Source: Vibrio navarrensis
GTDB lineage: Bacteria > Pseudomonadota > Gammaproteobacteria > Enterobacterales > Vibrionaceae
Length of the DNA: 64,000 nucleotides
NCBI RefSeq assembly: GCF_015767675.1
Contig: NZ_CP065218.1
Location: 806,001-870,000, forward strand
Direction of reading: 5' to 3'
Part shown: positions 1 to 64,000 of the stretch, one piece after another
How the letters are laid out: the number at the start of each line of letters is the position of its first letter
Numbering within the stretch: the first letter of the stretch is position 1
Program-made: the position numbers and the translations under genes
The notes under the pieces: model-generated
Told to the model about the DNA's origin: nothing
The model's database searches: none
What the model saw: the letters and a program-made list of their open reading frames with translations, nothing else

Positions 1-1608
1 GCTCTGACTGCCCGCTCGGTTTTGGTTCGCCAGATCGGCAGATTGGCTGCTTTGATCGGAGATGACCACAATCCGTTGGGAGATTTCCTGTCCGACAATG
101 CTCTGTTCCTCGGTCGCGGTAGCGATTAGCGAGTTCATATCCATGATCGTGCCAATCGAGGATTTGATCTTAAGCAGTGCTTCTGCGGCCGCATTGGCCT
201 CTTTAACGGTATGTTCACCACGGGCTTGGCTGGCATCCATCGCTTTCACTGCCGCATCGGAAGCGGACTTGAGCTGATTAATCATCTGATGGATCTCGCC
301 GGTACTGTCTTGAGTGCGGCTGGCTAATTTACGCACTTCATCGGCCACCACGGCAAAACCGCGTCCTTGCTCGCCAGCCCGCGCCGCCTCAATGGCCGCG
401 TTCAGCGCCAGCAGGTTGGTTTGCTCGGCAATGTCTTGAATCACTTCCAGCGACGACGAGATGTTTTTCACGTCATCTTCTAAACGGGAAATAACCTGAT
501 TGGCTTTGGAGACTTCACCCGCCAGATCGCGCACCGAAGTGGCCGCTGAGTTGACGATGGTTTGTGCTTCGTTGGCATTGTCTTCCGCGTCGCGAGCGGC
601 TTGTGCTGCTTGGTTAGCGTTGTTTGATATTTCGGTCGCCGTGGTAGTCATCTCAGTCATTGCTGTGGCCACTTGCTCGGTTTCTTCCCGCTGGCCAGTG
701 GCGATTTCATCAACTTGGGTTGCACGCCCTGTCATGTTGTTGGTTTCGCTGACGACCTCTTGCCCAACTTCACTGACGCGGCGAATGATGTTCTGCAAAC
801 TGGCAACAAACTGGTTAAAGTTTTTGCCCAGTTGCGTGAACTCAGGAACGGTGAACGGTTCCATACGCGCGGTTAAATCAGCATCACCACTGGCAAACGA
901 GCGGATCGATTGGTCAAACAGCTCCAACGGTCGCATGATGCTGCGGTTAACAAACACGGCGAAAATGACCACCAGCACAGCGATAACCACACAGAACAGG
1001 CCGATTGCCGTGAGTGTGTCTTGCAAAGCTTGATGGGCATTTTCCTTCATCGCGTTAACGGTGGCATCAATATCGTCAGTGTAGAAACCGGTGCCAATCA
1101 TCAGATCCCATTGTGGAATGTACAGCGAGTAACTGAGCTTAGGCAGTGGCGTGTTTTGCCCAGGTTTGGGGAAATAGTAGGTGGTGAACTGACCTTGTTT
1201 GGCGTTCTTTAAAAGATCTTTAATCAAGTAGTTGCCTTTCTGATCTTGCAAATTCAGAAAGTTTTCGCCTACTCCTTTCTCGCTTTTACCGAGAAAAACC
1301 CGTGTCCCTTTGGAGTCATAACCAAAGATGTAACCGGAGTCACCGTACTGCATCTCTTTTAAAATCGGCAGCGCTTCAGAGAGCGGGGCGTTTTTCTTTA
1401 ATAGCGGTTGAACAGCGGATTCAGCCATTTGTATGTAGTTTTTTAGTTCCTCTTGCTTCATGCGCATCATGTTCTCGTGGGTAACACTGAACTGCTGCTC
1501 ATTAAACGCGACGGTTTTGAGATAGGTAAACCACATCATGCCCAATGCAATGGTGACAACCGGCACTATTGACAAAATGTAGAGTCTTTTTCTTATGGTC
1601 AAACTCAT
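1..1608 (-). CDS. Methyl-accepting chemotaxis protein (Cache type), 3' end beyond the window
   Basis: Membrane chemoreceptor that signals to CheA/CheW. Translating the complement from the ATG at 1608 gives an open frame of 536 codons that runs off the left edge. A short basic N-terminus and a membrane segment (about residues 7-30) are followed by a single-Cache-like sensor containing [12 protein letters not shown] second membrane segment, HAMP and the signalling domain follow, with the conserved tip [19 protein letters not shown] near 365-420. AGGAAAG lies just upstream of the ATG. Only the last few dozen residues should be missing. The Cache fold often binds small carboxylates or amino acids, but the ligand cannot be told from sequence. 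The gene stands alone, divergent from the gltS pair. Confidence 0.93.
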
Positions 1609-2059
1609 TGCTACTTTCCTTGCTTAATCGGCTTATATCGTGACAACTTAGCGTTGATAGATGGTGTAATAGTTATGTGTTAAGCGTAGCCAAATCTGAC
1701 TGTTCAGACTGTGAAATCTGAAAGTTTTGTGGCTGAAAAATGAAGTTATTGCCGTAATTTTGCTTTTTGTCATTTTTTTAGCCGCACATTTTAAGCGTTC
1801 GGTTGCTTATTGTTGGGCTGTCACGGTAGCGATGCTTACTTCCACTGGTGTACGAAATGATATGTGAGATATTGTTTAAGCGGCCTTTTGTTTTTGTACT
1901 GATATTGTTTTCTTTTCTGGTTTTTATCGATGATTTTTCTGATTAAATTGGCTGTTTAAGCTAAGTTCGGACATTTTCTTCGAATTATGCTATAGTTTTC
2001 GACCTATTGATTTGGTGCGAGAATCAGCATCGCAATGATTCGATGGTTTGGCCGTTGAT

Positions 2060-2300
2060 AGGCTCTGTTTGACCAACTCAATAGCAACGGATTTTGAACG
2101 CCAGTACGCGCGTAAGGCTTTTGCACCTCATCGAGGAAAGTGAGATGTGCAGTTTGCCGACACTTCTAGGAGCTAGAGATAGCTCCTTTTGCATTTTGGA
2201 AGCTTGCAGAGGGTGTTTGAGACATCACCCGATGATCGTCTTCCTGTCTGAGCCTAACCAGATGGCTTGTCTCTGTTGTTGCTAACCATGCGCTGTGGCG
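2060..2300 (+). ncRNA. Structured leader RNA upstream of gltS (candidate cis-regulatory element)
   Basis: The 790 bases between the chemoreceptor and gltS hold no convincing gene. The part nearest gltS can fold repeatedly: GCAC...GTGC around 2121-2148, a perfect 8-bp stem AGGAGCTA-GAGA-TAGCTCCT at 2168-2187 followed by a T-rich stretch, and a GGGTG...CACCC hairpin near 2211-2230. The long untranslated leader and the mid-leader stem with Ts suggest attenuation. I recall that a gltS-associated RNA motif was described in Vibrionales by comparative genomics, and this region is the natural place for it. Assignment to that family is inference. The rest of the interval (1609-2060) is AT-rich and shows nothing clear. 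Confidence 0.45.
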
Positions 2301-2402
2301 AGGTTAGTTCGACGCCTTAAACACAATGCAGCACTGACGTTCAAAAGTAACAACAACACTCTGACATCAAGGAAGATAAAGAGTCTGAGATGAAGAGGTT
2401 GT

Positions 2403-3629
2403 ATGAATCATCTAATTACCGTCGGCGCGCTGGAATCATTTTTAGTGGCGATTAGCGTCCTGTTTCTCGGCCATTTTATTAATGCAAAATTGCCCGTGTT
2501 GCGAAAGTTCAACATTCCAGAACCTATCGTGGGTGGGTTGATTGTGGCTTGCGCCATTACCGCGCTGCACTTTCATGGCGTGGATTTGCAGTTTGATTTG
2601 CCCTTGCAAAACACCTTTATGTTAATGTTTTTTGCCACTGTGGGGCTGGCGGCGAACTATACGCAGTTGCTCAAAGGTGGTGCGAAAGTGCTGCTCTTTT
2701 TAGCCATTGCTTCCGTGTACATCGTGATTCAAAACGGAGTTGGCGTAGCGTTAGCCAGCGCGCTAGGTCTGGAGCCATTAATGGGCCTGATTGCGGGCTC
2801 GATTACCCTCTCTGGCGGGCATGGCACGGGCGCGGCGTGGTCGCAAACCTTCACCGATCTGTATGGCATTGAAAATACGCTAGAAATCGCAATGGCGTCA
2901 GCGACATTTGGCCTGATTATCGGCGGCTTGATCGGTAGCCCAGTGGCGCAGCGTTTGGTCGATAAACATCAGTTAGAGTCGGAGTACGGGCGCGGTTCGA
3001 AAACTCACGAAAAGTTTCCCGAGCTGGTGACCTACAACGAAAACGAAGAAGACAAAGTAACCGCCAAAAAGGTGATTGAGAAGCTATTTTTTCTGCTGAT
3101 CTGCGTCACTGGTGCTAAATACGTAGAGCAGTGGGTGAGTGCGTATCAAATCAAATGGCTGATGATTCCCGATTTCGTCTATGCGCTGTTTATTGGTGTG
3201 ATCATCACCAACTTGCTGGAAGTGAGCAAAATTCGTAAATTGGACGCAGAAACCATCGATATGCTGGGCACGGTATCACTGTCTTTATTTTTGGCGATGG
3301 CGCTGATGAGCCTAAAACTGTGGAACATTTTTGATCTGGCGATTCCATTTCTGCTCATTCTCGCGGTTCAGTCGCTTGTGCTGGCGCTGTTTACTTACTC
3401 CGTGACGTTTCGAGTGATGGGGCGCAATTACGATGCAGCGGTGATGGCCGGAGGGCACTGTGGTTTTGGCTTGGGAGCGACTCCCACTGCGGTGATGAAT
3501 ATGGGCTCGATTGTCAATCGTTTTGGCCCGTCGCCTCAGGCGTTTATGGTGGTGCCGATTGTTGGGGCGTTTTTTATCGACATCGTCAATTTACTCATCC
3601 TGCAAGGGTTTATCTCGTTTATCAAATAG
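2403..3629 (+). CDS. gltS: Sodium/glutamate symporter GltS, copy 1
   Basis: Inner-membrane Na+-coupled glutamate transporter of the ESS family. The 408-residue length fits the family and the sequence is almost entirely hydrophobic helices. Two inverted-repeat halves are visible, each with a family-type glycine-rich loop (SITLSGGHGTGAAW near 140 and GGHCGFGLGATPTAVMNMG near 345). A hydrophilic linker around 190-220 carries YNENEEDK. AGAGG sits 6 bases before the ATG. It is followed by its own terminator and then by a second, closely related copy in the same orientation. The long leader in front suggests post-transcriptional control. Confidence 0.93.
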   Translation: MNHLITVGALESFLVAISVLFLGHFINAKLPVLRKFNIPEPIVGGLIVACAITALHFHGVDLQFDLPLQNTFMLMFFATVGLAANYTQLLKGGAKVLLFLAIASVYIVIQNGVGVALASALGLEPLMGLIAGSITLSGGHGTGAAWSQTFTDLYGIENTLEIAMASATFGLIIGGLIGSPVAQRLVDKHQLESEYGRGSKTHEKFPELVTYNENEEDKVTAKKVIEKLFFLLICVTGAKYVEQWVSAYQIKWLMIPDFVYALFIGVIITNLLEVSKIRKLDAETIDMLGTVSLSLFLAMALMSLKLWNIFDLAIPFLLILAVQSLVLALFTYSVTFRVMGRNYDAAVMAGGHCGFGLGATPTAVMNMGSIVNRFGPSPQAFMVVPIVGAFFIDIVNLLILQGFISFIK

Positions 3630-3646
3630 CCATTCATGTTAAAAAC

Positions 3647-3671
3647 AAGGAGCTTTCGGGCTCCTTTTTTC
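3647..3671 (+). terminator. Rho-independent terminator after gltS copy 1
   Basis: AAGGAGC and GCTCCTT form a 7-bp stem around a TTTCGG loop, followed by a run of Ts. Confidence 0.85.
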
Positions 3672-3788
3672 TTATCTGATGATAATTAATTGAGGTTATT
3701 TGTCTTAAATTCTCTTTGGGTGAGAATGAGATGGGCATGACTCAGTGACATTCCTGACGATGACGGCACACTGCCTGTTTGAAAAATC

Positions 3789-3806
3789 GTTGTCTGTATG
3801 GACAAC
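3789..3806 (+). promoter_or_regulatory. Inverted repeat in the leader of gltS copy 2
   Basis: GTTGTC-TGTATG-GACAAC is a 6-bp inverted repeat with a 6-base spacer, 22 bases before the gltS2 start codon. It could be an operator or an RNA hairpin close to the ribosome binding site. The sequence alone does not decide which. Confidence 0.35.
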
Positions 3807-3828
3807 AACGAGCAACAAAAGGGGTGTT

Positions 3829-5055
3829 ATGAACAATGTTGTCTCTGTTGGCCCGCTAGCGTCTTTTCTCGTGGCGATTGGTGTGCTGTTTCTTGGTGGC
3901 TTGATAAATGGCCGTTTTCCTCTTCTGAAAAAATTCAATATTCCTGAACCGATCGTGGGTGGCTTAGTGGTGGCGACGGTGATGACCTTGCTGCACTTTC
4001 GTGGCACGACACTCAACTTCGACCTGCCGCTGCAAAAAACCTTAATGCTGATGTTTTTCGCAACGGTTGGTTTGGCGGCAAACTATAGCCAGTTACTCAA
4101 AGGAGGCGTGAAAGTTGTGCTCTTTTTGGCGATCGCCTCGCTCTACATTGTGATTCAAAATGGCATTGGCGTCTCACTGGCAAGCTTGTTGGGGCTCGAT
4201 CCGCTGATGGGCTTGATTGCAGGATCGATCACCTTGTCTGGTGGTCATGGTACAGGCGCGGCGTGGTCGCAAACCCTCACCGAGATTTATGGGATTGAAA
4301 ATACGTTGGAGATTGCCATGGCATCGGCGACCTTTGGTTTAGTGGTAGGCGGGATCTTAGGCAGCCCACTGGCGCAGCGCCTGATTGATAAACATCAGTT
4401 GGAATCGCAATATGGGCGTGGACCACAAGCGCATCAACGCTTCCCTGAGCTTGTTACCTACAACCAGTATGAAGAAGACAAAGTGACGGCGCAGAAAGTG
4501 ATTGAAAGCTTGGCGTTGATTCTGCTGTGTGTTTTGGGTGCTCGCTATCTGGAGCAGTGGCTCAGTGCCTTGGCTATCCGCTGGCTGATGATCCCCGATT
4601 TTGTCTATGCCTTGCTGATTGGCGTTGTGGTCACAAATTTGCTTGAAGTTACCCGAGTGAGAAAATTGGAAGCGGAGACGGTGGACATCATCGGCACCGT
4701 CTCATTGTCACTGTTTTTGGCTATGGCGTTGATGAGTTTGAAACTGTGGAATATTTTTGATTTAGCGCTGCCGTTTTTACTCATTCTTACGGTGCAATCT
4801 TTCGCCATGGCGCTGTTTGCCTATGGCGTGACGTATCGCTTGATGGGGCGCGGTTACGACAGCGCGGTGATTGCCAGCGGCCATTGCGGCTTTGGCCTCG
4901 GCGCGACGCCAACAGCGGTGATGAACATGGGGACCATCGTCAATCGTTTTGGCCCTTCTCCACAGGCATTTCTGGTGGTGCCGATTGTTGGCGCTTTTTT
5001 TATCGACTTAATGAACATGATCATCTTACAGGGGTTTATTTCCCTGCTTGGCTAA
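3829..5055 (+). CDS. gltS: Sodium/glutamate symporter GltS, copy 2
   Basis: Second ESS-family Na+/glutamate symporter, also 408 residues from the ATG at 3829, which follows AAAAGGGG. The open frame extends 28 codons further upstream. The shorter start is preferred because it gives the same length as copy 1 and aligns from residue 1 (MNNVVSVGPLASFL against MNHLITVGALESFL). The two copies match almost throughout, including the SGGHGTGAAW and GHCGFGLGATPTAV loops, and diverge in the central linker and scattered helix positions. This is a tandem duplication with separate leaders and terminators, so the copies may differ in expression or substrate (glutamate or a related dicarboxylate). Confidence 0.92.
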   Translation: MNNVVSVGPLASFLVAIGVLFLGGLINGRFPLLKKFNIPEPIVGGLVVATVMTLLHFRGTTLNFDLPLQKTLMLMFFATVGLAANYSQLLKGGVKVVLFLAIASLYIVIQNGIGVSLASLLGLDPLMGLIAGSITLSGGHGTGAAWSQTLTEIYGIENTLEIAMASATFGLVVGGILGSPLAQRLIDKHQLESQYGRGPQAHQRFPELVTYNQYEEDKVTAQKVIESLALILLCVLGARYLEQWLSALAIRWLMIPDFVYALLIGVVVTNLLEVTRVRKLEAETVDIIGTVSLSLFLAMALMSLKLWNIFDLALPFLLILTVQSFAMALFAYGVTYRLMGRGYDSAVIASGHCGFGLGATPTAVMNMGTIVNRFGPSPQAFLVVPIVGAFFIDLMNMIILQGFISLLG

Positions 5056-5066
5056 GCCTTTGACTT

Positions 5067-5090
5067 GGGAGCGTGAGCTCCCTTTTCTTT
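5067..5090 (+). terminator. Rho-independent terminator after gltS copy 2
   Basis: GGGAGC-GTGA-GCTCCC stem-loop followed by TTTTCTTT. Confidence 0.85.
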
Positions 5091-5200
5091 ATAAAACAGC
5101 GAACTATCTGATTCAGCCATCTTCTATTACAATGGTTTTGCAACCGTTTGCACTGTTTTGCTGGCGGCATAAAGAGGAAAGGTAAACCGAGGGCAGCATG

Positions 5201-6067
5201 ATGAGCGAAAAAATTTCCACCACGGCGTTGGCCAAAATGCGCAACATGGATGCTCCGATGTTGTTTAGCGATCTCAAACGTGCTGGTTACATTAGCCGCG
5301 TGGGTGATAAATGGATCTTAACGGAACTCGGCGCTCGTTTTGGCGGAGAGTATGTCGATCACCCCAAGTTCGGTCAATTCATTGTGTGGCCTGCCAATTT
5401 ACACATCGAATTGGCCAATACTCAAGGCAAGCTGCTTAGTGCCACTGAACTGGGAGCAGCGTGGCAACTCAATGCGAAAAAAATCAACCAATTGTTGAGT
5501 GAACTGGGTTGGATGTTTAAATCAGAGCAAGGTTGGCAGTTAACCGAATCTGGGATCCGTGCTGGCGGCAAACAAAAAGGCGATGGCAGCGAGCACCCTT
5601 TCTACGTGCTGTGGCACGATTCTCTGCTGCGTCACAAGCGTTTGCGTCAATCGGTGGTGGAATTTTTAGGTCAAGACGCACAGACGCAGTCCACCGATCG
5701 CTCGCTGTCGAATTTTCGGCAGAAATTTGAGGCCAAACACCGCACTTTAGATGGCCACTATGTCCGCTCGAAAGGTGAGCTGTTGATTGATAATTGGTTG
5801 TACATGGCGGGTGTCGTGCACGCTTATGAAAGACAACTGCCGATAGAAGAAGAGGTGATGAGCGATTTCTACTTGCCTGCGGGCAAGGTCTATCTGCAAT
5901 TTTGGGGTTCAGACAACAGTGTAACGGCGGACAGCATCAGAGAAAAAACCAGAGCCATCTACCAAGCACACCATTTTAATCTGATCGAAATTGAGCCTGA
6001 AGAGGTGGATAAATTGGATGACGTGCTGCCAGCTAGGCTGCGTCAGTTTGGTATCAAAGCCTACTGA
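5201..6067 (+). CDS. Conserved protein with C-terminal PD-(D/E)XK-nuclease-like domain
   Basis: A protein of about 288 residues without membrane segments. The first ~110 residues look like repeated winged-helix units (for example AGYISRVGDKWILTELGARF and LGWMFKSEQGWQLTESGI). The C-terminal ~110 residues carry SKGELLIDNWLY, then DFYLPAGKVYLQFWG. This pattern resembles the small nuclease-type domain found fused to helicases (KGE...DFYLP...hhhEFWG), but the usual last acid is Gln here, so activity is uncertain. Some databases label relatives glycerol kinase, which nothing in the sequence supports. ATG occurs at 5198 and 5201; GAGGG is better spaced for 5201. It is monocistronic with its own terminator. 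Confidence 0.6.
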   Translation: MSEKISTTALAKMRNMDAPMLFSDLKRAGYISRVGDKWILTELGARFGGEYVDHPKFGQFIVWPANLHIELANTQGKLLSATELGAAWQLNAKKINQLLSELGWMFKSEQGWQLTESGIRAGGKQKGDGSEHPFYVLWHDSLLRHKRLRQSVVEFLGQDAQTQSTDRSLSNFRQKFEAKHRTLDGHYVRSKGELLIDNWLYMAGVVHAYERQLPIEEEVMSDFYLPAGKVYLQFWGSDNSVTADSIREKTRAIYQAHHFNLIEIEPEEVDKLDDVLPARLRQFGIKAY

Positions 6068-6080
6068 AAAAGAGCCAATA

Positions 6081-6108
6081 AAAATCCCGCGTTTGATGCG
6101 GGATTTTT
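6081..6108. terminator. Bidirectional terminator between the nuclease-like gene and nagB
   Basis: AAAATCCCGC...GCGGGATTTTT forms a strong stem with A and T tracts on both sides, between two convergent genes. Confidence 0.85.
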
Positions 6109-6136
6109 ATTGCAAATTGAAACGCCGCGAGTGCGA

Positions 6137-6937
6137 TTAGAAGCCTTCGATGTTCTTCGCTTCTAGCTCAGAGAAGTATTTCACGGTTTTTACTTTGAGC
6201 TCTTGGGTCGATGGTGCGTCACACACAATCACCGATTTTGGATGCAATTGCAGTGCAGACACGGTCCATAGGTGGTTAACACTGCCTTCAACAGCCGCTT
6301 CCAGTGCAAGCGCTTTGTTGTGGCCTGTGACTAGTATCATGATCTCATGAGAATCGAGCAAGGTGCCTACGCCGATGGTCAGCGCGTATTTTGGTACTTG
6401 ATTGATATCGCCATCGAAGAAACGTGAGTTGGCAATACGCGTGTCTTCGGTCAGCGTTTTGATGCGAGTACGAGATGACAGAGAGGACGCTGGCTCGTTG
6501 AAGGCAATATGACCGTCGTTACCCACGCCGCCCATAAACAGATTGATCTTGCCGTAAGACTTGATCTTATCTTCGTAGCGTTGGCATTCGACTTCGTGAT
6601 CTTCAGCGTTGCCGTTGAGCAGGTTGATGTTTTCTTCCTGGATATCCACGTGATTGAAGAAGTTGTTGTACATGAACGAGCGGTAAGATTCTGGGTGCTG
6701 TGGATCGAGGCCCACGTACTCGTCCATATTGAAAGTGACCACGTGTTTAAAGCTCACTTCTCCTGCTTTGTATAGTTCGATCAGTGCTTTATAAGTCGCG
6801 AGTGGAGTGCCGCCAGTTGGCAGGCCAAGCACAAACGGACGCTCTGCCGTTGGGTTGAAATCATTGATGCGTTTAGCAATGTGCGCCGCTGCCCACTTAC
6901 CAACTTGTGCCGCGGTTTGTAACGGGATAAGTCTCAT
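6137..6937 (-). CDS. nagB: Glucosamine-6-phosphate deaminase
   Basis: Converts glucosamine-6-phosphate to fructose-6-phosphate and ammonia in the cytoplasm, the last committed step of amino-sugar and chitin use. The 266-residue length is typical. Visible motifs are [15 protein letters not shown] (phosphate loop), FNMDEYVGL with the catalytic Asp, and [16 protein letters not shown] with the Asp/His/Glu set. It stands alone rather than next to nagA/nagC. A NagC-like operator lies about 42 bases upstream of the start, so induction by GlcNAc-6-phosphate is expected. A ChiA-type chitinase lies 12 kb away. Confidence 0.97.
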
Positions 6938-6978
6938 TTTTCGCCCCTAGATATTGGAAATTTTGTTATGCTGAAACA

Positions 6979-6999
6979 TTATTTTGCATTATAAAATAA
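6979..6999. promoter_or_regulatory. NagC/Mlc-type operator upstream of nagB
   Basis: TTATTTT-gcattat-AAAATAA is a perfect 7-bp inverted repeat with a 7-base spacer, matching the known NagC/Mlc operator form. It lies in the 331-bp nagB/DUF3081 intergenic region, where nothing else was recognised. Confidence 0.7.
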
Positions 7000-7268
7000 G
7001 TTTTCTGGGTCTGCCATTGTTTTAGGTCAAAATTTCACAACTTTTGTTTTTCTACGTTACATTTCGCTGAGTTAGTGGCGATTTTGTCCATTTTGTGACC
7101 GAAGAATGTCACTGGTGGACGAGCGAAGTTGGCATGTGTTCTCTAGGATGAAGGGATAAATTTACCACTTGAATTAAGTGAACTTTTGATGGGCTTCATG
7201 TTTCGCCATTGGCTAAATTTTGTGTCGTTAACCATACTTAAAATGTCTCTTTGGTCAGGAGTACCATT

Positions 7269-7520
7269 ATGAAAAACGAACTCGATTCCACCAAAATTTT
7301 GCATGCTTACGAAGTCATTATGGAGCGTGGTACGCCGACGGAGTTCGGAAAAATCTATGAAGGTGTTGAAGCCTTCTCCGATTACGATGGCTACAGTATT
7401 TACATGCGCGGTAATGGCGTTGAGTTGAAAATTGGTTTTCACAACACCTATCATCTTGACTACGATCAGGAACATCTCAAAGAGAGTTTCTTGAAGAAAG
7501 TGGCGACGCTAGCGAAATAG
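7269..7520 (+). CDS. DUF3081 family small protein
   Basis: An 83-residue soluble protein, start at 7269 behind a good CAGGAG. It matches the Vibrio/Shewanella DUF3081 pattern by recall, including SDYDGYSIYMRGNGVELKIGFHNTYHLDY. No function is known and no catalytic motif is visible. It is monocistronic with its own terminator, and the long AT-rich region upstream should hold its promoter. An in-frame start six codons further upstream is disfavoured because it lies upstream of the Shine-Dalgarno. Confidence 0.75.
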   Translation: MKNELDSTKILHAYEVIMERGTPTEFGKIYEGVEAFSDYDGYSIYMRGNGVELKIGFHNTYHLDYDQEHLKESFLKKVATLAK

Positions 7521-7556
7521 CGGGTGGAGTGCGGTTGCCCAAGTCATTAGATTCTA

Positions 7557-7584
7557 AGCTCCACGTGGTCTGTGGAGCTTTTTC
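7557..7584 (+). terminator. Terminator after the DUF3081 gene
   Basis: AGCTCCAC and GTGGAGCT form an 8-bp stem followed by TTTTTC. Confidence 0.8.
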
Positions 7585-7612
7585 TATCGGTCGTTTTGCT
7601 ATTCAGTGGCCG

Positions 7613-9616
7613 TCAGATTTTTAGGCTATCAATCAAATAAGAGAGATGTGGCTCAGACTCGGCGCGCTTATCCATCAATGGGTGAGGCGGTTTGGCTAAC
7701 CAGCCGCGCGCGACCAACTCGTCAAGCAGATCGAGATAGCGATGGCTGCATTTGCCCAGCAAAAGATTATCGAGGCTGCGCTGCTGCTCTAGTTGGCGCA
7801 TGTGCAAAAAGCCGCTGAGATAGAGGTGATCTTTGGTAAAGCCGCCGCCACGGTAAACGCGCATTGTGGTGGTCCAAGCACTCTCTTGGTTCAACACCAG
7901 TTCGTCACGCAGATATTGGTATGTTTGGTAGAAATTATGCTCTTTGAGCATCGAGTGCACCGCCAGTACTCGCGTGGCTAAGAGTTTCAGCCGCTGGTGG
8001 GACATCCAGCCCGCTTTGTATTCGGCCAAGATGGCCAATCCTTCTTGAGTGGCTGCCGCGCCGGGCAAGCCTAAACGAAATAGATTGAGCGGCTGCTTTC
8101 TTGCATTCAGTGTTGTCGCCATATGCACGCCAAGCTCGTGGTGGATTAAACGCTGCACTTCGGCGTGAGAAAAGCGTGCTTTGCCATTGATCAGCATAGT
8201 CGGTGGCTGGGACGTCACCATGGCTTTGGCCGCCAGTGACGTAGACGCAGTGACTTTGCACGGCATGTGCCACTGCTCGGCGGCCTCTTGCATTAACTGC
8301 TTGGCCTGCTGTGCGCTGTATTGCTCAACTTCATCGTCTGCCAGCGCTTTGGCGTAAAGAAGAAACTGAGCGTTATTGATAGCGTTGCTATCCGGGCGGC
8401 CATAGTGGCGCAAAGAGTGATAGAGAAACGATTCTTGGCCGACGTGGGTAAGCAGATCGACTTGTTCGCTCAAGCTATTGAGCGTGTCGCTGTAAAGCTG
8501 GCGCATGTCTGGATCGGCAATCTCTTCAACCGGTAACCGATAAAGCTGAGATTTAAACTCGTTGGCATGCAGGGGTAATTGACGGTAGCGGTAGTCCGGT
8601 TGGTAGCGACTGGGCGCGGCTTCAAAACGCTTTTTCTCTGCGCTGAGATTGTTTGGATTAACGTATTTAAGCGTTTCCAATTTTTGCGCCAGTTTATACA
8701 GCGCCTTGTCAACGTGCAGTACTGCTGGTTCAATCGATGAGCTGAGCATGTCGGCTTTGCCAATGCGATGCTGTCGGTTAAAGCGGCGCTGGAAATAAGC
8801 ACCTGTTTGGCTAAAGGCTTGCTTGATCCCGGTTTGCAGAGCTTCCAACACCAGCGGAAATAGGGTTCCGCTCTCTTCCTCCATAAAGATTTTTTTCACT
8901 TCGGTTGGTAACACCAGCGTGCGGTCAAAGTGCGCATTGGTGTGGGAAATCAGATACCCTCGACCTTCAAACACCGCATTGATTGCCGCGCTGGTGGTCA
9001 TGTTGGGTAGCGTTATCTGCTCAAGCTCAGTGCAGAAACGTTTCACTACCGGGCCCCAACGTTCCATATCGATCTGGGCGGTGCCGATGTTGAATATTGG
9101 CGCGTCGGCCTTTTGTCGTTTGTAGTTGTACGAATGAAGATCAAACACCACCACCATCCCGTGCAGGGCTTCTAGCTTGCCAATCAGCGCTTGATAGAGC
9201 GTGTAGAAAGCGGCGTGTTTGCGATGGCTCTCTTGCCGTTGATGGGCACTAAGCGCTTTTTGCCACACTTGTCGGCTCCATGCCGATTTGTAATAGGTGC
9301 TGAGCGCCATCGGACGATTAAGATCGTACTCAAAACGAGAGTCGAGACCGATTAACGTAATCGGCTGGGAGGCGATCATTTGATCGGTAAACGGGTCTTC
9401 TTCAAAATAGCGTTCGTCTGGGTTAAGCAAGCACTGTTTGTGCAGATCGGGTCTTAAACGATGTCCGGCGTGAATCGCGGTACAAACCACGGGAAGGTAT
9501 TCATCGATTTTGATGTAACAGCCCGCACCGATTAACTCGCCGTTAAATGGCAATCCTTGCTTGATAAACCCAAGCATCTCTTGCAGGGAGTAAGCATTAG
9601 TGTTCGATGTGTGCAT
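7613..9616 (-). CDS. DUF1704 (QEGLA-motif) metallopeptidase-like protein with N-formylglutamate amidohydrolase-like N-terminus
   Basis: A 667-residue protein with two parts. Residues ~1-240 resemble N-formylglutamate amidohydrolases (TAIHAGHRL, DPFTDQMI, VVFDLHSYN). Residues ~330-640 are the DUF1704 domain, with the zinc-type motif HHELGVHMATTLN (HExxxH) and TQEGLAILAEY. DUF1704 is the bacterial relative of the eukaryotic microtubule tyrosine carboxypeptidases (MATCAP), so removal of a C-terminal residue from a protein or peptide is plausible; the substrate is unknown. The annotation 'flavohemoglobin expression-modulating' is used for relatives. The start overlaps the 3' end of the ATP-grasp gene by 20 bases, so the two are translationally coupled. 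Confidence 0.85.
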   Translation of the reverse strand: MHTSNTNAYSLQEMLGFIKQGLPFNGELIGAGCYIKIDEYLPVVCTAIHAGHRLRPDLHKQCLLNPDERYFEEDPFTDQMIASQPITLIGLDSRFEYDLNRPMALSTYYKSAWSRQVWQKALSAHQRQESHRKHAAFYTLYQALIGKLEALHGMVVVFDLHSYNYKRQKADAPIFNIGTAQIDMERWGPVVKRFCTELEQITLPNMTTSAAINAVFEGRGYLISHTNAHFDRTLVLPTEVKKIFMEEESGTLFPLVLEALQTGIKQAFSQTGAYFQRRFNRQHRIGKADMLSSSIEPAVLHVDKALYKLAQKLETLKYVNPNNLSAEKKRFEAAPSRYQPDYRYRQLPLHANEFKSQLYRLPVEEIADPDMRQLYSDTLNSLSEQVDLLTHVGQESFLYHSLRHYGRPDSNAINNAQFLLYAKALADDEVEQYSAQQAKQLMQEAAEQWHMPCKVTASTSLAAKAMVTSQPPTMLINGKARFSHAEVQRLIHHELGVHMATTLNARKQPLNLFRLGLPGAAATQEGLAILAEYKAGWMSHQRLKLLATRVLAVHSMLKEHNFYQTYQYLRDELVLNQESAWTTTMRVYRGGGFTKDHLYLSGFLHMRQLEQQRSLDNLLLGKCSHRYLDLLDELVARGWLAKPPHPLMDKRAESEPHLSYLIDSLKI

Positions 9617-10637
9617 TTTGCACGGCGCTGCGAAACGCGCTTTTGCGCTGTTGCAACAGATCTTTCGAGTTTACGATGTTTTCAACAAAATCAATCACCT
9701 GACGCTGAAGGCGCACGCGGTTTAATTTGTTGATGCGTGTGATGCCACCGGGGCTGAGTACGTTCACTTCCACCAGCTTGTTACCAATCACATCGAGACC
9801 GGTAAAATAGAGGCCATCGCGAACCAGTTTGGGCCCGATTGCGGCGCACAAACGGCGTTCCTCCTTGCTTATCACATGCTTAACCACCGAGCCGCCAGCG
9901 TGCACATTGGAGCGGAACTCTCCGCTCGCCGGGACGCGGCGCATTGCACCAATCGGCTCTCCGTTTAGCATCAGAATGCGTTTGTCACCCTCTTCTGCGC
10001 CTTCGATGTAATCTTGCAAAATCACGTAGTTACTCTGTTCCCCTTCACCAATGTAAAAATCGAGCAGAGAGCGAAAGTTTTGCCGCGCGTTTTTCTCAAT
10101 CACAATCACGCCATGGCCGCCAAAGCCATTGAGTGGCTTTAGGATCATCTTCTCGCTGGGCGATTCTTCCAACACGCGCTGAAGGTAATCGCGGTTTTTT
10201 GAAACGTGGGTGCTGGGAAGAAACTCGCTCGCCGTTCCGCCCATGCTAGCGGTGTAAAGCTTGTTATTGGCAATGCGTAGCCCTTCTAAGTCATTGATGA
10301 TCAAGGTATCATCTTTGATTGAATCGAGAAAGTTTAACGCCAGATTATCCAGTGGCGGATTGGCGCGCATAAAAATAACGTCAAAGCCCGCCATGGGGAG
10401 GCGGGCTTTTTGAAACTCAGCTTGGCGATAGAAAGTGGGCACTTTCCCGGAGATTTTTTGGCCCTTTTTCAGGACCTGACAGAAACCGAACACGTTGCTG
10501 TCACGAATGGTTAACCCGCTTGTTGTTGTAATGGCAACCGTATGGCCTCTGGACGCGCATTCGTGCACTAAGCGCAACGTGGTGTCCGTTTCCGCACATA
10601 CCTGCTCCCATGGATACATCAAAAAGCAGATATGCAT
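9597..10637 (-). CDS. Glutathione-synthetase-like ATP-grasp ligase
   Basis: A 346-residue ATP-grasp protein. The N-terminus (MHICFLMYPWEQVCAETDTT) resembles GshB-type pre-ATP-grasp folds. ATP-grasp motifs seen are MILKPLNGFGGHGVIVI (P-loop-like), DKRILMLNGEPIGAMRR and VEVNVLSPGGI (metal-binding Glu/Asn). The family joins a carboxylate to an amino group using ATP. A true GshB role is uncertain because the partners here are not gshA but a DUF1704/amidohydrolase gene that overlaps its end. Its start overlaps the maoP stop by one base. Together the three genes form one transcript. Confidence 0.82.
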   Translation of the reverse strand: MHICFLMYPWEQVCAETDTTLRLVHECASRGHTVAITTTSGLTIRDSNVFGFCQVLKKGQKISGKVPTFYRQAEFQKARLPMAGFDVIFMRANPPLDNLALNFLDSIKDDTLIINDLEGLRIANNKLYTASMGGTASEFLPSTHVSKNRDYLQRVLEESPSEKMILKPLNGFGGHGVIVIEKNARQNFRSLLDFYIGEGEQSNYVILQDYIEGAEEGDKRILMLNGEPIGAMRRVPASGEFRSNVHAGGSVVKHVISKEERRLCAAIGPKLVRDGLYFTGLDVIGNKLVEVNVLSPGGITRINKLNRVRLQRQVIDFVENIVNSKDLLQQRKSAFRSAVQNAHIEH

Positions 10638-10996
10638 TAATCTTCCTCGTTTAGGCTTGCGTCTTCTTCCACGTAATCATCCCCTGCGTCTGGCTTATTG
10701 CGGCCATTCAGAGTGTGAAAACGCTTGCGACCACGCGCTAAACGAACGTATTTGAGCCAAGTGCGTTCTACTTTGCTGTTGGCATTTTCTGGGTTATCCA
10801 ACAGAGTCAGAAAATGTTCTTCTGCTTCGTTTTCTGGTGTCAATTCACCTGTTTCCAGAGCCTGCAAAGTGTCCCCATAAAGTGTTAGGATTTCCTCTTC
10901 TGCCAGAGTAAAATCACCGGATTTGGCAAATCCTCTAGGAAACTTTGCGTTATCGTAAAAACGTTTTTTGCCATGACGAATCGTCGTGTCAGACAT
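10637..10996 (-). CDS. maoP: Macrodomain Ori protein MaoP (YifE, DUF413)
   Basis: A 119-residue protein clearly related to E. coli YifE/MaoP: RFYDNAKFPRGFAKSGDFT near the N-terminus, ERTWLKYVRL centrally, RKRFHTLNGRN near the end, then an acidic tail. In E. coli MaoP organises the origin macrodomain with the site maoS. The divergent neighbour is an HdfR-like regulator, the same pairing as in enterobacteria, which supports the assignment. Here it leads an operon with the ATP-grasp and DUF1704 genes, overlapping the first by one base. Confidence 0.9.
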   Translation of the reverse strand: MSDTTIRHGKKRFYDNAKFPRGFAKSGDFTLAEEEILTLYGDTLQALETGELTPENEAEEHFLTLLDNPENANSKVERTWLKYVRLARGRKRFHTLNGRNKPDAGDDYVEEDASLNEED

Positions 10997-11111
10997 ATCA
11001 AACAGCCTCTATAACCGTTATTGATCAACAATGATGATTTACGGCGAAAATTAGGCGCAAAGTTAACAAAAGAAAAACAAAACATTTTTATCGAAAAGAT
11101 TGTTTTTTATT

Positions 11112-11132
11112 GTTAATCTGATGGCGATTAAC
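11112..11132. promoter_or_regulatory. Perfect inverted repeat between maoP and hdfR
   Basis: GTTAATC-tgatggc-GATTAAC: 7-bp arms, 7-base spacer, 13 bases before the hdfR start codon. It could be the LysR-type autoregulatory site of HdfR or the equivalent of maoS. The surrounding 150 bp is AT-rich. Confidence 0.5.
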
Positions 11133-11145
11133 CCGGAGAAGTGCA

Positions 11146-12042
11146 ATGGACGTAAAGGTCTTTCGAACATTTTTAGAGTTGGCTAAGGTCCGTCATTTTG
11201 GTCGAGCGGCAGAAAATCTCTACATCACACAGGCTGCGGTGAGTGCCCGAATTAAGCAGCTAGAAAGCTATTTTGATACCCAGTTATTTATTCGTGATCG
11301 CAACAACATCAAATTGACGTCCGCGGGTGAGCGCTTGGTTGGCTATGCGGAAGTGATGGTGGCGACGCTGCAGCAGGCTAAGTTAGAGCTGTCGATGCAA
11401 GATGGCCGAGGGTTGCAATTGACACTGGGTGGAACGCCCAACGTGTGGGATGCCTATCTGCAAAACTGTTTGAGTGTGGTGAGCGATGCGTTTGGTGGCT
11501 ACGGTTTTATCGCCGAAGTGATGGGGCGTGAGCAACTCAATCGTGGCTTGCAAGAGCGCACGTTAGACATGGCGTTTGCTTTTGATCAAATTAAGGCCGA
11601 TGAACTGTACTGCAAAAAAGTGGCCGATTTAGTGCTGATACTGGTGTCGACTCAGCCGCACAACAGAGAGACGGTATTTGACAACAAATATGTTTACGTC
11701 GATTGGGGCACCAAATTCGCGTCTGAGCACGCCGAACGCCACCCCAAAAGTATGGCTCCATACTTACGTACTTCGACTGCGCGCATTGCCTTGGATTTCA
11801 TTTTAGAGAAAGGGGGCAGCGCTTATTTGCCGGCTTCTTTGGTCCAGCCGTTCATTGCCAATGACCAACTGTATCGTGTCCCCGGTGTTGAGGATTGGTA
11901 TCGTCCTATATATCTCAGCTATCGCAAAGCCAGTTCGACCATAGATGCGATTCGCCAAGTGGAGGAGTTGGTGAAGATGATCGATCCACTCACCGCCTAC
12001 AGTTTGCAACAAGTGGCCGAGCGGCCTGTTGAAGACGAATAA
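11146..12042 (+). CDS. hdfR: LysR-family regulator, HdfR-like
   Basis: A 298-residue LTTR. The N-terminal winged helix (VFRTFLELAKVRHFGRAAENLYITQAAVSARIKQLES split over residues 5-40) matches E. coli HdfR closely, including HFGRAAE and RDRNNIKLTSAGE. The effector-binding domain runs from about 90 to 285. In E. coli HdfR represses flagellar flhDC, an operon vibrios lack, so the target here must differ. It is divergent from maoP, as in E. coli, with an inverted repeat just upstream. The SD is CCCGGAGAAG. Confidence 0.85.
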   Translation: MDVKVFRTFLELAKVRHFGRAAENLYITQAAVSARIKQLESYFDTQLFIRDRNNIKLTSAGERLVGYAEVMVATLQQAKLELSMQDGRGLQLTLGGTPNVWDAYLQNCLSVVSDAFGGYGFIAEVMGREQLNRGLQERTLDMAFAFDQIKADELYCKKVADLVLILVSTQPHNRETVFDNKYVYVDWGTKFASEHAERHPKSMAPYLRTSTARIALDFILEKGGSAYLPASLVQPFIANDQLYRVPGVEDWYRPIYLSYRKASSTIDAIRQVEELVKMIDPLTAYSLQQVAERPVEDE

Positions 12043-12067
12043 AACCGTTCTGGCCCCTGAGATACAA

Positions 12068-12094
12068 CAAAAAGCCTCATAACGAGGCTTTTTG
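12068..12094. terminator. Bidirectional terminator downstream of hdfR
   Basis: CAAAAAGCCTC-ataac-GAGGCTTTTTG: 11-bp stem serving two convergent genes. Confidence 0.85.
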
Positions 12095-12110
12095 TGTTTT
12101 AGGAGAGGCA

Positions 12111-12314
12111 CTACAGGTTCATTAGGCTTTCAAGAGAATCCTCAATATTGTTGCAGTGATAGGTTCGGATAAAGTTCCCATCACGGGCATTGATTTGAAT
12201 GGTTGAGATGCTTTTAGGCCCCTGAGTTTCAATGATACCCAGTGAGTCTTCCACAGAGTTGCTGGTAATAACATTGCTGTTACGCAGCACAATAATGCAG
12301 GTATGCAGATCCAT
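12111..12314 (-). CDS. Small hypothetical protein, 67 aa
   Basis: Starts at ATG 12314 behind GAAGGAAAA. The frame is open for 21 codons further upstream, without a better ribosome site. The soluble product (MDLHTCIIVLRNSNVITSN... ending ESLMNL) contains no motif I recognise. The two halves look alike in style, with beta strands followed by 'EDSLxxx', which may indicate a small beta-rich fold. It is convergent with hdfR and divergent from the alkylation-repair genes. Confidence 0.6.
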   Translation of the reverse strand: MDLHTCIIVLRNSNVITSNSVEDSLGIIETQGPKSISTIQINARDGNFIRTYHCNNIEDSLESLMNL

Positions 12315-12539
12315 AGCCGTTTTCCTTCTATCTGACGTTGCTGACCCAGCCATTAATAAGCGGTGAACTGGTGTCACAACTTTTACCTTAGTTCAGTTTG
12401 GCAAATTTGCCACAAGAATGGATGCAGCGAAGGCTCATCATTGTCGCGACATTTCATTCGTCATCATTCAGTTCCGAAAATGGCTGGTTGTGTGCGCTGT
12501 GATGTTTACAATTAGGGCATCAAGCGAAGGAGTGTTTTA

Positions 12540-13907
12540 GTGGCGATATCAGTCTATTCATCGTTGACGACAGAGCAATGCCAGCAGGCAAGAATGGCGC
12601 GTGACAGTCGTTTTGACGGCTTATTTTATGTGGCGGTAAAAACCACAGGCATCTTTTGTCGTCCGGTCTGTCCGGCTAATCTGCCGAAAGAAGAAAATGT
12701 GGAATACTACAGCGATCGCACCCAAGCGCTTGATGCCGGATATCGCCCTTGTTTGCGTTGCAGGCCAGAAAGCCACCCGGGCTCTTGGGCGTGGAAAGGC
12801 GTAGAAACCACCTTCCAGCGCGCGCTCAATCTTATTGACAGTGGCTCGTTACAGCAGCACTCTCTCACTGAACTTGCACAGCGATTAGGCGTGAGCGATC
12901 GTTATGTGCGGCAACTGTTTTCACGCTATTTGGGCATCTCGCCCAAGCAGTACGCCCAATATCAACAGTTGATGTTTGCCAAACAACTGCTGCACATGAG
13001 TAATCTCAGTGTTACAGACATCGGCTTTGCCGCGGGTTTTAACAGCACGCGTCGCTTTAATGACGCTTTTAAAGAAGTGATCCAATTGACTCCCTCACAG
13101 GTGCGGCGAGAAGTTGCGCTGCCAGCAGATGAGCAAGCGCTGATTATCCCTTTTCAGGGCGCTCTCAATTGGTCACATATGCTGAATTTCTACCGTTTGC
13201 GCGCAATTGAGGGTGTCGAGCAAGTGGATGAGAACAGCTACTCCCGCTTTGCAGATTTGGCGGGAGCGCGCGCTTGGTTTAGGGTGCAGCAAACGGCAGA
13301 ACAGCAGATGACGGTGTGGTTTCGATTAGACGATGTTGGCCAACTGCACTTGCTAGTGAAAAAAATTCGCCAAATGCTCGATCTGAATTGCAATACCGAT
13401 AACATTGAGCGCCATTTTCAGTCACTCGCTCCTGGTCTTGTCAAACAAACCGGTATTCGCATTCCCGGAGTATGGAATGCATGGGAAGCGGGCGTTCGCG
13501 CCATTTTAGGTCAGCAAGTGTCGGTTAAGGCGGCCATCGGACAGCTTAACTTGCTGGTGAGCACGTTAATGCCAGAGCCTAGTGAGCGTTGTTTCCCAAC
13601 CCCTTTGCAACTTGCTCAAGCGAATCTCGATTTTCTGCGTATGCCGCAAAGTCGTAAAGAGACCTTGCATCGCTTCGCCTGTTATATGCAAGACAACCCT
13701 GATGCGGATCCAAAAACGTGGTTAGCGCTCAAAGGGATTGGACCTTGGACGGTCAGTTATGCGCAGCTCAGGGGAGAATCGCGCCCAGATTGTTTTTTAG
13801 ATAAGGATTTGGTGGTGAAAAAAGCTTTGCTAGCTTATCCGCAACTGAACGCAAAAACGGCCTCCCCATGGGGGAGTTACGCTACTTTTCATCTATGGAA
13901 TCAATGA
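12540..13907 (+). CDS. Ada N-terminal / AraC / AlkA fusion: alkylation sensor and 3-methyladenine glycosylase
   Basis: A 455-residue DNA-repair regulator. Residues 1-80 are the Ada zinc domain with Cys40, Cys44, Cys71 and Cys74 (GIFCRPVCPA...CLRC); the first Cys accepts methyl from phosphotriesters in Ada. Residues ~90-190 are the AraC-type double helix-turn-helix. Residues ~200-450 are an AlkA-type glycosylase (GVRAILGQQVSVKAA, LKGIGPWTVSYAQLR, then FLDKDLVVKK with the catalytic Asp and PWGSYATFHLW). Ada's own C-terminal methyltransferase is absent and supplied by the next gene, one base downstream. GTG start at 12540 after GAAGGAG. Confidence 0.92.
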   Translation: MAISVYSSLTTEQCQQARMARDSRFDGLFYVAVKTTGIFCRPVCPANLPKEENVEYYSDRTQALDAGYRPCLRCRPESHPGSWAWKGVETTFQRALNLIDSGSLQQHSLTELAQRLGVSDRYVRQLFSRYLGISPKQYAQYQQLMFAKQLLHMSNLSVTDIGFAAGFNSTRRFNDAFKEVIQLTPSQVRREVALPADEQALIIPFQGALNWSHMLNFYRLRAIEGVEQVDENSYSRFADLAGARAWFRVQQTAEQQMTVWFRLDDVGQLHLLVKKIRQMLDLNCNTDNIERHFQSLAPGLVKQTGIRIPGVWNAWEAGVRAILGQQVSVKAAIGQLNLLVSTLMPEPSERCFPTPLQLAQANLDFLRMPQSRKETLHRFACYMQDNPDADPKTWLALKGIGPWTVSYAQLRGESRPDCFLDKDLVVKKALLAYPQLNAKTASPWGSYATFHLWNQ

Positions 13908-13908
13908 T

Positions 13909-14388
13909 ATGAACTATTACACTATCGCACCAAGCCCATTGGGTGAGATGACGTTGCAAGCCAATGATGAAGGCATACTTGGCATCTGGTTTACCACTCA
14001 AACGACTCTGCCAGATGATCTCGGTCAGGAAAATGCCAACCACGCCGTGCTTAGTCTGGCGTTAACTCAACTGGATGAATACTTCACTGGAAAGAGGACC
14101 CAATTCGACTTGCCGATTGCTGCTAAAGGAACCGCTTTTCAGATGCAGGTTTGGCAGGCGTTAACCACCATTCCTTACGGAGAAACATGGAGTTATCAGG
14201 AGTTAGCCAATGCGATTGGCAACCCAAAAGCAGTTCGGGCGGTGGGGCTTGCCAACGGTAAAAACCCGGTTTCAATTGTAGTACCTTGCCATCGTGTGAT
14301 TGGTAAGAACGGCAAACTCACGGGTTATGCAGGCGGAATTGAGCGGAAGCGGTGGTTATTGGAGAGAGAAAGCAATCAGGGACGATAA
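13909..14388 (+). CDS. ogt: Methylated-DNA-[protein]-cysteine S-methyltransferase
   Basis: A 159-residue suicide repair enzyme that takes O6-methylguanine methyl groups onto Cys127 in VPCHRVIG. Also seen are the AVGLANGKNP segment and YAGGIERKRWLL at the C-terminus. It starts one base after the Ada-AlkA stop, so the two form an operon that splits between two proteins what E. coli Ada carries in one, with the glycosylase added. Regulation by the methylated Ada-like sensor is inferred. Confidence 0.95.
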   Translation: MNYYTIAPSPLGEMTLQANDEGILGIWFTTQTTLPDDLGQENANHAVLSLALTQLDEYFTGKRTQFDLPIAAKGTAFQMQVWQALTTIPYGETWSYQELANAIGNPKAVRAVGLANGKNPVSIVVPCHRVIGKNGKLTGYAGGIERKRWLLERESNQGR

Positions 14389-14407
14389 GCCCCTGATTAA
14401 GTCATTG

Positions 14408-15022
14408 TTAAGCCGTTTGAATTTTTGCTTGATAGCGCCCTGGTTTGTGATTCATGGCCAAAATCAAGTTGGTGGCCACCGCGCCTAACACGGAAAGCGC
14501 AATTAGAGTTGGCTCAACAATAAACAGCGACATGATGACGATGCCGCAATCGAGCGCCATTTGCACTTTACCTGCTCGGATGCCAAAGCGCTCTTGTAGA
14601 AACAGGGCAAGAATGTTGAAGCCGCCCAAGCTCATTTTGTGGCGGAAAATGATCAGCATGCCAATCCCAATCAATCCGCCGCCCAGTAGCGCTGCGTAGA
14701 ACGGGTCAATATGCGCGATTTCAATCACGTGATGCAGATGGTCAACGGCGAAAGAGACAATCGTGACCGAGATAAAGGTGTTGATGGTAAAACGCCAACC
14801 CATGCGCAGCACGGAAAGTAGGTAAAAAGGCAAGTTGAGGGCAAAAAATACCTGACCAAAACTAAAGTCGCTGATTTTTGTCAGGAAAATTGCTAATCCA
14901 GCGGTGCCACCAGTGAGTAGTCCCACTTTGCTGAAAAAAATGACGCCGAGTGAAACCAAGGCACTACCGAGCGTCAGAGCCAATAGATTTTCTCTGAGGC
15001 TATGATCTTTATCCATTATCAT
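14408..15022 (-). CDS. YitT-family membrane protein
   Basis: A 204-residue protein with about five hydrophobic segments and the family signatures SKVGLLTGGTAGLAIFLT and FRHKMSLGGFNILALFLQERFG (DUF161/YitT). It lacks the C-terminal soluble domain of longer YitT proteins. The function is unknown; transport has been suggested for the family. Start codons are possible at 15022 and 15016 behind AAAGGAA. It is convergent with ogt. Confidence 0.82.
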   Translation of the reverse strand: MIMDKDHSLRENLLALTLGSALVSLGVIFFSKVGLLTGGTAGLAIFLTKISDFSFGQVFFALNLPFYLLSVLRMGWRFTINTFISVTIVSFAVDHLHHVIEIAHIDPFYAALLGGGLIGIGMLIIFRHKMSLGGFNILALFLQERFGIRAGKVQMALDCGIVIMSLFIVEPTLIALSVLGAVATNLILAMNHKPGRYQAKIQTA

Positions 15023-15215
15023 GATTCCTTTCTTATTTGGTCGTCAAAGACGTAAAACGGGCAAAAAACTGACTAAAGATGTCGACTATTGTGTTTTTTG
15101 TCGAGTGGCATACTGAAATCGGCAAAATGTTATGTGTTTAACAAAATTTACACAGCGGATTTGAGGTTGAGGGAAAAAATGAGTTTGCTACAAGGCGCAT
15201 ACAAGGAGAGCTTCA

Positions 15216-15614
15216 ATGATCAAACAAATTGGAAAAACCCAGATCTTAGAAAAACACACCGCTTCCTGCCATTGTGGCAAGGTTGTGCTCGAACTGAGCC
15301 TGCCCAATGGTATTGAGAAACCAAGACGCTGTGACTGTTCGATTTGCCGACGAAAAGGGGCCATCGTCGCTTCGGTGAAATTGGACGGTATCCGCATTTT
15401 GCAAGGTGAAGAGTCACTCAAGCTGTACCAATTTAATACCCACACCGCCAAGCACTACTTTTGCTCTCACTGCGGCATCTATACTCATCATCAACGTCGT
15501 TCCGCGCCGGACGAATATGGTTACAACCTCGGTTGTCTGGATGGTGTGAACCCGTATGAGTTGGGGGATGTGCCGCTAATGGATGGCGTCAACCACCCAG
15601 CGGACTGGCAGTAA
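15216..15614 (+). CDS. GFA-family (glutathione-dependent formaldehyde-activating-like) zinc protein
   Basis: A 132-residue protein with the full set of zinc cysteines: SCHCGKV, CDCSICRRKG and FCSHCGIYTHH. The prototype, Gfa, was described as S-hydroxymethylglutathione synthase, but most relatives are uncharacterised and the substrate here is unknown. CAAGGAGAG lies 6 bases before the ATG. It is monocistronic, with a terminator downstream. Confidence 0.85.
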   Translation: MIKQIGKTQILEKHTASCHCGKVVLELSLPNGIEKPRRCDCSICRRKGAIVASVKLDGIRILQGEESLKLYQFNTHTAKHYFCSHCGIYTHHQRRSAPDEYGYNLGCLDGVNPYELGDVPLMDGVNHPADWQ

Positions 15615-15663
15615 TTGGCAGGGGTGATTTCTGCGCCAAAGTGCGCTAAGCGAAAGCTTCATT

Positions 15664-15694
15664 GGGGCAAACGAATCGGTTTACCCCTTTTTTC
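15664..15694. terminator. Terminator between the GFA gene and nhaD
   Basis: GGGGCAAAC-gaatcg-GTTTACCCC followed by TTTTTT on the + strand. Confidence 0.75.
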
Positions 15695-15697
15695 GCT

Positions 15698-17134
15698 TCA
15701 GAGCGTAAACAGCGCGGAGTTAAACATTAAGTGGACGGCAATGCTGGCAAAGTAACCAAACAAAATCACTGGCGTCCATTTTAAGTGACCAAAGAAGGTA
15801 TATTTCCCTCTGGCGGCGCCCATCAATGCGACCCCCGCTGCTGAGCCAATCGAGAGTAAACTGCCGCCAACACCTGCGGTTAGCGTGACCAGCAGCCAGT
15901 TACCTATCGACATGGCGGGCTCCATACTCAGCACGGCGAACATTACCGGGATGTTATCAACAATCGCCGAGAGAAAACCAACCATGACGTTGGCCCAGAA
16001 CGGATCCCACTCGCTATACATGGTGAGTGAAACCACCTGCAAATAGCCAAGCAAACTGAGCCCACCGACACACATCACTACGCCGTAGAAAAACAGCAAG
16101 GTGTCCCATTCGGCGCGCGAGATACGGTGAAAGACATCAAAGGGCATCACCGAACCTAAACGTTTCAACGCCTCTTCATCCCCATTGGCAATGGCGATGG
16201 CGGTTTTTCTCGCCAAAGAACGCACCAAGGTTTTTCTGAGAAAATAGCCAAAAAACTGCAGATAGGCCAAGCCCATCATCATTCCCATCACAGGAGGAAA
16301 ATGCAGCACGGCATGGAAAGCCACTGCCGTGGCGATGGTCAGGACGAACAGAGCGACGATACGCCTTGCACCGCGTTTTAGCTCGACGTGTTGGTGAAGG
16401 GTTTGTGGTCGCTCTTGAGGAATAAAAAACGACATGATCAAAGCGGGCACCAAGTAGTTGATGACGGAAGGCAGAAACAGCGGCATGAACTGAGAAAAAC
16501 TGACATGGCCAGCTTGCCACACCATCAAAGTGGTGATGTCGCCAAACGGGCTGAAGGCGCCTCCGGCATTGGCCGCCACCACGATATTAATACAGGCAAT
16601 ATTGACAAAGCGCCGATTATCGCCGGAGACTTTAAGTACCACGGTGCACATCAAAAGGGCGGTTGTGAGATTATCGGCAATCGGAGAAATAAAGAAAGCG
16701 AGAGAGCCCGTGAGCCAGAAGAGTTTGCGAAAATCGAAGCCTTTTCCCACCATCCAAGCCTGCAAAGCGTCAAACAAACCGCGCTCTTCCATCGCGTTAA
16801 TGTAGGTCATTGCCACCAGCAAGAACAGCAGTAGCTCGGCATATTCCAGTAAGTTGTGTTCTAAGGCCAGTTTGGCAACGTCACTTTGTCCATGTGCTTG
16901 ATAAGCAAAACCAATGAGGATCCAGATGAGACCCGCTGCCAGCAGCACAGGCTTCGACTTACGCATCTTGAGATACTCTTCCAGCATCACCAAGAGATAG
17001 GCGAAAAGGAAAATAACCAGCGAGACGATTCCAATGGCAGAGGTGGTGAGATCAAGCGTACTGGTGTTGGCCGCGTGACTCCAAGTAGGAAAAAATAGCA
17101 GGATGAGTGCAACCATCCATTGAAAAATGCTCAT
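15698..17134 (-). CDS. nhaD: Na+/H+ antiporter NhaD
   Basis: A 478-residue inner-membrane sodium/proton antiporter of the ion-transporter superfamily. A cleavable-looking N-terminus (ending TWSHA) is followed by about 12 hydrophobic helices. Conserved NhaD stretches include FFISPIADNLTTALLM, AANAGGAFSPFGDITTLMVW and FLSAIVDNIPVMFAVL, with buried Asp residues expected to bind sodium. GGAG lies just upstream of the ATG. A small membrane ORF with a very strong ribosome site lies 91 bases upstream in the same orientation. Confidence 0.95.
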   Translation of the reverse strand: MSIFQWMVALILLFFPTWSHAANTSTLDLTTSAIGIVSLVIFLFAYLLVMLEEYLKMRKSKPVLLAAGLIWILIGFAYQAHGQSDVAKLALEHNLLEYAELLLFLLVAMTYINAMEERGLFDALQAWMVGKGFDFRKLFWLTGSLAFFISPIADNLTTALLMCTVVLKVSGDNRRFVNIACINIVVAANAGGAFSPFGDITTLMVWQAGHVSFSQFMPLFLPSVINYLVPALIMSFFIPQERPQTLHQHVELKRGARRIVALFVLTIATAVAFHAVLHFPPVMGMMMGLAYLQFFGYFLRKTLVRSLARKTAIAIANGDEEALKRLGSVMPFDVFHRISRAEWDTLLFFYGVVMCVGGLSLLGYLQVVSLTMYSEWDPFWANVMVGFLSAIVDNIPVMFAVLSMEPAMSIGNWLLVTLTAGVGGSLLSIGSAAGVALMGAARGKYTFFGHLKWTPVILFGYFASIAVHLMFNSALFTL

Positions 17135-17199
17135 AGAAATTTCTCCTTATTTGTTTGGAGAAATTCTAGACACAAATGAACGGCTTAGGTGTGATTACA

Positions 17200-17215
17200 G
17201 TCCAATTCGTTGGAC
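17200..17215. promoter_or_regulatory. Hairpin between the small ORF and nhaD
   Basis: GTCCAA-TTCG-TTGGAC is a perfect 6-bp stem in the 91-base gap between the 37-residue ORF and nhaD. It could be a processing, attenuation or protein-binding site. Confidence 0.4.
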
Positions 17216-17225
17216 GTCGCGAATG

Positions 17226-17339
17226 TTAGCGCTTGAGACTGTATAAACCAGCGACACTGAGCAGAGCGGCAACAAGATACAGGCCATGAGATAACCAGGC
17301 GCTGAGTTCTAAAATCGGTGTTAATTGACTGGTCCACAT
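17226..17339 (-). CDS. Putative 37-residue membrane protein upstream of nhaD
   Basis: An ATG at 17339 is preceded by an almost ideal Shine-Dalgarno, AAGGAGGGG with a 2-base gap to the ATG, and reads 37 codons to TAA. The product begins MWTSQLTPILELSAW, contains one hydrophobic helix (about residues 13-34) and ends LKR, so it is a single-pass small protein. The hydrophobic content and strong SD make translation likely. It precedes nhaD, possibly on the same mRNA. It may be a regulatory leader peptide or a small partner subunit of NhaD. I know of no described homologue. Confidence 0.6.
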   Translation of the reverse strand: MWTSQLTPILELSAWLSHGLYLVAALLSVAGLYSLKR

Positions 17340-17581
17340 AACCCCTCCTTGCTATCTTTGGCTACCACATGTGGAATGAATTGGTCACTTTACCGAGTTT
17401 ATTGGCAAATTTTTGTGATTACTTACAAAGAGTTAGATGTGTCTTTCTCTTGTTTTCTCGAAGTGGGATTTAGGTCGCAGTTTGCAAAGGTCTAATCACG
17501 ATTTTGCTGAGGAAGATCATGGAAAATCCCTCGTCAGTTAACTCCCTCAGATGTGACTAGGCAATTATTGCTTGGTTAAAA

Positions 17582-17595
17582 AGAACGGTCGTGCT
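17582..17595. promoter_or_regulatory. TetR operator, copy 1
   Basis: AGAACGGTCGTGCT is a near-palindrome (AGnACG-GT-CGTnCT) 13 bases before the regulator start. The same element recurs before the hydrolase at 18252. Confidence 0.65.
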
Positions 17596-17608
17596 AAAAA
17601 GGGCCACT

Positions 17609-18202
17609 ATGAGTAAAGGTCGAATTACAAAAGAGTACATACTGCAGCAAGCGTTTCAGTTAGCCAGTGAAAATGGGCTAGACAGCTTAACCATTGGTGA
17701 ACTGGCAAAGTTGTGCGGTATGTCGAAAAGTGGCTTGTTTGCCCACTTCAATGCCAGATTGAATTTGCAGTTGTCAGTGCTTGAGTACGCCAATCAAGTG
17801 TTTGCTGAGCGTGTTATTGCGCCAGCCAGACGGTTGGGGGATGGCGATATTGAACAGAAGATTCGCCAGCTTCTCGATAATTGGATGACGTGGAATCACT
17901 CTTTTCAAGGCAGTTGTATGTTTCTTGACGCGTGGAATGACGTCAGTAGTAAAGAGTGCGAGCTGCAAAATGCGTTGCGTCAATCGATAGGGCAGTGGCT
18001 GGATTACTTGCAAATTCAGGTAGAAAAAGGCATCGAACTCGGAGCGTTTCGTGCTGATTTGCAGGCGAAGCAAGCGGTATTCGAATTGTATGGCCTCTAC
18101 TTAAGCGCTCACGTGTTCTATTCGATTCGTGGTAAGCAGGATAGCCAAACGCATTTTTGGTTAGGTGTTGAGAAATTATTGGTCAGTTGGCGCGCGCTTT
18201 AG
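17609..18202 (+). CDS. TetR-family transcriptional regulator
   Basis: A 197-residue regulator. The N-terminal helix-turn-helix reads ITKEYILQQAFQLASENG then LTIGELAKLCGMSKSGLFAHF, a standard TetR pattern. The C-terminal ligand domain has a family-type SFQGSCMFLDAWNDV. The ATG at 17609 follows AAAAAGGG. A GTG at 17591 would place the coding sequence over the operator and is less likely. A strong terminator follows, then a hydrolase with the same operator, so the regulator probably represses both genes until a lipid- or ester-like ligand binds. Confidence 0.9.
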   Translation: MSKGRITKEYILQQAFQLASENGLDSLTIGELAKLCGMSKSGLFAHFNARLNLQLSVLEYANQVFAERVIAPARRLGDGDIEQKIRQLLDNWMTWNHSFQGSCMFLDAWNDVSSKECELQNALRQSIGQWLDYLQIQVEKGIELGAFRADLQAKQAVFELYGLYLSAHVFYSIRGKQDSQTHFWLGVEKLLVSWRAL

Positions 18203-18216
18203 GCGTCGATAAGTAA

Positions 18217-18238
18217 GGGCAACGCGGTTGCCCTTTTT
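18217..18238 (+). terminator. Terminator after the TetR gene
   Basis: GGGCAAC-GCG-GTTGCCC followed by TTTTT. Confidence 0.85.
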
Positions 18239-18251
18239 AAAACATGAAAAT

Positions 18252-18265
18252 AGCACGGTCGTTCT
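18252..18265. promoter_or_regulatory. TetR operator, copy 2
   Basis: AGCACGGTCGTTCT shares the AGnACGGTCGTnCT element with copy 1. It lies 22 bases before the hydrolase start, between the upstream terminator and the gene. Confidence 0.65.
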
Positions 18266-18287
18266 ATTGCGATCCAAGGACAACAAA

Positions 18288-19142
18288 ATGAGTGAAAAAA
18301 TCTACTTCAATACGTCAGGAAAGTTCAGCCTAAAGCGCAGTTTAGTGAATTGGTCTACTCGCTTGCATCACACGCTTGCCCCGACTCATGCGAAGAAAAC
18401 CGCACGTAAGTTATTACTTACTCCGGCGCGAACGAAGAGCAAAAATGCACAACCGAATGGACTGGTGAAAGGCCAAGTCAGCACATCTCACGGCACTTTG
18501 ACCACCTATCAGCTAGGTGCGGGGCCGGTTTGGGTGCTGACCCATGGTTGGTCAGGAACGGCCAGCCAGTTTTTCCCGCTAATGGAGTATATTGCCGCAC
18601 AAGGATTTACTGCGCTTGCCTATGATCATCCGGCGCATGGTGAGAGCTCAGGTGAGATTGGACACATTCCCGCTTTTGTTGAAGGCTTAGAGGCGATACT
18701 CGACTCGGTTGAGCAAATCGAAGGTTTGATCGGTCACAGTATGGGAACCGCATCCGCGCTTGAATGCCGTCATCGTAAACTGGAAAACAAGCCGATTTTG
18801 TTGATTGCGCCCGTGCTCAACTATGTTGAGAACCTGTTCTCGAGTATTGAACGTTCAGGCTATTCGATGAAGCTGTTTAAGGCGGTGGTGTCAGAGGTTG
18901 AAGAGCAGTTCAATTATCCCATTCAGTCTATCGACCCTTATCGCCGTTTGGCAATGCGCGAAGCACCAACAATCATAGTGCACGATCAGCAAGATAAATT
19001 CACCAGCCACGCAATATCGGCCTCTGCCGCGAGAGAAATGCCACGTGTTGAACTGATCAGTACCAGCGGTCAAGGGCATGGTCGCGTGATGAAATGCCAG
19101 CAAGTGTTTGAGAGCTTTGATCGTTTAGCCAAAGCGTGCTGA
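18288..19142 (+). CDS. Alpha/beta hydrolase
   Basis: A 284-residue soluble esterase or lipase-like protein. Visible features are the strand-loop LTHGWSGTASQFFPL (oxyanion hole), DHPAHGESSG, nucleophile elbow IGHSMGT (Ser), DQQDKFT (Asp) and a C-terminal SGQGHGR (His). There is no signal peptide, so it is cytoplasmic. The start at 18288 follows CCAAGGACAAC. Earlier in-frame codons lie inside the upstream terminator and operator. It is paired with the preceding TetR regulator through the shared operator. The substrate is unknown. Confidence 0.85.
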   Translation: MSEKIYFNTSGKFSLKRSLVNWSTRLHHTLAPTHAKKTARKLLLTPARTKSKNAQPNGLVKGQVSTSHGTLTTYQLGAGPVWVLTHGWSGTASQFFPLMEYIAAQGFTALAYDHPAHGESSGEIGHIPAFVEGLEAILDSVEQIEGLIGHSMGTASALECRHRKLENKPILLIAPVLNYVENLFSSIERSGYSMKLFKAVVSEVEEQFNYPIQSIDPYRRLAMREAPTIIVHDQQDKFTSHAISASAAREMPRVELISTSGQGHGRVMKCQQVFESFDRLAKAC

Positions 19143-19149
19143 GAAAGAA

Positions 19150-19175
19150 AAGATCAGGTGCTTGCACCTGATCTT
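19150..19175. terminator. Bidirectional terminator between hydrolase and chitinase
   Basis: AAGATCAGGTGC-TT-GCACCTGATCTT, a perfect 12-bp inverted repeat between convergent genes. Confidence 0.8.
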
Positions 19176-19206
19176 GCTTCTTAGTGGATTAAGTAACTAA
19201 CGGAGG

Positions 19207-21744
19207 TTAGTTGCAGTTAGCAGGGCCCACTTCTTTCCATACGCCCCATTGACCAGATTTGGTTGGATCATCACCTTGAGTCCACCATTTCGCTTGCCAA
19301 GTTTTGTCTGCGTAAGTGACTTGCTGACCACCAGTGTAAACGGCGGACGCATCCCATGCATTACTACAGGTGCTGCCGCTGTCCTTCTTCGCCACCACAA
19401 CCGTTGTAGAAGCGACCGAGCTTGCTAAGCCATCACTCACGGTGACCGAGAAAACTAGGTTAGTATCTGCGCTGTATTCTGCGGCGGTGAAGGTCACTTT
19501 CGAGCCGCTGACTTGTGCGTTCAGCCCTTGTGGCAACTGCCAAGTGTAAGTTAATACGTCGTTGTCCGCATCGGAAGAAGCCGAAGCATCTACTACCACT
19601 ATATCACCCGCGTTGGCTGTTGCAGGCGCGCTCACCTTCGCAACTGGCGCGGTGTTGACTGGGCCAGTATCTTTCGCTTTCACTGTGACCACCACCGTAT
19701 CGATTGCACTGGCACCATCAGCATCAGTGACGGTCAGTTGGAACGCCAAAGATTGATCGGCGGCCACTTCCGCTGCGCTAAAGCTGGCGGACGCGCTGTT
19801 TGCGCCAGTTAATGTCACCGTTGTACCGCTGACTTGCTTCCACGCATAGCTAGTGATTGGGCCTTCCGCGTCTTTGGATGCAGAGCCATCGAGCGTCACA
19901 GTAGCAGGACCGACAACAGTGATGTCAGCGCCCGCATTAGCCGTGGGTTTTTTGTTGGGTGGTGTCACCACGCTGCCAGCCAAACCTTCATGCATAGCAT
20001 TGAGGATATCGCCGTTATCGGCATCAATTTCCCACGAGAACAAGCCCGCTAAGCCTTGCGCTTTCGCATAAGCACCTTTGGCGAGCACTGAGCGATGGTC
20101 ATCAAAGGTGATCAGCGTTCCTTTGCTACGGTTCCAAACGTACGGCGCTTCAGCTTGTGCATCATAGCCATATTCAAAGCCATTGATGCCGGTATTATCT
20201 GGCCCTAGCATGTAAGACTTAATGCCTTTGTAATCGATGACACCATCCTCCCAAACACCTTGGGCTGTGCTGCCTTTCAGTTTGCCTGTGCCTGTGCCTG
20301 TCATCGGATCGGTTGGGTCGGTGAGGGTGCTCGGCATCACGCCTTCCCAACCACGGCCATACATCGCCGTTCCTAGTACCAACTTGTTCGCAGGTACGCC
20401 TTGTGCAAGCAACAACTGAATGCCGTGATCGGCGGTGTACGCAGGGCCTTTGTATGGTACGCCATTCTCATCGACGCCAGTACCGTCACATTGGCCGGGG
20501 CGCATAAAGTTACCACAGTACAATGCCGTTTGATGTCCAGGCACATTGTTCCAACCGCCGTAGAAGTCATACGTCATGGCAAAGATGTAATCCATGTATT
20601 GGATTGCATCGGCATAGTTGACATCTTCGATCTTGTCATGGCCGACACCGATAGCGGAAGTCAGCTCGTAAGTTTTGCCTGTTTCTGCTTCTAACTCGTC
20701 TAGCATGGCGCGCAGTTCACGCATCAGCGCCACATATGCAGGGCCGTCATTTATCGGATCGCCTTTATCTGCTGCTGCGCCGTCACCGCCAGGAAATTCC
20801 CAGTCGATATCAACGCCGTCGTAAAACTTCCATGTGGTCAGGAAGCGTTTTACCGAGGCAACAAAGGTGTCACGGTTTTTCTTGTCAACGAAGTCATAGA
20901 ATGGGTCAGACAAAGTCCAGCCGCCGATAGATGGGATGATTTTCAGATCAGGATAACGCTGTTTGAGCGCCATCATCATCGCGTAGTTGCCTTTGATTGG
21001 CGTGCTGTACTGATGCCCGGCTTGTGGGAAACTTTTTTGGTAAGCGGCCCACGGGTCGTGGATCACCACTTCATAATCTGGCACTCCCTGACAGGCGGTT
21101 TGCAGTGCGTTGAAACTGTTGCCGCCAACTGATTTGACCGATTCATTTGGACCACAGATAGGGATAAAACCGTAGAGAATATGAGTGAGATTTTGTGCCG
21201 GAAGGTTATCCACTGTGTAGTTGCGGCCATAGATGCCCCATTCAACAAAGTAAGTGCCTACTACGGTATTTTTATCCGTGTTGTAAGACTTGTTATTGTG
21301 GTCAACATTCATGACTAGCGGTTTTAAGTGCGCACCATCGGTATCGGCAATGGTAATTTCTGCGGGGGCACTTTTTGCGCAGCCTGTGACATCACAAGCT
21401 TCGATTTCCATCTGGAACAAGCCGCCTTTGCCATACTGGAAAGCGGCTGTGGTCTGGCTGCCAGAAATCGCACCAGAGGCCACTTTGACCCCATCAAAGT
21501 AGATATTGTACGTATCGCCAGTATTGCCACTCCATTGATTGAATTTCACCGATATGGTGGCCTGGTCATGATATTTTACCATCTGGTTGTAACCAGCCGT
21601 GGTTTCCATCGCGAGTTCAATTTTTGAAAACTGCAGATTGTTGGAGCCATACAGATCCAAGCTTGGTGCGGTCGGTACGGCAAGCGCGGCTCCGGAAAGA
21701 GCCAACGTAATACTCGCTGCACACAGGTTTAATTTAGTCATCAT
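19207..21744 (-). CDS. chiA: Secreted GH18 chitinase, ChiA type, with PKD repeats and CBM5/12
   Basis: An 845-residue extracellular chitinase. The signal peptide ends near residue 22 (GAALA). Residues ~25-135 form the ChiN fibronectin-like domain. Residues ~160-590 are the GH18 barrel with SIGGW and DGVDIDWE (Asp309, Asp312, Asp314 and catalytic Glu316). Two PKD-like beta domains (~605-690 and ~698-785) follow, then a C-terminal chitin-binding domain with the aromatic motif AKWWTQGDDP. ATGATG at the start makes the exact first Met uncertain by one codon. The products feed the GlcNAc pathway of which nagB is a part. A palindromic operator-like site lies 119 bases upstream. Confidence 0.95.
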   Translation of the reverse strand: MMTKLNLCAASITLALSGAALAVPTAPSLDLYGSNNLQFSKIELAMETTAGYNQMVKYHDQATISVKFNQWSGNTGDTYNIYFDGVKVASGAISGSQTTAAFQYGKGGLFQMEIEACDVTGCAKSAPAEITIADTDGAHLKPLVMNVDHNNKSYNTDKNTVVGTYFVEWGIYGRNYTVDNLPAQNLTHILYGFIPICGPNESVKSVGGNSFNALQTACQGVPDYEVVIHDPWAAYQKSFPQAGHQYSTPIKGNYAMMMALKQRYPDLKIIPSIGGWTLSDPFYDFVDKKNRDTFVASVKRFLTTWKFYDGVDIDWEFPGGDGAAADKGDPINDGPAYVALMRELRAMLDELEAETGKTYELTSAIGVGHDKIEDVNYADAIQYMDYIFAMTYDFYGGWNNVPGHQTALYCGNFMRPGQCDGTGVDENGVPYKGPAYTADHGIQLLLAQGVPANKLVLGTAMYGRGWEGVMPSTLTDPTDPMTGTGTGKLKGSTAQGVWEDGVIDYKGIKSYMLGPDNTGINGFEYGYDAQAEAPYVWNRSKGTLITFDDHRSVLAKGAYAKAQGLAGLFSWEIDADNGDILNAMHEGLAGSVVTPPNKKPTANAGADITVVGPATVTLDGSASKDAEGPITSYAWKQVSGTTVTLTGANSASASFSAAEVAADQSLAFQLTVTDADGASAIDTVVVTVKAKDTGPVNTAPVAKVSAPATANAGDIVVVDASASSDADNDVLTYTWQLPQGLNAQVSGSKVTFTAAEYSADTNLVFSVTVSDGLASSVASTTVVVAKKDSGSTCSNAWDASAVYTGGQQVTYADKTWQAKWWTQGDDPTKSGQWGVWKEVGPANCN

Positions 21745-21862
21745 GTTTCTCTCAGTCCTTGAATGTTATGTCATTAAAATAAGAGACATAATCTGCCAGT
21801 GAATGAGTTCACGCGGCATCATCAACAGTATTGAAGAGTCTTTTTTTTCAGCAAAAAAAATT

Positions 21863-21872
21863 AAAGCGCTTT
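21863..21872. promoter_or_regulatory. LacI-family-like palindrome upstream of the chitinase
   Basis: AAAGCGCTTT is a perfect 10-bp palindrome with the central GCGC typical of many LacI-family operators, next to an A-rich tract. No regulator gene is adjacent. Confidence 0.35.
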
Positions 21873-22030
21873 TCGAGTGACCAGAGAGAAATCGATGGAA
21901 GAAAAGTACGTGTTACATTGGAAATGGAACCGTGGCATAAAGTTTTATAAATTATCGTACAGCATCGTGAAAATTTTGCAGTTTGACATAATTTGGCCAT
22001 ATGTCAGTGATTTCACCATCGGAGAATTCC

Positions 22031-22546
22031 TCAATTGGAGATGTCGAAATGTTCTCGTAATGCTTGGCGACGATCTTGCGCCGAACCGTCAACACTTTGC
22101 AAAATGGTGTCTTCATAGCCTTTTTTCACCAGCCGCTGAGATGGAGAGTCAGGGACGATACGGCGTAGTTGAGGGGAATTGTCGTTACCGGTCAGTTGGT
22201 AGACGGTCAAACCAATCCCCGTCTCAATGGTGATGCGTTTGCCATTAAACTGATAGCTGGTGGCGATCAAACGATTGTTGCGATAAACGCCTGTCTCACT
22301 CAAGGTCAGTATTTCGGTTTGATAGGGGGGCGCACCAATTTCAATCCAATCACCATACACATTCGCTGGGTTAATGTATTTCTGGTATTCGATATAAATT
22401 CGGTAGGAAAAATAAGTCACTAAGGCAAGGAAAAACAGCGTTACTGTTGAGGCAATCAAAGTGCGCCGGATGCGACGCCTTCTTTCTGCTGCTTCTCTAT
22501 TGTCGTCCAGTTTACGATTTTCGTTGGTGGCTTTACTTGTGTTCAT
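22031..22546 (-). CDS. DUF2850 family membrane-anchored protein
   Basis: A 171-residue protein typical of Vibrio. A highly charged, Arg-rich N-terminus (REAAERRRRIRR) is followed by one membrane helix (about 28-50). A periplasmic domain follows, with the family-type VYGDWIEIGAPPYQTEIL, GVYRNNRLIATSYQFNG and GLTVYQL. The positive-inside rule places the C-terminal domain outside. The function is unknown. It is monocistronic. Confidence 0.8.
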   Translation of the reverse strand: MNTSKATNENRKLDDNREAAERRRRIRRTLIASTVTLFFLALVTYFSYRIYIEYQKYINPANVYGDWIEIGAPPYQTEILTLSETGVYRNNRLIATSYQFNGKRITIETGIGLTVYQLTGNDNSPQLRRIVPDSPSQRLVKKGYEDTILQSVDGSAQDRRQALREHFDISN

Positions 22547-22748
22547 ACATCATCCTTGTTCATGGCTAATAGTGGTTTTTTTGTCCCCAATTAGCAACAT
22601 TTCCCTCCGAAAGTTTGTACTTTTCTGTGTGATCGATGTGGTGATGAGCTTTTTTATCGCCACGCGAGGAATGGCTTGAGGTCAATGGGAAAACACGGTA
22701 AAAAGAGGTTCCGCATCCAGCGGTAATTGAAGTGTTTAAGGATAAACA

Positions 22749-23030
22749 ATGATCAAAGAAAACAGCTATTTTGCAGGTACCGTTAAATCTCTTGGCTTCG
22801 AACAAAATGGCGAAGACAGTAGCGTGGGTGTGATGTTGCCAGGCAATTACACTTTCGGTACCGATGCCCCTGAGCGCATGACTGTGATTAAAGGTTCCTT
22901 GGTCATTAAGCGCGCCGGAGAGGATACGTGGAGTACCTACAATGCAGGTGAAGCGTTTGAAGTGGCGGGAAAATCTTCTTTCGATTTACAGGTTGAAATC
23001 GCCACTGCTTATCTGTGCGAATACTTATAA
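22749..23030 (+). CDS. ppnP: Pyrimidine/purine nucleoside phosphorylase PpnP (YaiE)
   Basis: A 93-residue single-domain cupin that phosphorolyses nucleosides to base and ribose-1-phosphate. It matches E. coli YaiE/PpnP in length and motifs: NSYFAGTVKSLGF, SVGVMLPGNYTFGT, APERMTVIKGSL, FEVAGKSSFDL and a C-terminal CEYL. It ends just before the left boundary of the insertion described at 23,071. Confidence 0.95.
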   Translation: MIKENSYFAGTVKSLGFEQNGEDSSVGVMLPGNYTFGTDAPERMTVIKGSLVIKRAGEDTWSTYNAGEAFEVAGKSSFDLQVEIATAYLCEYL

Positions 23031-23035
23031 AAACA

Positions 23036-23063
23036 AAGGGGTCCGAATCTCGGGCCCTTTTCT
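23036..23063 (+). terminator. Terminator after ppnP
   Basis: GGGTCCGA-atc-TCGGGCCC imperfect stem followed by TTTTCTCT, ending at the left copy of the TAATTA repeat. Confidence 0.65.
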
Positions 23064-23064
23064 C

Positions 23065-23070
23065 TAATTA
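23065..23070 (+). repeat. Target-site duplication, left copy (TAATTA)
   Basis: TAATTA immediately outside the left inverted repeat. The same six bases occur immediately outside the right inverted repeat at 28229-28234. Confidence 0.7.
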
Positions 23071-23087
23071 ACCTGAGATCGGTTTAA
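23071..23087 (+). repeat. Terminal inverted repeat, left
   Basis: ACCTGAGATCGGTTTAA, matching 14 of 17 positions of the complement of the right end at 28212-28228. The IS982 transposase stop codon lies within it. Confidence 0.7.
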
Positions 23088-23895
23088 CCCACCGCCATCA
23101 GTCCTGACTTTTCGGTGTCAGTGATATTTAGCGATGGCTTTTCTGGCTTTAGACAGTAAGCGATTAAGCCACCAAGTAAATTCAGCATGAAACCATGTAA
23201 GCTCCTATGGTGAGAGTGCTCAATTTGAGAGATGTTTTTCAGTTGGTCATTGATGGTCTCAATGACGAACCTTTTTGGCCACATCACTCTGTCCCAAGCA
23301 GCAAGAAATTCAGGTTTCCTATTCTTACGGTGAGTCGTTATCAAGGTAATTCAATCGTCCTTCAAATCGTCGCTAAGGGCTTTACTGATATAGCCTTTGT
23401 CCGCAAGCCTATCGAGCAGCCCTTTTGATAATTCACGAACGGGTTTTCTATCGTCCGTATTCGCAGGCGTGAGTTTGGCGGCAACGATATCACCAAGGTG
23501 ATTCGTGGTGATGTGCAGCTTAAACCCATAAAACCACCCTATTGAGCTTTTTCCTCTCGCCGCTGTCCCTTGAAATACTTTGTGCTTTGGGATACGTAAG
23601 CTGTGACAGACCTTGATACTCGTAGAGTCAATAAACTCCATGCCTGTAGGCTCTCCTTTCAGATAGGTGAAGAAAGAACTGAGAGGGACTAATACGGAAG
23701 GCATGACTTCAAGAAAACGCGTGTCGCTGAGCAGGGTTGGAAATTCATTCTTGTGGTATCGGTGGATAATGCCGAGATAGAAGTTCTTAAAATCCCGTTG
23801 GTGCGACATATGAAAAGCAATAATGATGGTCATGACTTCGCTTTCGGACATGCGACCTTTGCGATGACGCTTACGTTCCCCACTCCCAAGCTGAA
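23084..23895 (-). pseudogene. IS982-family transposase, 5'-truncated with an in-frame stop
   Basis: The frame reads [19 protein letters not shown], then YHKNEFPTLLSDTRF, FIDSTSIKVCHSLRIPKHK, GKSSIGWFYGFKLHI and ETINDQLKNISQIEHSHHRS. This matches the IS982 DDE transposase. A TGA at 23351-23353 interrupts it between LKDD and ITLITTHRKN, with both parts in the same frame, so it is a single nonsense change. The first ~35 residues are missing and replaced by cydA sequence, with the junction near 23,895. The copy is inactive. Confidence 0.85.
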
Positions 23896-24093
23896 GTTAG
23901 TCGCGACGCCCACTGCGGAGTTAATCCCGAGTAACTTACCCCAGAACTTGGTCATGTCCTTGTAGAGGGTTTTTCCCGTCACGACGAACAAAGATTCCAT
24001 AACGGTGAGCAAGAAAGACAAACCTATGGTCAGTGGGACGAATATAAAGTGATAGAGTGCGGTACTAGCGAACTGAAACCGAGACAGAAGCAA
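23896..24093 (-). pseudogene. Fragment of cytochrome bd oxidase subunit I (cydA/cioA 5' end)
   Basis: About 60 codons read [35 protein letters not shown] and [13 protein letters not shown], the unmistakable N-terminus of cytochrome bd subunit I. Similarity stops at GVAT, where IS982 sequence begins. An ATG preceded by AAGGAG at 24100 is out of frame with it, so the 5' end is also damaged. A hairpin CCCGCTA...TAGCGGG lies just upstream. The fragment suggests that a cydA once followed the DoxX gene and was removed when the IS recombined. Confidence 0.8.
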
Positions 24094-24164
24094 ACATAAG
24101 GGCTCCTTCCCGCTAACAGAGTAGCGGGTTAGATAAGGTTATTATTGGTCTGTTTAGTTAAGCG

Positions 24165-24788
24165 TTAAAGCTTGGTGTTGCGCGTCAATTGCGCCTTTGC
24201 TAATGTGCGAGAGAAGGGTTTTCTCAACCAGTAATCTAAGCTTACGTAGCGACCACCGCCATAGAAGAACAGCACCAGCAACATCACAAAGTAGGTGGTC
24301 GTGAACCCCATACCGTTGTTGAGCATCACAGGGTCACCCAATTCGGTGATGTAGTTGTATCGACCTGGGAAGTTGGTTGCTAACCATTCCATAAAGCCGT
24401 TCAAACGTACGGTTGCTTCCATGCTGCTGGTGGCGATGGCATCCCAACCGTGTTTCCAGTGCACCATTGCGCTAGCAACGCTCATCAAGAAAATCATCGG
24501 AATCGACATCACTCGGGTAAACAAACCCAATGCGATACAAATACAGCCGAGAACTTCCGTACCTGCGGCAAGAAACGCTAACAACTCGGGAAATGGTAAG
24601 TTCAAACCACCATCTGCGGTGGATGCGCCAAACCACGCGACGGTGCCAGAGAAGCCCAACACCTTAGAGCGAGCACCGACAAAAATGACCGGAATGAGGT
24701 AGAGACGAATCGCAAGCAACGCTAAGTAATCGTATCTTCTGCATTTCTCGACGAGACCGTCGAACCAATTGAGGGCTGACTTAATCAT
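24165..24788 (-). CDS. DoxX-family membrane protein of the MNIO cluster
   Basis: A 207-residue protein with four or more hydrophobic helices. The DoxX pattern is visible (LALLAIRLYLIPVIFVGARSK over residues 23-43, LPFPELLAFLAAGTEVLGC, LGLFTRVMSIPMIFLM). DoxX-like proteins are commonly the last gene of bufferin-type operons. The start overlaps the DUF2063 stop by 4 bases, so it is co-translated. The role is unknown; membrane redox or peptide export support has been proposed. Confidence 0.85.
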   Translation of the reverse strand: MIKSALNWFDGLVEKCRRYDYLALLAIRLYLIPVIFVGARSKVLGFSGTVAWFGASTADGGLNLPFPELLAFLAAGTEVLGCICIALGLFTRVMSIPMIFLMSVASAMVHWKHGWDAIATSSMEATVRLNGFMEWLATNFPGRYNYITELGDPVMLNNGMGFTTTYFVMLLVLFFYGGGRYVSLDYWLRKPFSRTLAKAQLTRNTKL

Positions 24789-25522
24789 AATTTTTCTCCT
24801 GAAGGGCGGACGCTGACGAGTCCTAGTTCACTGAAGTGTTGAGCCCACTCCATGAAACTGAATCTGGCGAGTTGCTGAGCAATCATTTGTTGTAGTTGAG
24901 TCAGAGTCAGAGTCAGGTTTGGTTGCTGTTGTAATAACTGAATCAATGCGACATCCACTTCTCTGAGCTTTTGCGATATCACATGATGCTGTGAGTTCCG
25001 ATACACGCCATAAAATACAGGGTGACGCCTGTCAGTGAGAAAAGTCACGGAGTCTTGATGCAGCAAGAAAGGCACTTCGAGCAGCTTTAATGTTGGGTTG
25101 AGTTGCAGCACTTGGTTCTCTTCGAATATCGGATTCGGTGAAGAAGTGAATGCCGCGACTAAGGTGTCAATCTCTACATTGAACGCCACCCATTCATATT
25201 CCAACAACGCCATCTGGTCGGCAGAAATGGAGCTGGAATCTTGATGCGCTTTCTGTTGCAAAAACTGAACAAACTCGGTGGCAATATGATGAAACTCAGG
25301 TTCGGATGCGCCATGTATCACCACAAAGTCATCCACCATGCGTTCAAGTTGTTCATCAGCGAACTGCGAAGAAAATAGAGGGAACGTATTCGCAACGACA
25401 CCCAAGATGTTGTCGCGGATAAATTCGCTATATCGACACAGCGCATGCTGATTCATAGGCGTGCGAATCAGAGCCGTTATGGACTCAGTTTGCGCGCGCA
25501 TTTTGCTAGGAGGTTTAAGCAT
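24785..25522 (-). CDS. DUF2063 family partner protein (BufC/HvfC/MbnC-like)
   Basis: A 245-residue soluble protein. The ATG at 25522 overlaps the DUF692 stop by 8 bases with AAGC spacing, and the family fold begins here; the upstream open frame is the shadow of DUF692. Conserved DUF2063 features include YSEFIRDNILGVVANTFPLF, ERMVDDFVV, EFHHIATEFVQFL, LLEYEWVAFNVE and an N-terminal Gln/Arg region. In MbnBC and HvfBC the equivalent protein docks the precursor peptide onto the oxidase. Order and overlaps support the same task here. Confidence 0.85.
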   Translation of the reverse strand: MLKPPSKMRAQTESITALIRTPMNQHALCRYSEFIRDNILGVVANTFPLFSSQFADEQLERMVDDFVVIHGASEPEFHHIATEFVQFLQQKAHQDSSSISADQMALLEYEWVAFNVEIDTLVAAFTSSPNPIFEENQVLQLNPTLKLLEVPFLLHQDSVTFLTDRRHPVFYGVYRNSQHHVISQKLREVDVALIQLLQQQPNLTLTLTQLQQMIAQQLARFSFMEWAQHFSELGLVSVRPSGEKL

Positions 25523-26381
25523 TGAGCACCTCCTTACACAACACTTCGAGTGTTTGGCTGAAATCCAAGATCTCACCATGAATGCTGCGAAGCTCTTCGG
25601 CCAGAACAAGCAGCGACGGCACATTGTGGTCGCGCTCAAGCAGCAAAGGCTTGCTGCCATGCACCGAGTAGGTGTAACGAGCCAGATCAATCACTTCATC
25701 AGGTACGGGTTTACCATGAGTATCGAGCAAGAAGTCGTCACGCTCTTTCAAGTGACCCGCAATGTGGTAATAACGAATCGCGTCGCTTGGTAAAGTGCTT
25801 AGCATGTCGTAAGGGCAGAAATGATGATTTCGGCTGTTGACGAACACATTGTTGATGTCGATCAGCAGCTCACATCCACTGCGCTCACTCACTTCAGCGA
25901 TAAACTCGCCCTCTGGCATTTCATGTCCGTAATCGTGGTAGTAAGAGATGTTCTCTAACGCCAATGGACGCTGAATAATGTCTTGCACGCGTTGAATGCG
26001 TTCGACCAAATACGGAATGTTCTCTTTATGTCGAGGGATCGGAAGCAGTTCATACAAATAGCCCTGATTGTCTCTAGAGAAACTCAGATGTTCGCTATAG
26101 ATGTCGATATTAAATTCATCGAGAAAGCGTGCGACGCCTCGTACAAAAGACTCGTTTATCGGCTGGCAATCACCAATCGATAAGCTCAAGCCATGAGCGA
26201 CAAGAGGATAATATTGAGCAATGTCTTGCAGCTGTTCACGTTTCAAGCCGCCAATATTCATCCAGTTTTCCGGTGCTAATTCGAGGAAATTGATATCTGG
26301 GTGTTCGGGCAACTGACACAGTAAATCAACGTGTTCGCTGCGCAGCCCAATCCCTTTTGATGTATCGGTTATTGTCCGCAT
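25515..26381 (-). CDS. DUF692 multinuclear non-heme iron-dependent oxidase (MNIO; BufB/HvfB-like)
   Basis: A 288-residue TIM-barrel oxidase. The metal-ligand motifs of the family are all present in order: VAHGLSLSIGD, YSEHLSF, ALENISYYHDYG, LIDINNVFVNSRNH, HIAGHLK, DTHGKPVPDEV and LLERDHNVP. Members (MbnB, HvfB, BufB, TglH) modify Cys or other residues of ribosomal peptides with O2, for example to oxazolone-thioamide or thiooxazole. The start overlaps the Cys-peptide gene by 13 bases and its end overlaps DUF2063, so precursor, oxidase and partner are translated together. It should be active, as no key residue is missing. Confidence 0.93.
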   Translation of the reverse strand: MRTITDTSKGIGLRSEHVDLLCQLPEHPDINFLELAPENWMNIGGLKREQLQDIAQYYPLVAHGLSLSIGDCQPINESFVRGVARFLDEFNIDIYSEHLSFSRDNQGYLYELLPIPRHKENIPYLVERIQRVQDIIQRPLALENISYYHDYGHEMPEGEFIAEVSERSGCELLIDINNVFVNSRNHHFCPYDMLSTLPSDAIRYYHIAGHLKERDDFLLDTHGKPVPDEVIDLARYTYSVHGSKPLLLERDHNVPSLLVLAEELRSIHGEILDFSQTLEVLCKEVLNA

Positions 26382-26683
26382 ACCCCACCTGTGATTTTGC
26401 TTTTGGTTAATTTGATGGTTTCAGCTGAAGGGTTAATGCCTTCACCTGTCACACCACATTTACCGTCACGGGCGCGTACCAACCGGCCTTGCGGATCATC
26501 TTTCAACTCTTGTTTCTCAAAGCGTTTCTCTGTACCACATTTACCAGCCGCACACTTACCGCCATGTTGAGAGCTGGATTGAGCTTCTACGGGAGCTTCT
26601 GTGGGTACATCAGCAAACGCCATGCCTGAGTTTAAAGTAATGACAGACGTCATCGCGATAGATAGAGCGAGTTTATTGTTCAT
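26369..26683 (-). CDS. Secreted Cys-peptide precursor with GKC motifs (bufferin/HvfA-like)
   Basis: A 104-residue peptide with a signal sequence (cleavage near Ala24, GMAFA). The mature part has only four Cys, at 44, 49, 76 and 102. Three sit in GKC motifs (GGKCAAGKCG and DGKCG), which resemble the EGKCG repeats of HvfA-type copper-binding RiPPs; the last is in GGVCGQ at the very C-terminus. MNIO enzymes convert such Cys to metal-binding heterocycles. The spacing and the terminal GGVCGQ differ from the canonical DUF2282 bufferins, and there is a charged insert between the Cys pairs. It is translated in overlap with the MBL-fold gene before it and DUF692 after it. Confidence 0.85.
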   Translation of the reverse strand: MNNKLALSIAMTSVITLNSGMAFADVPTEAPVEAQSSSQHGGKCAAGKCGTEKRFEKQELKDDPQGRLVRARDGKCGVTGEGINPSAETIKLTKSKITGGVCGQ

Positions 26684-27629
26684 GAGACATCTCCTTCGCT
26701 GCGCTCATTGGGTAGCTAGATAAGTCGTGACCAGCGATAACTTGACCGTGGTAGTACTCTTTAACGATCTTGATGGAAGCGGGTTTGAGTTTTAGACCTA
26801 AGCCCATCCAGTGGTTAAGCACCAAGAGTTTTGGATTTACTTCTGCGGCGATCTTGCCGACAACCGATGGCTTAGCGTGCAGAAATGACGAGACTTCGTC
26901 GGCTTCTTCATGAATTGCCAATGGCATCAATAAGATGTCCGCACCTTTAGCGAAGTCGATGAAGTCAGGGTTACTGCCGTTTTGGTCGGCGGAAATCACC
27001 ATCACTCCTTCGGCACTTTCGATTCGAAAAGCGAGGCAAGGTACGTCGCCGTGTGGGATGCCTAGTGCATAAATGGTCAACCCATCTTGCTCGTACACCT
27101 TGGTGCCTTGGGAAGTTTTGTATGGCACATCCGTAATAGTGATAGGGAACAAGCCATCACTGCCATCAAACAAACCATTCAAGTATGCGTAAGCGCCTTT
27201 ATTACCGTCGAAAAGCGCTTGCATGTAACCGGTTAGGCTAGGGAATGCAGAGCCCGCTTTCGGACCGGCAATATCGAGTGGATCTTCACGATCAAAGAAG
27301 TAACCACCTTTTAGCAGGGCTGGAACGTCGGCGACGTGGTCGGTGTGAAAGTGGCTTAAACCAAGGAAGTCTAAGTCTTCCAGTTTGCCGCCCGCTTGAC
27401 CGAAACGCAGATAGACACCGCCACCGGCATCGATCATCACGCGTGATTTTCCTTTCCACCAAACCAGTTCACCAGACGATGCGCGAAGGTCATCAGAAAT
27501 TGGTCCGCCAGAGCCAAGAAGCTGCAAAGTAAAATCTTTGTCGAGCGGTTCGAGAGAGATCGCGTAACTGTTGGCGGCTCCGAGCGATAACCCCAGAGCC
27601 AGCACTAACGCTTTTAAAGGCTGTTTCAT
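26673..27629 (-). CDS. Secreted metallo-beta-lactamase-fold hydrolase leading the MNIO operon
   Basis: A 318-residue protein with a signal peptide (cleavage near ANSYA, residue 23). It carries a complete MBL metal site: SHFHTDHVAD, later SADQNG with Asp, and LNHWMGLG. The C-terminal GHDLSSY motif supplies another His. It is expected in the periplasm. It starts the five-gene operon and overlaps the Cys-peptide by 11 bases. An MBL enzyme as first gene of a bufferin-type operon is not the standard arrangement I know. It could process the modified peptide or a toxic metabolite. AAAAGG lies 8 bases upstream of the ATG. Confidence 0.87.
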   Translation of the reverse strand: MKQPLKALVLALGLSLGAANSYAISLEPLDKDFTLQLLGSGGPISDDLRASSGELVWWKGKSRVMIDAGGGVYLRFGQAGGKLEDLDFLGLSHFHTDHVADVPALLKGGYFFDREDPLDIAGPKAGSAFPSLTGYMQALFDGNKGAYAYLNGLFDGSDGLFPITITDVPYKTSQGTKVYEQDGLTIYALGIPHGDVPCLAFRIESAEGVMVISADQNGSNPDFIDFAKGADILLMPLAIHEEADEVSSFLHAKPSVVGKIAAEVNPKLLVLNHWMGLGLKLKPASIKIVKEYYHGQVIAGHDLSSYPMSAAKEMSHEQ

Positions 27630-27961
27630 ATCGAATACCTTTTCTTATTTGTTTTCTTTGGGTGAGCATCCAAAGAAGAGTTGAAGAGGCAAGAAAAACG
27701 ATTTGTTTTTGATGTCCGTCAAAGCACGGGAATAAGATATCCAATATTGGTGGTTAATTATATCTAGTAATTTTAAAGCCTTGTTCAGGTAAATTGAACG
27801 TTATTGATTTGAGCAGAACAAGCATCAGAATGTAAAAAGGCACCGCGAAGGGTAATGCCCTTGTTTCTTGTGTATTTTCCAGACATTTTCCCGTCTTAGA
27901 GATCGACATTTTTACCGGAGTATGATCAATTATTGGTTTTAAGAATGAAGCCTATAATGCC
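27630..27961. promoter_or_regulatory. Upstream region of the MNIO operon
   Basis: A 332-bp AT-rich interval without a supportable gene. It should contain the operon promoter. The only internal symmetry noted is GTTCA-ggtaaat-TGAAC at 27783-27799. No Fur box or clear ECF-type promoter was recognised. Confidence 0.3.
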
Positions 27962-28185
27962 ATGAATATCTCCTACCGTTTTAAGCTGATCTGTGAAGAA
28001 ATTGCTGAACTTAACGAACTCACCAGTAAAGGGAAGCACAACGCCAGAAAGCTAAAGCGTGCTCAGATCCTTTTACTGGCAAATCACAGGCAACATACAG
28101 ACGCTGAAATAGGTCAGCTCTTAAATACCAGTACTTCAACGGTCTAAAGAACCAAACGCGGCTTTGTCGAAAGATCTGATCGCAG
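27962..28185 (+). pseudogene. IS630-family transposase, N-terminal fragment
   Basis: The frame begins MNISYRFKLICEEIAELNEL, then KHNARKLKRAQILLLANHRQ, TDAEIGQLLNTSTSTV, a TAA, and continues in the same frame RTKRGFVERS. This is the helix-turn-helix start of IS630-type transposases. It has one nonsense codon and no catalytic domain. It lies between the MNIO operon promoter and the right end of the insertion. Confidence 0.75.
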
Positions 28186-28211
28186 AACCCGCTTTTAGTT
28201 CCCTTCAATTC

Positions 28212-28228
28212 TTAACCCGAGTTCAGGT
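28212..28228 (-). repeat. Terminal inverted repeat, right
   Basis: The complement reads ACCTGAACTCGGGTTAA, matching 14 of 17 positions of the left end. Confidence 0.7.
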
Positions 28229-28234
28229 TAATTA
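28229..28234 (+). repeat. Target-site duplication, right copy (TAATTA)
   Basis: Direct repeat of 23065-23070. Its last three bases are the complement of the pirin stop codon. Confidence 0.7.
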
Positions 28235-29074
28235 GACAAAGTGACCTGTTTGGTAATCTTTAATAGCTTGCTCAATTTCTTCCACGGTGTTCATCACAAA
28301 TGGGCCGCAGTGCACGATGGGTTCATGGATTGGCATTCCAGCGAGAATTAGGGCGCCACTTTCCTCTTGCGCCGACAGTTTCAGTTGTTCTGCGTTGCTC
28401 AAGACGCCGAGTTGCCCTGCACTGACAAGGTGTTGGTCAATGGCAATTTTCCCTTGGTAGACAAATACTAAACATTGAAAGTCTGCCGGGATCTCGACCG
28501 TGAGCTCATGGGAGGCGTTGCTGCGCCAATCGGCAATGGTCATGGCTATCGAACTGCTTTGCAGTGGGCCAGCGATCTCATGCGCATCGATAGATAGCGC
28601 TCCGGCAATCACGCGAACTATGCCCCAGTCAGGATGGCTTTTTTCGGTAATGCTCTCAGGCTGGAAATCGTGGTATTGCGCTGGCGACATTTTGTTTTTG
28701 GCTGGCTGGTTAATCCAGATTTGAAACCCATGCAGCTGCCCATCCATCATAATCGGCATTTCGCTGTGTATCACGCCGCGACCTGCCGCCATCCATTGAG
28801 CTCCACCACTTCTCAGTTCTCCGACATTCCCCATGTGATCTTTGTGCTGAAAATGGCCATTGAGCATATAGGTCAAGGTTTCAATACCGCGATGCGGGTG
28901 CGGTGGAAAGCCGCCGATATAGTCGGCCGCCTTATCTGATTTCAGCTCGTCAATCATCAGAAAAGGAGAAAAGTTCGGTTGGTTAAAACCCGCGACACGA
29001 CGAATATTAACCCCATCACCATCTGAGGTTCGAACGGCGCGATGGAGTTGTTTTACAGTGCGGTATGAGGACAT
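28232..29074 (-). CDS. Pirin-family protein (bicupin)
   Basis: A 280-residue double-cupin protein. The iron-binding N-terminal cupin is clear (FPPHPHRGIETLTYML with His, GHFQHKDHMGN, and HSEMPI). The second half is the usual C-terminal cupin without metal ligands. Relatives have quercetinase or regulatory roles; the function here is unknown. The stop codon coincides with the right TAATTA repeat, so the insertion left the coding sequence intact. A moderate SD (CAAGGAGTC) lies upstream. Confidence 0.92.
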   Translation of the reverse strand: MSSYRTVKQLHRAVRTSDGDGVNIRRVAGFNQPNFSPFLMIDELKSDKAADYIGGFPPHPHRGIETLTYMLNGHFQHKDHMGNVGELRSGGAQWMAAGRGVIHSEMPIMMDGQLHGFQIWINQPAKNKMSPAQYHDFQPESITEKSHPDWGIVRVIAGALSIDAHEIAGPLQSSSIAMTIADWRSNASHELTVEIPADFQCLVFVYQGKIAIDQHLVSAGQLGVLSNAEQLKLSAQEESGALILAGMPIHEPIVHCGPFVMNTVEEIEQAIKDYQTGHFV

Positions 29075-29328
29075 GGCTGACTCCTTGTTTTTCCAATGAG
29101 TTTAATGACATTCGTCGAATGAGAGCAGGTTGGAAAGTTGTTCAACATGTTCGAAAGATTTGAAAACCAGCAAGTGTTTTGGCGAGAAAATTGGCATCCT
29201 GATCTGGACAATTCAGCATGTCGGAAACACATGCTTACGGTTTTCACTCTCATTTGAGAGAGGTATTTAAATCGTCATAGGGGGAATTGACTATACTAAC
29301 AATAGCCTAGTCAAAACGGAGGTGTAGT

Positions 29329-29604
29329 GTGTCTGTACAACCGAAGCACAGTGACCATTCCCCTCGCTATGAAGTGCCGGATCTGACCAACGAGCAGCGG
29401 CATAGATTTACCTCGGTGGCGAACAAAGCGCAGGTAAGAAAAGAACAGTTGGAAGAGCGCCCTACTATTATTGAAGCGGCCAAACGGGCAGCGTTAAAGC
29501 CTGTGGTACAACCGCGGCCAAACAAAATAAATAAAGTGCGTTATGCTATTTGGCTATGCACTTTTTTAGCGGTCTGTTTGTGGCTGATGTATATGGCGGG
29601 TTAG
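29329..29604 (+). CDS. Hypothetical C-tail-anchored small protein, 91 aa
   Basis: A GTG start at 29329 follows ACGGAGGTG. The first ~65 residues are hydrophilic and rich in charged residues and proline (EERPTIIEAAKRAALKP). A single hydrophobic helix (about 70-90, YAIWLCTFLAVCLWLMYM) ends the protein, so it should be tail-anchored in the inner membrane. No family is recognised. Confidence 0.65.
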   Translation: MSVQPKHSDHSPRYEVPDLTNEQRHRFTSVANKAQVRKEQLEERPTIIEAAKRAALKPVVQPRPNKINKVRYAIWLCTFLAVCLWLMYMAG

Positions 29605-29652
29605 TTAGGCTCATTGGATGAATGTTGTTCCTTTTAGGCTTTGTGCGAATCG

Positions 29653-30846
29653 TTAATATTTGCTCGGGCGTTGGCGAGGTATCAAGGGTGACACATTCGA
29701 CATAGAGGCAGTCTGATACGTTTCCAACGGGTGACTAAAGTGGTTTTGCTCGTCCTCGTTGTAGTAAGTGAAACGATTCTTGCCTGCGTGCTTGGCTTTG
29801 TACATGGCTTTGTCCGCGCAGCGTGTCAATTCTGAGAGCTCAAAGGCATCTTGCCCGTATATCGCCGCACCTACACTTAAGGTCAAACCTTGAATCCGCT
29901 GATTCGCTTGATAGCCAGTGCGATAGAGCGTAATGATGCGTTTGAGGATGTTGTCCAGATCTTGGCGATTTTTTACCTCATAGAGCATCAAAACAAATTC
30001 ATCGCCAGCGAAACGGGCGATGGAATAATCATTCTTGTCGGTGCGACGATCTTTATTGCGGATGTTATTTTTCAGCCTTCGAGCAAAGTGTTGCAGCACC
30101 TTATCGCCAACATCATGGCCGTAGTTGTCATTGATGGTTTTAAAATTGTCGATATCAATGAAGATAAGCGCGGTGATGCAAGTCGTGGGCGTGGCGTCTA
30201 TATCTTTGAGCTTCTCTTTTGCCCAGATCTCGAAACTCCAGCGATTGGCTAACCCAGTGAGCTTATCGGTATAGGCGAGATCTTCGATGCCTTCGAGATA
30301 GAGAGAATGGACGTAGTTGATCAACCGGTAGTGGTAAAACGCAAAGGCATGACAAATAAGGCTAGTGAAAATTAAGGCGATCACAAGGCTGTAGGCCGTT
30401 TGGATCGGATACCCTTGCACGGGATGGCTGACAAGCAGAATCACGCAAACCGTAAGATAGAAAAGCGAGTTCAGTAATACGCCGATTTTAAAACGGTTAA
30501 GTAGGATAACTGCGCTTAGAATGGGGAACAACCACAGCAAGCGATCTGGGTTTGGTGTGGTGTGGAAAATCATCGGCATTGCGCCAAGCAATAGAATGGC
30601 ACTCAAGATCAGGTCGGCATTAAGGCCCTTACGGCTGTGCTGAAGGTAAGCAAAAACCAATAAGCTCAACAAAGCAAACGCACCATTGAGTAGCGCAATA
30701 CTCAGATGAGCCGCCAACGCTTGTTCAATAGTGTGGTAGAGAAACAGCCCGCAGGACGCGAGTGACCCAATGCTGACAATTTTGCGCTTTCTCGTCAGCC
30801 TTATATCTGCCATTTCTTCGATATGTTGTCCTGCTAAAGTGGCCAT
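29653..30846 (-). CDS. Membrane diguanylate cyclase (GGDEF domain)
   Basis: A 397-residue protein. About six hydrophobic segments (residues ~25-185) form an uncharacterised membrane sensor. The GGDEF domain follows from ~195: DKLTGLANRWSFE, IDIDNFKTINDNYGHDVGD, and the active loop RFAGDEFVLML. The loop is AGDEF instead of GGDEF, a substitution found in some active cyclases. RRTD upstream may be an inhibitory-site remnant. It makes cyclic di-GMP if active. Confidence 0.88.
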   Translation of the reverse strand: MATLAGQHIEEMADIRLTRKRKIVSIGSLASCGLFLYHTIEQALAAHLSIALLNGAFALLSLLVFAYLQHSRKGLNADLILSAILLLGAMPMIFHTTPNPDRLLWLFPILSAVILLNRFKIGVLLNSLFYLTVCVILLVSHPVQGYPIQTAYSLVIALIFTSLICHAFAFYHYRLINYVHSLYLEGIEDLAYTDKLTGLANRWSFEIWAKEKLKDIDATPTTCITALIFIDIDNFKTINDNYGHDVGDKVLQHFARRLKNNIRNKDRRTDKNDYSIARFAGDEFVLMLYEVKNRQDLDNILKRIITLYRTGYQANQRIQGLTLSVGAAIYGQDAFELSELTRCADKAMYKAKHAGKNRFTYYNEDEQNHFSHPLETYQTASMSNVSPLIPRQRPSKY

Positions 30847-31161
30847 TTTCCCTCAATAAATTCTGCAACCTGTACTCCTTCACAGCGTAATTGTAGTTGA
30901 GAAATGGATTTTTTAACCAATAGCTCAAAAGTATTAGTTAAGTGTGGTGGTATGTGAGACTCAATGGATTGTTGCTGTGTTAGATATTTGTCATTGCGGC
31001 CATCGGCTTTCTTGGGTTTAAAGCAAGAGAATGTAATGTGTTACGGGGGTTGTCGGCAAAAAATTGACTATCAATAGGTGACAAAATGTATAGCAAAAAG
31101 AAACATTAAGAATGTTGTTTAATAGCGAAATAATCTAAAAAGCCAATGGTCTCAAAATCAG
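30847..31161. other. Intergenic region between the cyclase and glgX, no gene seen
   Basis: About 315 AT-rich bases between a minus-strand promoter (cyclase) and the end of glgX. No ORF with a ribosome site, no strong repeat and no RNA motif was recognised. Confidence 0.5.
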
Positions 31162-31184
31162 AGAGGCTGGTTTTGCCAGCCTCT
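31162..31184. terminator. Stem-loop at the end of glgX
   Basis: AGAGGCTGG-TTTTG-CCAGCCTCT, a perfect 9-bp stem just downstream of the glgX stop. The T-tract is poor, so termination efficiency is uncertain. Confidence 0.6.
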
Positions 31185-31192
31185 GCCTTGTG

Positions 31193-33178
31193 TTAATCAA
31201 CGAGGCTGCTTTTGGGCGCTTCTTGGGGCTGATAGTGTAATATCGCCATCGATACTGGAGAGAGCAGTAACTCACCCTCTGCGTGACCAGGGGAGATGTT
31301 ACGTACGTTGGTATCGCAGATCAGCGTCCAGGTTTGTTTACTGTCATTAGGCAGGGTAAAACGTGCTGGGGCGCTGGTTTGGTTGATGAGATAGACCATT
31401 TCCGCGCCATCTTTGCCAATTCCAATATGCAGTGCCACCGCACTCAAACGATTCCAATCTTCGTGCTCCATCGGTGAGCCATCCACTCTACGCCAAAAAA
31501 TGCGGTTGAGGTTACGGTTGGCCCCACTGAACGCGCGAATAAACGGCACCATATAGGTCTGTCGATTCGCCACCATCTGCGAAAGCCAGTGTTTAAAATC
31601 TCGCTTACGCTCTGATGATTGCCAATTGAGCCAACTGGTTTCGTTGTCCTGACAATAGGCGTTATTGTTGCCTTTTTGCGTGTGAGACAACACATCGGCG
31701 GTTAAAACATGCGGAATGCCAAAGGCGAATAGCAGGCTCGCCATAAAGTTACGCTTTTGCTTTTCACGCGTGGCGATCACCATCAAGTTCTCAGTGGGGC
31801 CTTCTACGCCATAGTTTTCAGAGCGGTTGTCACCGTGCCCATCGCGGTTTTGTTCGCCGTTGTCTTCATTGTGCTTATGTTTGTAAGACACCAGATCTTG
31901 CATGGTGAAACCGTCGTGATACGTGATGTAATTCACAGTGAGTTTGTATGGCCAGTTTGCCGCGCTGTAGATATCACGAGAACCCATCAGGCGAGTGGCA
32001 AACTCTTTGAGATAGCCTTGATCGCCACGCCAAAAGCTGCGAGTGATGTCGCGCAGCTTGTCGTTGCACTCGTTCCAGCCAAATGGGAAATTGCCGACTT
32101 GGTAGCCATTTGGCCCGATATCCCAAGGTTCGGCGATCAATTTGGTCTCTTTTAAAATGGGATCCTGCGCGACCGCTTTGAAAAATGCCGCTTCCGGGTT
32201 GTAGTCATCCCCTTGACGGCCCAGCGTGGCTGCGAGATCAAAACGAAATCCGTCGACTTTGAACTCACTTACCCAGTAGCGCAAGGTATCCATAATCAAG
32301 TTGAGCGCAGGTTGATAGGTGAGATCCACCGTGTTACCGCACCCGGTAAAATTGGCAAAATGGCTGCCATGTTTAAAGTAAAAGCGTGAATCGAGCGCTT
32401 TTAGGTTAAACACGGTTGGGCCAGCGCCGCCTTCTGCGGTGTGGTTATAGACCACATCTAAAATCACTTGAATACCGTGGCGATGCAGTTCCCGAATTGC
32501 GGTTTTAAGCTCAAGCACCGCATCTTTGTCGGCGTAGCGCGGGTCAGGCACCATAAACAAATAAGGGTTGTAGCCCCAATAGTTCACTTTGCCCATATCG
32601 AGCAAATGCGGCTCGTGCATGCAGGCGGCAATGGGCAAGAGCTGTAAGGTGTTGATGTTTTGCTCTTTGTAAAACGCCAGCATGGGCTTACTCACTAAGC
32701 CCAAATACCGACCCTGTTCGCTCACCGCAACATCAGGGTGAAGTTTACTCACTCCCTTTACATGCGTTTCAAACAGAATCATCTCTTCACGTGCAATACG
32801 AGGGTGATCGGTATCTTGCCAATCGAAATCATCCTGATAGACCACGCACTTGGGCATGGCGAAGCTTTTTTCTGCGCTGTAAGGGGTCTTGTAATGCAGT
32901 GGCCCATCTAAGGCTTTGGCATAGGGATCGGAAAGGAGCAATGGCCCTTCTTCGCTGTCCACTAGGTAGCCATATTTTTGCCCAGCTTTAATGCCCGGAA
33001 CAAAAGTGTAGCGAATGCCCGCGTACTCATTCTCTAGCTCATAGGTTTTGAATTGTTTTTTTTCATCAAACAGAGCTAAACGAATCGACGGACAGTCCGG
33101 TGCATGTATGGCAAAGTTGCACCCCGTTTCGTGTAACGTAGCGCCCAGAGGGTATGGGCGTGAGAGCGATGCTGTCAT
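31193..33178 (-). CDS. glgX: Glycogen debranching enzyme GlgX (GH13, isoamylase type)
   Basis: About 661 residues from MTASLSRPYPLG; an upstream Met adds nine residues. An N-terminal CBM48-like domain (GATLHETGCNFAIHAPDC) precedes the GH13 barrel. Catalytic regions: VILDVVYNHTAEGG, VDGFRFDLAATL (Asp nucleophile), LIAEPWDIGPNGYQVGNFP (Glu acid) and NYITYHDGFT (Asp). It hydrolyses alpha-1,6 branches of glycogen or limit dextrin in the cytoplasm. It is divergent from the lamB cluster and works with the amylase and debranching enzyme nearby. Confidence 0.93.
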   Translation of the reverse strand: MTASLSRPYPLGATLHETGCNFAIHAPDCPSIRLALFDEKKQFKTYELENEYAGIRYTFVPGIKAGQKYGYLVDSEEGPLLLSDPYAKALDGPLHYKTPYSAEKSFAMPKCVVYQDDFDWQDTDHPRIAREEMILFETHVKGVSKLHPDVAVSEQGRYLGLVSKPMLAFYKEQNINTLQLLPIAACMHEPHLLDMGKVNYWGYNPYLFMVPDPRYADKDAVLELKTAIRELHRHGIQVILDVVYNHTAEGGAGPTVFNLKALDSRFYFKHGSHFANFTGCGNTVDLTYQPALNLIMDTLRYWVSEFKVDGFRFDLAATLGRQGDDYNPEAAFFKAVAQDPILKETKLIAEPWDIGPNGYQVGNFPFGWNECNDKLRDITRSFWRGDQGYLKEFATRLMGSRDIYSAANWPYKLTVNYITYHDGFTMQDLVSYKHKHNEDNGEQNRDGHGDNRSENYGVEGPTENLMVIATREKQKRNFMASLLFAFGIPHVLTADVLSHTQKGNNNAYCQDNETSWLNWQSSERKRDFKHWLSQMVANRQTYMVPFIRAFSGANRNLNRIFWRRVDGSPMEHEDWNRLSAVALHIGIGKDGAEMVYLINQTSAPARFTLPNDSKQTWTLICDTNVRNISPGHAEGELLLSPVSMAILHYQPQEAPKSSLVD

Positions 33179-33414
33179 GGTTATTTTTCTTGGGTCTTTA
33201 TCCATATTCGGAACTATTAGTAAAAAACTTTGTCACAAAGAGGTCAAGCGCCCCTCAGGGATTAATATAAATGTAATAAAATTACTTTCTACCTACCATT
33301 GTTGGCAAAAATATGAATTGCGCCTCACTTTGTAGCGCGACGATCTCTAGCAAAGTTACTAACTCCACCCTAATTCAGTGATCCTGCTCTATTAAACATC
33401 GTTCGGTAAAATCT

Positions 33415-33457
33415 ATCCTCCTTTCTCATCCCCCCCATTTTTTTTTGGGGCGGAGGA
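33415..33457. promoter_or_regulatory. MalT-box-like sites upstream of lamB
   Basis: The 436-bp glgX/lamB interval contains CTCATCCCC (complement GGGGATGAG, matching the MalT box GGGGAKGAGG), ATCCTCC just before it in the same orientation, and GGGGCGGAGGA after an A/T tract. Several such boxes are typical of maltose-regulon promoters. No malT gene is in the window. The rest of the interval holds no gene. Confidence 0.55.
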
Positions 33458-33614
33458 CGCCATTCTGTTCCTCCTCTCTTAGCATAGTCTGTGTTGAAAC
33501 AACTGGGGACCTTGTCCCATCTTACCTCTCTTTCTTTAGGTGATTTCTACTGCCTACTTCATCTTGAGAGCGAGCGGGGAGACAGAACGATAAATACCCT
33601 TAATGGAGTTAAGA

Positions 33615-34895
33615 ATGAAAAAAGTAAGTTTGATCGCTGCCGCAGTGGCTTCTACTTTAGCAGCAGGTACTGCCTTTGCTGCTGGTACTGACGTTACAAC
33701 CGATGGATGGGAAGTTCACGGTTATATGTCTTCGAACTACCGTCTAATTGATGGTAACACTAATGCTACTACCTTTAACAAAGGTGACTACCATGTTGCT
33801 GGTTCTTCTGCGACCAGTGAAAGTACAAACCAAGTTGAATTTGTTGTTAAGAAACATACAGAGTACGAAAGCGGTGTGTGGGCAAATTACAACGTTCGTG
33901 CTGAGTATGGTAATGGTAACTCTTACGCTTACTCTTCTTCAGGTAACCAAAAGAACAACACAAATTCTCAGTTCGAAGTGAAAGAAGCATTCGTTGAACT
34001 GGGCGCACTTCCTTATCTCGGTGAAGATTCTGTCGTTTGGGCTGGTCAACGTTTCCTAAACCGTAGTGCAGGTATTCTGTCGGGCGAATTCTGGAAACAG
34101 TCTTCAGGTGTTGGCGCAGGTTTTGAAACAAAACTGGCTGGCCATAAATTTGGTGTTGCTGCTGTGTCTGCAGACCCGAAAAATACTGTTAATGATTCAA
34201 GCTTAGAGCGCAAAACCCGTACTTCTCTTGATGTTTACTTCTACGGTTTGGATGTTGGCATTGGTAGCCTAGATCTTGACGCGAAATTCATGAAACAAGA
34301 CAAAAACAATGCGAGTGCAGCGGATGAAGCTGAGAATGGCGTTGGTTTTTCTGTCACTCTGAACTCAAGCTACTATGGTTTAGATGGTTGGACACAAACG
34401 GGTATCGCTTACGGTAAAGGTATGGCAACAAACCGTGGTGTCAACTTCGGTGAATGGAACGATACCTTTAAAGAAGACGATAACTCACTGTTCATTACCT
34501 CTTACGGTGTGTTGAATATTTCAGACACTGTTCAATTAGGTACTGAATTCACTCATTGGGAAATGATGGAAATCGGCGCATGGGGTCTTGGCGATGGTGG
34601 TTCTCGCACTATGTTTGCAGCGCGTCCTTCTTTCAAGATCAACGACAACTTCCGTTTCGAAGTAACAGCTTCTTACGCAGTAGAGAAAGCTGAACAGTGG
34701 CATAAACAAGACGGTTCTTGGATGTTTGTTGAAGCAGCGCCAATCTTTACTGTTAATGCGGACTACTTCGGTCGCCCACAAATCAAGCCTTACATTGCTT
34801 ACATGAAAGCGCTTGAAGATGGTGTTGGTAACAAAGGTATCAACGGCGAACAAGACGAAACCGTTGTTGGCGTTCACGCTGAAATTTGGTTCTAA
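33615..34895 (+). CDS. lamB: Maltoporin-type carbohydrate porin LamB
   Basis: A 426-residue outer-membrane beta-barrel. The signal peptide is MKKVSLIAAAVASTLAAG with cleavage after AFA. The mature protein opens with the LamB pattern GWEVHGYMSSNYRLID and ends in IWF, the terminal aromatic needed for assembly. WAGQRFLNR and FEVKEAFVELG fit the family. The length matches maltoporins. The ATG at 33615 follows GGAG. It is regulated by MalT-like boxes upstream and is followed by a terminator, then malM. Codon use looks optimised for high expression compared with its neighbours. Confidence 0.93.
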   Translation: MKKVSLIAAAVASTLAAGTAFAAGTDVTTDGWEVHGYMSSNYRLIDGNTNATTFNKGDYHVAGSSATSESTNQVEFVVKKHTEYESGVWANYNVRAEYGNGNSYAYSSSGNQKNNTNSQFEVKEAFVELGALPYLGEDSVVWAGQRFLNRSAGILSGEFWKQSSGVGAGFETKLAGHKFGVAAVSADPKNTVNDSSLERKTRTSLDVYFYGLDVGIGSLDLDAKFMKQDKNNASAADEAENGVGFSVTLNSSYYGLDGWTQTGIAYGKGMATNRGVNFGEWNDTFKEDDNSLFITSYGVLNISDTVQLGTEFTHWEMMEIGAWGLGDGGSRTMFAARPSFKINDNFRFEVTASYAVEKAEQWHKQDGSWMFVEAAPIFTVNADYFGRPQIKPYIAYMKALEDGVGNKGINGEQDETVVGVHAEIWF

Positions 34896-34908
34896 ACCAT
34901 TTAGTATT

Positions 34909-34936
34909 AAAGGCAGCCCACGGGCTGCCTTTTTGA
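34909..34936 (+). terminator. Terminator after lamB
   Basis: AAGGCAGCCC-AC-GGGCTGCCTT followed by TTTTG. The downstream malM may rely on read-through. Confidence 0.85.
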
Positions 34937-34969
34937 CTTTGTATCCTACAACCTATAGTGAGAAATAAA

Positions 34970-35812
34970 ATGAAAAACAAACACTCTTTGTTAGCGGTCG
35001 TACTGGGTGCCTTGCTTGCCGGTTGTGCATCGGATGCCAAGGTGCAAACAGAGCTTACTCCTCCGACTAATGCCGAAGTCTGTTGCACCGATTTTGCTCA
35101 GTTTCCTTATGCTCAGCTTAACGATAACGAAGATCTCAAGTTTGATGTCGATCTTGCCTCACCGGTGGGCACTTTTGCGGCGGGCAATAGCCACTTTGCG
35201 GCATTTCGCTTTAGCGAGCGCAGCGGCGATGTTGTGGTGACGGTCTCCAGTCTGATGATTGATGACTCGGTGTTTGCGCCAGAAGTGCTGCTGCTGGATA
35301 AACAGTTTCAAGTGGTTGAGACCTTAAAACTGCAAGATTTCCAGATTTTGCCGTCCGATGCTTTCACCCGCACACGTTATATTGAAAAATTCACCACCAA
35401 CGCAGAGCAAACCCCGTACTTTGTGATTTACACTCCTGCCGATCAATTGGGCAAACAAGTAACGGTTGACCATCCTGCGAAAATACGCGCCAAAGAATTT
35501 GGTGAAGTGATGCCGATGGTCACCGATCCGGTTTATACCTATCGTTTAGGCGGACGTATTGAGTTGCAGGTTGAGACGCGTAAATTGCGTCCATTCCGCG
35601 TGGCAGAAGCCGTGCAATCGGTACAAACGCCAGTCGTAGAAAAAACCATTAAAGCGCAGCCTGAATCGCAAACATTCTATTTATCAGCGATTGAGAATGC
35701 CGTAGCCGCAGGCGACATTCCTAAAGCGCTGAGCCTATTAGATGAAGCCAAAGCGCTCAATATTTCCGGCGCGCAAGAGACGTTTGTCCGCGCGGTCAAT
35801 CAGATGAAATAA
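34970..35812 (+). CDS. malM: Maltose-operon lipoprotein MalM
   Basis: A 280-residue periplasmic lipoprotein. The signal peptide ends in a lipobox LLAGC, giving a lipidated Cys. The MalM family pattern is seen in CCTDFAQFPYAQL, the long beta domain with VTVSSLMIDDSVFAPEVLLLD, and an alpha-helical C-terminus. The function is still unclear in E. coli, where malM follows lamB as here. The position, 74 bases after lamB, supports the call. Confidence 0.9.
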   Translation: MKNKHSLLAVVLGALLAGCASDAKVQTELTPPTNAEVCCTDFAQFPYAQLNDNEDLKFDVDLASPVGTFAAGNSHFAAFRFSERSGDVVVTVSSLMIDDSVFAPEVLLLDKQFQVVETLKLQDFQILPSDAFTRTRYIEKFTTNAEQTPYFVIYTPADQLGKQVTVDHPAKIRAKEFGEVMPMVTDPVYTYRLGGRIELQVETRKLRPFRVAEAVQSVQTPVVEKTIKAQPESQTFYLSAIENAVAAGDIPKALSLLDEAKALNISGAQETFVRAVNQMK

Positions 35813-35826
35813 ATCCCTTCGTTTTT

Positions 35827-35853
35827 AGACGCTCCTTGTGAGCGTCTTATTTT
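35827..35853 (+). terminator. Terminator after malM
   Basis: AGACGCTC-cttgt-GAGCGTCT followed by TATTTTT. Confidence 0.8.
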
Positions 35854-35866
35854 TAAGGAGCTTGTC

Positions 35867-36703
35867 ATGGCATTTGATCCTGAACGTTTACAGATTCTGG
35901 ATGCTTTTCACATGCCGCAGTTGGCGCGCGAGCGAGCCATTCGTCTCTATCTGCCACGTGACTATCACACCACTTTGCGCCGCTACCCAGTGATTTACAT
36001 GCAGGATGGACAGAATGTGTTTGACGATGCCACTGCCAGTTATGGACGCAGTTGGCGGGTTGGGGAGACGTTAGATGCGCTGCATGAGCAATCCGGACAG
36101 GGCGCGATTGTGGTCGCCATCGATTATGGAGAGGGGTTACGTCGCTTTAACGAATACTCGCCGTGGCAAATGGATGCGCAGTTTGCGTTGCCCGGGCGCG
36201 ATAAACAGGGGCTGCACGCTTCTGGTGGCGAAGGCGAAGCGTACGTGCGTTTTCTCACAGAGACGCTCAAACCATACATCGACCAGCATTATCGGACGTT
36301 GAGCGACCGCCAGCACACTGTGATTGCGGGCAGTTCGATGGGCGGCTACATCAGCTTGTATGCGGGAATGACGCGCCCAGAGCTGTTTGGCATTTTAGGC
36401 GTTTTTTCGCCGGCGTTCTGGTTTAATCGCCAAGCGATGTTTGATTTGGTCGAGCGCACCACGCTTGCTTACCCGATGCGTATTTATATGGATATGGGCA
36501 GCGACGAAACCAGCGATCACGCCCGCAGTGACTTTGCCCAAGTCTATCTGCAAGGCTCGCGCGATATGCACGCGCTGCTGCAAAACAAAGCCAACCTTGA
36601 GGTGGAGTACATCGAAGGGAATGGTCATCAGCACAATGAGCTCGCTTGGTCACTGCGCTTTCCACACTTTGCACGTTGGGCTTTGCCAGCCGAAAAGGCT
36701 TGA
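35867..36703 (+). CDS. Esterase-D-like alpha/beta hydrolase of the maltodextrin cluster
   Basis: A 278-residue cytoplasmic protein with the carbohydrate-esterase fold: YPVIYMQDGQNVFDD (oxyanion region), VVAIDYGEGLRRFNEYSP, nucleophile elbow IAGSSMGGYISLY and the C-terminal GNGHQHNE with the His. It resembles the putative esterase (CE1/EstD-like) family found next to maltose genes in some bacteria. The substrate is unknown; an acylated maltodextrin is possible. AAGGAG lies 7 bases before the start. Confidence 0.8.
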   Translation: MAFDPERLQILDAFHMPQLARERAIRLYLPRDYHTTLRRYPVIYMQDGQNVFDDATASYGRSWRVGETLDALHEQSGQGAIVVAIDYGEGLRRFNEYSPWQMDAQFALPGRDKQGLHASGGEGEAYVRFLTETLKPYIDQHYRTLSDRQHTVIAGSSMGGYISLYAGMTRPELFGILGVFSPAFWFNRQAMFDLVERTTLAYPMRIYMDMGSDETSDHARSDFAQVYLQGSRDMHALLQNKANLEVEYIEGNGHQHNELAWSLRFPHFARWALPAEKA

Positions 36704-36805
36704 GCTTGAACACCAATCAATAAAAAGCCACCCATAACAAGCCACCAATAAAAAGCACTGGGGTCGCCAGTGCTTTTTTCTCGGTTGTGAACTATTCTGC
36801 TGCGT

Positions 36806-39568
36806 TTAATCCTGTGCGATGTTGAGCTTCTCCGTCATGCGTTTTTGCAGCAAGTAGTCACTTTGTGTCAGCGCTGGATGCTCGCTTTGCCAGTCCGGTT
36901 GAGCAAAGCGGAGCCCATCGAGCAATGGATAGTGCACCGCCGCACTCTCCATGCAGTGCACATCGCTCGGGGAGCAAATGACCTCGCCATGGCGGATAGT
37001 CACCAGCAGCTCGCTTTGCAGCGTCCCCGTTATTTGCAGATGTTTGTCGCTCGCCTCCAGCTCCAATAGCAAGGTTATTGATGGCTCGTCGCGTTCGGCT
37101 TTTACACTGTAAATAGTGCCATCCTCGTTGCTTGTCATCTCAAACCACAGCGCATTATCTTGGCCAAAGGGCAGGCGCGCTTTGACCTGCTGCCAAGCGC
37201 TTGGCAGGGCAGGACGCAAAATAATACGCTGCTCGGCGAGGCGCGGCGTAAAGCCGAGATAATCTTGCTGCGCGTTGCGCGCATACTCAGAGACCGACCA
37301 CGCTTGCGCGTAAGTGCCTGTCATCACCAAGGCGTTTTCATCTGCTTGATACGCGTCGAGGTTTTCACTCATGGTGCCACGGTGCCCTTGGGTTAAGATC
37401 TGTTGAGCGAGATTTTTACTCAGCTGATAGGCAAAGTCTTGCTGTTTAAATTGGCACAGAGCACTGACGGTAAATCCGGCATTCCAGCCCCAAATGGTGC
37501 CGTTGTGGTAAGCCGCGTCTTTATGATATTCGCCGCGATTGTCGTGGTAAGGGTGGAAATCGAGGTGATCTTGCGTCAAAGAGCAAATGCCCCACGGAAA
37601 GAGCAACTGTTCAACGCTGTTTTTGACCACGTGCAGCGCAATGTTGGCAGAAAGCAGATTGCGTTTGAGCGGAATGGTCAAAGTGAGCAACTGATTTGGC
37701 CGAGTGCTTTCATCGGCAATATCCTGCGCTCGCAGGCAATCGGCCAAGCGCTGGCTCTCTGGGTTCCAAAATTTCGCGACAAAGCTCTGCGCCACTTGCT
37801 GGCTGAGTTTCTCGCAATGCGCGGCAAAGGCCGAATCTTGCAGCCAATGGGCTAACTGCTCGGCAATCTGCAAGCTCTCAAACCACAATGCCTGAATATC
37901 GTTGGCTTTCGGTCCACGTGGCGACCACGGGATCTGGCCATTGATTTTGGCGTCCATCCACGTATCCGGATCGCGGTGCGACATCAAACCATCGTCGCTT
38001 AAATAGTGCTTTTCTACCCCTTGGATAAACCGCTGCACCACAGGATAGATCTGCTCGGCAAATGTCATGTCACCGCTGTAGTGGATGTATTCCATCACTT
38101 CGCGAATCATCCACGGCGTACCATCGGTGGTGTTGTAAATGATGTTGGTTTTACTGGTGACGCGGTTGGGGATGCGGCCATGATTGACGTCATCCAGATC
38201 CACCTTCTGCATGGCGGCAAAGTTATTGATGATCTCACGCGCTTCGTCAAACGCACCGTTTATTAGTGACGTGCCGGAAAGGGCAATAAAGGTATCGCGA
38301 CCCCAGCAATCTTTGAACCACGGTAAACCCGCCCAGATACCAGCGCCAAACTCATGGCTGACAAACGTGCGGCTGGCGAGCCTCGCCCACATCACCGCGC
38401 AGTTGTATTGCACATCGTCACACCACAGGTAATTGTCGGTCAGGAACTGATAAATCTGCTGTTGATGCTGCTTTTCGGCGTGCTGCTTGGCGGCCAGTTT
38501 GGCCTTGTGCAGCGCCTCTGCTGAGTCATGTTCAAAGCAGAGATAAACACTCAGTTGAGCGCATGCTCGAACCGTACTAAGCATCAGTTTGCAATTTTGC
38601 CCGTTGAGACGCACTGCTGTATCGAGCGCAGGATACGCATCAAAGCTGACCTCTTTGGCGCTAATCGCTTGATTGGCGCTGATGGCGATAAAGCGTGGCG
38701 CGCCTTCTGGGCACAGCTCAGGTTTCACCGCAATCAACACCATGTCGTCAATTGTTTCAATCGTGCAGTCGTTGAGGCCGAGATTGAGCTCCGGCAGCAG
38801 TGACAGCACCGCCTCGTTTTGGCTTTCGACGCTGAGTGTCACCAAGCGTTGCCCTGCCGCCAGCGATAGGCGATCTCGGCTATGGCTGGCAAACTGGTGT
38901 TCAATGCCGTAAGGGAGTAAACGTGCGCTGCTCGCTTGGGTTTTATCCAGTAATTTGCCATCGACAAAAGCGGCAAAGCCGCCTAAGTACCAACCTTGAT
39001 GATGTCGATAACGGCCTGCGCCAACAAAGCAGTGGCTGCGCCCTTCGTAGTAGCCATCGATGTTATCGCCAAACACAAACGCAAAGGAGCCCGTCTCTTC
39101 AATGGCGAGGGTATCGAACAGCTCGTTGGCCGAGAGAGCACCTTGACGTGTCTCGATCGCTGGCAGCGGATCGCATTCGGCTTTGAGCTCGCTATCAAGC
39201 AGCGCGCGCTGGGCGAGCGCTTGTTGGTTGCTTGCGCCAGAGGTGATGGTCAGCGTGGGAGCGGGGCCGGATAAGTCCAGCGTCAAGGTAAAACGGCCAG
39301 TTTGGCTGGGAGTAAAGGCGAGATCGTTGCCGATGCCTTGGGTGCGGATCAGCGTTTGTGGCTGATCGAGATTAAGCGCTACCGCTTGGGTTGGGTGCGC
39401 GGCCAGCGTCCATTGCGCGCTGCCATCCATATCGGCAATTTTGCATTGATGGCGGTCGGCGGAAAACACCACGCTGACTTGCAGCTGTGAGTCAGAAATA
39501 GGCACAAAGGGGGTATCAAGTCCCCAACCGTTAAAGGTGCCTTTTAAATATAAAGTGGGCATAGGCAT
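36806..39568 (-). CDS. Amylo-alpha-1,6-glucosidase-type debranching enzyme (GDE_C)
   Basis: About 920 residues. The N-terminal ~110 residues resemble a CBM48/E-set sugar-binding domain (LYLKGTFNGWGLDTPF). A beta-rich central region precedes the C-terminal (alpha/alpha)6 barrel with GLPWFKDCWGRDTFIALSG, DPDTWMDAKING and HNGTIWGWNAG, the GDE_C hallmarks with catalytic Asp/Glu. The open frame extends 51 codons upstream, over a terminator and the malE end. The Met pair at 39571/39568 behind GGGAAG is preferred. Cytoplasmic; it removes alpha-1,6-linked glucose from glycogen or dextrins. Confidence 0.87.
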   Translation of the reverse strand: MPMPTLYLKGTFNGWGLDTPFVPISDSQLQVSVVFSADRHQCKIADMDGSAQWTLAAHPTQAVALNLDQPQTLIRTQGIGNDLAFTPSQTGRFTLTLDLSGPAPTLTITSGASNQQALAQRALLDSELKAECDPLPAIETRQGALSANELFDTLAIEETGSFAFVFGDNIDGYYEGRSHCFVGAGRYRHHQGWYLGGFAAFVDGKLLDKTQASSARLLPYGIEHQFASHSRDRLSLAAGQRLVTLSVESQNEAVLSLLPELNLGLNDCTIETIDDMVLIAVKPELCPEGAPRFIAISANQAISAKEVSFDAYPALDTAVRLNGQNCKLMLSTVRACAQLSVYLCFEHDSAEALHKAKLAAKQHAEKQHQQQIYQFLTDNYLWCDDVQYNCAVMWARLASRTFVSHEFGAGIWAGLPWFKDCWGRDTFIALSGTSLINGAFDEAREIINNFAAMQKVDLDDVNHGRIPNRVTSKTNIIYNTTDGTPWMIREVMEYIHYSGDMTFAEQIYPVVQRFIQGVEKHYLSDDGLMSHRDPDTWMDAKINGQIPWSPRGPKANDIQALWFESLQIAEQLAHWLQDSAFAAHCEKLSQQVAQSFVAKFWNPESQRLADCLRAQDIADESTRPNQLLTLTIPLKRNLLSANIALHVVKNSVEQLLFPWGICSLTQDHLDFHPYHDNRGEYHKDAAYHNGTIWGWNAGFTVSALCQFKQQDFAYQLSKNLAQQILTQGHRGTMSENLDAYQADENALVMTGTYAQAWSVSEYARNAQQDYLGFTPRLAEQRIILRPALPSAWQQVKARLPFGQDNALWFEMTSNEDGTIYSVKAERDEPSITLLLELEASDKHLQITGTLQSELLVTIRHGEVICSPSDVHCMESAAVHYPLLDGLRFAQPDWQSEHPALTQSDYLLQKRMTEKLNIAQD

Positions 39569-39584
39569 CATTTTCTTCCCAAAA

Positions 39585-39611
39585 ACGAAAAAAGGCACAG
39601 CGAACTGTGCC
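39585..39611 (-). terminator. Terminator after malE
   Basis: On the minus strand GGCACAG-TTCG-CTGTGCC is followed by TTTTTT. It separates malE from the debranching enzyme. Confidence 0.85.
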
Positions 39612-39629
39612 AAGGATACGATGAAATCG

Positions 39630-40808
39630 TTATTTAGTGATCTGTTTGGCTGCGGTATCCAGCGCTTGTTTAACGCTCTGTTTGCCTTGCATGGCGTTAT
39701 CAATCGCAGCGCCTTCTGCAAACCAGTAAGCGGTCATTTGCGGAATGTTCGGCATAATTTCGCCATTTTCCGCGTTGATCATGGTGGATCGGATGCGATC
39801 GTCGCTCTCTAGCACTTTCTGGAATGACTTTAACGTCACCGCGCCAAGCGGTTTGTCATCGTTCATGGTTTTCAGCGCATCATCTTTAAACAGATAGTTT
39901 TCTAAAAACTCCACCGCGAGATCGGTATTTGGACTGGCCGAGTTGATGCCCGCGCTGAGAACGCCAACAAACGGATTGCCTTTACCGCCGTTTAAGGTAG
40001 GCAAAACAGCCACGCCGTAGTTGACGTTCATTTTGTCCAAGTTGCCCCACGACCAAGGGCCGTTGATGGTCATTGCCGCTTCGCCTTTAGTAAAAGCGGC
40101 TTCTGAAACGGAGTAATCCATGTCTGGGTTGAGTACGCCTTGGTTAACCATGTCGACGAGGAACTGCAGGCCTGCGACGCCGGCTGGGTTATTCACACCA
40201 GTGCTCTTGGCGTTGTAGCCGCCGTCGATTTTCTCAAAGGCAAACGCGCCGCCAGATGAGACCACCGGCCAAGTAAAGTAGGCGTTTTTGATGTCCCACA
40301 TGATCGCTTGCTTGCCTTGCTTTTGCATCTGCTTTTGAATCGCAGGCAGCTCTTCCCACGTTTTAGGCGGGTTTGGCAGTAAGTCTTTGTTGTAAATCAG
40401 CGAAGGCGCTTCAATCGCCAATGGGTAACCGACAATTTTGCCGTTGACGGTCACGGCGTCCCAACTGAAATCGACCAGTTTTTCTTTGAACTCTTTGCTG
40501 GGTTTCACTTCGTAAAGCAGGCCCGCTTCAGCGTAGCCACCAAAACGATCGTGCGCCCAGAAGATAATGTCTGGGCCGCCGCCAGTGGCCGCGTGCTGTT
40601 GGAATTTGGCTTCCAGCGATTCAGGGTGCTGGACGATCACTTTTACGCCGGTATCTTGCTCAAATTGTTTGCCAATTTGCGCCAGACCTTCATAGCTTTT
40701 GTCGCCGTTGATCCAGATGGTGATTTCGCCCTCTTGCATCGCCATGACTGGCGTGGCAATCAAGGTTGCAAGCGTACAGACAGAAAGGGTTTTGATGACT
40801 CGTTTCAT
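39630..40808 (-). CDS. malE: Maltose/maltodextrin-binding protein MalE
   Basis: A 392-residue periplasmic binding protein. The signal peptide ends TPVMA. The mature protein matches E. coli Mal[64 protein letters not shown] and QMTAYWFA. It binds maltodextrins for MalFGK2 and the Tar-type receptor. No malF, malG or malK lies within the window on either side, so its permease must be elsewhere or it is a second copy. It is followed by a terminator. Confidence 0.95.
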
Positions 40809-40951
40809 TGTTATTATTCCGTTTAATATGTTCTGAGTGGAATATTAACCTCTCTTTTTTATCGGGAGAAATAGCTAAGCGATGCAGTGATATAGGAAAA
40901 ATCGATATCACACTCTATTGCGACGCTTCTAAACCGTGTTATCAAGTCAAC

Positions 40952-40988
40952 GGGCTTGTCACCTTAATACGAATTTGTGAACAAGCCC
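40952..40988. repeat. Inverted repeat in the malE/amylase gap
   Basis: GGGCTTGT and ACAAGCCC are 8-bp perfect arms extended by CAC and GTG, around a 14-base centre. No T-tract follows on either strand. It lies downstream of the amylase stop and upstream of malE, and may mark the end of the amylase transcript or a regulator site. Confidence 0.5.
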
Positions 40989-41044
40989 AAAAACTAAATA
41001 TTGCCTCGCCAATCTTGGTGGAATTTGGCTATGTCGCGTGCCGT

Positions 41045-42817
41045 TTATTGCTGCAACACCCAAGCGCTGGCCGCAAAGGGCGGCAGTTCAATCCAGACGT
41101 CCCCTTGCCCTTGCTGTACTTGCAACTGAATGTCGGCTTGCTCGCCAACCGCGTCGCTGAGTGTATAGCTTCCGTCGCTCAGGCCGAACTGGCTGAGCAA
41201 CTTTTCAGGCAGCGTCACGTGGCATGTATTACTCAGTTCAGCAGAGAAATTACTCGCCGCTAAGACCAGCGTTTGCTGATCAAAACGAGCAAACAGATGG
41301 CAATGCTGGCCGAGTGCTCTTTGGTTGAGCGGATAGAGATCCATATACTCGCCACACAGCGCAGGGCAATCGAGGCTGAAGTTGAGTAAGCGGGCGTAAA
41401 AGGCGCGCAGCGCTTTTTGTTTGTCGCTTAACAGGCCACCGTCAAACAGGCCGTTGTTCATCCATTTCTGATGTTCCGGCACGCCGATGTAGTCAAAAAT
41501 CGAGGTACGACTTGGCAGGCCAAAGCCCGCGTTTTCATTGCCCGCTTCGCCGACCTCTTGGCCGAAATAGATCATGCTGGGAGAACTGCTCAGCAGCGCC
41601 GAAACCAACATGGCCGGGCGACCATAATCGGCATCGTCAGCAAATTCGGCGTGGGCCAGCCTCTGCTCGTCATGATTGTCGAGAAAATGCAGCATATTGT
41701 GCTCAATATCCATCATCTCGGCTTGAATTTCACCGATAATCGCCGTGGGTGCTTTGCCCTGAATCACCGCTTTTAGCCCGTCGTACAAATCCACTTTATC
41801 GTACAAGTAATCCATTTTGCCCAAGTGAATATAATCGCGATAGAGATGAGGTTGGTAAACTTCCGCCATCAGAAACGCATCGCGGTTGCGCATCTTGATG
41901 TGTGAGTTGAGATAGCTCCAAAACTCGACAGGGACCATTTCCGCCATGTCGTAACGGAAACCATCGACGCCAAAATCGAGCCAAAACAGCGCGATATCGC
42001 GAAACTTGCGCCAAGAGTTCGGCACCTCTTGCTGCTGCCAAAAGGCAAAGTGTTCCTCAAACGAACGCTGCGCGTAATCGGCTGGCAGTTCGGCGAAATC
42101 TTTGCTGCCATCGGGGCGTACGCCGTAGTTCACTTTTACCGTTTCGTACCAGTCATCAAAGTTGGGTTTGGCAAGTCGTGAGCCATTGCCGGTCCATTTA
42201 GCGGGAAATTCCTGATACGGCTTTGCCAACTGCGGGTGCGCTTCGCCGCCAAGGGGGGAAAACGGCGTTGGAATATCCGGCAGTTGAAACGCATGGCCTG
42301 GAATATAGTAAAAGTTGTTGTCGCGGTGATATTCGACCAAGGTATCGTCATCAGCACCAAAGTCGCGCACTCCTTCAGGGTTGTTTAATCCATGATACTT
42401 TCGTGCGACATGATTCGGCACGATATCGATGATAACGCGCATGCCGTGGCGATGAGTGCGCTCAATCAGCGCGGCGAATTCCGCCATGCGTTCGGCCGGA
42501 TTGTCGGCCAGATCTGGGTTGACCGAATAGTAATCTTTGACCGCATAGGGAGAGCCCGCCCGCCCTTTGACCACCGCCGGGTGATCGTTGTCGATGCCGT
42601 AGGCTTGGTAGTCGCGCACCAAAGCGTGATGCGGAACACCTGTGTACCAAATATGGCTAATACCCAGTTGTTTGATCGCCGCAAGCGCGTCGTCATTGAA
42701 GTCACTGAACTTGCCGACGCCGTTCTCTTCTAACGTTCCCCAGGGCTGATTTCGCGCACATTGGTTGCCAAAAAGGCGAGTAAAAACTTGATAAACTGAA
42801 TATTTTTGTTTTTTCAT
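41045..42817 (-). CDS. Cytoplasmic GH13 alpha-amylase
   Basis: A 590-residue GH13 enzyme without signal peptide. Conserved regions: VIIDIVPNHV, DFGVDGFRYDMAEM (Asp nucleophile), DAFLMAEVYQ (Glu acid) and HFLDNHDEQR (Asp). The N-terminal VYQVFTRLFGN is typical of intracellular amylases acting on imported maltodextrins. It shares the strand with malE and the debranching enzyme and probably completes a maltodextrin breakdown pathway with GlgX. CTCATCC (half a MalT box) occurs about 65 bases upstream. Confidence 0.93.
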   Translation of the reverse strand: MKKQKYSVYQVFTRLFGNQCARNQPWGTLEENGVGKFSDFNDDALAAIKQLGISHIWYTGVPHHALVRDYQAYGIDNDHPAVVKGRAGSPYAVKDYYSVNPDLADNPAERMAEFAALIERTHRHGMRVIIDIVPNHVARKYHGLNNPEGVRDFGADDDTLVEYHRDNNFYYIPGHAFQLPDIPTPFSPLGGEAHPQLAKPYQEFPAKWTGNGSRLAKPNFDDWYETVKVNYGVRPDGSKDFAELPADYAQRSFEEHFAFWQQQEVPNSWRKFRDIALFWLDFGVDGFRYDMAEMVPVEFWSYLNSHIKMRNRDAFLMAEVYQPHLYRDYIHLGKMDYLYDKVDLYDGLKAVIQGKAPTAIIGEIQAEMMDIEHNMLHFLDNHDEQRLAHAEFADDADYGRPAMLVSALLSSSPSMIYFGQEVGEAGNENAGFGLPSRTSIFDYIGVPEHQKWMNNGLFDGGLLSDKQKALRAFYARLLNFSLDCPALCGEYMDLYPLNQRALGQHCHLFARFDQQTLVLAASNFSAELSNTCHVTLPEKLLSQFGLSDGSYTLSDAVGEQADIQLQVQQGQGDVWIELPPFAASAWVLQQ

Positions 42818-43052
42818 TGTTTATTCACTTGCAGATGTAGGGTTGGTCAGCGGCTAATTTAGCGAATATGAAATGCATTGAACTCATCCTATGTGGGGGC
42901 GTAGAGCGAGGGAGCAAGTGACTGGAGAAAGCGACGTCCGTTTGGCTATCCTCGTAGAATAGCTCAAGAATTTGCGATAAAAGCCGTTAAACTTAACACT
43001 AGGCGTGGTTTAATTGGGCTTAGGATGAGCCAATGATAAAAGAAATGACACT

Positions 43053-44228
43053 ATGAGTATGATGGCGGTTGCAATTGGTGCTACCAGCCTTTCATTGCTG
43101 TTGGTTTTTGTCTGGATGTTTTCGCTGTCATTAAGGAAGCAGCGTCTAGAACAGGAAAGGAAAGCAAAAGAGGCGGCGTATCGCAGGGCGATTGAAAAAG
43201 CGCGAGAACAGGAACGACAAGAACGCCTTTTTAAGGCGGAGAGTGGACACATTCCAACCATTTTGTTTTTAGCCAAGGAAGCAGAACGCACCAACTTAAA
43301 AGAGGCGTTCTATTGGTACAACAAAGGCGCACGTTTGGATAACATCAATTGCATGTATGGCATTGTACGCATCAGTGAACGCATGCGCGAAGATATGGTG
43401 ATCAAGGAGCAAGCTAACTTCTGGCGATTGGTGATTGCTGGCGCGGAGGGCAACCTTGGAGCCAAGTTTGAGGCGGGGAAAGCGTTAGTTAATGGCCGCG
43501 GGGTGGAAAAAAACATTCCCAAAGGCTATGGCTTAGTTGAAGAGGCGGCGACGGAAGGCAGCTTAGATGCCATGCTGTTTATGGGCGATTGGAGCCAGTC
43601 TTATCAAAACCCAGACAAATCAAGTGATAGTGCGTTTGAGTGGTATCGCAAAGCGGCGGATTTGGGCAGCGTCGATGGGCAAATTCAGCTTGGCTTAAGC
43701 TACTTAAGTGGTTTGGGTACCAGTAAAGATCACACCAAAGGGACTTACTGGTTGGAGCGCGCGGCAGAAAAAGGCAGTGCGGAAGCGATGTTTCATGCTG
43801 GTGAGGCGTGGCGCGATTACGGTAAAACGGGCAATGCGCTGGCCTACGTGTGGCTGTTTCTGGCGTCGCATTTTGGTTATGAAAAAGCAAGGGCGATGCG
43901 CGATCAAGTGGCGACCAAAATCGGCGTAGATATTGTGGTCGGATTGCAATCGGTGGCCAAGCCGCTGATGAAGAAACTGGAAGCGGGCAAAGTCGGCAAA
44001 CATTCGATTATCAAGGCGCTGAACAAGGTCTACAAACGCCCTGCGTACTTCCCACCGTTGGAAAAACCGCTAGACGCAGACACTCAGTTACTTAGCGATG
44101 ACGCTGCGTTTGAAGAAACCTTGCTGGCGGATACGGTAGAAATTGAACAAGAGCCCGTTTCGCCAAGCGCCAACTCAGAAAAGCCTTCGCTTGATTTCTC
44201 GCAATCCTTTGTTACGCCGAAGAAGTAG
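43053..44228 (+). CDS. Membrane-anchored Sel1-repeat protein
   Basis: A 391-residue protein. One N-terminal membrane helix (about 5-27) is followed by a strongly charged coiled-coil stretch (RKQRLEQERKAKEAAYRRA) and then at least four Sel1/TPR-like repeats (for example AFEWYRKAADLGSVDGQIQLG and GTYWLERAAEKGSAEAMFHAG). The C-terminal ~60 residues are acidic and probably disordered. It is probably a scaffold for protein interactions at the inner membrane; the partner is unknown. The SD is weak (AAAGAAA). Confidence 0.85.
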   Translation: MSMMAVAIGATSLSLLLVFVWMFSLSLRKQRLEQERKAKEAAYRRAIEKAREQERQERLFKAESGHIPTILFLAKEAERTNLKEAFYWYNKGARLDNINCMYGIVRISERMREDMVIKEQANFWRLVIAGAEGNLGAKFEAGKALVNGRGVEKNIPKGYGLVEEAATEGSLDAMLFMGDWSQSYQNPDKSSDSAFEWYRKAADLGSVDGQIQLGLSYLSGLGTSKDHTKGTYWLERAAEKGSAEAMFHAGEAWRDYGKTGNALAYVWLFLASHFGYEKARAMRDQVATKIGVDIVVGLQSVAKPLMKKLEAGKVGKHSIIKALNKVYKRPAYFPPLEKPLDADTQLLSDDAAFEETLLADTVEIEQEPVSPSANSEKPSLDFSQSFVTPKK

Positions 44229-44255
44229 CAAGCAGAGTGAACAGACTGCTCAGCA

Positions 44256-44285
44256 AAACGCCCGCCAAATTGGCGGGCGTTTTTA
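44256..44285. terminator. Terminator between the Sel1 gene and the DUF445 gene
   Basis: CGCCCGCCAA-A-TTGGCGGGCG with A-tract before and TTTTT after, between convergent genes. Confidence 0.88.
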
Positions 44286-44326
44286 ATCGCCGGTTGGTTT
44301 CGTTTGCGGCAACAGACGTTGGCTAG

Positions 44327-45031
44327 TTAGGCAATTACCGCAGTGACAAGGCCAATTAAGCCACCAAACACGCCGCCCCAAACCACCAGCCAGCCTAAAT
44401 GTTGTTTGATCATCTTTTGCACCATCTCTTTGACCATTTTCGGCGTCAGCTCGTTGAGACGCTGATCGATGATGTTTTCAATATTGGCTTGGATCTCTTC
44501 CATCATGGCAGGCGCTTCCAACTCTTCTTTTAACGCCTGCTTAATGCTATCGCTCTGGCTAAGCTCAACCATGGCCGCTTGCATTTTTTCTACGAAGGGT
44601 TGTTTGAGTGGCACCAAGGCTTCTGTTCCACCAAACATCGCCAGCATGCCGCCAAACTGCGATTGGGCGATCACATCGACCAAAGAATCAAACGTTGGAT
44701 TGAAATCCACTTTGGCAATAATCGGCTCAAGATTGAGGCTCTTGCCACCCGCCATCTCTTTGTTGAGGAACTTGTCGATGTTTTCGCGGGTGAAAAATTG
44801 TTCCATCATCAGGGTTTTGATCGCCGCTTTGAACTCTTCAAAACGCGCTGGAATGACCCCTGAACCATAAAGCCCCGGCACTTTTTCAAACAGCATATGA
44901 ATCGCTAGCCAGTTAGTGATCGCCCCTGAAAAAGCAAACAGGCCAGCATAAAGAAGGTAATCGTTACTTAGCGCGTAACCCGCAGCTAAAGCGCCAAGCG
45001 ACAGCAAATTAGTGATTAAGCTTTTGTTCAT
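44327..45031 (-). CDS. DUF445 family membrane protein
   Basis: About 234 residues from MNKSLITNLLSLG. The frame is open upstream to 45109 with alternative Met at 45061, and no start has a convincing SD. Membrane helices lie at the N-terminus (~5-45) and the very C-terminus (GWLVVWGGVFGGLIGLVTAV). The centre is helical and matches DUF445 (AITNWLAIHMLFEKVPGLYGSGVIP, MVKEMVQKMI). The function is unknown; relatives include YheB/YjiN. Confidence 0.8.
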   Translation of the reverse strand: MNKSLITNLLSLGALAAGYALSNDYLLYAGLFAFSGAITNWLAIHMLFEKVPGLYGSGVIPARFEEFKAAIKTLMMEQFFTRENIDKFLNKEMAGGKSLNLEPIIAKVDFNPTFDSLVDVIAQSQFGGMLAMFGGTEALVPLKQPFVEKMQAAMVELSQSDSIKQALKEELEAPAMMEEIQANIENIIDQRLNELTPKMVKEMVQKMIKQHLGWLVVWGGVFGGLIGLVTAVIA

Positions 45032-45138
45032 TAGTACAAAATCTGATTTGAGTTGAGTCATCGGTGCGGCGATTTTAATCACATTTTGTGATCTAAGCCA
45101 CCCTCGCATGGAGGTTTAATCGCACGTTTTTCGCTAAA

Positions 45139-45162
45139 AAAAGCCCCGAATGAACGGGGCTT
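45139..45162. terminator. Terminator after the ABC exporter
   Basis: AAGCCCCG-aatgaa-CGGGGCTT with the T-tract on the minus strand, serving the gene that ends at 45196. Confidence 0.82.
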
Positions 45163-45195
45163 AGGTCAACAAACGGACATTTTTCACGACTGGAT

Positions 45196-47052
45196 TTAGG
45201 CGATATTGCTGCTTTCTTCAGGGCAATCGTCGGCGAGGAACCCGCCAGTTTGATGGGCCCAAAGCTGCGCGTAGATGCCTTTGTTATCCAACAGTTCTTG
45301 ATGCGTTCCTTGCTCGACGATGTTGCCTTTATCGAGCACGATCAGCCGATCCATCTGCGCGATAGTCGAGAGGCGGTGGGCAATCGCGATCACCGTTTTG
45401 CCTTGCATCAGCTCGTTCAAGCTTTCTTGGATAGCCGCTTCCACCTCGGAATCGAGCGCAGAAGTCGCTTCATCGAGTACCAGCAGCGGTGCGTCTTTGA
45501 GCAATACGCGAGATATGGCAACGCGTTGGCGCTGACCGCCAGAGAGTTTCACACCGCGTTCGCCCACTTGTGCATCGTAGCCGACATTGCCAAACGGATC
45601 GGTCAGCGTTTCGATAAATTCATGGGCATGCGCTTGCTTGGTGGCGCGCAGCAGCTCTTCTTCGCTGGCGTCGGGGTTGCCGTAAAGAATGTTGTCGCGG
45701 ATCGAGCGGTGCAGCAGCGACGTGTCTTGCGTCACCATGCCTATCTGCGCGCGCAGCGAATCTTGCGTGACCTCGGAGATGGTTTGCCCATCGATCTTGA
45801 TCTTGCCGCTTTCCACGTCATGAAAGCGCAGCAACAGGTTAACCAATGTCGATTTGCCAGCGCCAGAGCGGCCCACCAAGCCGATTTTCTCTCCTGGCTT
45901 GATGCTCAGATTGAGATGGTTGATCACCCCTTTGTTCTCGCCGTAGTGAAAGCTGACATCTTCAAATTCAATGCCGCCTTGCGTTACCGTGAGCTCAGTG
46001 GCTTGCGGTTTATCTTGGATGGCAATCGGCTTTGCCAGCGTTTTCATTCCGTCAACCACGGTGCCCATGTTTTCAAACAGCGCGCCGACTTCCCACATGA
46101 TCCACATCGACATGCCGTTGATACGCAGTGCCAAACTGACGGCAATCGCAATCGCGCCGACACTGATTGCGCCGCCCAGCCACAAATAGATAGAGAGCGA
46201 CGCAATGGAAAACACCAGCACATAGTTGGTGACTTGCACGGCGATGTTAAAGCCCGTGACCAGGCGCATTTGTCGATAGACAGTGCCTAGAAACTCGCGC
46301 ATACCGTTTTCGGCGTACTGCGTTTCCCGCTTGCTGTGCGAGAACAGCTTCACGGTTTGAATGTTGGTGTAGCTATCGACAATACGCCCGGTCATGGTGG
46401 AGCGCGCATCCGCTTGTTCAGAGGCGACACTTTTCAGTTTTGGCACAAAGTAGAGCTGAATAGCAATGTAAATCAGCAGCCAAAACAGCATCGGTACCAT
46501 GAGTCGCCAGTCCGCCGCCGCCAGCATCACGATGATGCTGGTGAAGTAAACCGAAACATAGACGAACACATCCATGGTTTTCATCACCGATTCACGCACT
46601 GCCAGCGATGTTTGCATCACTTTGGTAGCGACGCGGCCGGCAAAATCATCCTGATAAAAGTTCAGGCTCTGATTGAGCAGATAACGGTGCGCTAACCAGC
46701 GAATGGACATCGGGTAGTTGCCGAGTAGGGTTTGATGCACCACCAGCGAATAAACTACGACGAGCGTGGGCATCACCACCAACAGCACCAAGCCGTAGTA
46801 AATCAGCTCGCTTTGGTTTTGCTCGATAAAGGTACGAGGGTCGCTATTGCTCAGCCAATCCACCAGTTGGCCCATCGCGCCAAACAGGGAGACTTCGACC
46901 ATGGCGACAATGGTTGACAACAGTGACATCAAAATCAGCGGTTTCTCAAAGCCACGGGTGTAGTAGCGGCAAAATGCCAGTAATCCCTCTGGAGGCTGCT
47001 CCGGCTGTCCGGCCGGAAACGGATTGGTAAAGCTTTCAAATCGTTTAAACAT
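45196..47052 (-). CDS. ABC transporter, fused permease/ATPase (multidrug/lipid exporter type)
   Basis: A 618-residue half-transporter from the ATG at 47052 (AGGA 6-9 bases upstream). Six membrane helices (~40-340) precede the nucleotide-binding domain: Walker A GLVGRSGAGKST, Q-loop GMVTQDTSLL, signature LSGGQRQRVAIS, Walker B LLVLDEATSALD and H-loop IAHRLST. It works as a homodimer or with a similar half not present here. Substrate unknown. It resembles MsbA/MdlB-type exporters. Confidence 0.92.
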   Translation of the reverse strand: MFKRFESFTNPFPAGQPEQPPEGLLAFCRYYTRGFEKPLILMSLLSTIVAMVEVSLFGAMGQLVDWLSNSDPRTFIEQNQSELIYYGLVLLVVMPTLVVVYSLVVHQTLLGNYPMSIRWLAHRYLLNQSLNFYQDDFAGRVATKVMQTSLAVRESVMKTMDVFVYVSVYFTSIIVMLAAADWRLMVPMLFWLLIYIAIQLYFVPKLKSVASEQADARSTMTGRIVDSYTNIQTVKLFSHSKRETQYAENGMREFLGTVYRQMRLVTGFNIAVQVTNYVLVFSIASLSIYLWLGGAISVGAIAIAVSLALRINGMSMWIMWEVGALFENMGTVVDGMKTLAKPIAIQDKPQATELTVTQGGIEFEDVSFHYGENKGVINHLNLSIKPGEKIGLVGRSGAGKSTLVNLLLRFHDVESGKIKIDGQTISEVTQDSLRAQIGMVTQDTSLLHRSIRDNILYGNPDASEEELLRATKQAHAHEFIETLTDPFGNVGYDAQVGERGVKLSGGQRQRVAISRVLLKDAPLLVLDEATSALDSEVEAAIQESLNELMQGKTVIAIAHRLSTIAQMDRLIVLDKGNIVEQGTHQELLDNKGIYAQLWAHQTGGFLADDCPEESSNIA

Positions 47053-47377
47053 AAGGCGTCCTAAAGTAATGCACCCACACGGACGGAAAGTGCGGGTAAA
47101 ACGAGACAGAGTGGTTTGGAAGGGCAAAAAGTAGTCTAACGGATTGATGAGGCAAATGTAACTAGTTGGTTATGGCTTTAAGACAATGGTTCGGCACAGG
47201 CGACACTCTGGAGACGGAATAGTGTGTTTATCGGCGATGTGTCGATAAATATTTCTGTTATATCCCACTTCTAGAGTAACTCTTGCTAAAGAAGGCGTGT
47301 GCTATGCTTAAAATCAGTAAAAGCATGGTTAACATTAATTTTACAATCTGCCTAATCTAGTGATAAGGAATGGACCG

Positions 47378-48355
47378 ATGTTGTTACCGAATGAGACAAA
47401 TTTATCGAAACAGAGCGTGCGACAAAACGCCAACTGCGTGGTGATGGTGCCGCCGAAAGAGTTTCGTTTTAATGAAGAGACCGCTCGCGACAACGAATTT
47501 CAGAACCAAATCTCCCTCGGCCAAGAGGCGGTGCGACAAAAAACCATGGCGGAGTTTAAAGCGATGGTGAGTAAATTGCGTCAGGAAGGGGTGCAAGTGG
47601 TGGAGTTTGATTACCCCGAGTCATCCGTCGCAACGCCGGACGCCGTTTTCCCGAATAACTGGTTTAGTACTACCGAAGAGGGCGCTTTTTTCACTTTTCC
47701 GATGGCGTGTGAAAACAGACGGGAAGAGGTTCGCCCGCAAGCGTTGATTGACGCGCTTATCGCCGCAGGGCGAGAAGTGACCCACCAAGATTCACTGACC
47801 CAATACACCCACGATCAGGCATTTTTGGAAAGCACGGGCGTGATGGTGATCGATCATTGCAACAAAACCATCTACGCTGCCTTGTCACAGCGTTGTGATC
47901 GCTTGGTGCTTGAAGAGTATGCCAAACGTATCGGCTACTCGCGCGTGATCTCATTTCAAACCCGCTTACCGTCGGGCAAGCCGATTTATCACACCAATGT
48001 GATGATGGCGATTGGCGAGAAATTTTGTGTGATTTGTGATGAGGTGATCCCTGAATTTGAACGCCGCTTCGTGCTCAAAGCGTTGGCGAAAGATAAGCAA
48101 GTGATCTCGATTTCGCTTGAGCAGATGAACCGTTTTTGCGGCAACATTTTACAGTTGGAAACGGTCAACGGCAGCAAGGTGATCGCCATGTCGCAATCCG
48201 CTTATGATGCGTTTTCAGAAGCGCAGCGCAACCAACTGGCCACGCACGGAAAACTGCTTCCCTTCGATGTGAAGACCATCGAAGAGATTGGCGGCGGTTC
48301 GGTGCGCTGTATGCTTGGTGAAGTATTTTTGCCAACGCGCAAAAGCGTGCTGTAA
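47378..48355 (+). CDS. ctlX: Citrulline-hydrolase-type amidinotransferase-fold protein (CtlX-like)
   Basis: A 325-residue pentein-fold enzyme from the ATG at 47378 (AAGGAA upstream). The motifs PDAVFPNNWFST, YTHDQAFLES, HTNVMMAIG and the C-terminal catalytic Cys in GGGSVRCMLGEVF fit the CtlX/amidinotransferase group. It probably hydrolyses citrulline or a related guanidino/ureido compound. It is monocistronic, followed by a strong terminator. The label relies on motif recall and the substrate is not proven. Confidence 0.82.
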   Translation: MLLPNETNLSKQSVRQNANCVVMVPPKEFRFNEETARDNEFQNQISLGQEAVRQKTMAEFKAMVSKLRQEGVQVVEFDYPESSVATPDAVFPNNWFSTTEEGAFFTFPMACENRREEVRPQALIDALIAAGREVTHQDSLTQYTHDQAFLESTGVMVIDHCNKTIYAALSQRCDRLVLEEYAKRIGYSRVISFQTRLPSGKPIYHTNVMMAIGEKFCVICDEVIPEFERRFVLKALAKDKQVISISLEQMNRFCGNILQLETVNGSKVIAMSQSAYDAFSEAQRNQLATHGKLLPFDVKTIEEIGGGSVRCMLGEVFLPTRKSVL

Positions 48356-48392
48356 CGGACCGCTTTATTCTTCGTTCAAACACGTTCGCCTT

Positions 48393-48432
48393 AAAATGAA
48401 AAAGACCAACCCAGAGTTGGTCTTTTTCATTT
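48393..48432 (+). terminator. Long terminator after ctlX
   Basis: AAATGAAAAAGACCAAC-ccaga-GTTGGTCTTTTTCATTT, a 17-bp perfect stem with a T-rich arm. Confidence 0.88.
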
Positions 48433-48599
48433 AAAAGTGGCGAGAATTTTGAGATCAATCGAGTAAAGCCGCAATCGGTGTGCGGTATTGCTTAAACTAA
48501 CAGGGGGTTAAAAGGGGCGAGTAAATCCTTAGCCAGCGGTATTCGCCCGTGGTAAAGTTCGCCTTTATACCCTTTCTGTTTTCGTCTAGGTACGTTGCT

Positions 48600-49838
48600 A
48601 TGCCATTTTCCTCTCTTTCTTTAAGCCCTGAACTGATTCAGGCTTTGCCGAAAAACATCGTGAAACCGAGCGACATTCAAACGCTGGTGATCCCAGAGAT
48701 GTTGGCTGGCAAAGACGTGCTGGCGCTGGCGAATACGGGCAGTGGTAAAACGTTCGCTTATGGTTTGCCTTTGCTGGAAAAGCTCAAAGCTGATACTCAG
48801 CAGCAGGCTCTAGTGTTAGTGCCTACGCGCGAGTTGGCGCAGCAAGTCACAGAAGCACTTAGCCCAATTGGTCGAGCGCTCGGTTTGCACACCGTGTGTC
48901 TGTCCGGCGGAGTCGATAAAGAGTTGCAACTGCAAGCGCTGGCACAAAGGCCGAATCTATTGCTGGCGACCACAGGGCGTTTGCAGGATCTGATCAAAAG
49001 CGGGTTAGAGCTGAGCGAAGTTGGCTACTTAGTGCTGGACGAAGCGGATCGGCTGCTCGATATGGGCTTTTGGCCCGAGGTGCAGAAGATTGCCGAGCAA
49101 ACCGCCCATGCACGGCAAACCGCGATGTTCTCGGCAACGTTTTCGGATGAGCTAAAGCACAAAGTCGCGCAGCTGATGCCAGACCCTGTTCAACTGGCGG
49201 CTCACGCGCAAAACAGTACTAATCAAGATGTGGCGGAAACGCTCTATCTCGTCAATAAAGGCAGTAAAACCAAAGCCTTTATTGAGCTTGTACAGCAAAA
49301 GCAATGGCCACAGGTGTTGGTGTTTATTGGTGCGAAAGAGAATGCCGATGGCTTATGTAAAAAGCTCAATAAAGCGGGCGTCGCTGCCAGTGTCCTGCAT
49401 GGGGATAAAAGCCAAAGCGAGCGAGAGGCGGCGCTTGCGCAGTTCAAAAGTGGCCAAAGCCAAGTGCTGATTGCGACGGACGTTTTAGCGCGCGGTGTGC
49501 ACATTGAACAGTTACCAGTGGTGATCAACTTTGACCTGCCTATGCACGCCGAAACCTATGTACACCGAGTCGGTCGCACTGCGCGAGCCGGACAACAAGG
49601 TCTTGCTCTTTCGCTGGTGTGCCACGGTGAAATGGAAACGCTCAATGCCATTCGCCACCTCACGCAACGTGAATTGCCGGTGCAAAACTTAGAAGGTTTC
49701 ACGGTTACGGATCAGCCCTCAACGGGCGAGAGTAAGCGCGCTCCGCGCGACAAAAAAGCCAATCGCCGCACGCAAAATAAAAACAGCATCAAACAGTTCC
49801 AAAGTAAACCGACCCAGCCGAACCCGCGCGTAAGATAA
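48600..49838 (+). CDS. DEAD-box ATP-dependent RNA helicase (RhlE-like)
   Basis: A 412-residue helicase from the ATG at 48600. Q motif IVKPSDIQTLVIP; motif I ANTGSGKT; Ia PTRELAQQ; II LDEADRLLDMGF; III SATFSD; IV VLVFIGAKENAD; V ATDVLARGVHI; VI HRVGRTARAG. A basic C-terminal tail (KRAPRDKKANRRTQNKN) probably binds RNA. It unwinds RNA in ribosome assembly or decay. The upstream open frame lacks a start with good SD. A second RhlE-like gene lies at 59.8 kb. Confidence 0.93.
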   Translation: MPFSSLSLSPELIQALPKNIVKPSDIQTLVIPEMLAGKDVLALANTGSGKTFAYGLPLLEKLKADTQQQALVLVPTRELAQQVTEALSPIGRALGLHTVCLSGGVDKELQLQALAQRPNLLLATTGRLQDLIKSGLELSEVGYLVLDEADRLLDMGFWPEVQKIAEQTAHARQTAMFSATFSDELKHKVAQLMPDPVQLAAHAQNSTNQDVAETLYLVNKGSKTKAFIELVQQKQWPQVLVFIGAKENADGLCKKLNKAGVAASVLHGDKSQSEREAALAQFKSGQSQVLIATDVLARGVHIEQLPVVINFDLPMHAETYVHRVGRTARAGQQGLALSLVCHGEMETLNAIRHLTQRELPVQNLEGFTVTDQPSTGESKRAPRDKKANRRTQNKNSIKQFQSKPTQPNPRVR

Positions 49839-50029
49839 TCACCTTGGCGAACGCTTAAATCCATCGCGCAGTCGCAACTCTAGAAATAGAGTTTATCCTG
49901 CCAGTTGTACTCACAAGAGCGTTATTGGTTGGTATGGGTGCTGTGACATTTAACCCTTGCCGATGAACAGCAGCGGTAAGTTGGACCGCCGAGCGATAAG
50001 CGAACAGTGAACAACCAAGGAGTAGTGCT

Positions 50030-50356
50030 TTGCCAAGCCACGATGCATGCATTATTTGTGCTATTAATAGTAATAGCGATAACTTACAACACTATCGGGT
50101 TGCCGAGCAAAATGGGTTGAAAGCCGTGCTCGATATCTTCCCGATAGCCGAAGGTCATGTGCTGATTCTGAGCCGCAGTCACGTCTCTCATCTTGAGCAA
50201 CTCTCTGCTGAAGAACATGCAGAGCTGTTTCAATTTACGCCTTCAAACAAGGCCGATTCTGCTTGCTATGCGTTCTGTCATTCGTGAATTGCTAACGTTC
50301 GATTTTCTGAAAACGATCTCGTTCAGAAGCTGTTGGTGGGGGAGAGTAAGGTGTAA
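50030..50356 (+). pseudogene. HIT-family protein, internally deleted and frameshifted
   Basis: A TTG after CAAGGAG opens CIICAINSNSDNLQHYRVAE, continuing LDIFPIAEGHVLILSRSHVSHLEQLSAEEHAELFQF, the clear start of a HIT protein. The frame then collapses into a short tail. Other frames retain AMRSVIRELLTFDF and SENDLVQKLLVGESKV before TAA, remnants of the same gene. The HxHxH nucleotide-hydrolysis motif is missing. The gene is dead. Confidence 0.75.
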
Positions 50357-50400
50357 TTGCCCAAAAGTTTGTCAGAACAATTTGTTAGAACAATAAAAAA

Positions 50401-50422
50401 AGGCTGATTGATAACTCAGCCT
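50401..50422 (-). terminator. Terminator of the cold-shock-leader bicistron
   Basis: On the minus strand AGGCTGA-gttatcaa-TCAGCCT is followed by TTTTTTTA. It lies 30 bases beyond the 35-codon ORF. Confidence 0.85.
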
Positions 50423-50452
50423 CTTAAAACCCATAGTGTGAGCTTGTTCTTT

Positions 50453-50560
50453 CTAGTTTGTACAACGATGTTTATATTCAAAGCAAACACCAATCATTGG
50501 TTTGGTTTTCATAATTTGATTTTTCTTTTTTAAGTTTGAACCAAATTTTCTTTCTGCCAT
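50453..50560 (-). CDS. 35-residue basic peptide, second ORF of the cold-shock-leader bicistron
   Basis: Starts at the ATG sharing one base with the stop of the 51-codon ORF (TAATG), a classic translational coupling. The product MAERKFGSNLKKKNQ... ends VCFEYKHRCTN; it is strongly basic with two Cys. A rho-independent terminator follows. No homologue is known to me. Terminator, coupling and leader together support it as a real gene. Confidence 0.65.
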   Translation of the reverse strand: MAERKFGSNLKKKNQIMKTKPMIGVCFEYKHRCTN

Positions 50561-50715
50561 TATTCTTCAAAAAACATCTCCAAAACCACACCTCTTTGAC
50601 CGCTTGATATTCTTTTAAGCAGGTTGTTTACTGAACTTTTATTAAGTAAATCTTTCTTGATTTTAAATTTTTTATTATAAGAATTATTCATGGAATCGAT
50701 ATTTTTATTAGACAT
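50560..50715 (-). CDS. 51-residue basic protein behind a duplicated cspA leader
   Basis: The ATG at 50715 is preceded by AAGGGGC, as at cspA, and begins MSNKN where CspA begins MSNQV. After that the sequence is unrelated to a cold-shock domain: Asn/Lys/Ser rich (NKKFKIKKDLLNKSSVNNLLKRISSGQ broken after residue 20) and ending EMFFEE. It is small, basic and probably nucleic-acid-binding or membrane-interacting, but no family is recognised. The 5' leader is a copy of the cspA leader, so induction by cold is expected. It overlaps a 35-codon ORF at its stop codon. Confidence 0.65.
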   Translation of the reverse strand: MSNKNIDSMNNSYNKKFKIKKDLLNKSSVNNLLKRISSGQRGVVLEMFFEE

Positions 50716-50886
50716 ACTATGCCCCTTATTTATTAAATAGTTAAGGTGCACTGAACATGTGTTATTTTATGATAGAGAATGAAGGGCGATTGCAGAGAAA
50801 CTTGTTAAGGATGACGCTGGAAAAACTGGCTTTATACTTTTTATCTGAAACAACTCTAGGTCAGAGCTACTACTTCCTTATCACTT
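50716..50886 (-). repeat. Duplicated cspA-type leader and promoter region, copy B
   Basis: Matches 51135-51300 block by block: the complement of atgccccttat next to the start codon, then aaggtgcactgaacat, gatagagaat, cagagaaa, acgctggaaaa and gaaacaactct...gtcagagc. The identity stops at the end of the leader, consistent with a duplicated promoter plus untranslated region. Confidence 0.8.
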
Positions 50887-50906
50887 TATTAGGCATGATA
50901 AGGAAG
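50873..50906 (-). terminator. Hairpin downstream of cspA
   Basis: CTTCCTTATCA and TGATAAGGAAG form a perfect 11-bp stem 18 bases after the cspA stop. It lacks a T-run, so it may be a 3'-end stabiliser instead of a terminator. Confidence 0.55.
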
Positions 50907-50924
50907 CCAAAGTTTGTAAGACTA

Positions 50925-51134
50925 CTAAATTGTCGTTACATTTTCTGCCTGAAGACCTTTAGGTCCTTTACCCACGGTAAAAGAAACCTTGTCACCTTCA
51001 ACAAGTTTTTTAAACCCATCACCAACGATGTTTCGGAAGTGAACAAACAGATCATCACCATTATTCTGAGAAATGAAACCGAAACCTTTAGTTTCATTAA
51101 ACCACTTTACTGTACCAATTACTTGATTAGACAT
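50925..51134 (-). CDS. cspA: Cold-shock protein CspA
   Basis: A 69-residue OB-fold RNA chaperone with RNP1 (KGFGFI) and RNP2 (DLFVHF), the usual [14 protein letters not shown] start and [10 protein letters not shown] end. It melts secondary structure in RNA at low temperature. The gene is preceded by a ~165-base leader rich in A/T, the typical cold-sensing element, and SD AAGGGG. The same leader is duplicated downstream for another small gene pair. Confidence 0.97.
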
Positions 51135-51300
51135 ATTATGCCCCTTATAAAAAATTAAAATTAAGGTGCACTGAACATAAGCATTATTTTTTTGATAGAG
51201 AATTAAGGGAGATACAGAGAAAAACTTGCTAAGGATAACGCTGGAAAACTTACTTTATTTTTTTATCTTGAAACAACTCTTTGTCAGAGCAAAATCGACT
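51135..51300 (-). promoter_or_regulatory. cspA 5' leader, copy A
   Basis: Long untranslated region with conserved blocks repeated in copy B. In cspA-family mRNAs such leaders refold with temperature and control stability and translation. Confidence 0.7.
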
Positions 51301-51302
51301 AT

Positions 51303-51935
51303 ACAGGTTTAAAAAATTAAAGATAGCTTTATTTTTATTTTATTTATCCTAAGGATGAAAATCGCAAAACCTGTGTACGCGATGTGATTCGACTTAGTCA
51401 CATGATAATCAAACAAAAACTGAGGAGATAGATTCATTTAAGGTGGTTATTTATACCTAGCAAGCTTCTGTCCCAAAAGACGCTAAAGCCACGCCCACTA
51501 TCGGTGTGTAGGTGTGGCTTTTCTCTCTGTGCCTTTGCAACTGGTCGGCGAAAGCGGCCCGATAGTTCTCTTGGACAGAATGTCGGCGAGCCTCGTTTTG
51601 AAAAATCCAACTTCACACGCTTCTTTGCCTCGATGGCGGAAACGACCGATCTGATTTATCTCTATTTATCTCTCTGAAAGTAAAAGCCACTACCATCACG
51701 AAGATTAGACAAAGCGCGCTGAGAAAATTTGCTCAGCTTTCACTCTCATCGCGGTAACAGCAAAGCCGCACCGTTATCCCTATCAGAATCTCTTAGTGAA
51801 GGTGAATCGCGCCCTTTCTATTTCTCTTAACGTCTTTCAACTGCAACACTAAACATCACAAATCGTGATGCTCGTTGCACCACCTGCGCTAATTGGGGCT
51901 ATGTTTAATCTATCTACTCAATCATCAACGAGGAT
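51303..51935. other. Gene-free interval upstream of the HBM chemoreceptor
   Basis: About 630 bases. A 60-codon minus-strand frame inside has no ribosome site and no recognisable product. A hairpin AAAGCCACGCC...GGTGTGGCTTT at 51485-51521 followed by TTTTCTCTCT looks like a terminator and may end a small RNA transcribed on the + strand. The last 100 bases should hold the chemoreceptor promoter. Confidence 0.4.
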
Positions 51936-51941
51936 ATGTTC

Positions 51942-53918
51942 ATGGGCTTATCTATCGTACAGCGGATTATCGCTGGATTCGTGTTGATGCTCCTGTTGTT
52001 GATCTTATTGGGCGTCATCAGTACGTTTAAAATTCAAGGCATTAATGATGGTTTGTCTCAAGTTACCGATAAGGCGACGCCTTTAGTGGTATCGGTGGCT
52101 GGGCTTAAAGAAGCGTTACAAGAGAGTAACCGTTGGGTGCTTGAGTTTCGCACCAGCGAAGATGCGAACGAATTACCGCAACTTTCGAGTCGCTTTCAAG
52201 ACCAGCAAGCTCGTTTCCGGCAACTGAGCCAAGAAATGAACAAACTTGCCTCAGAGGAAAGCCAAACCCAGTTTCAACAGGTGCTCAAAGCGACCGATCA
52301 ATTCTACGCGCAAGCGGACCAAGTGTTGACGAAACATGGTGAATGGGTCAATACCTTGTTGCAGCGCCGAGAGCTGGAAATCGCCTTTATTCGTTTAGAA
52401 GACACCTATCAATGGGCGGCGGATTTGCTGTTACAACAGAGTGCTAGCCAACGCTCAATGCGCAATAAAGCGGAGCTGATTACCTCGGGGATTGCTCGCG
52501 ATTTGAAAAACATCCGTCGCGCCGATGCCAAAACCGACCTCAATGAGCTGGAAAAAGTGCTAAGTAAAGATATCGAAATGGCGCGAAAACGGCTCGAACG
52601 GGTGCTGGTGGCGGACGATGTCAAGGCGCGCTACGTGGCGAATCTGAATCGCTTGCAAGAGTTGGCGCTTGGACAGCAAGGTTTGCTGGCAACCATGCGC
52701 AGAGCGCAGCAGCTTGAAAACGATCTCGTGAGCCAAAACCAACAGGTTGATGCGAGCTTAGCCAATAGCCTTTCAAAGCTAGATGAAATGGCGCAATCGG
52801 CGGGCAGAATCGCAGAGCAAAGCCGCGTGCTCGCGGATGCGGCGGTAAGCAGTGCCAATTTCTGGATCATGGCGGTGTCTGCCATTTCTGCGGCGGTGGC
52901 ACTGGTTATTGGCTACACCACCGCGCTCAGCATTCAAAGACCATTGCAGAAAATCAACAGCGAGTTGGCCTACATGGCCAAAGGCGATATGACGCGCCGA
53001 ATCAATTATCAGACCCGCTGTGAGTTTGGCGAGCTGTCCCGTTCTATCGACATTTTGGCCGACAAAACCGGTGAATTGCTGTCGCAAATTAACGCCGGAT
53101 CGCGCCACTTGGTGGAAGAAGCGAGCCGTTCGGCTGAAATAAGTGAACGGGCGATGGCGCGCGTGCAAGAACAAAAGAGCCAGACCGATCAGGTCGCGGC
53201 CGCCATTACTGAGCTTGAAGTGAGTGCTACCGAGGTTGCACGTTCGACCGATGGCGCGAAAGATGAGGTGGATCGTGCCGATGCCGAAGCGAAGAATGGC
53301 CGCCAGAAAGTCGCGACCACACGGCGCATTACCGAGCAACTTGCAACCGATATGGAGTCTGCGGTCGGCATTACCCACAAACTGGGCGAGTTTAGTAACA
53401 ACATTGGCAGTATCTTGGATGTGATTCGCGGTATCGCCGAGCAAACCAATTTATTGGCATTGAACGCCGCGATTGAGGCCGCTCGCGCGGGCGATGCCGG
53501 ACGCGGTTTTGCGGTGGTGGCTGATGAAGTGCGTGCGCTGGCAACTCGCACGCAAACCTCAACCGAAGAGATCCAAAATATGATCGAGAATTTGCAGCAA
53601 TCCAGCAAAGAAGTGGTGGAAGTGATGGGCCGCAGCCAAGAGCAAACGCGGACCTGCGTGGAGCAAACGCGAGAAATGGACAGCGCATTGCAGTCAATTG
53701 CGGATCGCATGAGTGCGATTAAAGAGATGGCCGACCAAGTAGCGCACGCGGCGCAAGAGCAGATTTTGGTTAGCCAGAGCGTCGCCCACCACGTGACGGG
53801 CATCTCGGAAGTGGCGCATGAAACCGAACGGGAAGCGAGAGAATCGGCTACCAGCAGTGAAGTGTTGGCCGATCTAGCGGCGAAACAGCAACAACTCATT
53901 GCACATTTCAAGGTTTAG
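51942..53918 (+). CDS. Methyl-accepting chemotaxis protein with large helical (HBM-like) sensor
   Basis: A 658-residue chemoreceptor. TM1 about residues 8-28; an all-helical periplasmic sensor of ~265 residues (probably helical bimodular type) without Cache motifs; TM2 about 305-330; HAMP ([20 protein letters not shown]); signalling tip [21 protein letters not shown]. The start at 51942 is spaced 9 bases from GAGGA; the ATG at 51936 overlaps it. A sugar-type solute-binding protein gene starts 8 bases after its stop, suggesting the receptor senses the loaded binding protein. Confidence 0.92.
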
Positions 53919-53926
53919 GAGGGCTT

Positions 53927-55294
53927 ATGACCAACAAGTGGATTGGAGCGTTGAGTCTCCTGTTTTGTAGCCAACTGATGGCCAGTGAACTGGTGATCGA
54001 AAGCTGGCGTGGTGATGATAAAGCGTTGTGGGAGCAAAAAATCATCCCAGCCTTTGAAGCTGTTCATCCTGGAATCAAGGTGAAGTTTCATCCGGTGCAG
54101 AACGTCAACTACATGCCGACCTTGTGGCAAAACCTCAAGGCAGGTAAAGCGGGGGACTTAATCACCTGTCGTCCGTTTGATGACTCATTAGCGCTGTTTA
54201 AAGCGGGGCATCTTGCCGAGTTGACCGAAATGGCGGGGATGGAAAACTTCCCCAGTTTTGCGCAAGCACCATGGCAAACCGACTCGGGGGCGCAGACCTT
54301 CTGCGTGCCGATGGCATCGGTGATTCATGGTTTCTTTTACAACAAAACCATCTTTAACCAGCTGGGTTTGAGTGTGCCACAAACACGCGATCAGTTCTTT
54401 GCTGTGCTGGATAAAGTGAAAGCCGATGGCCGTTATGTGCCGTTATCCATGAGCGGTTCGGAAAGCTGGGTTTCCTCTGAGCTCGGCTTTCAAAATATCG
54501 GCCCCAACTACTGGAAGGGAGAAGATGGCCGCTTGGCGCTGATTAATGGTCAGGAACGTTTGGACGATCCGCAATACGTTGAAGTATTTGAAGAGCTTGC
54601 CCGTTGGCGCAAATATCTTGGTTCGGGGGGCGAAAGTCGCGATTATGGCACCAGTAACGAGCTGTTCACCTCAGGAAAAGCGGCGTTTTATGTCGTGGGA
54701 TCGTGGGAAATTGCCCCTTTCACTGGCAAGGTGGATTTTGGCGTAATGCGTCCACCGGTGGCAAAAGCGGGCGAAGGCTGCTTTTTTACTGACCATACCG
54801 ACATCGGCATGGGGATGAATCCGGCGAGCAAAAATCCGCAAGCGGCGAAAGCGTTCTTGCAATGGCTGACCACGCCTCAGTTTGCTGAGCTTTATACCAA
54901 CTCGCTTCCCGGTTTCTTCTCGCTTTCAAACCATTTCTTTGACGTGACCAACCCCGCTGCAAGGGAGATGATGGAGTGGCGCGATCAGTGTGACTCCACG
55001 ATTCGGGTGGCGACGCAAATTCTCTCGCGCGGCAAGCCCAAATTGGGCGATGAACTGGCCGAGGTAAGCCAAGCGGTGTTACTCGGCAAAATGGCACCGA
55101 AAGCGGCGGCCGAACGTTTGGAAATGGGGCTGCAAGCGTGGTACGCGCCACATCAAAACATGCCAGAGAAAGAGACAAGTTGTCAGTGTGTCGAGGCAGC
55201 AACCATGCCAATATCGAATAGCAATGAGGTGATGTTATCAGCCACCGTCACGGAAGGCTTTGCCGCAGAAGAGAGTGAGCAGATATCAGAATAA
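53927..55294 (+). CDS. Periplasmic sugar-type solute-binding protein, orphan
   Basis: A 455-residue family-1 extracellular binding protein. The signal peptide ends LMA (residue ~19). The body fits the ABC sugar-binding pattern (WEQKIIPAFEAVHPGIKVKF, FYNKTIFNQLGLSVPQTRDQF, GKAAFYVVGSWEI, FLQWLTTPQFAELY). A ~45-residue C-terminal extension with CQC and an acidic tail is unusual. No ABC permease or ATPase is adjacent. With the chemoreceptor 8 bases upstream it probably forms a taxis-dedicated sensor pair. A terminator follows. Confidence 0.87.
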   Translation: MTNKWIGALSLLFCSQLMASELVIESWRGDDKALWEQKIIPAFEAVHPGIKVKFHPVQNVNYMPTLWQNLKAGKAGDLITCRPFDDSLALFKAGHLAELTEMAGMENFPSFAQAPWQTDSGAQTFCVPMASVIHGFFYNKTIFNQLGLSVPQTRDQFFAVLDKVKADGRYVPLSMSGSESWVSSELGFQNIGPNYWKGEDGRLALINGQERLDDPQYVEVFEELARWRKYLGSGGESRDYGTSNELFTSGKAAFYVVGSWEIAPFTGKVDFGVMRPPVAKAGEGCFFTDHTDIGMGMNPASKNPQAAKAFLQWLTTPQFAELYTNSLPGFFSLSNHFFDVTNPAAREMMEWRDQCDSTIRVATQILSRGKPKLGDELAEVSQAVLLGKMAPKAAAERLEMGLQAWYAPHQNMPEKETSCQCVEAATMPISNSNEVMLSATVTEGFAAEESEQISE

Positions 55295-55358
55295 CGGTGA
55301 AGATAGGCTCGGGTTGTTTTGCACTTGCGAAGCGAGATGCTCAGGCGTATCAAAAATT

Positions 55359-55386
55359 AAAGCGGCCTTCTTGAGCCGCTTTATGT
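55359..55386 (+). terminator. Terminator after the solute-binding protein gene
   Basis: AAAGCGGC-cttcttga-GCCGCTTT followed by a T-rich stretch. Confidence 0.75.
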
Positions 55387-55419
55387 TTCCTGAAGGTAAA
55401 CAATTTAGGGGACAGCAAA

Positions 55420-55677
55420 TTACTGTGGCTGCTGCATTTTCGCTTTCGCTTCTTCCACTTTAGAAAAATCGAGGCCGAGCTCTTCCACCGCTTCTTTGAT
55501 CAGAGCCGGGTTTTGCATCACTTGCGCCATCAGCGCTTGCAACTGCTCTTGAGGCAAACCGAGCTGGGAGATGGTCATCATCGCGGCGAGCGGGTTTTGT
55601 GTTAGTGCTTGGAAAAGCTCGTTAATCTGCTCATCGCCAATATTATTTTCTTTCAACATCGCCAGAATTGGGTTCAT
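55420..55677 (-). CDS. DUF2999 family small protein
   Basis: An 85-residue helical soluble protein from the ATG at 55677 (AAAAGGAAA upstream). It has a repeat-like texture (ILAMLKENNIGDEQINELF, LQALMAQVMQNPALIKEAVEELG) and ends KMQQPQ. It matches the Vibrio DUF2999 family by recall. Function unknown. Monocistronic. Confidence 0.75.
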   Translation of the reverse strand: MNPILAMLKENNIGDEQINELFQALTQNPLAAMMTISQLGLPQEQLQALMAQVMQNPALIKEAVEELGLDFSKVEEAKAKMQQPQ

Positions 55678-55871
55678 CACATTTCCTTTTAATCGATACA
55701 CGAAATAGACAGGCAGTTTAGCACTTGGTTAAACAGGGGTGAACTGGCAAAGGCGCGTTTTATTGCTGCTACCATTTATTACTGCTACCAGCCATAGCTC
55801 GGGGGAAATCGTAGAAAAAGAAAAGCCGACGCAAGCATCGACTTTTCAGGTTGTCAGCGAAACTGATGAAG

Positions 55872-56120
55872 TTACACGTAGTAAGCTTCAACCGTGCCTT
55901 TCAGTTGAATCAGCATTGGGTTACCGTAGCGATCTTTTGCTTTTGGCGATGGAATTTTAACCCAACCTTCGCTGATGCAGTACTCTTCAACATCAGTACG
56001 CTCTTTGCCGTTAAAACGGATACCGATCTGGTGTTCGAAACACTCTTTAATGAAGAAAGGGCTGCGTGGATTACCCGCTAGGCGATCCGGTAGGGCTGGT
56101 TTTGCCGTAGTGTCGTTCAT
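55872..56120 (-). CDS. DUF3297 family small protein
   Basis: An 82-residue soluble protein from MNDTTAKPALPDRLAGNPRS, the usual family start; the open frame upstream lacks an SD. Family-type segments are HQIGIRFNGKERTDVEEYCISEGW and a C-terminal KLKGTVEAYYV-like end. Function unknown. Confidence 0.85.
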   Translation of the reverse strand: MNDTTAKPALPDRLAGNPRSPFFIKECFEHQIGIRFNGKERTDVEEYCISEGWVKIPSPKAKDRYGNPMLIQLKGTVEAYYV

Positions 56121-56332
56121 GTTTTTTGACCTAAAGTCGCTAAAAAAGTGCGCCATTGTAGACAGAGCCAGCGCGCTGTTCAAGTGAAGTCGTTCGCGTT
56201 GGTACAAGCTGAAAGCGCTGGGCAACCGTGGTTTGTTTGATTTTGCTTAACCTCAATTTACCAACTTTTGACAGTCATTGACGAGCTGAGCAGGTAAGCT
56301 CAGTCTCTGGCAAACAATGAATATCTGAGATT

Positions 56333-56743
56333 ATGTTAAGAAAATACGTTGCGTTACTCTGTTTACTCTCCGCGTCAAGCGTTCAGGCAGCCGATAATTG
56401 TCAGGTGACCATTGAGCGGTTTCATGATGTTGCTCAAGGCTATCAAGTTGAAGATAACGTGGATGGTGAGCGCTCAAGCGTTGCACCCAATCCACCGCTT
56501 CGCTGCGCAGAAATTACGATTACGTCGACTTTTCGCAAAGAAAAAATCGCCATTTGGTTGCGCGAGCACATTGAAGCGACCTTGATTGATGGACGCGAAG
56601 TGACGGCTACCCAGCTCAACTTTAAAAAAGATGACGTTAAGGCGGGCTACATTACCTTTCGCCCGCAACAGGCGGTTTGGGCGTATGTCTGTTTTGGTCA
56701 AGATGCTACACCAATCGCCAGTATTGAGTGCGAATTGGACTGA
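56333..56743 (+). CDS. Secreted hypothetical protein, 136 aa
   Basis: A signal peptide with cleavage near SVQA (residue ~19) precedes a ~117-residue beta-rich domain with three Cys. No motif is recognised. Expected in the periplasm. It is followed by decayed gene fragments. Confidence 0.6.
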   Translation: MLRKYVALLCLLSASSVQAADNCQVTIERFHDVAQGYQVEDNVDGERSSVAPNPPLRCAEITITSTFRKEKIAIWLREHIEATLIDGREVTATQLNFKKDDVKAGYITFRPQQAVWAYVCFGQDATPIASIECELD

Positions 56744-56783
56744 TGGTGGACGACCATTAGGCTCTCAACGAGGTAAGCTTAGG

Positions 56784-56940
56784 TCACACTTTCATTTTTT
56801 CGTTAATCACTTCCACGGACTGATTCATTTCGCGGACAAGGGAAGATTGCTGCTCGGAGGCAATGGCAATCTGAGTACTCATCTCATTGACACGACTGAC
56901 TTGGATGAGAATCTCGGCGAAGCTTTCTCGTGTTTGGGTT
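56784..56940 (-). pseudogene. C-terminal fragment of a chemoreceptor
   Basis: The frame reads TRESFAEILIQVSRVNEMST then IAIASEQQSSLVREMNQSVEVINE, the C-terminal helix of a methyl-accepting chemotaxis protein with its methylation-type region. Upstream sequence is unrelated, so only the tail remains. Confidence 0.7.
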
Positions 56941-57019
56941 ACGCCATTAAACGCTTCTGTGATTAGAACGTGAGCACATTTTTCACCGAGGTGATATTGA
57001 CGCAAAACGCTGTGGCATT

Positions 57020-57362
57020 ATGCAATTTAGAGGGGCGCCTTATATCAAAGCCAATGTGATCCGCGATCTGTTTGCTTTATCTTGTATTGAATTACTCGCC
57101 TGGGACTGTGGTTGGGGGGATCGTTGCGCAGCCGATGCAGCCTGTGAGTGATCAAGAGGAGTGGCTGCTTTTAGATGAGCTTGCCCAGGTCAGCGCGTTA
57201 TCCGATGGTGTCAAAGCGTGCCACTATACACAGTGTCATAATGCGCTTCGCTTGCCCAACAAAGAATGGCAGTGGAGCCAAGCGCCGACCATAGCGCAAC
57301 TGCTGAGCGTGCGGCAGAAGAGCGGTACTAAGTTCTTATATTGTGTACAAATGCCAGGCTAG
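57020..57362 (+). pseudogene. Transglutaminase-like protein C-terminal remnant, frameshifted
   Basis: The ATG frame at 57020 reads ANVIRDLFALSCIELLAWDC then stops after CAADAACE. The overlapping frame from 57072 continues VAQPMQPVSDQEEWLLLDEL and runs to 57362. The segment RDLxALxxxELLxWD...W is typical of the C-terminal part of transglutaminase-like enzymes. A frameshift near 57115 splits it and the N-terminal catalytic part is absent. The next fragment upstream is a chemoreceptor tail, so this is a decayed locus. Confidence 0.55.
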
Positions 57363-57588
57363 AACGTTTTTGATATCAGTTGCTTGAGTAGACCTAGGCG
57401 TTGACATCTGGTATTTTCGCTCAGCTGCTCTGTGCTTCACAAAATGTTACAATTGGGTGTCATTTTTGTGTTGACCTTCGCAGGGCGGAAGTTTGCTTAA
57501 AGCGGCGTAGGCTGTGGACTGGCAAGCATTCGGGCTCTAATGAATGTGCATTGGAGAGTGACTGTTGAATGAGTTGTAAACAGGCCTT

Positions 57589-58473
57589 ATGCAAAACAGC
57601 AAGGAAAGCTTCAATGTCGCCGTGTCTGAGCAAGAAATCCGCAAAATGGATACGCTGCTACAAAATATCGACACGGATATGGCGGTCTCTATGTCTTACG
57701 TACGCCGCGCTCAAGGTATCTCCTTCAAGCAGCTCGAGCAACGTTTCTCGGGCATCAATGGTTCGACGCTCAAGCGTTACATGCAGCAAAGTTATCCGTC
57801 GATGCGCCCCATCCATGTGGTGGCCGCGCTAACTTGGGTCATGATGGTGCCGATGACCAGCTTTTACTATGGCCTGAAAATGAAAGAGCAGTTTCGTGGC
57901 ATGGATGACAAAGCCATTGAGGCGCTGCTCTGTATTGGCCGACTGCCCAGCGATCAGTTCAAGCTGTATTTGGAGTTAGTGGCGAACTTAATGAATGAAG
58001 ACGATCGCGTGGCGTTTCTTCGTTTCAAAAGTGAGCTTGAATCGCAAACGGGTTTGCTGAGTAACTACAACGAGCTGCTTCCCCCTCCCGTGCTGGATAT
58101 CCACGACTTTGCAATTGACTACTATCGCTCTGTGGCGATTACCGTAAAACGGTTTCGTCTGCAGCACAACATTCCACTCGAAACCATTGCGCGTGTACTG
58201 GGCATTTCAGAATATCAGTACCAAATTTTGGAAGATGTGAACAAGGTACGCGATTTCCCAGTGGCGATTGGTTTTCGTGTCAAGTTGGGTTTCCATCTCA
58301 GTTCGCACGTTAACTTTACCAGCGAGATGCGCCAATTCCCTGAGTTCCATCAGTTGCGTCAGGTGCAGCATGTGCGCGATGCGTTGATTGTGGAAGCTTT
58401 GACCAAGGTTGAAAAGTCACGAAAAAATAGCGCTATCGATATACTGATGAGTTTATCAAAGATATACACATAA
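57589..58473 (+). CDS. Helix-turn-helix domain protein of unknown function
   Basis: A 294-residue soluble protein. A helix-turn-helix pattern is visible twice: near the N-terminus (SMSYVRRAQGISFKQLEQRF) and near 205 (LQHNIPLETIARVLGISEYQ), both XRE-like. The centre is helical and hydrophobic, including TWVMMVPMTSFYYGL, and may mediate dimerisation. A transcriptional regulator is likely. The start at 57589 is chosen over one in another frame; the SD (CAGG) is weak. Confidence 0.65.
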   Translation: MQNSKESFNVAVSEQEIRKMDTLLQNIDTDMAVSMSYVRRAQGISFKQLEQRFSGINGSTLKRYMQQSYPSMRPIHVVAALTWVMMVPMTSFYYGLKMKEQFRGMDDKAIEALLCIGRLPSDQFKLYLELVANLMNEDDRVAFLRFKSELESQTGLLSNYNELLPPPVLDIHDFAIDYYRSVAITVKRFRLQHNIPLETIARVLGISEYQYQILEDVNKVRDFPVAIGFRVKLGFHLSSHVNFTSEMRQFPEFHQLRQVQHVRDALIVEALTKVEKSRKNSAIDILMSLSKIYT

Positions 58474-58571
58474 AATGTGATATTGATAAGGTGAGTGAAA
58501 ATAATCAACCCAAATTGCACAGCGACTTGAGTTGATTATAAATGCATGAAAAATGAAAATACCCTAAGTTT

Positions 58572-59408
58572 TTACGTTAGGCTGGCGAATGTTTTCTGCA
58601 GCGCAACCGATGAAGCGGCTTGGGCGATTAATATATCCGCCACTTTGTCTGGATGTTGTAAATGGACTAAATGGTCCGCATTTTTGATCACAATAAAGTG
58701 ACTTCGATTGAGTTTGGCTGAAAATTCTTGCGCCACTTCTTTGGTGACATAAGGGTCAAATTCACCGACACAAATGGTGCAGGGGATATTGATATTTTCA
58801 ATATTTGCTGGCGTATGAACTAATAGACGAACCGAATTCTCAAAGAATACATCAATACGTTCTTGCTCCATTTTGCTGACTTCTCGCTCTGTTGCACGAA
58901 TGATGGCGCTGTTTCTAGGAATCTCTGGATGCGTGATCGTCAAGGAATGGGTAAAACTTTTGGCGAATGCCAGTGGGCTTTCCATGGCGGCCGCAATCAT
59001 TTTCTTGGTGGCGAAACGGCCAGAAGAGGGAATACCGGGAACGCCACCACAAATAGAGAGGCTGAGCACGTTTGGCCAAAGGTCGCACAGCTCCACGGCA
59101 ACCGCCGTGGCGTAAGAGAATCCCATCACGTGGGCCTTGTTTATGCCTAAATAGTGAATGAGATCTTTGAGCATTTGTGCTTGATCGCGAATACTGATGG
59201 TTGAGTCCAACGGCGTGGTGCGACCTGTGCCGGGCACTTCAATGGTAATGCAATTCAGTTGCGTGGCGAAGCGGGTCGAAAAGGCATGCACGCTTTCGAT
59301 ATCTTGCAGAGCGCCAAGTAAAAAGATCGCAAATTGGTCGGAATGTTTGCTCGGATAAGCGCGGTAGCGGTATTGGCGGCCGTTTAATACGATTTTTTGG
59401 ATTTCCAT
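58572..59408 (-). CDS. Alpha/beta hydrolase with atypical nucleophile elbow
   Basis: A 278-residue protein from MEIQKIVLNGRQ (GGAGAA upstream). Features: LLGALQDIES (oxyanion-type loop), VPGTGRTTPL, MGFSYATAVAVEL at the elbow, GEFDPYV with the Asp and NADHLVH with the His. The elbow is GFSYA instead of GxSxG, so the last Gly is Ala, which is tolerated in some families. Cytoplasmic, substrate unknown. Divergent from a small acidic ORF. Confidence 0.8.
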   Translation of the reverse strand: MEIQKIVLNGRQYRYRAYPSKHSDQFAIFLLGALQDIESVHAFSTRFATQLNCITIEVPGTGRTTPLDSTISIRDQAQMLKDLIHYLGINKAHVMGFSYATAVAVELCDLWPNVLSLSICGGVPGIPSSGRFATKKMIAAAMESPLAFAKSFTHSLTITHPEIPRNSAIIRATEREVSKMEQERIDVFFENSVRLLVHTPANIENINIPCTICVGEFDPYVTKEVAQEFSAKLNRSHFIVIKNADHLVHLQHPDKVADILIAQAASSVALQKTFASLT

Positions 59409-59497
59409 GTTGTTCTCCTTTGGGTTAAAGAAGAACACAATATAAATGATTGAAAAATATATAAGAATTAACGTTAAAGTTAGGGTTAGGTGCATTA

Positions 59498-59683
59498 ATG
59501 AAAAATGAAGATCTGGAGCAATACCTTTCTCAGGCAGATCAGTCAGTTAAAGATTTTATGGCTGAAGTGCTAGAAACATTGGGAAAAAAAATTAGTGAAG
59601 AAGAAGAGCCGTTGATCAGTTTGCAATATTTCGGTGCCAAACTGGAAATAAAATTGCTCTCCTTTGATGGTGTTTATGATTGA
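59498..59683 (+). CDS. Small acidic hypothetical protein, 61 aa
   Basis: MKNEDLEQYLSQADQSVKDF... with an acidic stretch EEEEP and a C-terminal FGAKLEIKLLSFDGVYD. The SD is weak (TTAGGTG). Soluble and likely helical, no family recognised. Acidic small proteins of this kind can be regulators or peptide precursors, but nothing specific supports that. Confidence 0.5.
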   Translation: MKNEDLEQYLSQADQSVKDFMAEVLETLGKKISEEEEPLISLQYFGAKLEIKLLSFDGVYD

Positions 59684-59722
59684 TTTATTAATAATAAATA
59701 TCCTTAGTGGGATTTGAATAAT

Positions 59723-59750
59723 AAAAATGCCAGCAATTGCTGGCATTTTT
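59723..59750. terminator. Bidirectional terminator before rhlE
   Basis: AAAAATGCCAGCAATTGCTGGCATTTTT, a palindrome serving the convergent genes on both sides. Confidence 0.85.
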
Positions 59751-59751
59751 G

Positions 59752-60951
59752 TTATTTGTTGTCATTGGGTGGGCGTTTGTGTTTAGGCACATAATTTAAG
59801 ATTGAAATCGGCACCGGCTTTTTCGGCGTAAAACCGTCTATTTCGCGGCGCTCAAGGAGATGGCCTAAGCGGCTTTCAATCATGCATAGATTCTTGAAGT
59901 TATCTTTAGAAACGAAGGAGATCGCTTCACCTTGTGCGTTGGCGCGCCCGGTTCGTCCAATGCGATGCACGTATTCGTCGGCCGGGAACGGCAGATCGTA
60001 GTTGACCACTCGCGGTAGCGCTTCAATGTCAATCCCGCGTGCCGCGACACCGGTTGCCACCAAGTATTTGATTTTACCTGCTTTGAAATCTTCAAGCAGT
60101 TGAGCGCGACTTGCTTGGCTGCGGCCACTGTGGAACGCTTCTGCGTGAATGCCGCGTTTTTCTAGCTGAGAAACCAACTTGGCCGCCCCATGCTTGGTTT
60201 CAATGAAAATCAGTGTTTGATCCCACTGATTTTGCTGGATTAGATGGCTCAAAAGTGCCGATTTTTGATCTTTGTCGACGCTAATAATCCACTGCTCAAT
60301 GTTGGCTTTGGAGGCCTGCTTCGCCGCGATGCTGATCTCAAACGGGTTGTGGATCACGCTTTTCGCCAGATCGCGCACTTTGTTCGACAAAGTGGCGGAA
60401 AACAGCAGATGCTGCATCGCCTCCGGCAAACGATCGAGGATCTTGTTGATGTCGTCGATAAAGCCCATATCCAGCATGCGGTCCGCTTCATCGAGAACTA
60501 AAATCTCCACTTCTTCAAAGTAAACCGCGCGTTGGCCGTAGAGATCGAGCAATCGTCCGGGTGTGGCCACCAGAATATCTACGCCATCAATCAGCGCTTG
60601 TTTCTGCGCTTTTTCATCCACACCGCCATAGATAGCCAGTGAGCGTAACGCCAATTGTTGACCGTACTGCTGAATTTTGTCATCGACCTGAATGGCGAGC
60701 TCACGGGTAGGCACTAAAATCAGCGCGCGGATGCGTTTTTTCTTTTGCGTTTGCGCGCCGTGCAGTTTGTGCAAAATCGGCAATACAAAACTGGCGGTTT
60801 TCCCCGTGCCCGTTTGCGCTGCGGCAATGACATCTCGTCCTTGCAAAATCACTGGAATAGCTTGGCTCTGGATATGGGTCGGCTTCTCGTAACCGAGCGC
60901 GCTGACCGCTTGTGCCAGTGGCTGGCATAGGCCGAGTTGAGTAAATGACAT
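59752..60951 (-). CDS. rhlE: DEAD-box ATP-dependent RNA helicase RhlE
   Basis: A 399-residue helicase from the ATG at 60951 (GAGGA 7 bases upstream). Motifs: THIQSQAIP (Q), AQTGTGKTAS (I), PTRELAIQ (Ia), LDEADRMLDMGF (II), SATLS (III), GVAARGIDIE (V), HRIGRTGRA (VI). A short basic C-terminus. Ribosome assembly and RNA remodelling. It is distinct from the helicase at 48.6 kb, which has a different Q-motif region and a longer tail. Confidence 0.93.
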   Translation of the reverse strand: MSFTQLGLCQPLAQAVSALGYEKPTHIQSQAIPVILQGRDVIAAAQTGTGKTASFVLPILHKLHGAQTQKKKRIRALILVPTRELAIQVDDKIQQYGQQLALRSLAIYGGVDEKAQKQALIDGVDILVATPGRLLDLYGQRAVYFEEVEILVLDEADRMLDMGFIDDINKILDRLPEAMQHLLFSATLSNKVRDLAKSVIHNPFEISIAAKQASKANIEQWIISVDKDQKSALLSHLIQQNQWDQTLIFIETKHGAAKLVSQLEKRGIHAEAFHSGRSQASRAQLLEDFKAGKIKYLVATGVAARGIDIEALPRVVNYDLPFPADEYVHRIGRTGRANAQGEAISFVSKDNFKNLCMIESRLGHLLERREIDGFTPKKPVPISILNYVPKHKRPPNDNK

Positions 60952-61038
60952 GCGAATCCTCACTTAATGGGTATCAAAATCGCGTCACTTCTACTGGCGG
61001 GACGCAAAGCGCGGCATTCTATCATAGCCTTGGTAAAA

Positions 61039-61941
61039 CTACAGACGGATATCCTGCCATTTTGTTTGAGCAAAATAGCGCAGCAGATGATCGATTAAGC
61101 CCCGCACCGCAGGCGAAAGGTGCTTGCGCGAAGGATACAGCGCGTAGATCTCCATCACCTTAGGCTGCCACGAGGGGAGTATCACCTCAAGCTCGCCTTT
61201 TTCCACGGCACTTTGCGCCAGATAGGTTGGCTGCATCGCAATCCCCATACCGTGGCGCGCTGCGCTCAGCAGTGTGGTTGCCTCGTTCGCCGTGAGCGCG
61301 CAGGAGACCTCCACCGACTGATGATGGTCACCTTGACTAAGATGCCAGATATGGCGCTCGAAGTTCTTGTAGCCAAGACAGCGATGATGAGCCAAATCGG
61401 TCGGATGTTGAATCGGGCGACTACTGGCCAAATAGTCGGGTGAGGCGACTAAAATGGAATCGCAGCGGGCGATAGGGCGGCCAATCAGCGACGGATCGGG
61501 ATTGGCCGCGATGCGGATCGCCAAATCGATCCGCTCGGCAATCAAGTCGCTGGCACGGTCTTGCACATCGATATCAATTTCAACCATCGGATGTTGCGCC
61601 ATAAACTCTTTCACTGCGGGGATCAACTGCGCAAAGCCAAACGACATACTGGTGGCGATGCGAATGCGTCCGCCGAGCGCGCCATCGTTACTGAGTTCAT
61701 CCTGCAGCGCCGCCGCTTGCTCGACCCACGCTTGCAATAAAGGCAGGCACTGCTCTCCCGCTGAGGTCAGGGCCACTTTACGGGTCGTGCGGTGCAAAAG
61801 ACGCACACTTAACCACTCTTCAACCAGATCGACGTGGCGTGTCACCATAGGTCGCGACATATCCAACCGTTCAGCGCTGGCGGTAAAACTTTGCGTCACG
61901 GCGACGTCCAGCAGGACGCGTGCAGCAGTCAGTCTATCCAT
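61039..61941 (-). CDS. LysR-family regulator
   Basis: A 300-residue LTTR. N-terminal winged helix (VAVTQSFTASAERLDMSRPM, RLLHRTTRKVALTSAGE); effector domain 90-295 with SPDYL and RHGMGIAMQPTYL. It is divergent from the MBL-fold/DsbA pair, so it probably controls that transcript and its own gene. Confidence 0.92.
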   Translation of the reverse strand: MDRLTAARVLLDVAVTQSFTASAERLDMSRPMVTRHVDLVEEWLSVRLLHRTTRKVALTSAGEQCLPLLQAWVEQAAALQDELSNDGALGGRIRIATSMSFGFAQLIPAVKEFMAQHPMVEIDIDVQDRASDLIAERIDLAIRIAANPDPSLIGRPIARCDSILVASPDYLASSRPIQHPTDLAHHRCLGYKNFERHIWHLSQGDHHQSVEVSCALTANEATTLLSAARHGMGIAMQPTYLAQSAVEKGELEVILPSWQPKVMEIYALYPSRKHLSPAVRGLIDHLLRYFAQTKWQDIRL

Positions 61942-62083
61942 GATTTGCTCTTATTACGAAATAATGATGTTAATTATTGGCTATATATCTGAACAAGTAC
62001 AGCCCGTAAACTGCGCTCATCCACTTAGCTCACCGCCAAGTGAGTGAAACAAGATTGAGCCAACCAATACGGGAATAGAGAAT

Positions 62084-62941
62084 ATGAAAACAGTTATGAC
62101 TTTAACCGCAACTTTACTGATGTCTGCAGGCGTTATGGCAAAACCGCTCACCTTAGAGGTGTACAACGCCGACGGTAACAGCTTCCACGTTAACTCAACA
62201 CTGGTTTATGGCGACACCGAAGCCATGGTGGTTGACACGGGTTTCACCAAAGCCGATGCGCTGCGCATTGCGGCTAAGGTGCTGGACTCTGGCAAAACGC
62301 TGAAAACCATTTTTATCAGCCAAGCGGACCCGGACTACTACTTTGGTGCCGAGGTGCTTAAGCAGCTCTTCCCACAAGCGGAAGTGGTCGCCACTCCCGC
62401 TGTGCGAGCAAAAATTGCCGAAAAACTGCAAGGAAAACTGGCCTTCTGGGGGCCAAAAATGGGCGCGAATGCGCCAGTGAATCCGCTATTGCCAACCGCT
62501 TATCAAGGCAAAACATTGAGCTTAGACGGCGAAACGATTGAAATTCGCGACAGCGAAGGAGAGTTGGCGCACCGTCCTTATCTGTGGATCCCGGCGAATC
62601 GCGCGATTCTTGGTAACGTTGCGGTGTATGGCAATGTACACCTGTGGATGGCAGACGCGCAGTCGAATCAAGAGCGTCACGCTTGGGCTGAGCAGTTGCA
62701 GCAGATGGCAGAGTTGAAACCACAAGTGGTGATCCCGGGTCACATGACGGCCAACACGGCGACCGACAGCAGCGCGATTCGTTTTTCACAAAGCTATTTA
62801 ACTGCGTTTGACCACGCGAAAAGTAACAGCAAAGACAGTGCTGCGCTTATCCAAACCATGCTGGCGAGCTACCCAGATGCAGGTTTGCCAATGGCGCTGG
62901 AGATTGGTGCGAAAGTGCACACAGGAGAGATGAAATGGTAA
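62084..62941 (+). CDS. Secreted MBL-fold protein with degenerate metal site
   Basis: A 285-residue protein. Signal peptide (cleavage near GVMA, residue 19). The MBL fold is recognisable (VVDTGFTKADALRIAAKVLD), but the usual HxHxDH is replaced by SQADPDYYFG, retaining only the Asp. PGHM still supplies a His near 224. Hydrolytic zinc activity is therefore doubtful, and the family may bind a different ligand. The end overlaps the DsbA-like gene by 7 bases. Confidence 0.85.
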   Translation: MKTVMTLTATLLMSAGVMAKPLTLEVYNADGNSFHVNSTLVYGDTEAMVVDTGFTKADALRIAAKVLDSGKTLKTIFISQADPDYYFGAEVLKQLFPQAEVVATPAVRAKIAEKLQGKLAFWGPKMGANAPVNPLLPTAYQGKTLSLDGETIEIRDSEGELAHRPYLWIPANRAILGNVAVYGNVHLWMADAQSNQERHAWAEQLQQMAELKPQVVIPGHMTANTATDSSAIRFSQSYLTAFDHAKSNSKDSAALIQTMLASYPDAGLPMALEIGAKVHTGEMKW

Positions 62942-63561
62942 AAGTTCACTATATTTTTGACCCAATGTGTGGGTGGTGCTTCGGCGCCACCTCATTGATG
63001 GCTGAGCTGGCATACCACCCTGAGATTGAACTGCTTCTGCACCCCGGCGGTATGATGCAGCGTGCGCCGATCAGCGTCAATTTTCGTCAGCACATTTTGC
63101 AGGCCGATCAGCGTATCACAGCGCAAACGGGGCAACCGTTTGGCGAGGCGTACTTAGAGCGTGTATCGAGTGGCGCGCCGCTGATTCTCGACTCTTACCA
63201 AACTGCGCAAGCGATCATCGCTGCTGAGCAAGTGGGGATTGCCGCTTTTGAGATGCTTAAAGCGATTCAAAAAGCGCACTACATTGATGGCAAACTGGTC
63301 GCCAGTGAAGAGACGTTGAGCGAGCTTGCGCTGCAGTTAGGCGCAGATCAAGACGCGTGGCAACAGGCGATGCAAGCGGCGAGCAGTAAGGTGGATAGCC
63401 AAGTCGCTAACACCCGCCGCCTAATGGAACAGTATGGTCAGGGCGGTTTTCCTTCCTTATTGGTTGAACAGCAAGGCCAAATGCGCAGCGTGCGCCCAAG
63501 CGATTTTTACGGGCAAAGTCAGCGTTGGAAATCCTTTTGGCAACAAGTGGTTAATCACTGA
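62935..63561 (+). CDS. DsbA/FrnE-family thioredoxin-fold protein
   Basis: A 208-residue protein without signal peptide. The active site is CGWC in DPMCGWCFGAT and the cis-Pro is in GGFPSLLVE. A helical insertion lies between. Relatives are cytosolic oxidoreductases or isomerases. It is translationally coupled to the MBL-fold gene and under the divergent LysR regulator. Confidence 0.88.
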   Translation: MVKVHYIFDPMCGWCFGATSLMAELAYHPEIELLLHPGGMMQRAPISVNFRQHILQADQRITAQTGQPFGEAYLERVSSGAPLILDSYQTAQAIIAAEQVGIAAFEMLKAIQKAHYIDGKLVASEETLSELALQLGADQDAWQQAMQAASSKVDSQVANTRRLMEQYGQGGFPSLLVEQQGQMRSVRPSDFYGQSQRWKSFWQQVVNH

Positions 63562-63619
63562 CAATTCAAGCGCAACAGGTTATCCTCAGGCACTTCATAT
63601 TGCTTAGAGGGTAACTTCC

Positions 63620-63979
63620 ATGCGTTTTGAATCGGTCCATCAGGACGTGATTTCTTTTGAACGTTTTGTTTGGCGCTGCGTTCGTTATGCTTTGATTGCG
63701 CTGTTGGTACTGCTCATCGGCCTTATGCCGGGCATCGGTGGCTTCGTCTGGATCACTGGCCTATCTGTCGAGCAAGCGCTGCTCAACGCTTTGTCCATGG
63801 TCAGTGGTTTGGAACTGCCTTATCCGGTGGCTGATTTGCTGGAATCCACGGCCACGCACCTCTTCTTGGCGCTTTACAGCCTGTTCATTGAAGGGGTATT
63901 TTTTGCCGCTTTAGCCACCTTATTTGCTCCGGCTATTCATCGCCTGTTTCACCGCCTGCATTGTGAACCCAGAGAGTAA
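63620..63979 (+). CDS. Small membrane protein, 119 aa
   Basis: Two to three hydrophobic helices (about 22-50 and 80-105). Between them the sequence (TGLSVEQALLNALSMVSGLELPYP split by residue 60) resembles a pore-loop of ion channels in texture only. The C-terminus is basic (HRLFHRLHCEP). AGAGG lies upstream of the ATG. No family recognised. Confidence 0.6.
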   Translation: MRFESVHQDVISFERFVWRCVRYALIALLVLLIGLMPGIGGFVWITGLSVEQALLNALSMVSGLELPYPVADLLESTATHLFLALYSLFIEGVFFAALATLFAPAIHRLFHRLHCEPRE

Positions 63980-64000
63980 CCTTAGGGAGACAAGCTCTCC

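Follow-up and report, generated by a model that had tools for sequence, protein, structure and literature searches.

An IS982-ended unit carries a foreign CxxxxC-type MNIO peptide operon between ppnP and pirin of Vibrio navarrensis

Mobile insertion cassettes, among them MIC231 of B. cereus and the qnrD mic of Proteeae, consist of IS ends around one or more passenger genes, with a target duplication and no working transposase, and IS231A acts in trans to mobilise MIC231A1 (PMC3913671, in part). Members of the IS982 family are elements of ~1 kb with a DDE transposase, ends starting with AC and direct repeats of 2-10 bp; in ISVsa6, from Aliivibrio salmonicida, the ends measure 17 bp and the repeat 6 bp (PMC7335449, in part, with Table 1), and the words passenger, composite and MITE do not occur in the main text of this IS982 review. 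CxxxxC-type MNIO clusters combine a CxxxxC precursor with MNIO, DUF2063, DoxX and Lactamase_B_2 genes, the last in 54% of the group (PMC12452194, in part); the main text of that paper contains none of the words oxidase, cyd, mobile, horizontal and plasmid. The Haemophilus oxazolin system, HvfABCX, has an MNIO and a partner of the same broad families (PMC13419390, in part).

The V. navarrensis unit described here resembles MIC231-type cassettes in its architecture, but belongs to the IS982 and not the IS231 family, carries a 4-kb operon, still contains a broken piece of transposase, and its movement in trans is proposed. It shares with IS982 elements the AC-starting ends and the transposase type, and with ISVsa6 the 17-bp ends and 6-bp repeat, which counts in favour of a cassette, although ISVsa6 is a plain IS and the likeness is drawn from its published description. 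The gene content is that of the CxxxxC-type clusters, but here the operon is IS-ended, while in relatives it runs on into cydA-cydB. Compared with HvfABCX, the HvfX model of NCBIfam scores above its cut-off, whereas the HvfB and HvfC models fall below theirs and the precursor has no EGKCG repeats.

Within the window, that is, the whole 64-kb stretch of DNA analysed, the unit occupies 5158 bp (23071-28228) with TAATTA on both sides (Table 1). As the original prediction had it, its termini, ACCTGAGATCGGTTTAA and, on the complement strand, ACCTGAACTCGGGTTAA, are equal at 14 of 17 positions. When pairs of ends matching at no fewer than 14 of 17 positions, with identical outer 6-mers and a spacing of 1-10 kb, were counted against 40 dinucleotide shuffles, three qualified in the window, the unit's own included, versus a shuffle mean of 0.3; with three such pairs present, the repeat pair by itself is weak evidence, and the insertion is settled instead by the empty sites and by the IS982 homology of either end.

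Table 1. Features of the unit and its flanks (positions in the window)
Feature	Position	Strand	Remarks
ppnP, left flank gene	22749..23030	+	Pfam PF06865, 1.6e-32
TAATTA, left copy of target duplication	23065..23070		
IS982 right end and transposase from about codon 24	23071..23898	-	reference nt 164-994; 78% to IS982 of V. parahaemolyticus plasmid pVPH2; NCBIfam transpos_IS982 9.7e-47
Junction J3, cydA to IS982 nt 164	23898..23900		no clear microhomology
cydA fragment, ~200 nt	23900..24097	-	frame-shifted near start; Pfam PF01654 4e-24; V. harveyi gene here 531 aa
DoxX/HvfX-family membrane protein, 207 aa	24165..24788	-	NF050144 1e-59, above cut-off
DUF2063/HvfC-family partner protein	24785..25522	-	PF09836; NF050145 below cut-off (109 vs 142 bits); start set from relatives
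MNIO enzyme (MbnB_TglH_ChrH, HvfB-like), 288 aa	25515..26381	-	PF05114 3.9e-91; NF003818 below cut-off (322 vs 360 bits)
Precursor peptide, 104 aa	26369..26683	-	four Cys invariant; signal peptide judged by eye
MBL-fold hydrolase (Lactamase_B_2)	26673..27629	-	PF12706 2.9e-9
Operon upstream region, donor-derived	27630..27853	-	homology with V. harveyi and V. jasicida extends to 27853
Internal IS630 fragment	27853..28171	+	nt 933-1250 of 1491-nt stretch taken as full copy; 93% to G142 copies; 90% to V. alginolyticus plasmid
Junction J1, IS982 left end/IS630	28162-28171		10-nt near-match
IS982 left end	28162..28228	-	reference nt 1-67; 91% over 67 nt
TAATTA, right copy of target duplication	28229..28234		TTA within is the pirin stop codon
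Pirin gene, right flank	28232..29074	-	Pfam PF02678 7e-34; PF05726 1.5e-26

The outer ends of the unit are the left and right ends of one type of element, IS982, in direct order, which bears out the suggestion that the 17-bp ends belong to an IS. The two pieces do not overlap, their breakpoints lying 97 nt apart in the 994-nt element, and the transposase has an internal stop (23351-23353) and has lost its first ~23 codons; unlike that of an autonomous IS, it is predicted from its sequence to be non-functional. An arrangement of IS982 and IS630 remnants at opposite ends had been put forward, and a reading with IS630 as one end was rejected: the IS630 fragment, of 319 bp, reaches neither edge of the unit and lacks both ends of the 1491-nt copy, whose limits are an estimate from its terminal repeats. 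An IS terminus is found at none of the three internal joins. The ORF that the join at J3 creates is listed on two contigs in the protein collection, perhaps from the same strain, and is left aside here.

The ppnP-pirin junction without the unit, which the original prediction had proposed as a check, is present in two sister genomes, G142 and G087. Against the predicted empty site, TTTTCTCTAATTAGACAAAG, that of G142 (TTTTCTCTACCTAGACAAAT) has no gap at the join and three mismatches, and that of G087 (TTTTCTTTAGACAAAA) is 4 bp shorter; in seven more genomes, the ppnP and pirin flanks are both matched, in the same order and with 101-252 bp between them. These sites support TAATTA as a 6-bp repeat made at the insertion of a mobile element, within the range given above for IS982. 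Since TAATTA is palindromic, as had been cautioned, an empty site alone fits equally a 6-bp duplication and ends that include TTA, and does not, as had been expected, decide whether part of the repeat belongs to the ends. Other IS982 copies can tell the two apart: in a copy of the same subtype in another genome (G191) neither TTA nor TAA adjoins the ends, and the C3 copy in the V. navarrensis genome, an intact IS982 of a subtype ~60% identical, has a 7-bp repeat, TAATATT. Among five other full copies of the unit's subtype an exact repeat is found in none, the best being 5 of 6 (G172), which counts against a cassette.

The cargo is foreign, as had been proposed. A block of 3954 nt shares 94% identity with V. 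harveyi and V. jasicida, compared with 71-76% for the neighbouring host DNA, which matches them over 1.2 kb of an 11.7-kb stretch, and in a tree of 14 rows the cargo groups with V. jasicida, V. harveyi and V. sagamiensis with support 100/100. In the listed matches to 227 Vibrio genomes (two candidate regions scored per genome), the joins of the unit are spanned only by the match in the V. navarrensis genome itself, and none of 150 matching records in the plasmid collection reaches 80% coverage of the whole unit in one place.

The operon had been described as bufferin-type; it is an MNIO peptide operon, but the label is loose, as the precursor has no DUF2282 match at Pfam E 0.001 and the CxxxxC motif marks a separate precursor family (PMC12452194, in part). 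The precursor has no match in Pfam or NCBIfam; its four cysteines, in the motifs CAAGKC or CASGKC, DGxC and xCG, are invariant in 19 of 19 aligned sequences, the first motif being CAAGKC in 15 and CASGKC in four. With a signal peptide judged by eye and a CxxxxC precursor beside MNIO, DUF2063 and DoxX genes, we assign the operon to the CxxxxC-type clusters by motif and gene neighbours. Its product is probably a thiooxazole-type copper-binding peptide; for bufferins, thiooxazole absorbance is given as near 305 nm (PMC12452194, in part). In four operon genes the reading frame is free of internal stops, with a dN/dS of 0.016-0.111 versus V. harveyi and V. jasicida, a value that also covers time in the donor; the DoxX gene has lost its stop, giving a protein 8 residues longer than its V. 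harveyi counterpart. The unit's own changes in the four genes, 25 silent and 11 not silent, include a larger non-silent share than those of V. harveyi (33 and 4) or V. jasicida (24 and 7), which counts against the cassette explanation.

With IS ends around passenger genes, a duplication and a transposase of predicted non-function, the unit has the make-up of a MIC. We propose, giving it about an even chance, that a non-autonomous, MIC-like cassette with IS982 ends brought in a Harveyi-clade metallophore operon of the CxxxxC MNIO type, with transposase supplied in trans. Illegitimate joins, probably made in another lineage, would have combined IS982, an IS630 scrap and a segment of Harveyi-clade chromosome, such that the ends enclosed five foreign genes (MBL hydrolase, CxxxxC precursor, MNIO, DUF2063 partner and DoxX) and their own upstream region; an IS982 transposase would then have inserted the unit between ppnP and pirin with a 6-bp duplication, an event best explained, at the same even confidence, as postdating the split of the host lineage from its sister species. 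The operon remains open and largely conserved, while what is left of the IS and of cydA would be decaying. Mobilisation in trans is plausible in view of a miniature relative, a 174-bp element of IS982 ends alone with TAATTA on both sides (in G101 and G247, with the same flanks and thus one insertion), which indicates that ends of this kind have transposed into a TAATTA target with no transposase gene between them. An intact 299-aa IS982 transposase on C3, in an IS whose ends each differ from the unit's at 2 of 17 positions, also counts for the cassette; that it acts on the unit's ends would be a guess, given the distance between the subtypes. On the other side, the unit is known from a single place, so its movement as a whole is unobserved, and a second IS630 scrap in the V. 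navarrensis genome (C1:2705141, 96% identical) means that the IS630 piece need not have arrived with the cargo. No convincing second cargo unit was found beside 14 loci with a single IS982 end, searched over 11-20 kb each; one pair (L230) has the right orientation at 4.9 kb, but four mismatches per end and unequal flanks. A proposed cargo-free ancestor in G142, an IS982 split by IS630 (C2:163336-164781), was discarded, as no IS982 left end was found past the IS630. A break at nt 67 common to miniature IS982 elements is not supported either: nt 1-68 are the better conserved part, and beyond it the elements diverge differently.

The composite transposon originally predicted would have landed with IS630, the operon and cydAB between two complete, directly ordered copies of IS982, and three later deletions would have taken out the inner parts. 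The outer left and right ends in direct order, the colinear segments, and joins each explicable by one simple deletion, two of the three at short near-matches, agree with it. The breakpoints at 67 and 164, however, are expected for one element with cargo and would be luck for two eroded copies; with pieces that do not overlap, one element fits as well as two. Divergence of the pieces does not discriminate, and proved powerless as a test for one or two copies: nt 1-57 are more conserved than nt 164-994 in all 21 pairs compared. Of this prediction the mobile-element insertion stands. A composite is not shown by what remains, a single partial transposase plus 67 nt from the opposite end, and we hold the composite history to be unlikely. 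Less likely still is that a plain IS982 first occupied the ppnP-pirin site and that Harveyi-clade DNA, acquired for example by natural transformation, was later joined into it by illegitimate recombination, in which case the duplication and empty site would bear on the IS alone. This would explain equally well why there is a duplication, why only one set of ends is present and why the joins are illegitimate, but requires a chance 4.3-kb insertion, by such joins, inside a 1-kb element, and the unit's IS982 subtype otherwise occurs in the V. navarrensis genome only as 32- and 39-bp scraps, with no other full copy (18 of 18 candidates scored). We infer a single move of the whole 5.16 kb, and not a composite that eroded afterwards or a joining of the cargo into a resident IS982. 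Ancestral presence of the operon at this locus with loss in the sisters is scarcely credible: we found no supporting point, and the precise empty site in two sisters, the close flank matches elsewhere and the gap in identity between cargo and neighbouring DNA argue against it.

In 8 of 15 related chromosomal loci, cydA-cydB, encoding a bd oxidase, continues the operon, and in the two enterobacterial plasmids examined the peptide arm is likewise found with a cydAB arm; in the V. navarrensis unit, cydA breaks off after ~200 nt. Tentatively, the cargo may be one arm, that of the peptide, of a larger mobile module with seven genes (MBL, CxxxxC precursor, MNIO, partner, DoxX, CydA, CydB). This module would combine a peptide that binds copper and a terminal oxidase free of copper, the latter possibly sustaining respiration while the peptide sequesters copper, and the IS982-ended cassette would spread the peptide arm alone, in trans. 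We found no published account of an MNIO metallophore moved in trans by an IS982-ended cassette. The locus offers a junction-resolved metallophore operon between IS982 ends that has crossed a species border, and the foreign DNA, the empty site and the joins can all be seen in it. If the unit moved as a whole, the IS982 family would be able to carry multi-gene cargo. A further lesson of the unit is that an MNIO peptide arm can exist apart from the cydAB arm, and this separation opens the unexplained pairing of peptide and oxidase to direct testing.

The 5158-bp unit between ppnP and pirin, here called U, carries a five-gene operon and is enclosed by TAATTA at window positions 23065-23070 and 28229-28234; its 17-nt termini are equal at 14 positions, as the original prediction had stated. 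Taken alone, this pairing of repeat and ends is weak evidence, because three end pairs with 14/17 equality and equal outer 6-mers occur in the window (mean 0.3 per shuffle, 40 shuffles). The two other inverted pairs (window 11072-15140 and 20673-30450) are probably chance.

An insert-free ppnP-pirin junction, proposed as the check in related Vibrio genomes, is present in the sister genomes G142 and G087. The flanks joined at TAATTA match both end to end at 93% identity (at least 2 of 227 Vibrio genomes), and the join reads TCTCTACCTAGACA in G142 and TCTTTAGACA in G087. In at least seven more genomes among the matches listed (G248, G103, G185, G140, G130, G160 and G164), 101-252 bp separate the two flank matches, whose order is kept; in G247 the distance is ~1.5 kb. 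The pirin gene of G142 is split by a 1.24-kb insertion (L155:6803-8046) at the counterpart of window 28889-28897, with a transposase-sized open frame of 383 residues and an almost exact 9-bp repeat; it lies ~660 bp from the join and leaves the empty site untouched. The ppnP-pirin block is on a 3.24-Mb contig in G142 (L155) versus 1.3-1.4-Mb contigs in G087 (L156) and the own genome, and may therefore have passed between replicons.

U was numbered on the minus strand, with position 1 at window 28228. Its first 67 nt share 91% identity with nt 1-67 of the complete 994-bp IS982 on the V. parahaemolyticus plasmid pVPH2, and its right-hand piece shares 78% with nt 164-994. Both outer ends of U are thus IS982, its left end closing one side and its right end the opposite one. 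The expected arrangement, IS982 and IS630 at opposite ends, thus did not hold: the IS630 fragment is internal. The transposase of U, named IS982 by NCBIfam, lacks ~23 N-terminal codons and contains an internal stop. Among other copies, contig C3 of the own genome carries an intact IS982 with the 7-bp repeat TAATATT, and a 174-bp miniature of the left and right IS982 ends is bordered on both sides by TAATTA in G101 and G247, counted once because its flanks are the same in both genomes. No exact repeat was found beside the full IS982 copies in G191, G211, G217, G172 and pVPH2, the best being 5/6 (G172).

Features of U and related loci
Feature	Location	Basis
IS630 fragment, internal	U58-376	sequence match
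Cargo	U376-4329	sequence match
IS982 right-hand piece	U4331-5158	sequence match
Further own-genome MNIO genes (two)	G000:C2:880896-881693 (~11 kb past window); G000:C1:3451226-3452017	bit score
Miniature IS982 element	G101:C19:84089-84262 (L203); G247:C2:736789-736962 (L204)	
Operon running straight into cydA-cydB	L046, L047, L049, L054, L056-L059; plasmids L241, L242 (+ cydX)	

The simplest full account of U is a cassette resembling a mobile insertion cassette, a class of element already known (excerpt of PMC3913671). IS982 ends surround an operon that keeps its own upstream region, and U, without a working transposase, would have been moved in trans and as one piece. Movement as one piece is the weakest step, because two rivals, a composite transposon eroded afterwards and a resident IS982 invaded later, fit the joins equally well. 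None of the three internal joins falls on an IS terminus: IS982 meets IS630 at a 10-nt near-match, IS630 and cargo have ~4 nt in common, and the cydA scrap meets IS982 without clear overlap. Assembly before insertion is favoured by the closeness of the two IS982 breakpoints and by the own genome holding no other full copy of this IS982 subtype; against it speak a second IS630 scrap in the own genome and the fact that no other location of U is known. In G142, an IS630 copy abuts an IS982 without left end (L153:4405-6782, contig C2). The terms passenger, composite and MITE are absent from the main text of the 2020 IS982 family review (PMC7335449), and no such unit was found in the titles and abstract openings of literature on IS982 with a passenger gene or Vibrio composite transposons, nor in those of papers on DUF692 and transposons.

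The cargo shares 94% identity over 3954 nt with V. jasicida (G127) and V. harveyi (G030), and 90% with V. sagamiensis over a shorter stretch. The neighbouring 11.7 kb reaches 71-76% against V. harveyi/V. jasicida in pieces over 1.2 kb (64 to 89% in smaller pieces, some perhaps paralogous), versus 91% for G142 and, in two pieces, 87 and 94% for G087. No cargo match was found in these sisters among the two candidates scored per genome. All candidates scored, their MNIO genes (two in G142, three in G087) reach 338-347 bits, as against 304-307 bits for the cargo MNIO and the corresponding genes of V. harveyi and V. jasicida. Of the three MNIO genes in the own genome, one is the cargo copy and two are of the higher-scoring kind; for these two, the sisters contain similarly scoring matches. 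In the cargo tree (14 rows), U groups with V. jasicida, V. harveyi and V. sagamiensis with support of 100/100, the order inside the group being unsure.

The MBL, precursor, MNIO and DoxX genes are free of internal stops, with dN/dS of 0.016-0.111 against V. harveyi or V. jasicida; the HvfC frame is likewise open, the dN/dS figures covering the other four genes. Changes unique to U in these four genes are 25 silent and 11 amino-acid changing, compared with 33/4 in V. harveyi, 24/7 in V. jasicida and 68/40 in V. sagamiensis; constraint is therefore not strongest on the U branch, and some of it stems from the donor period. DoxX has lost its stop and is 8 residues longer, and the cydA scrap is frame-shifted. 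In V. sagamiensis an additional, incomplete DoxX/HvfX copy precedes the operon (L048:6750-7175).

All four precursor cysteines are conserved in each of 19 sequences, two of them from Sphingomonas and one from a Klebsiella plasmid. CxxxxC precursors with MNIO, DUF2063, DoxX and, in 54% of cases, Lactamase_B_2 are a family already described (excerpt of PMC12452194), and by analogy with bufferins and oxazolin, as presented in excerpts of PMC12452194 and PMC13419390, the cargo peptide may bind copper. No paper joining MNIO, cytochrome bd and copper was found in the literature collection searched. CydA and CydB lie directly downstream in 8 of 15 operon loci (L046-L060) and upstream in one; two have a cydA stub and four no CydA match, including L055 on a 4.6-kb contig. 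Three operon-bearing plasmids were compared: in E. albertii p1RM9976 and Pectobacterium Drgb3 the genes run MBL, precursor, MNIO, partner, DoxX, cydA, cydB, cydX, and the Klebsiella plasmid carries a different cydAB upstream of the operon, behind IS1634. Metal-peptide genes and a bd oxidase are a recurrent pairing. The stubs of V. hepatarius (L050:12248-12421) and V. pectenicida (L051:12248-12436) lie behind the operon and keep the first 58-69 cydA codons, followed by other sequence: these further lineages have lost the oxidase arm as well.
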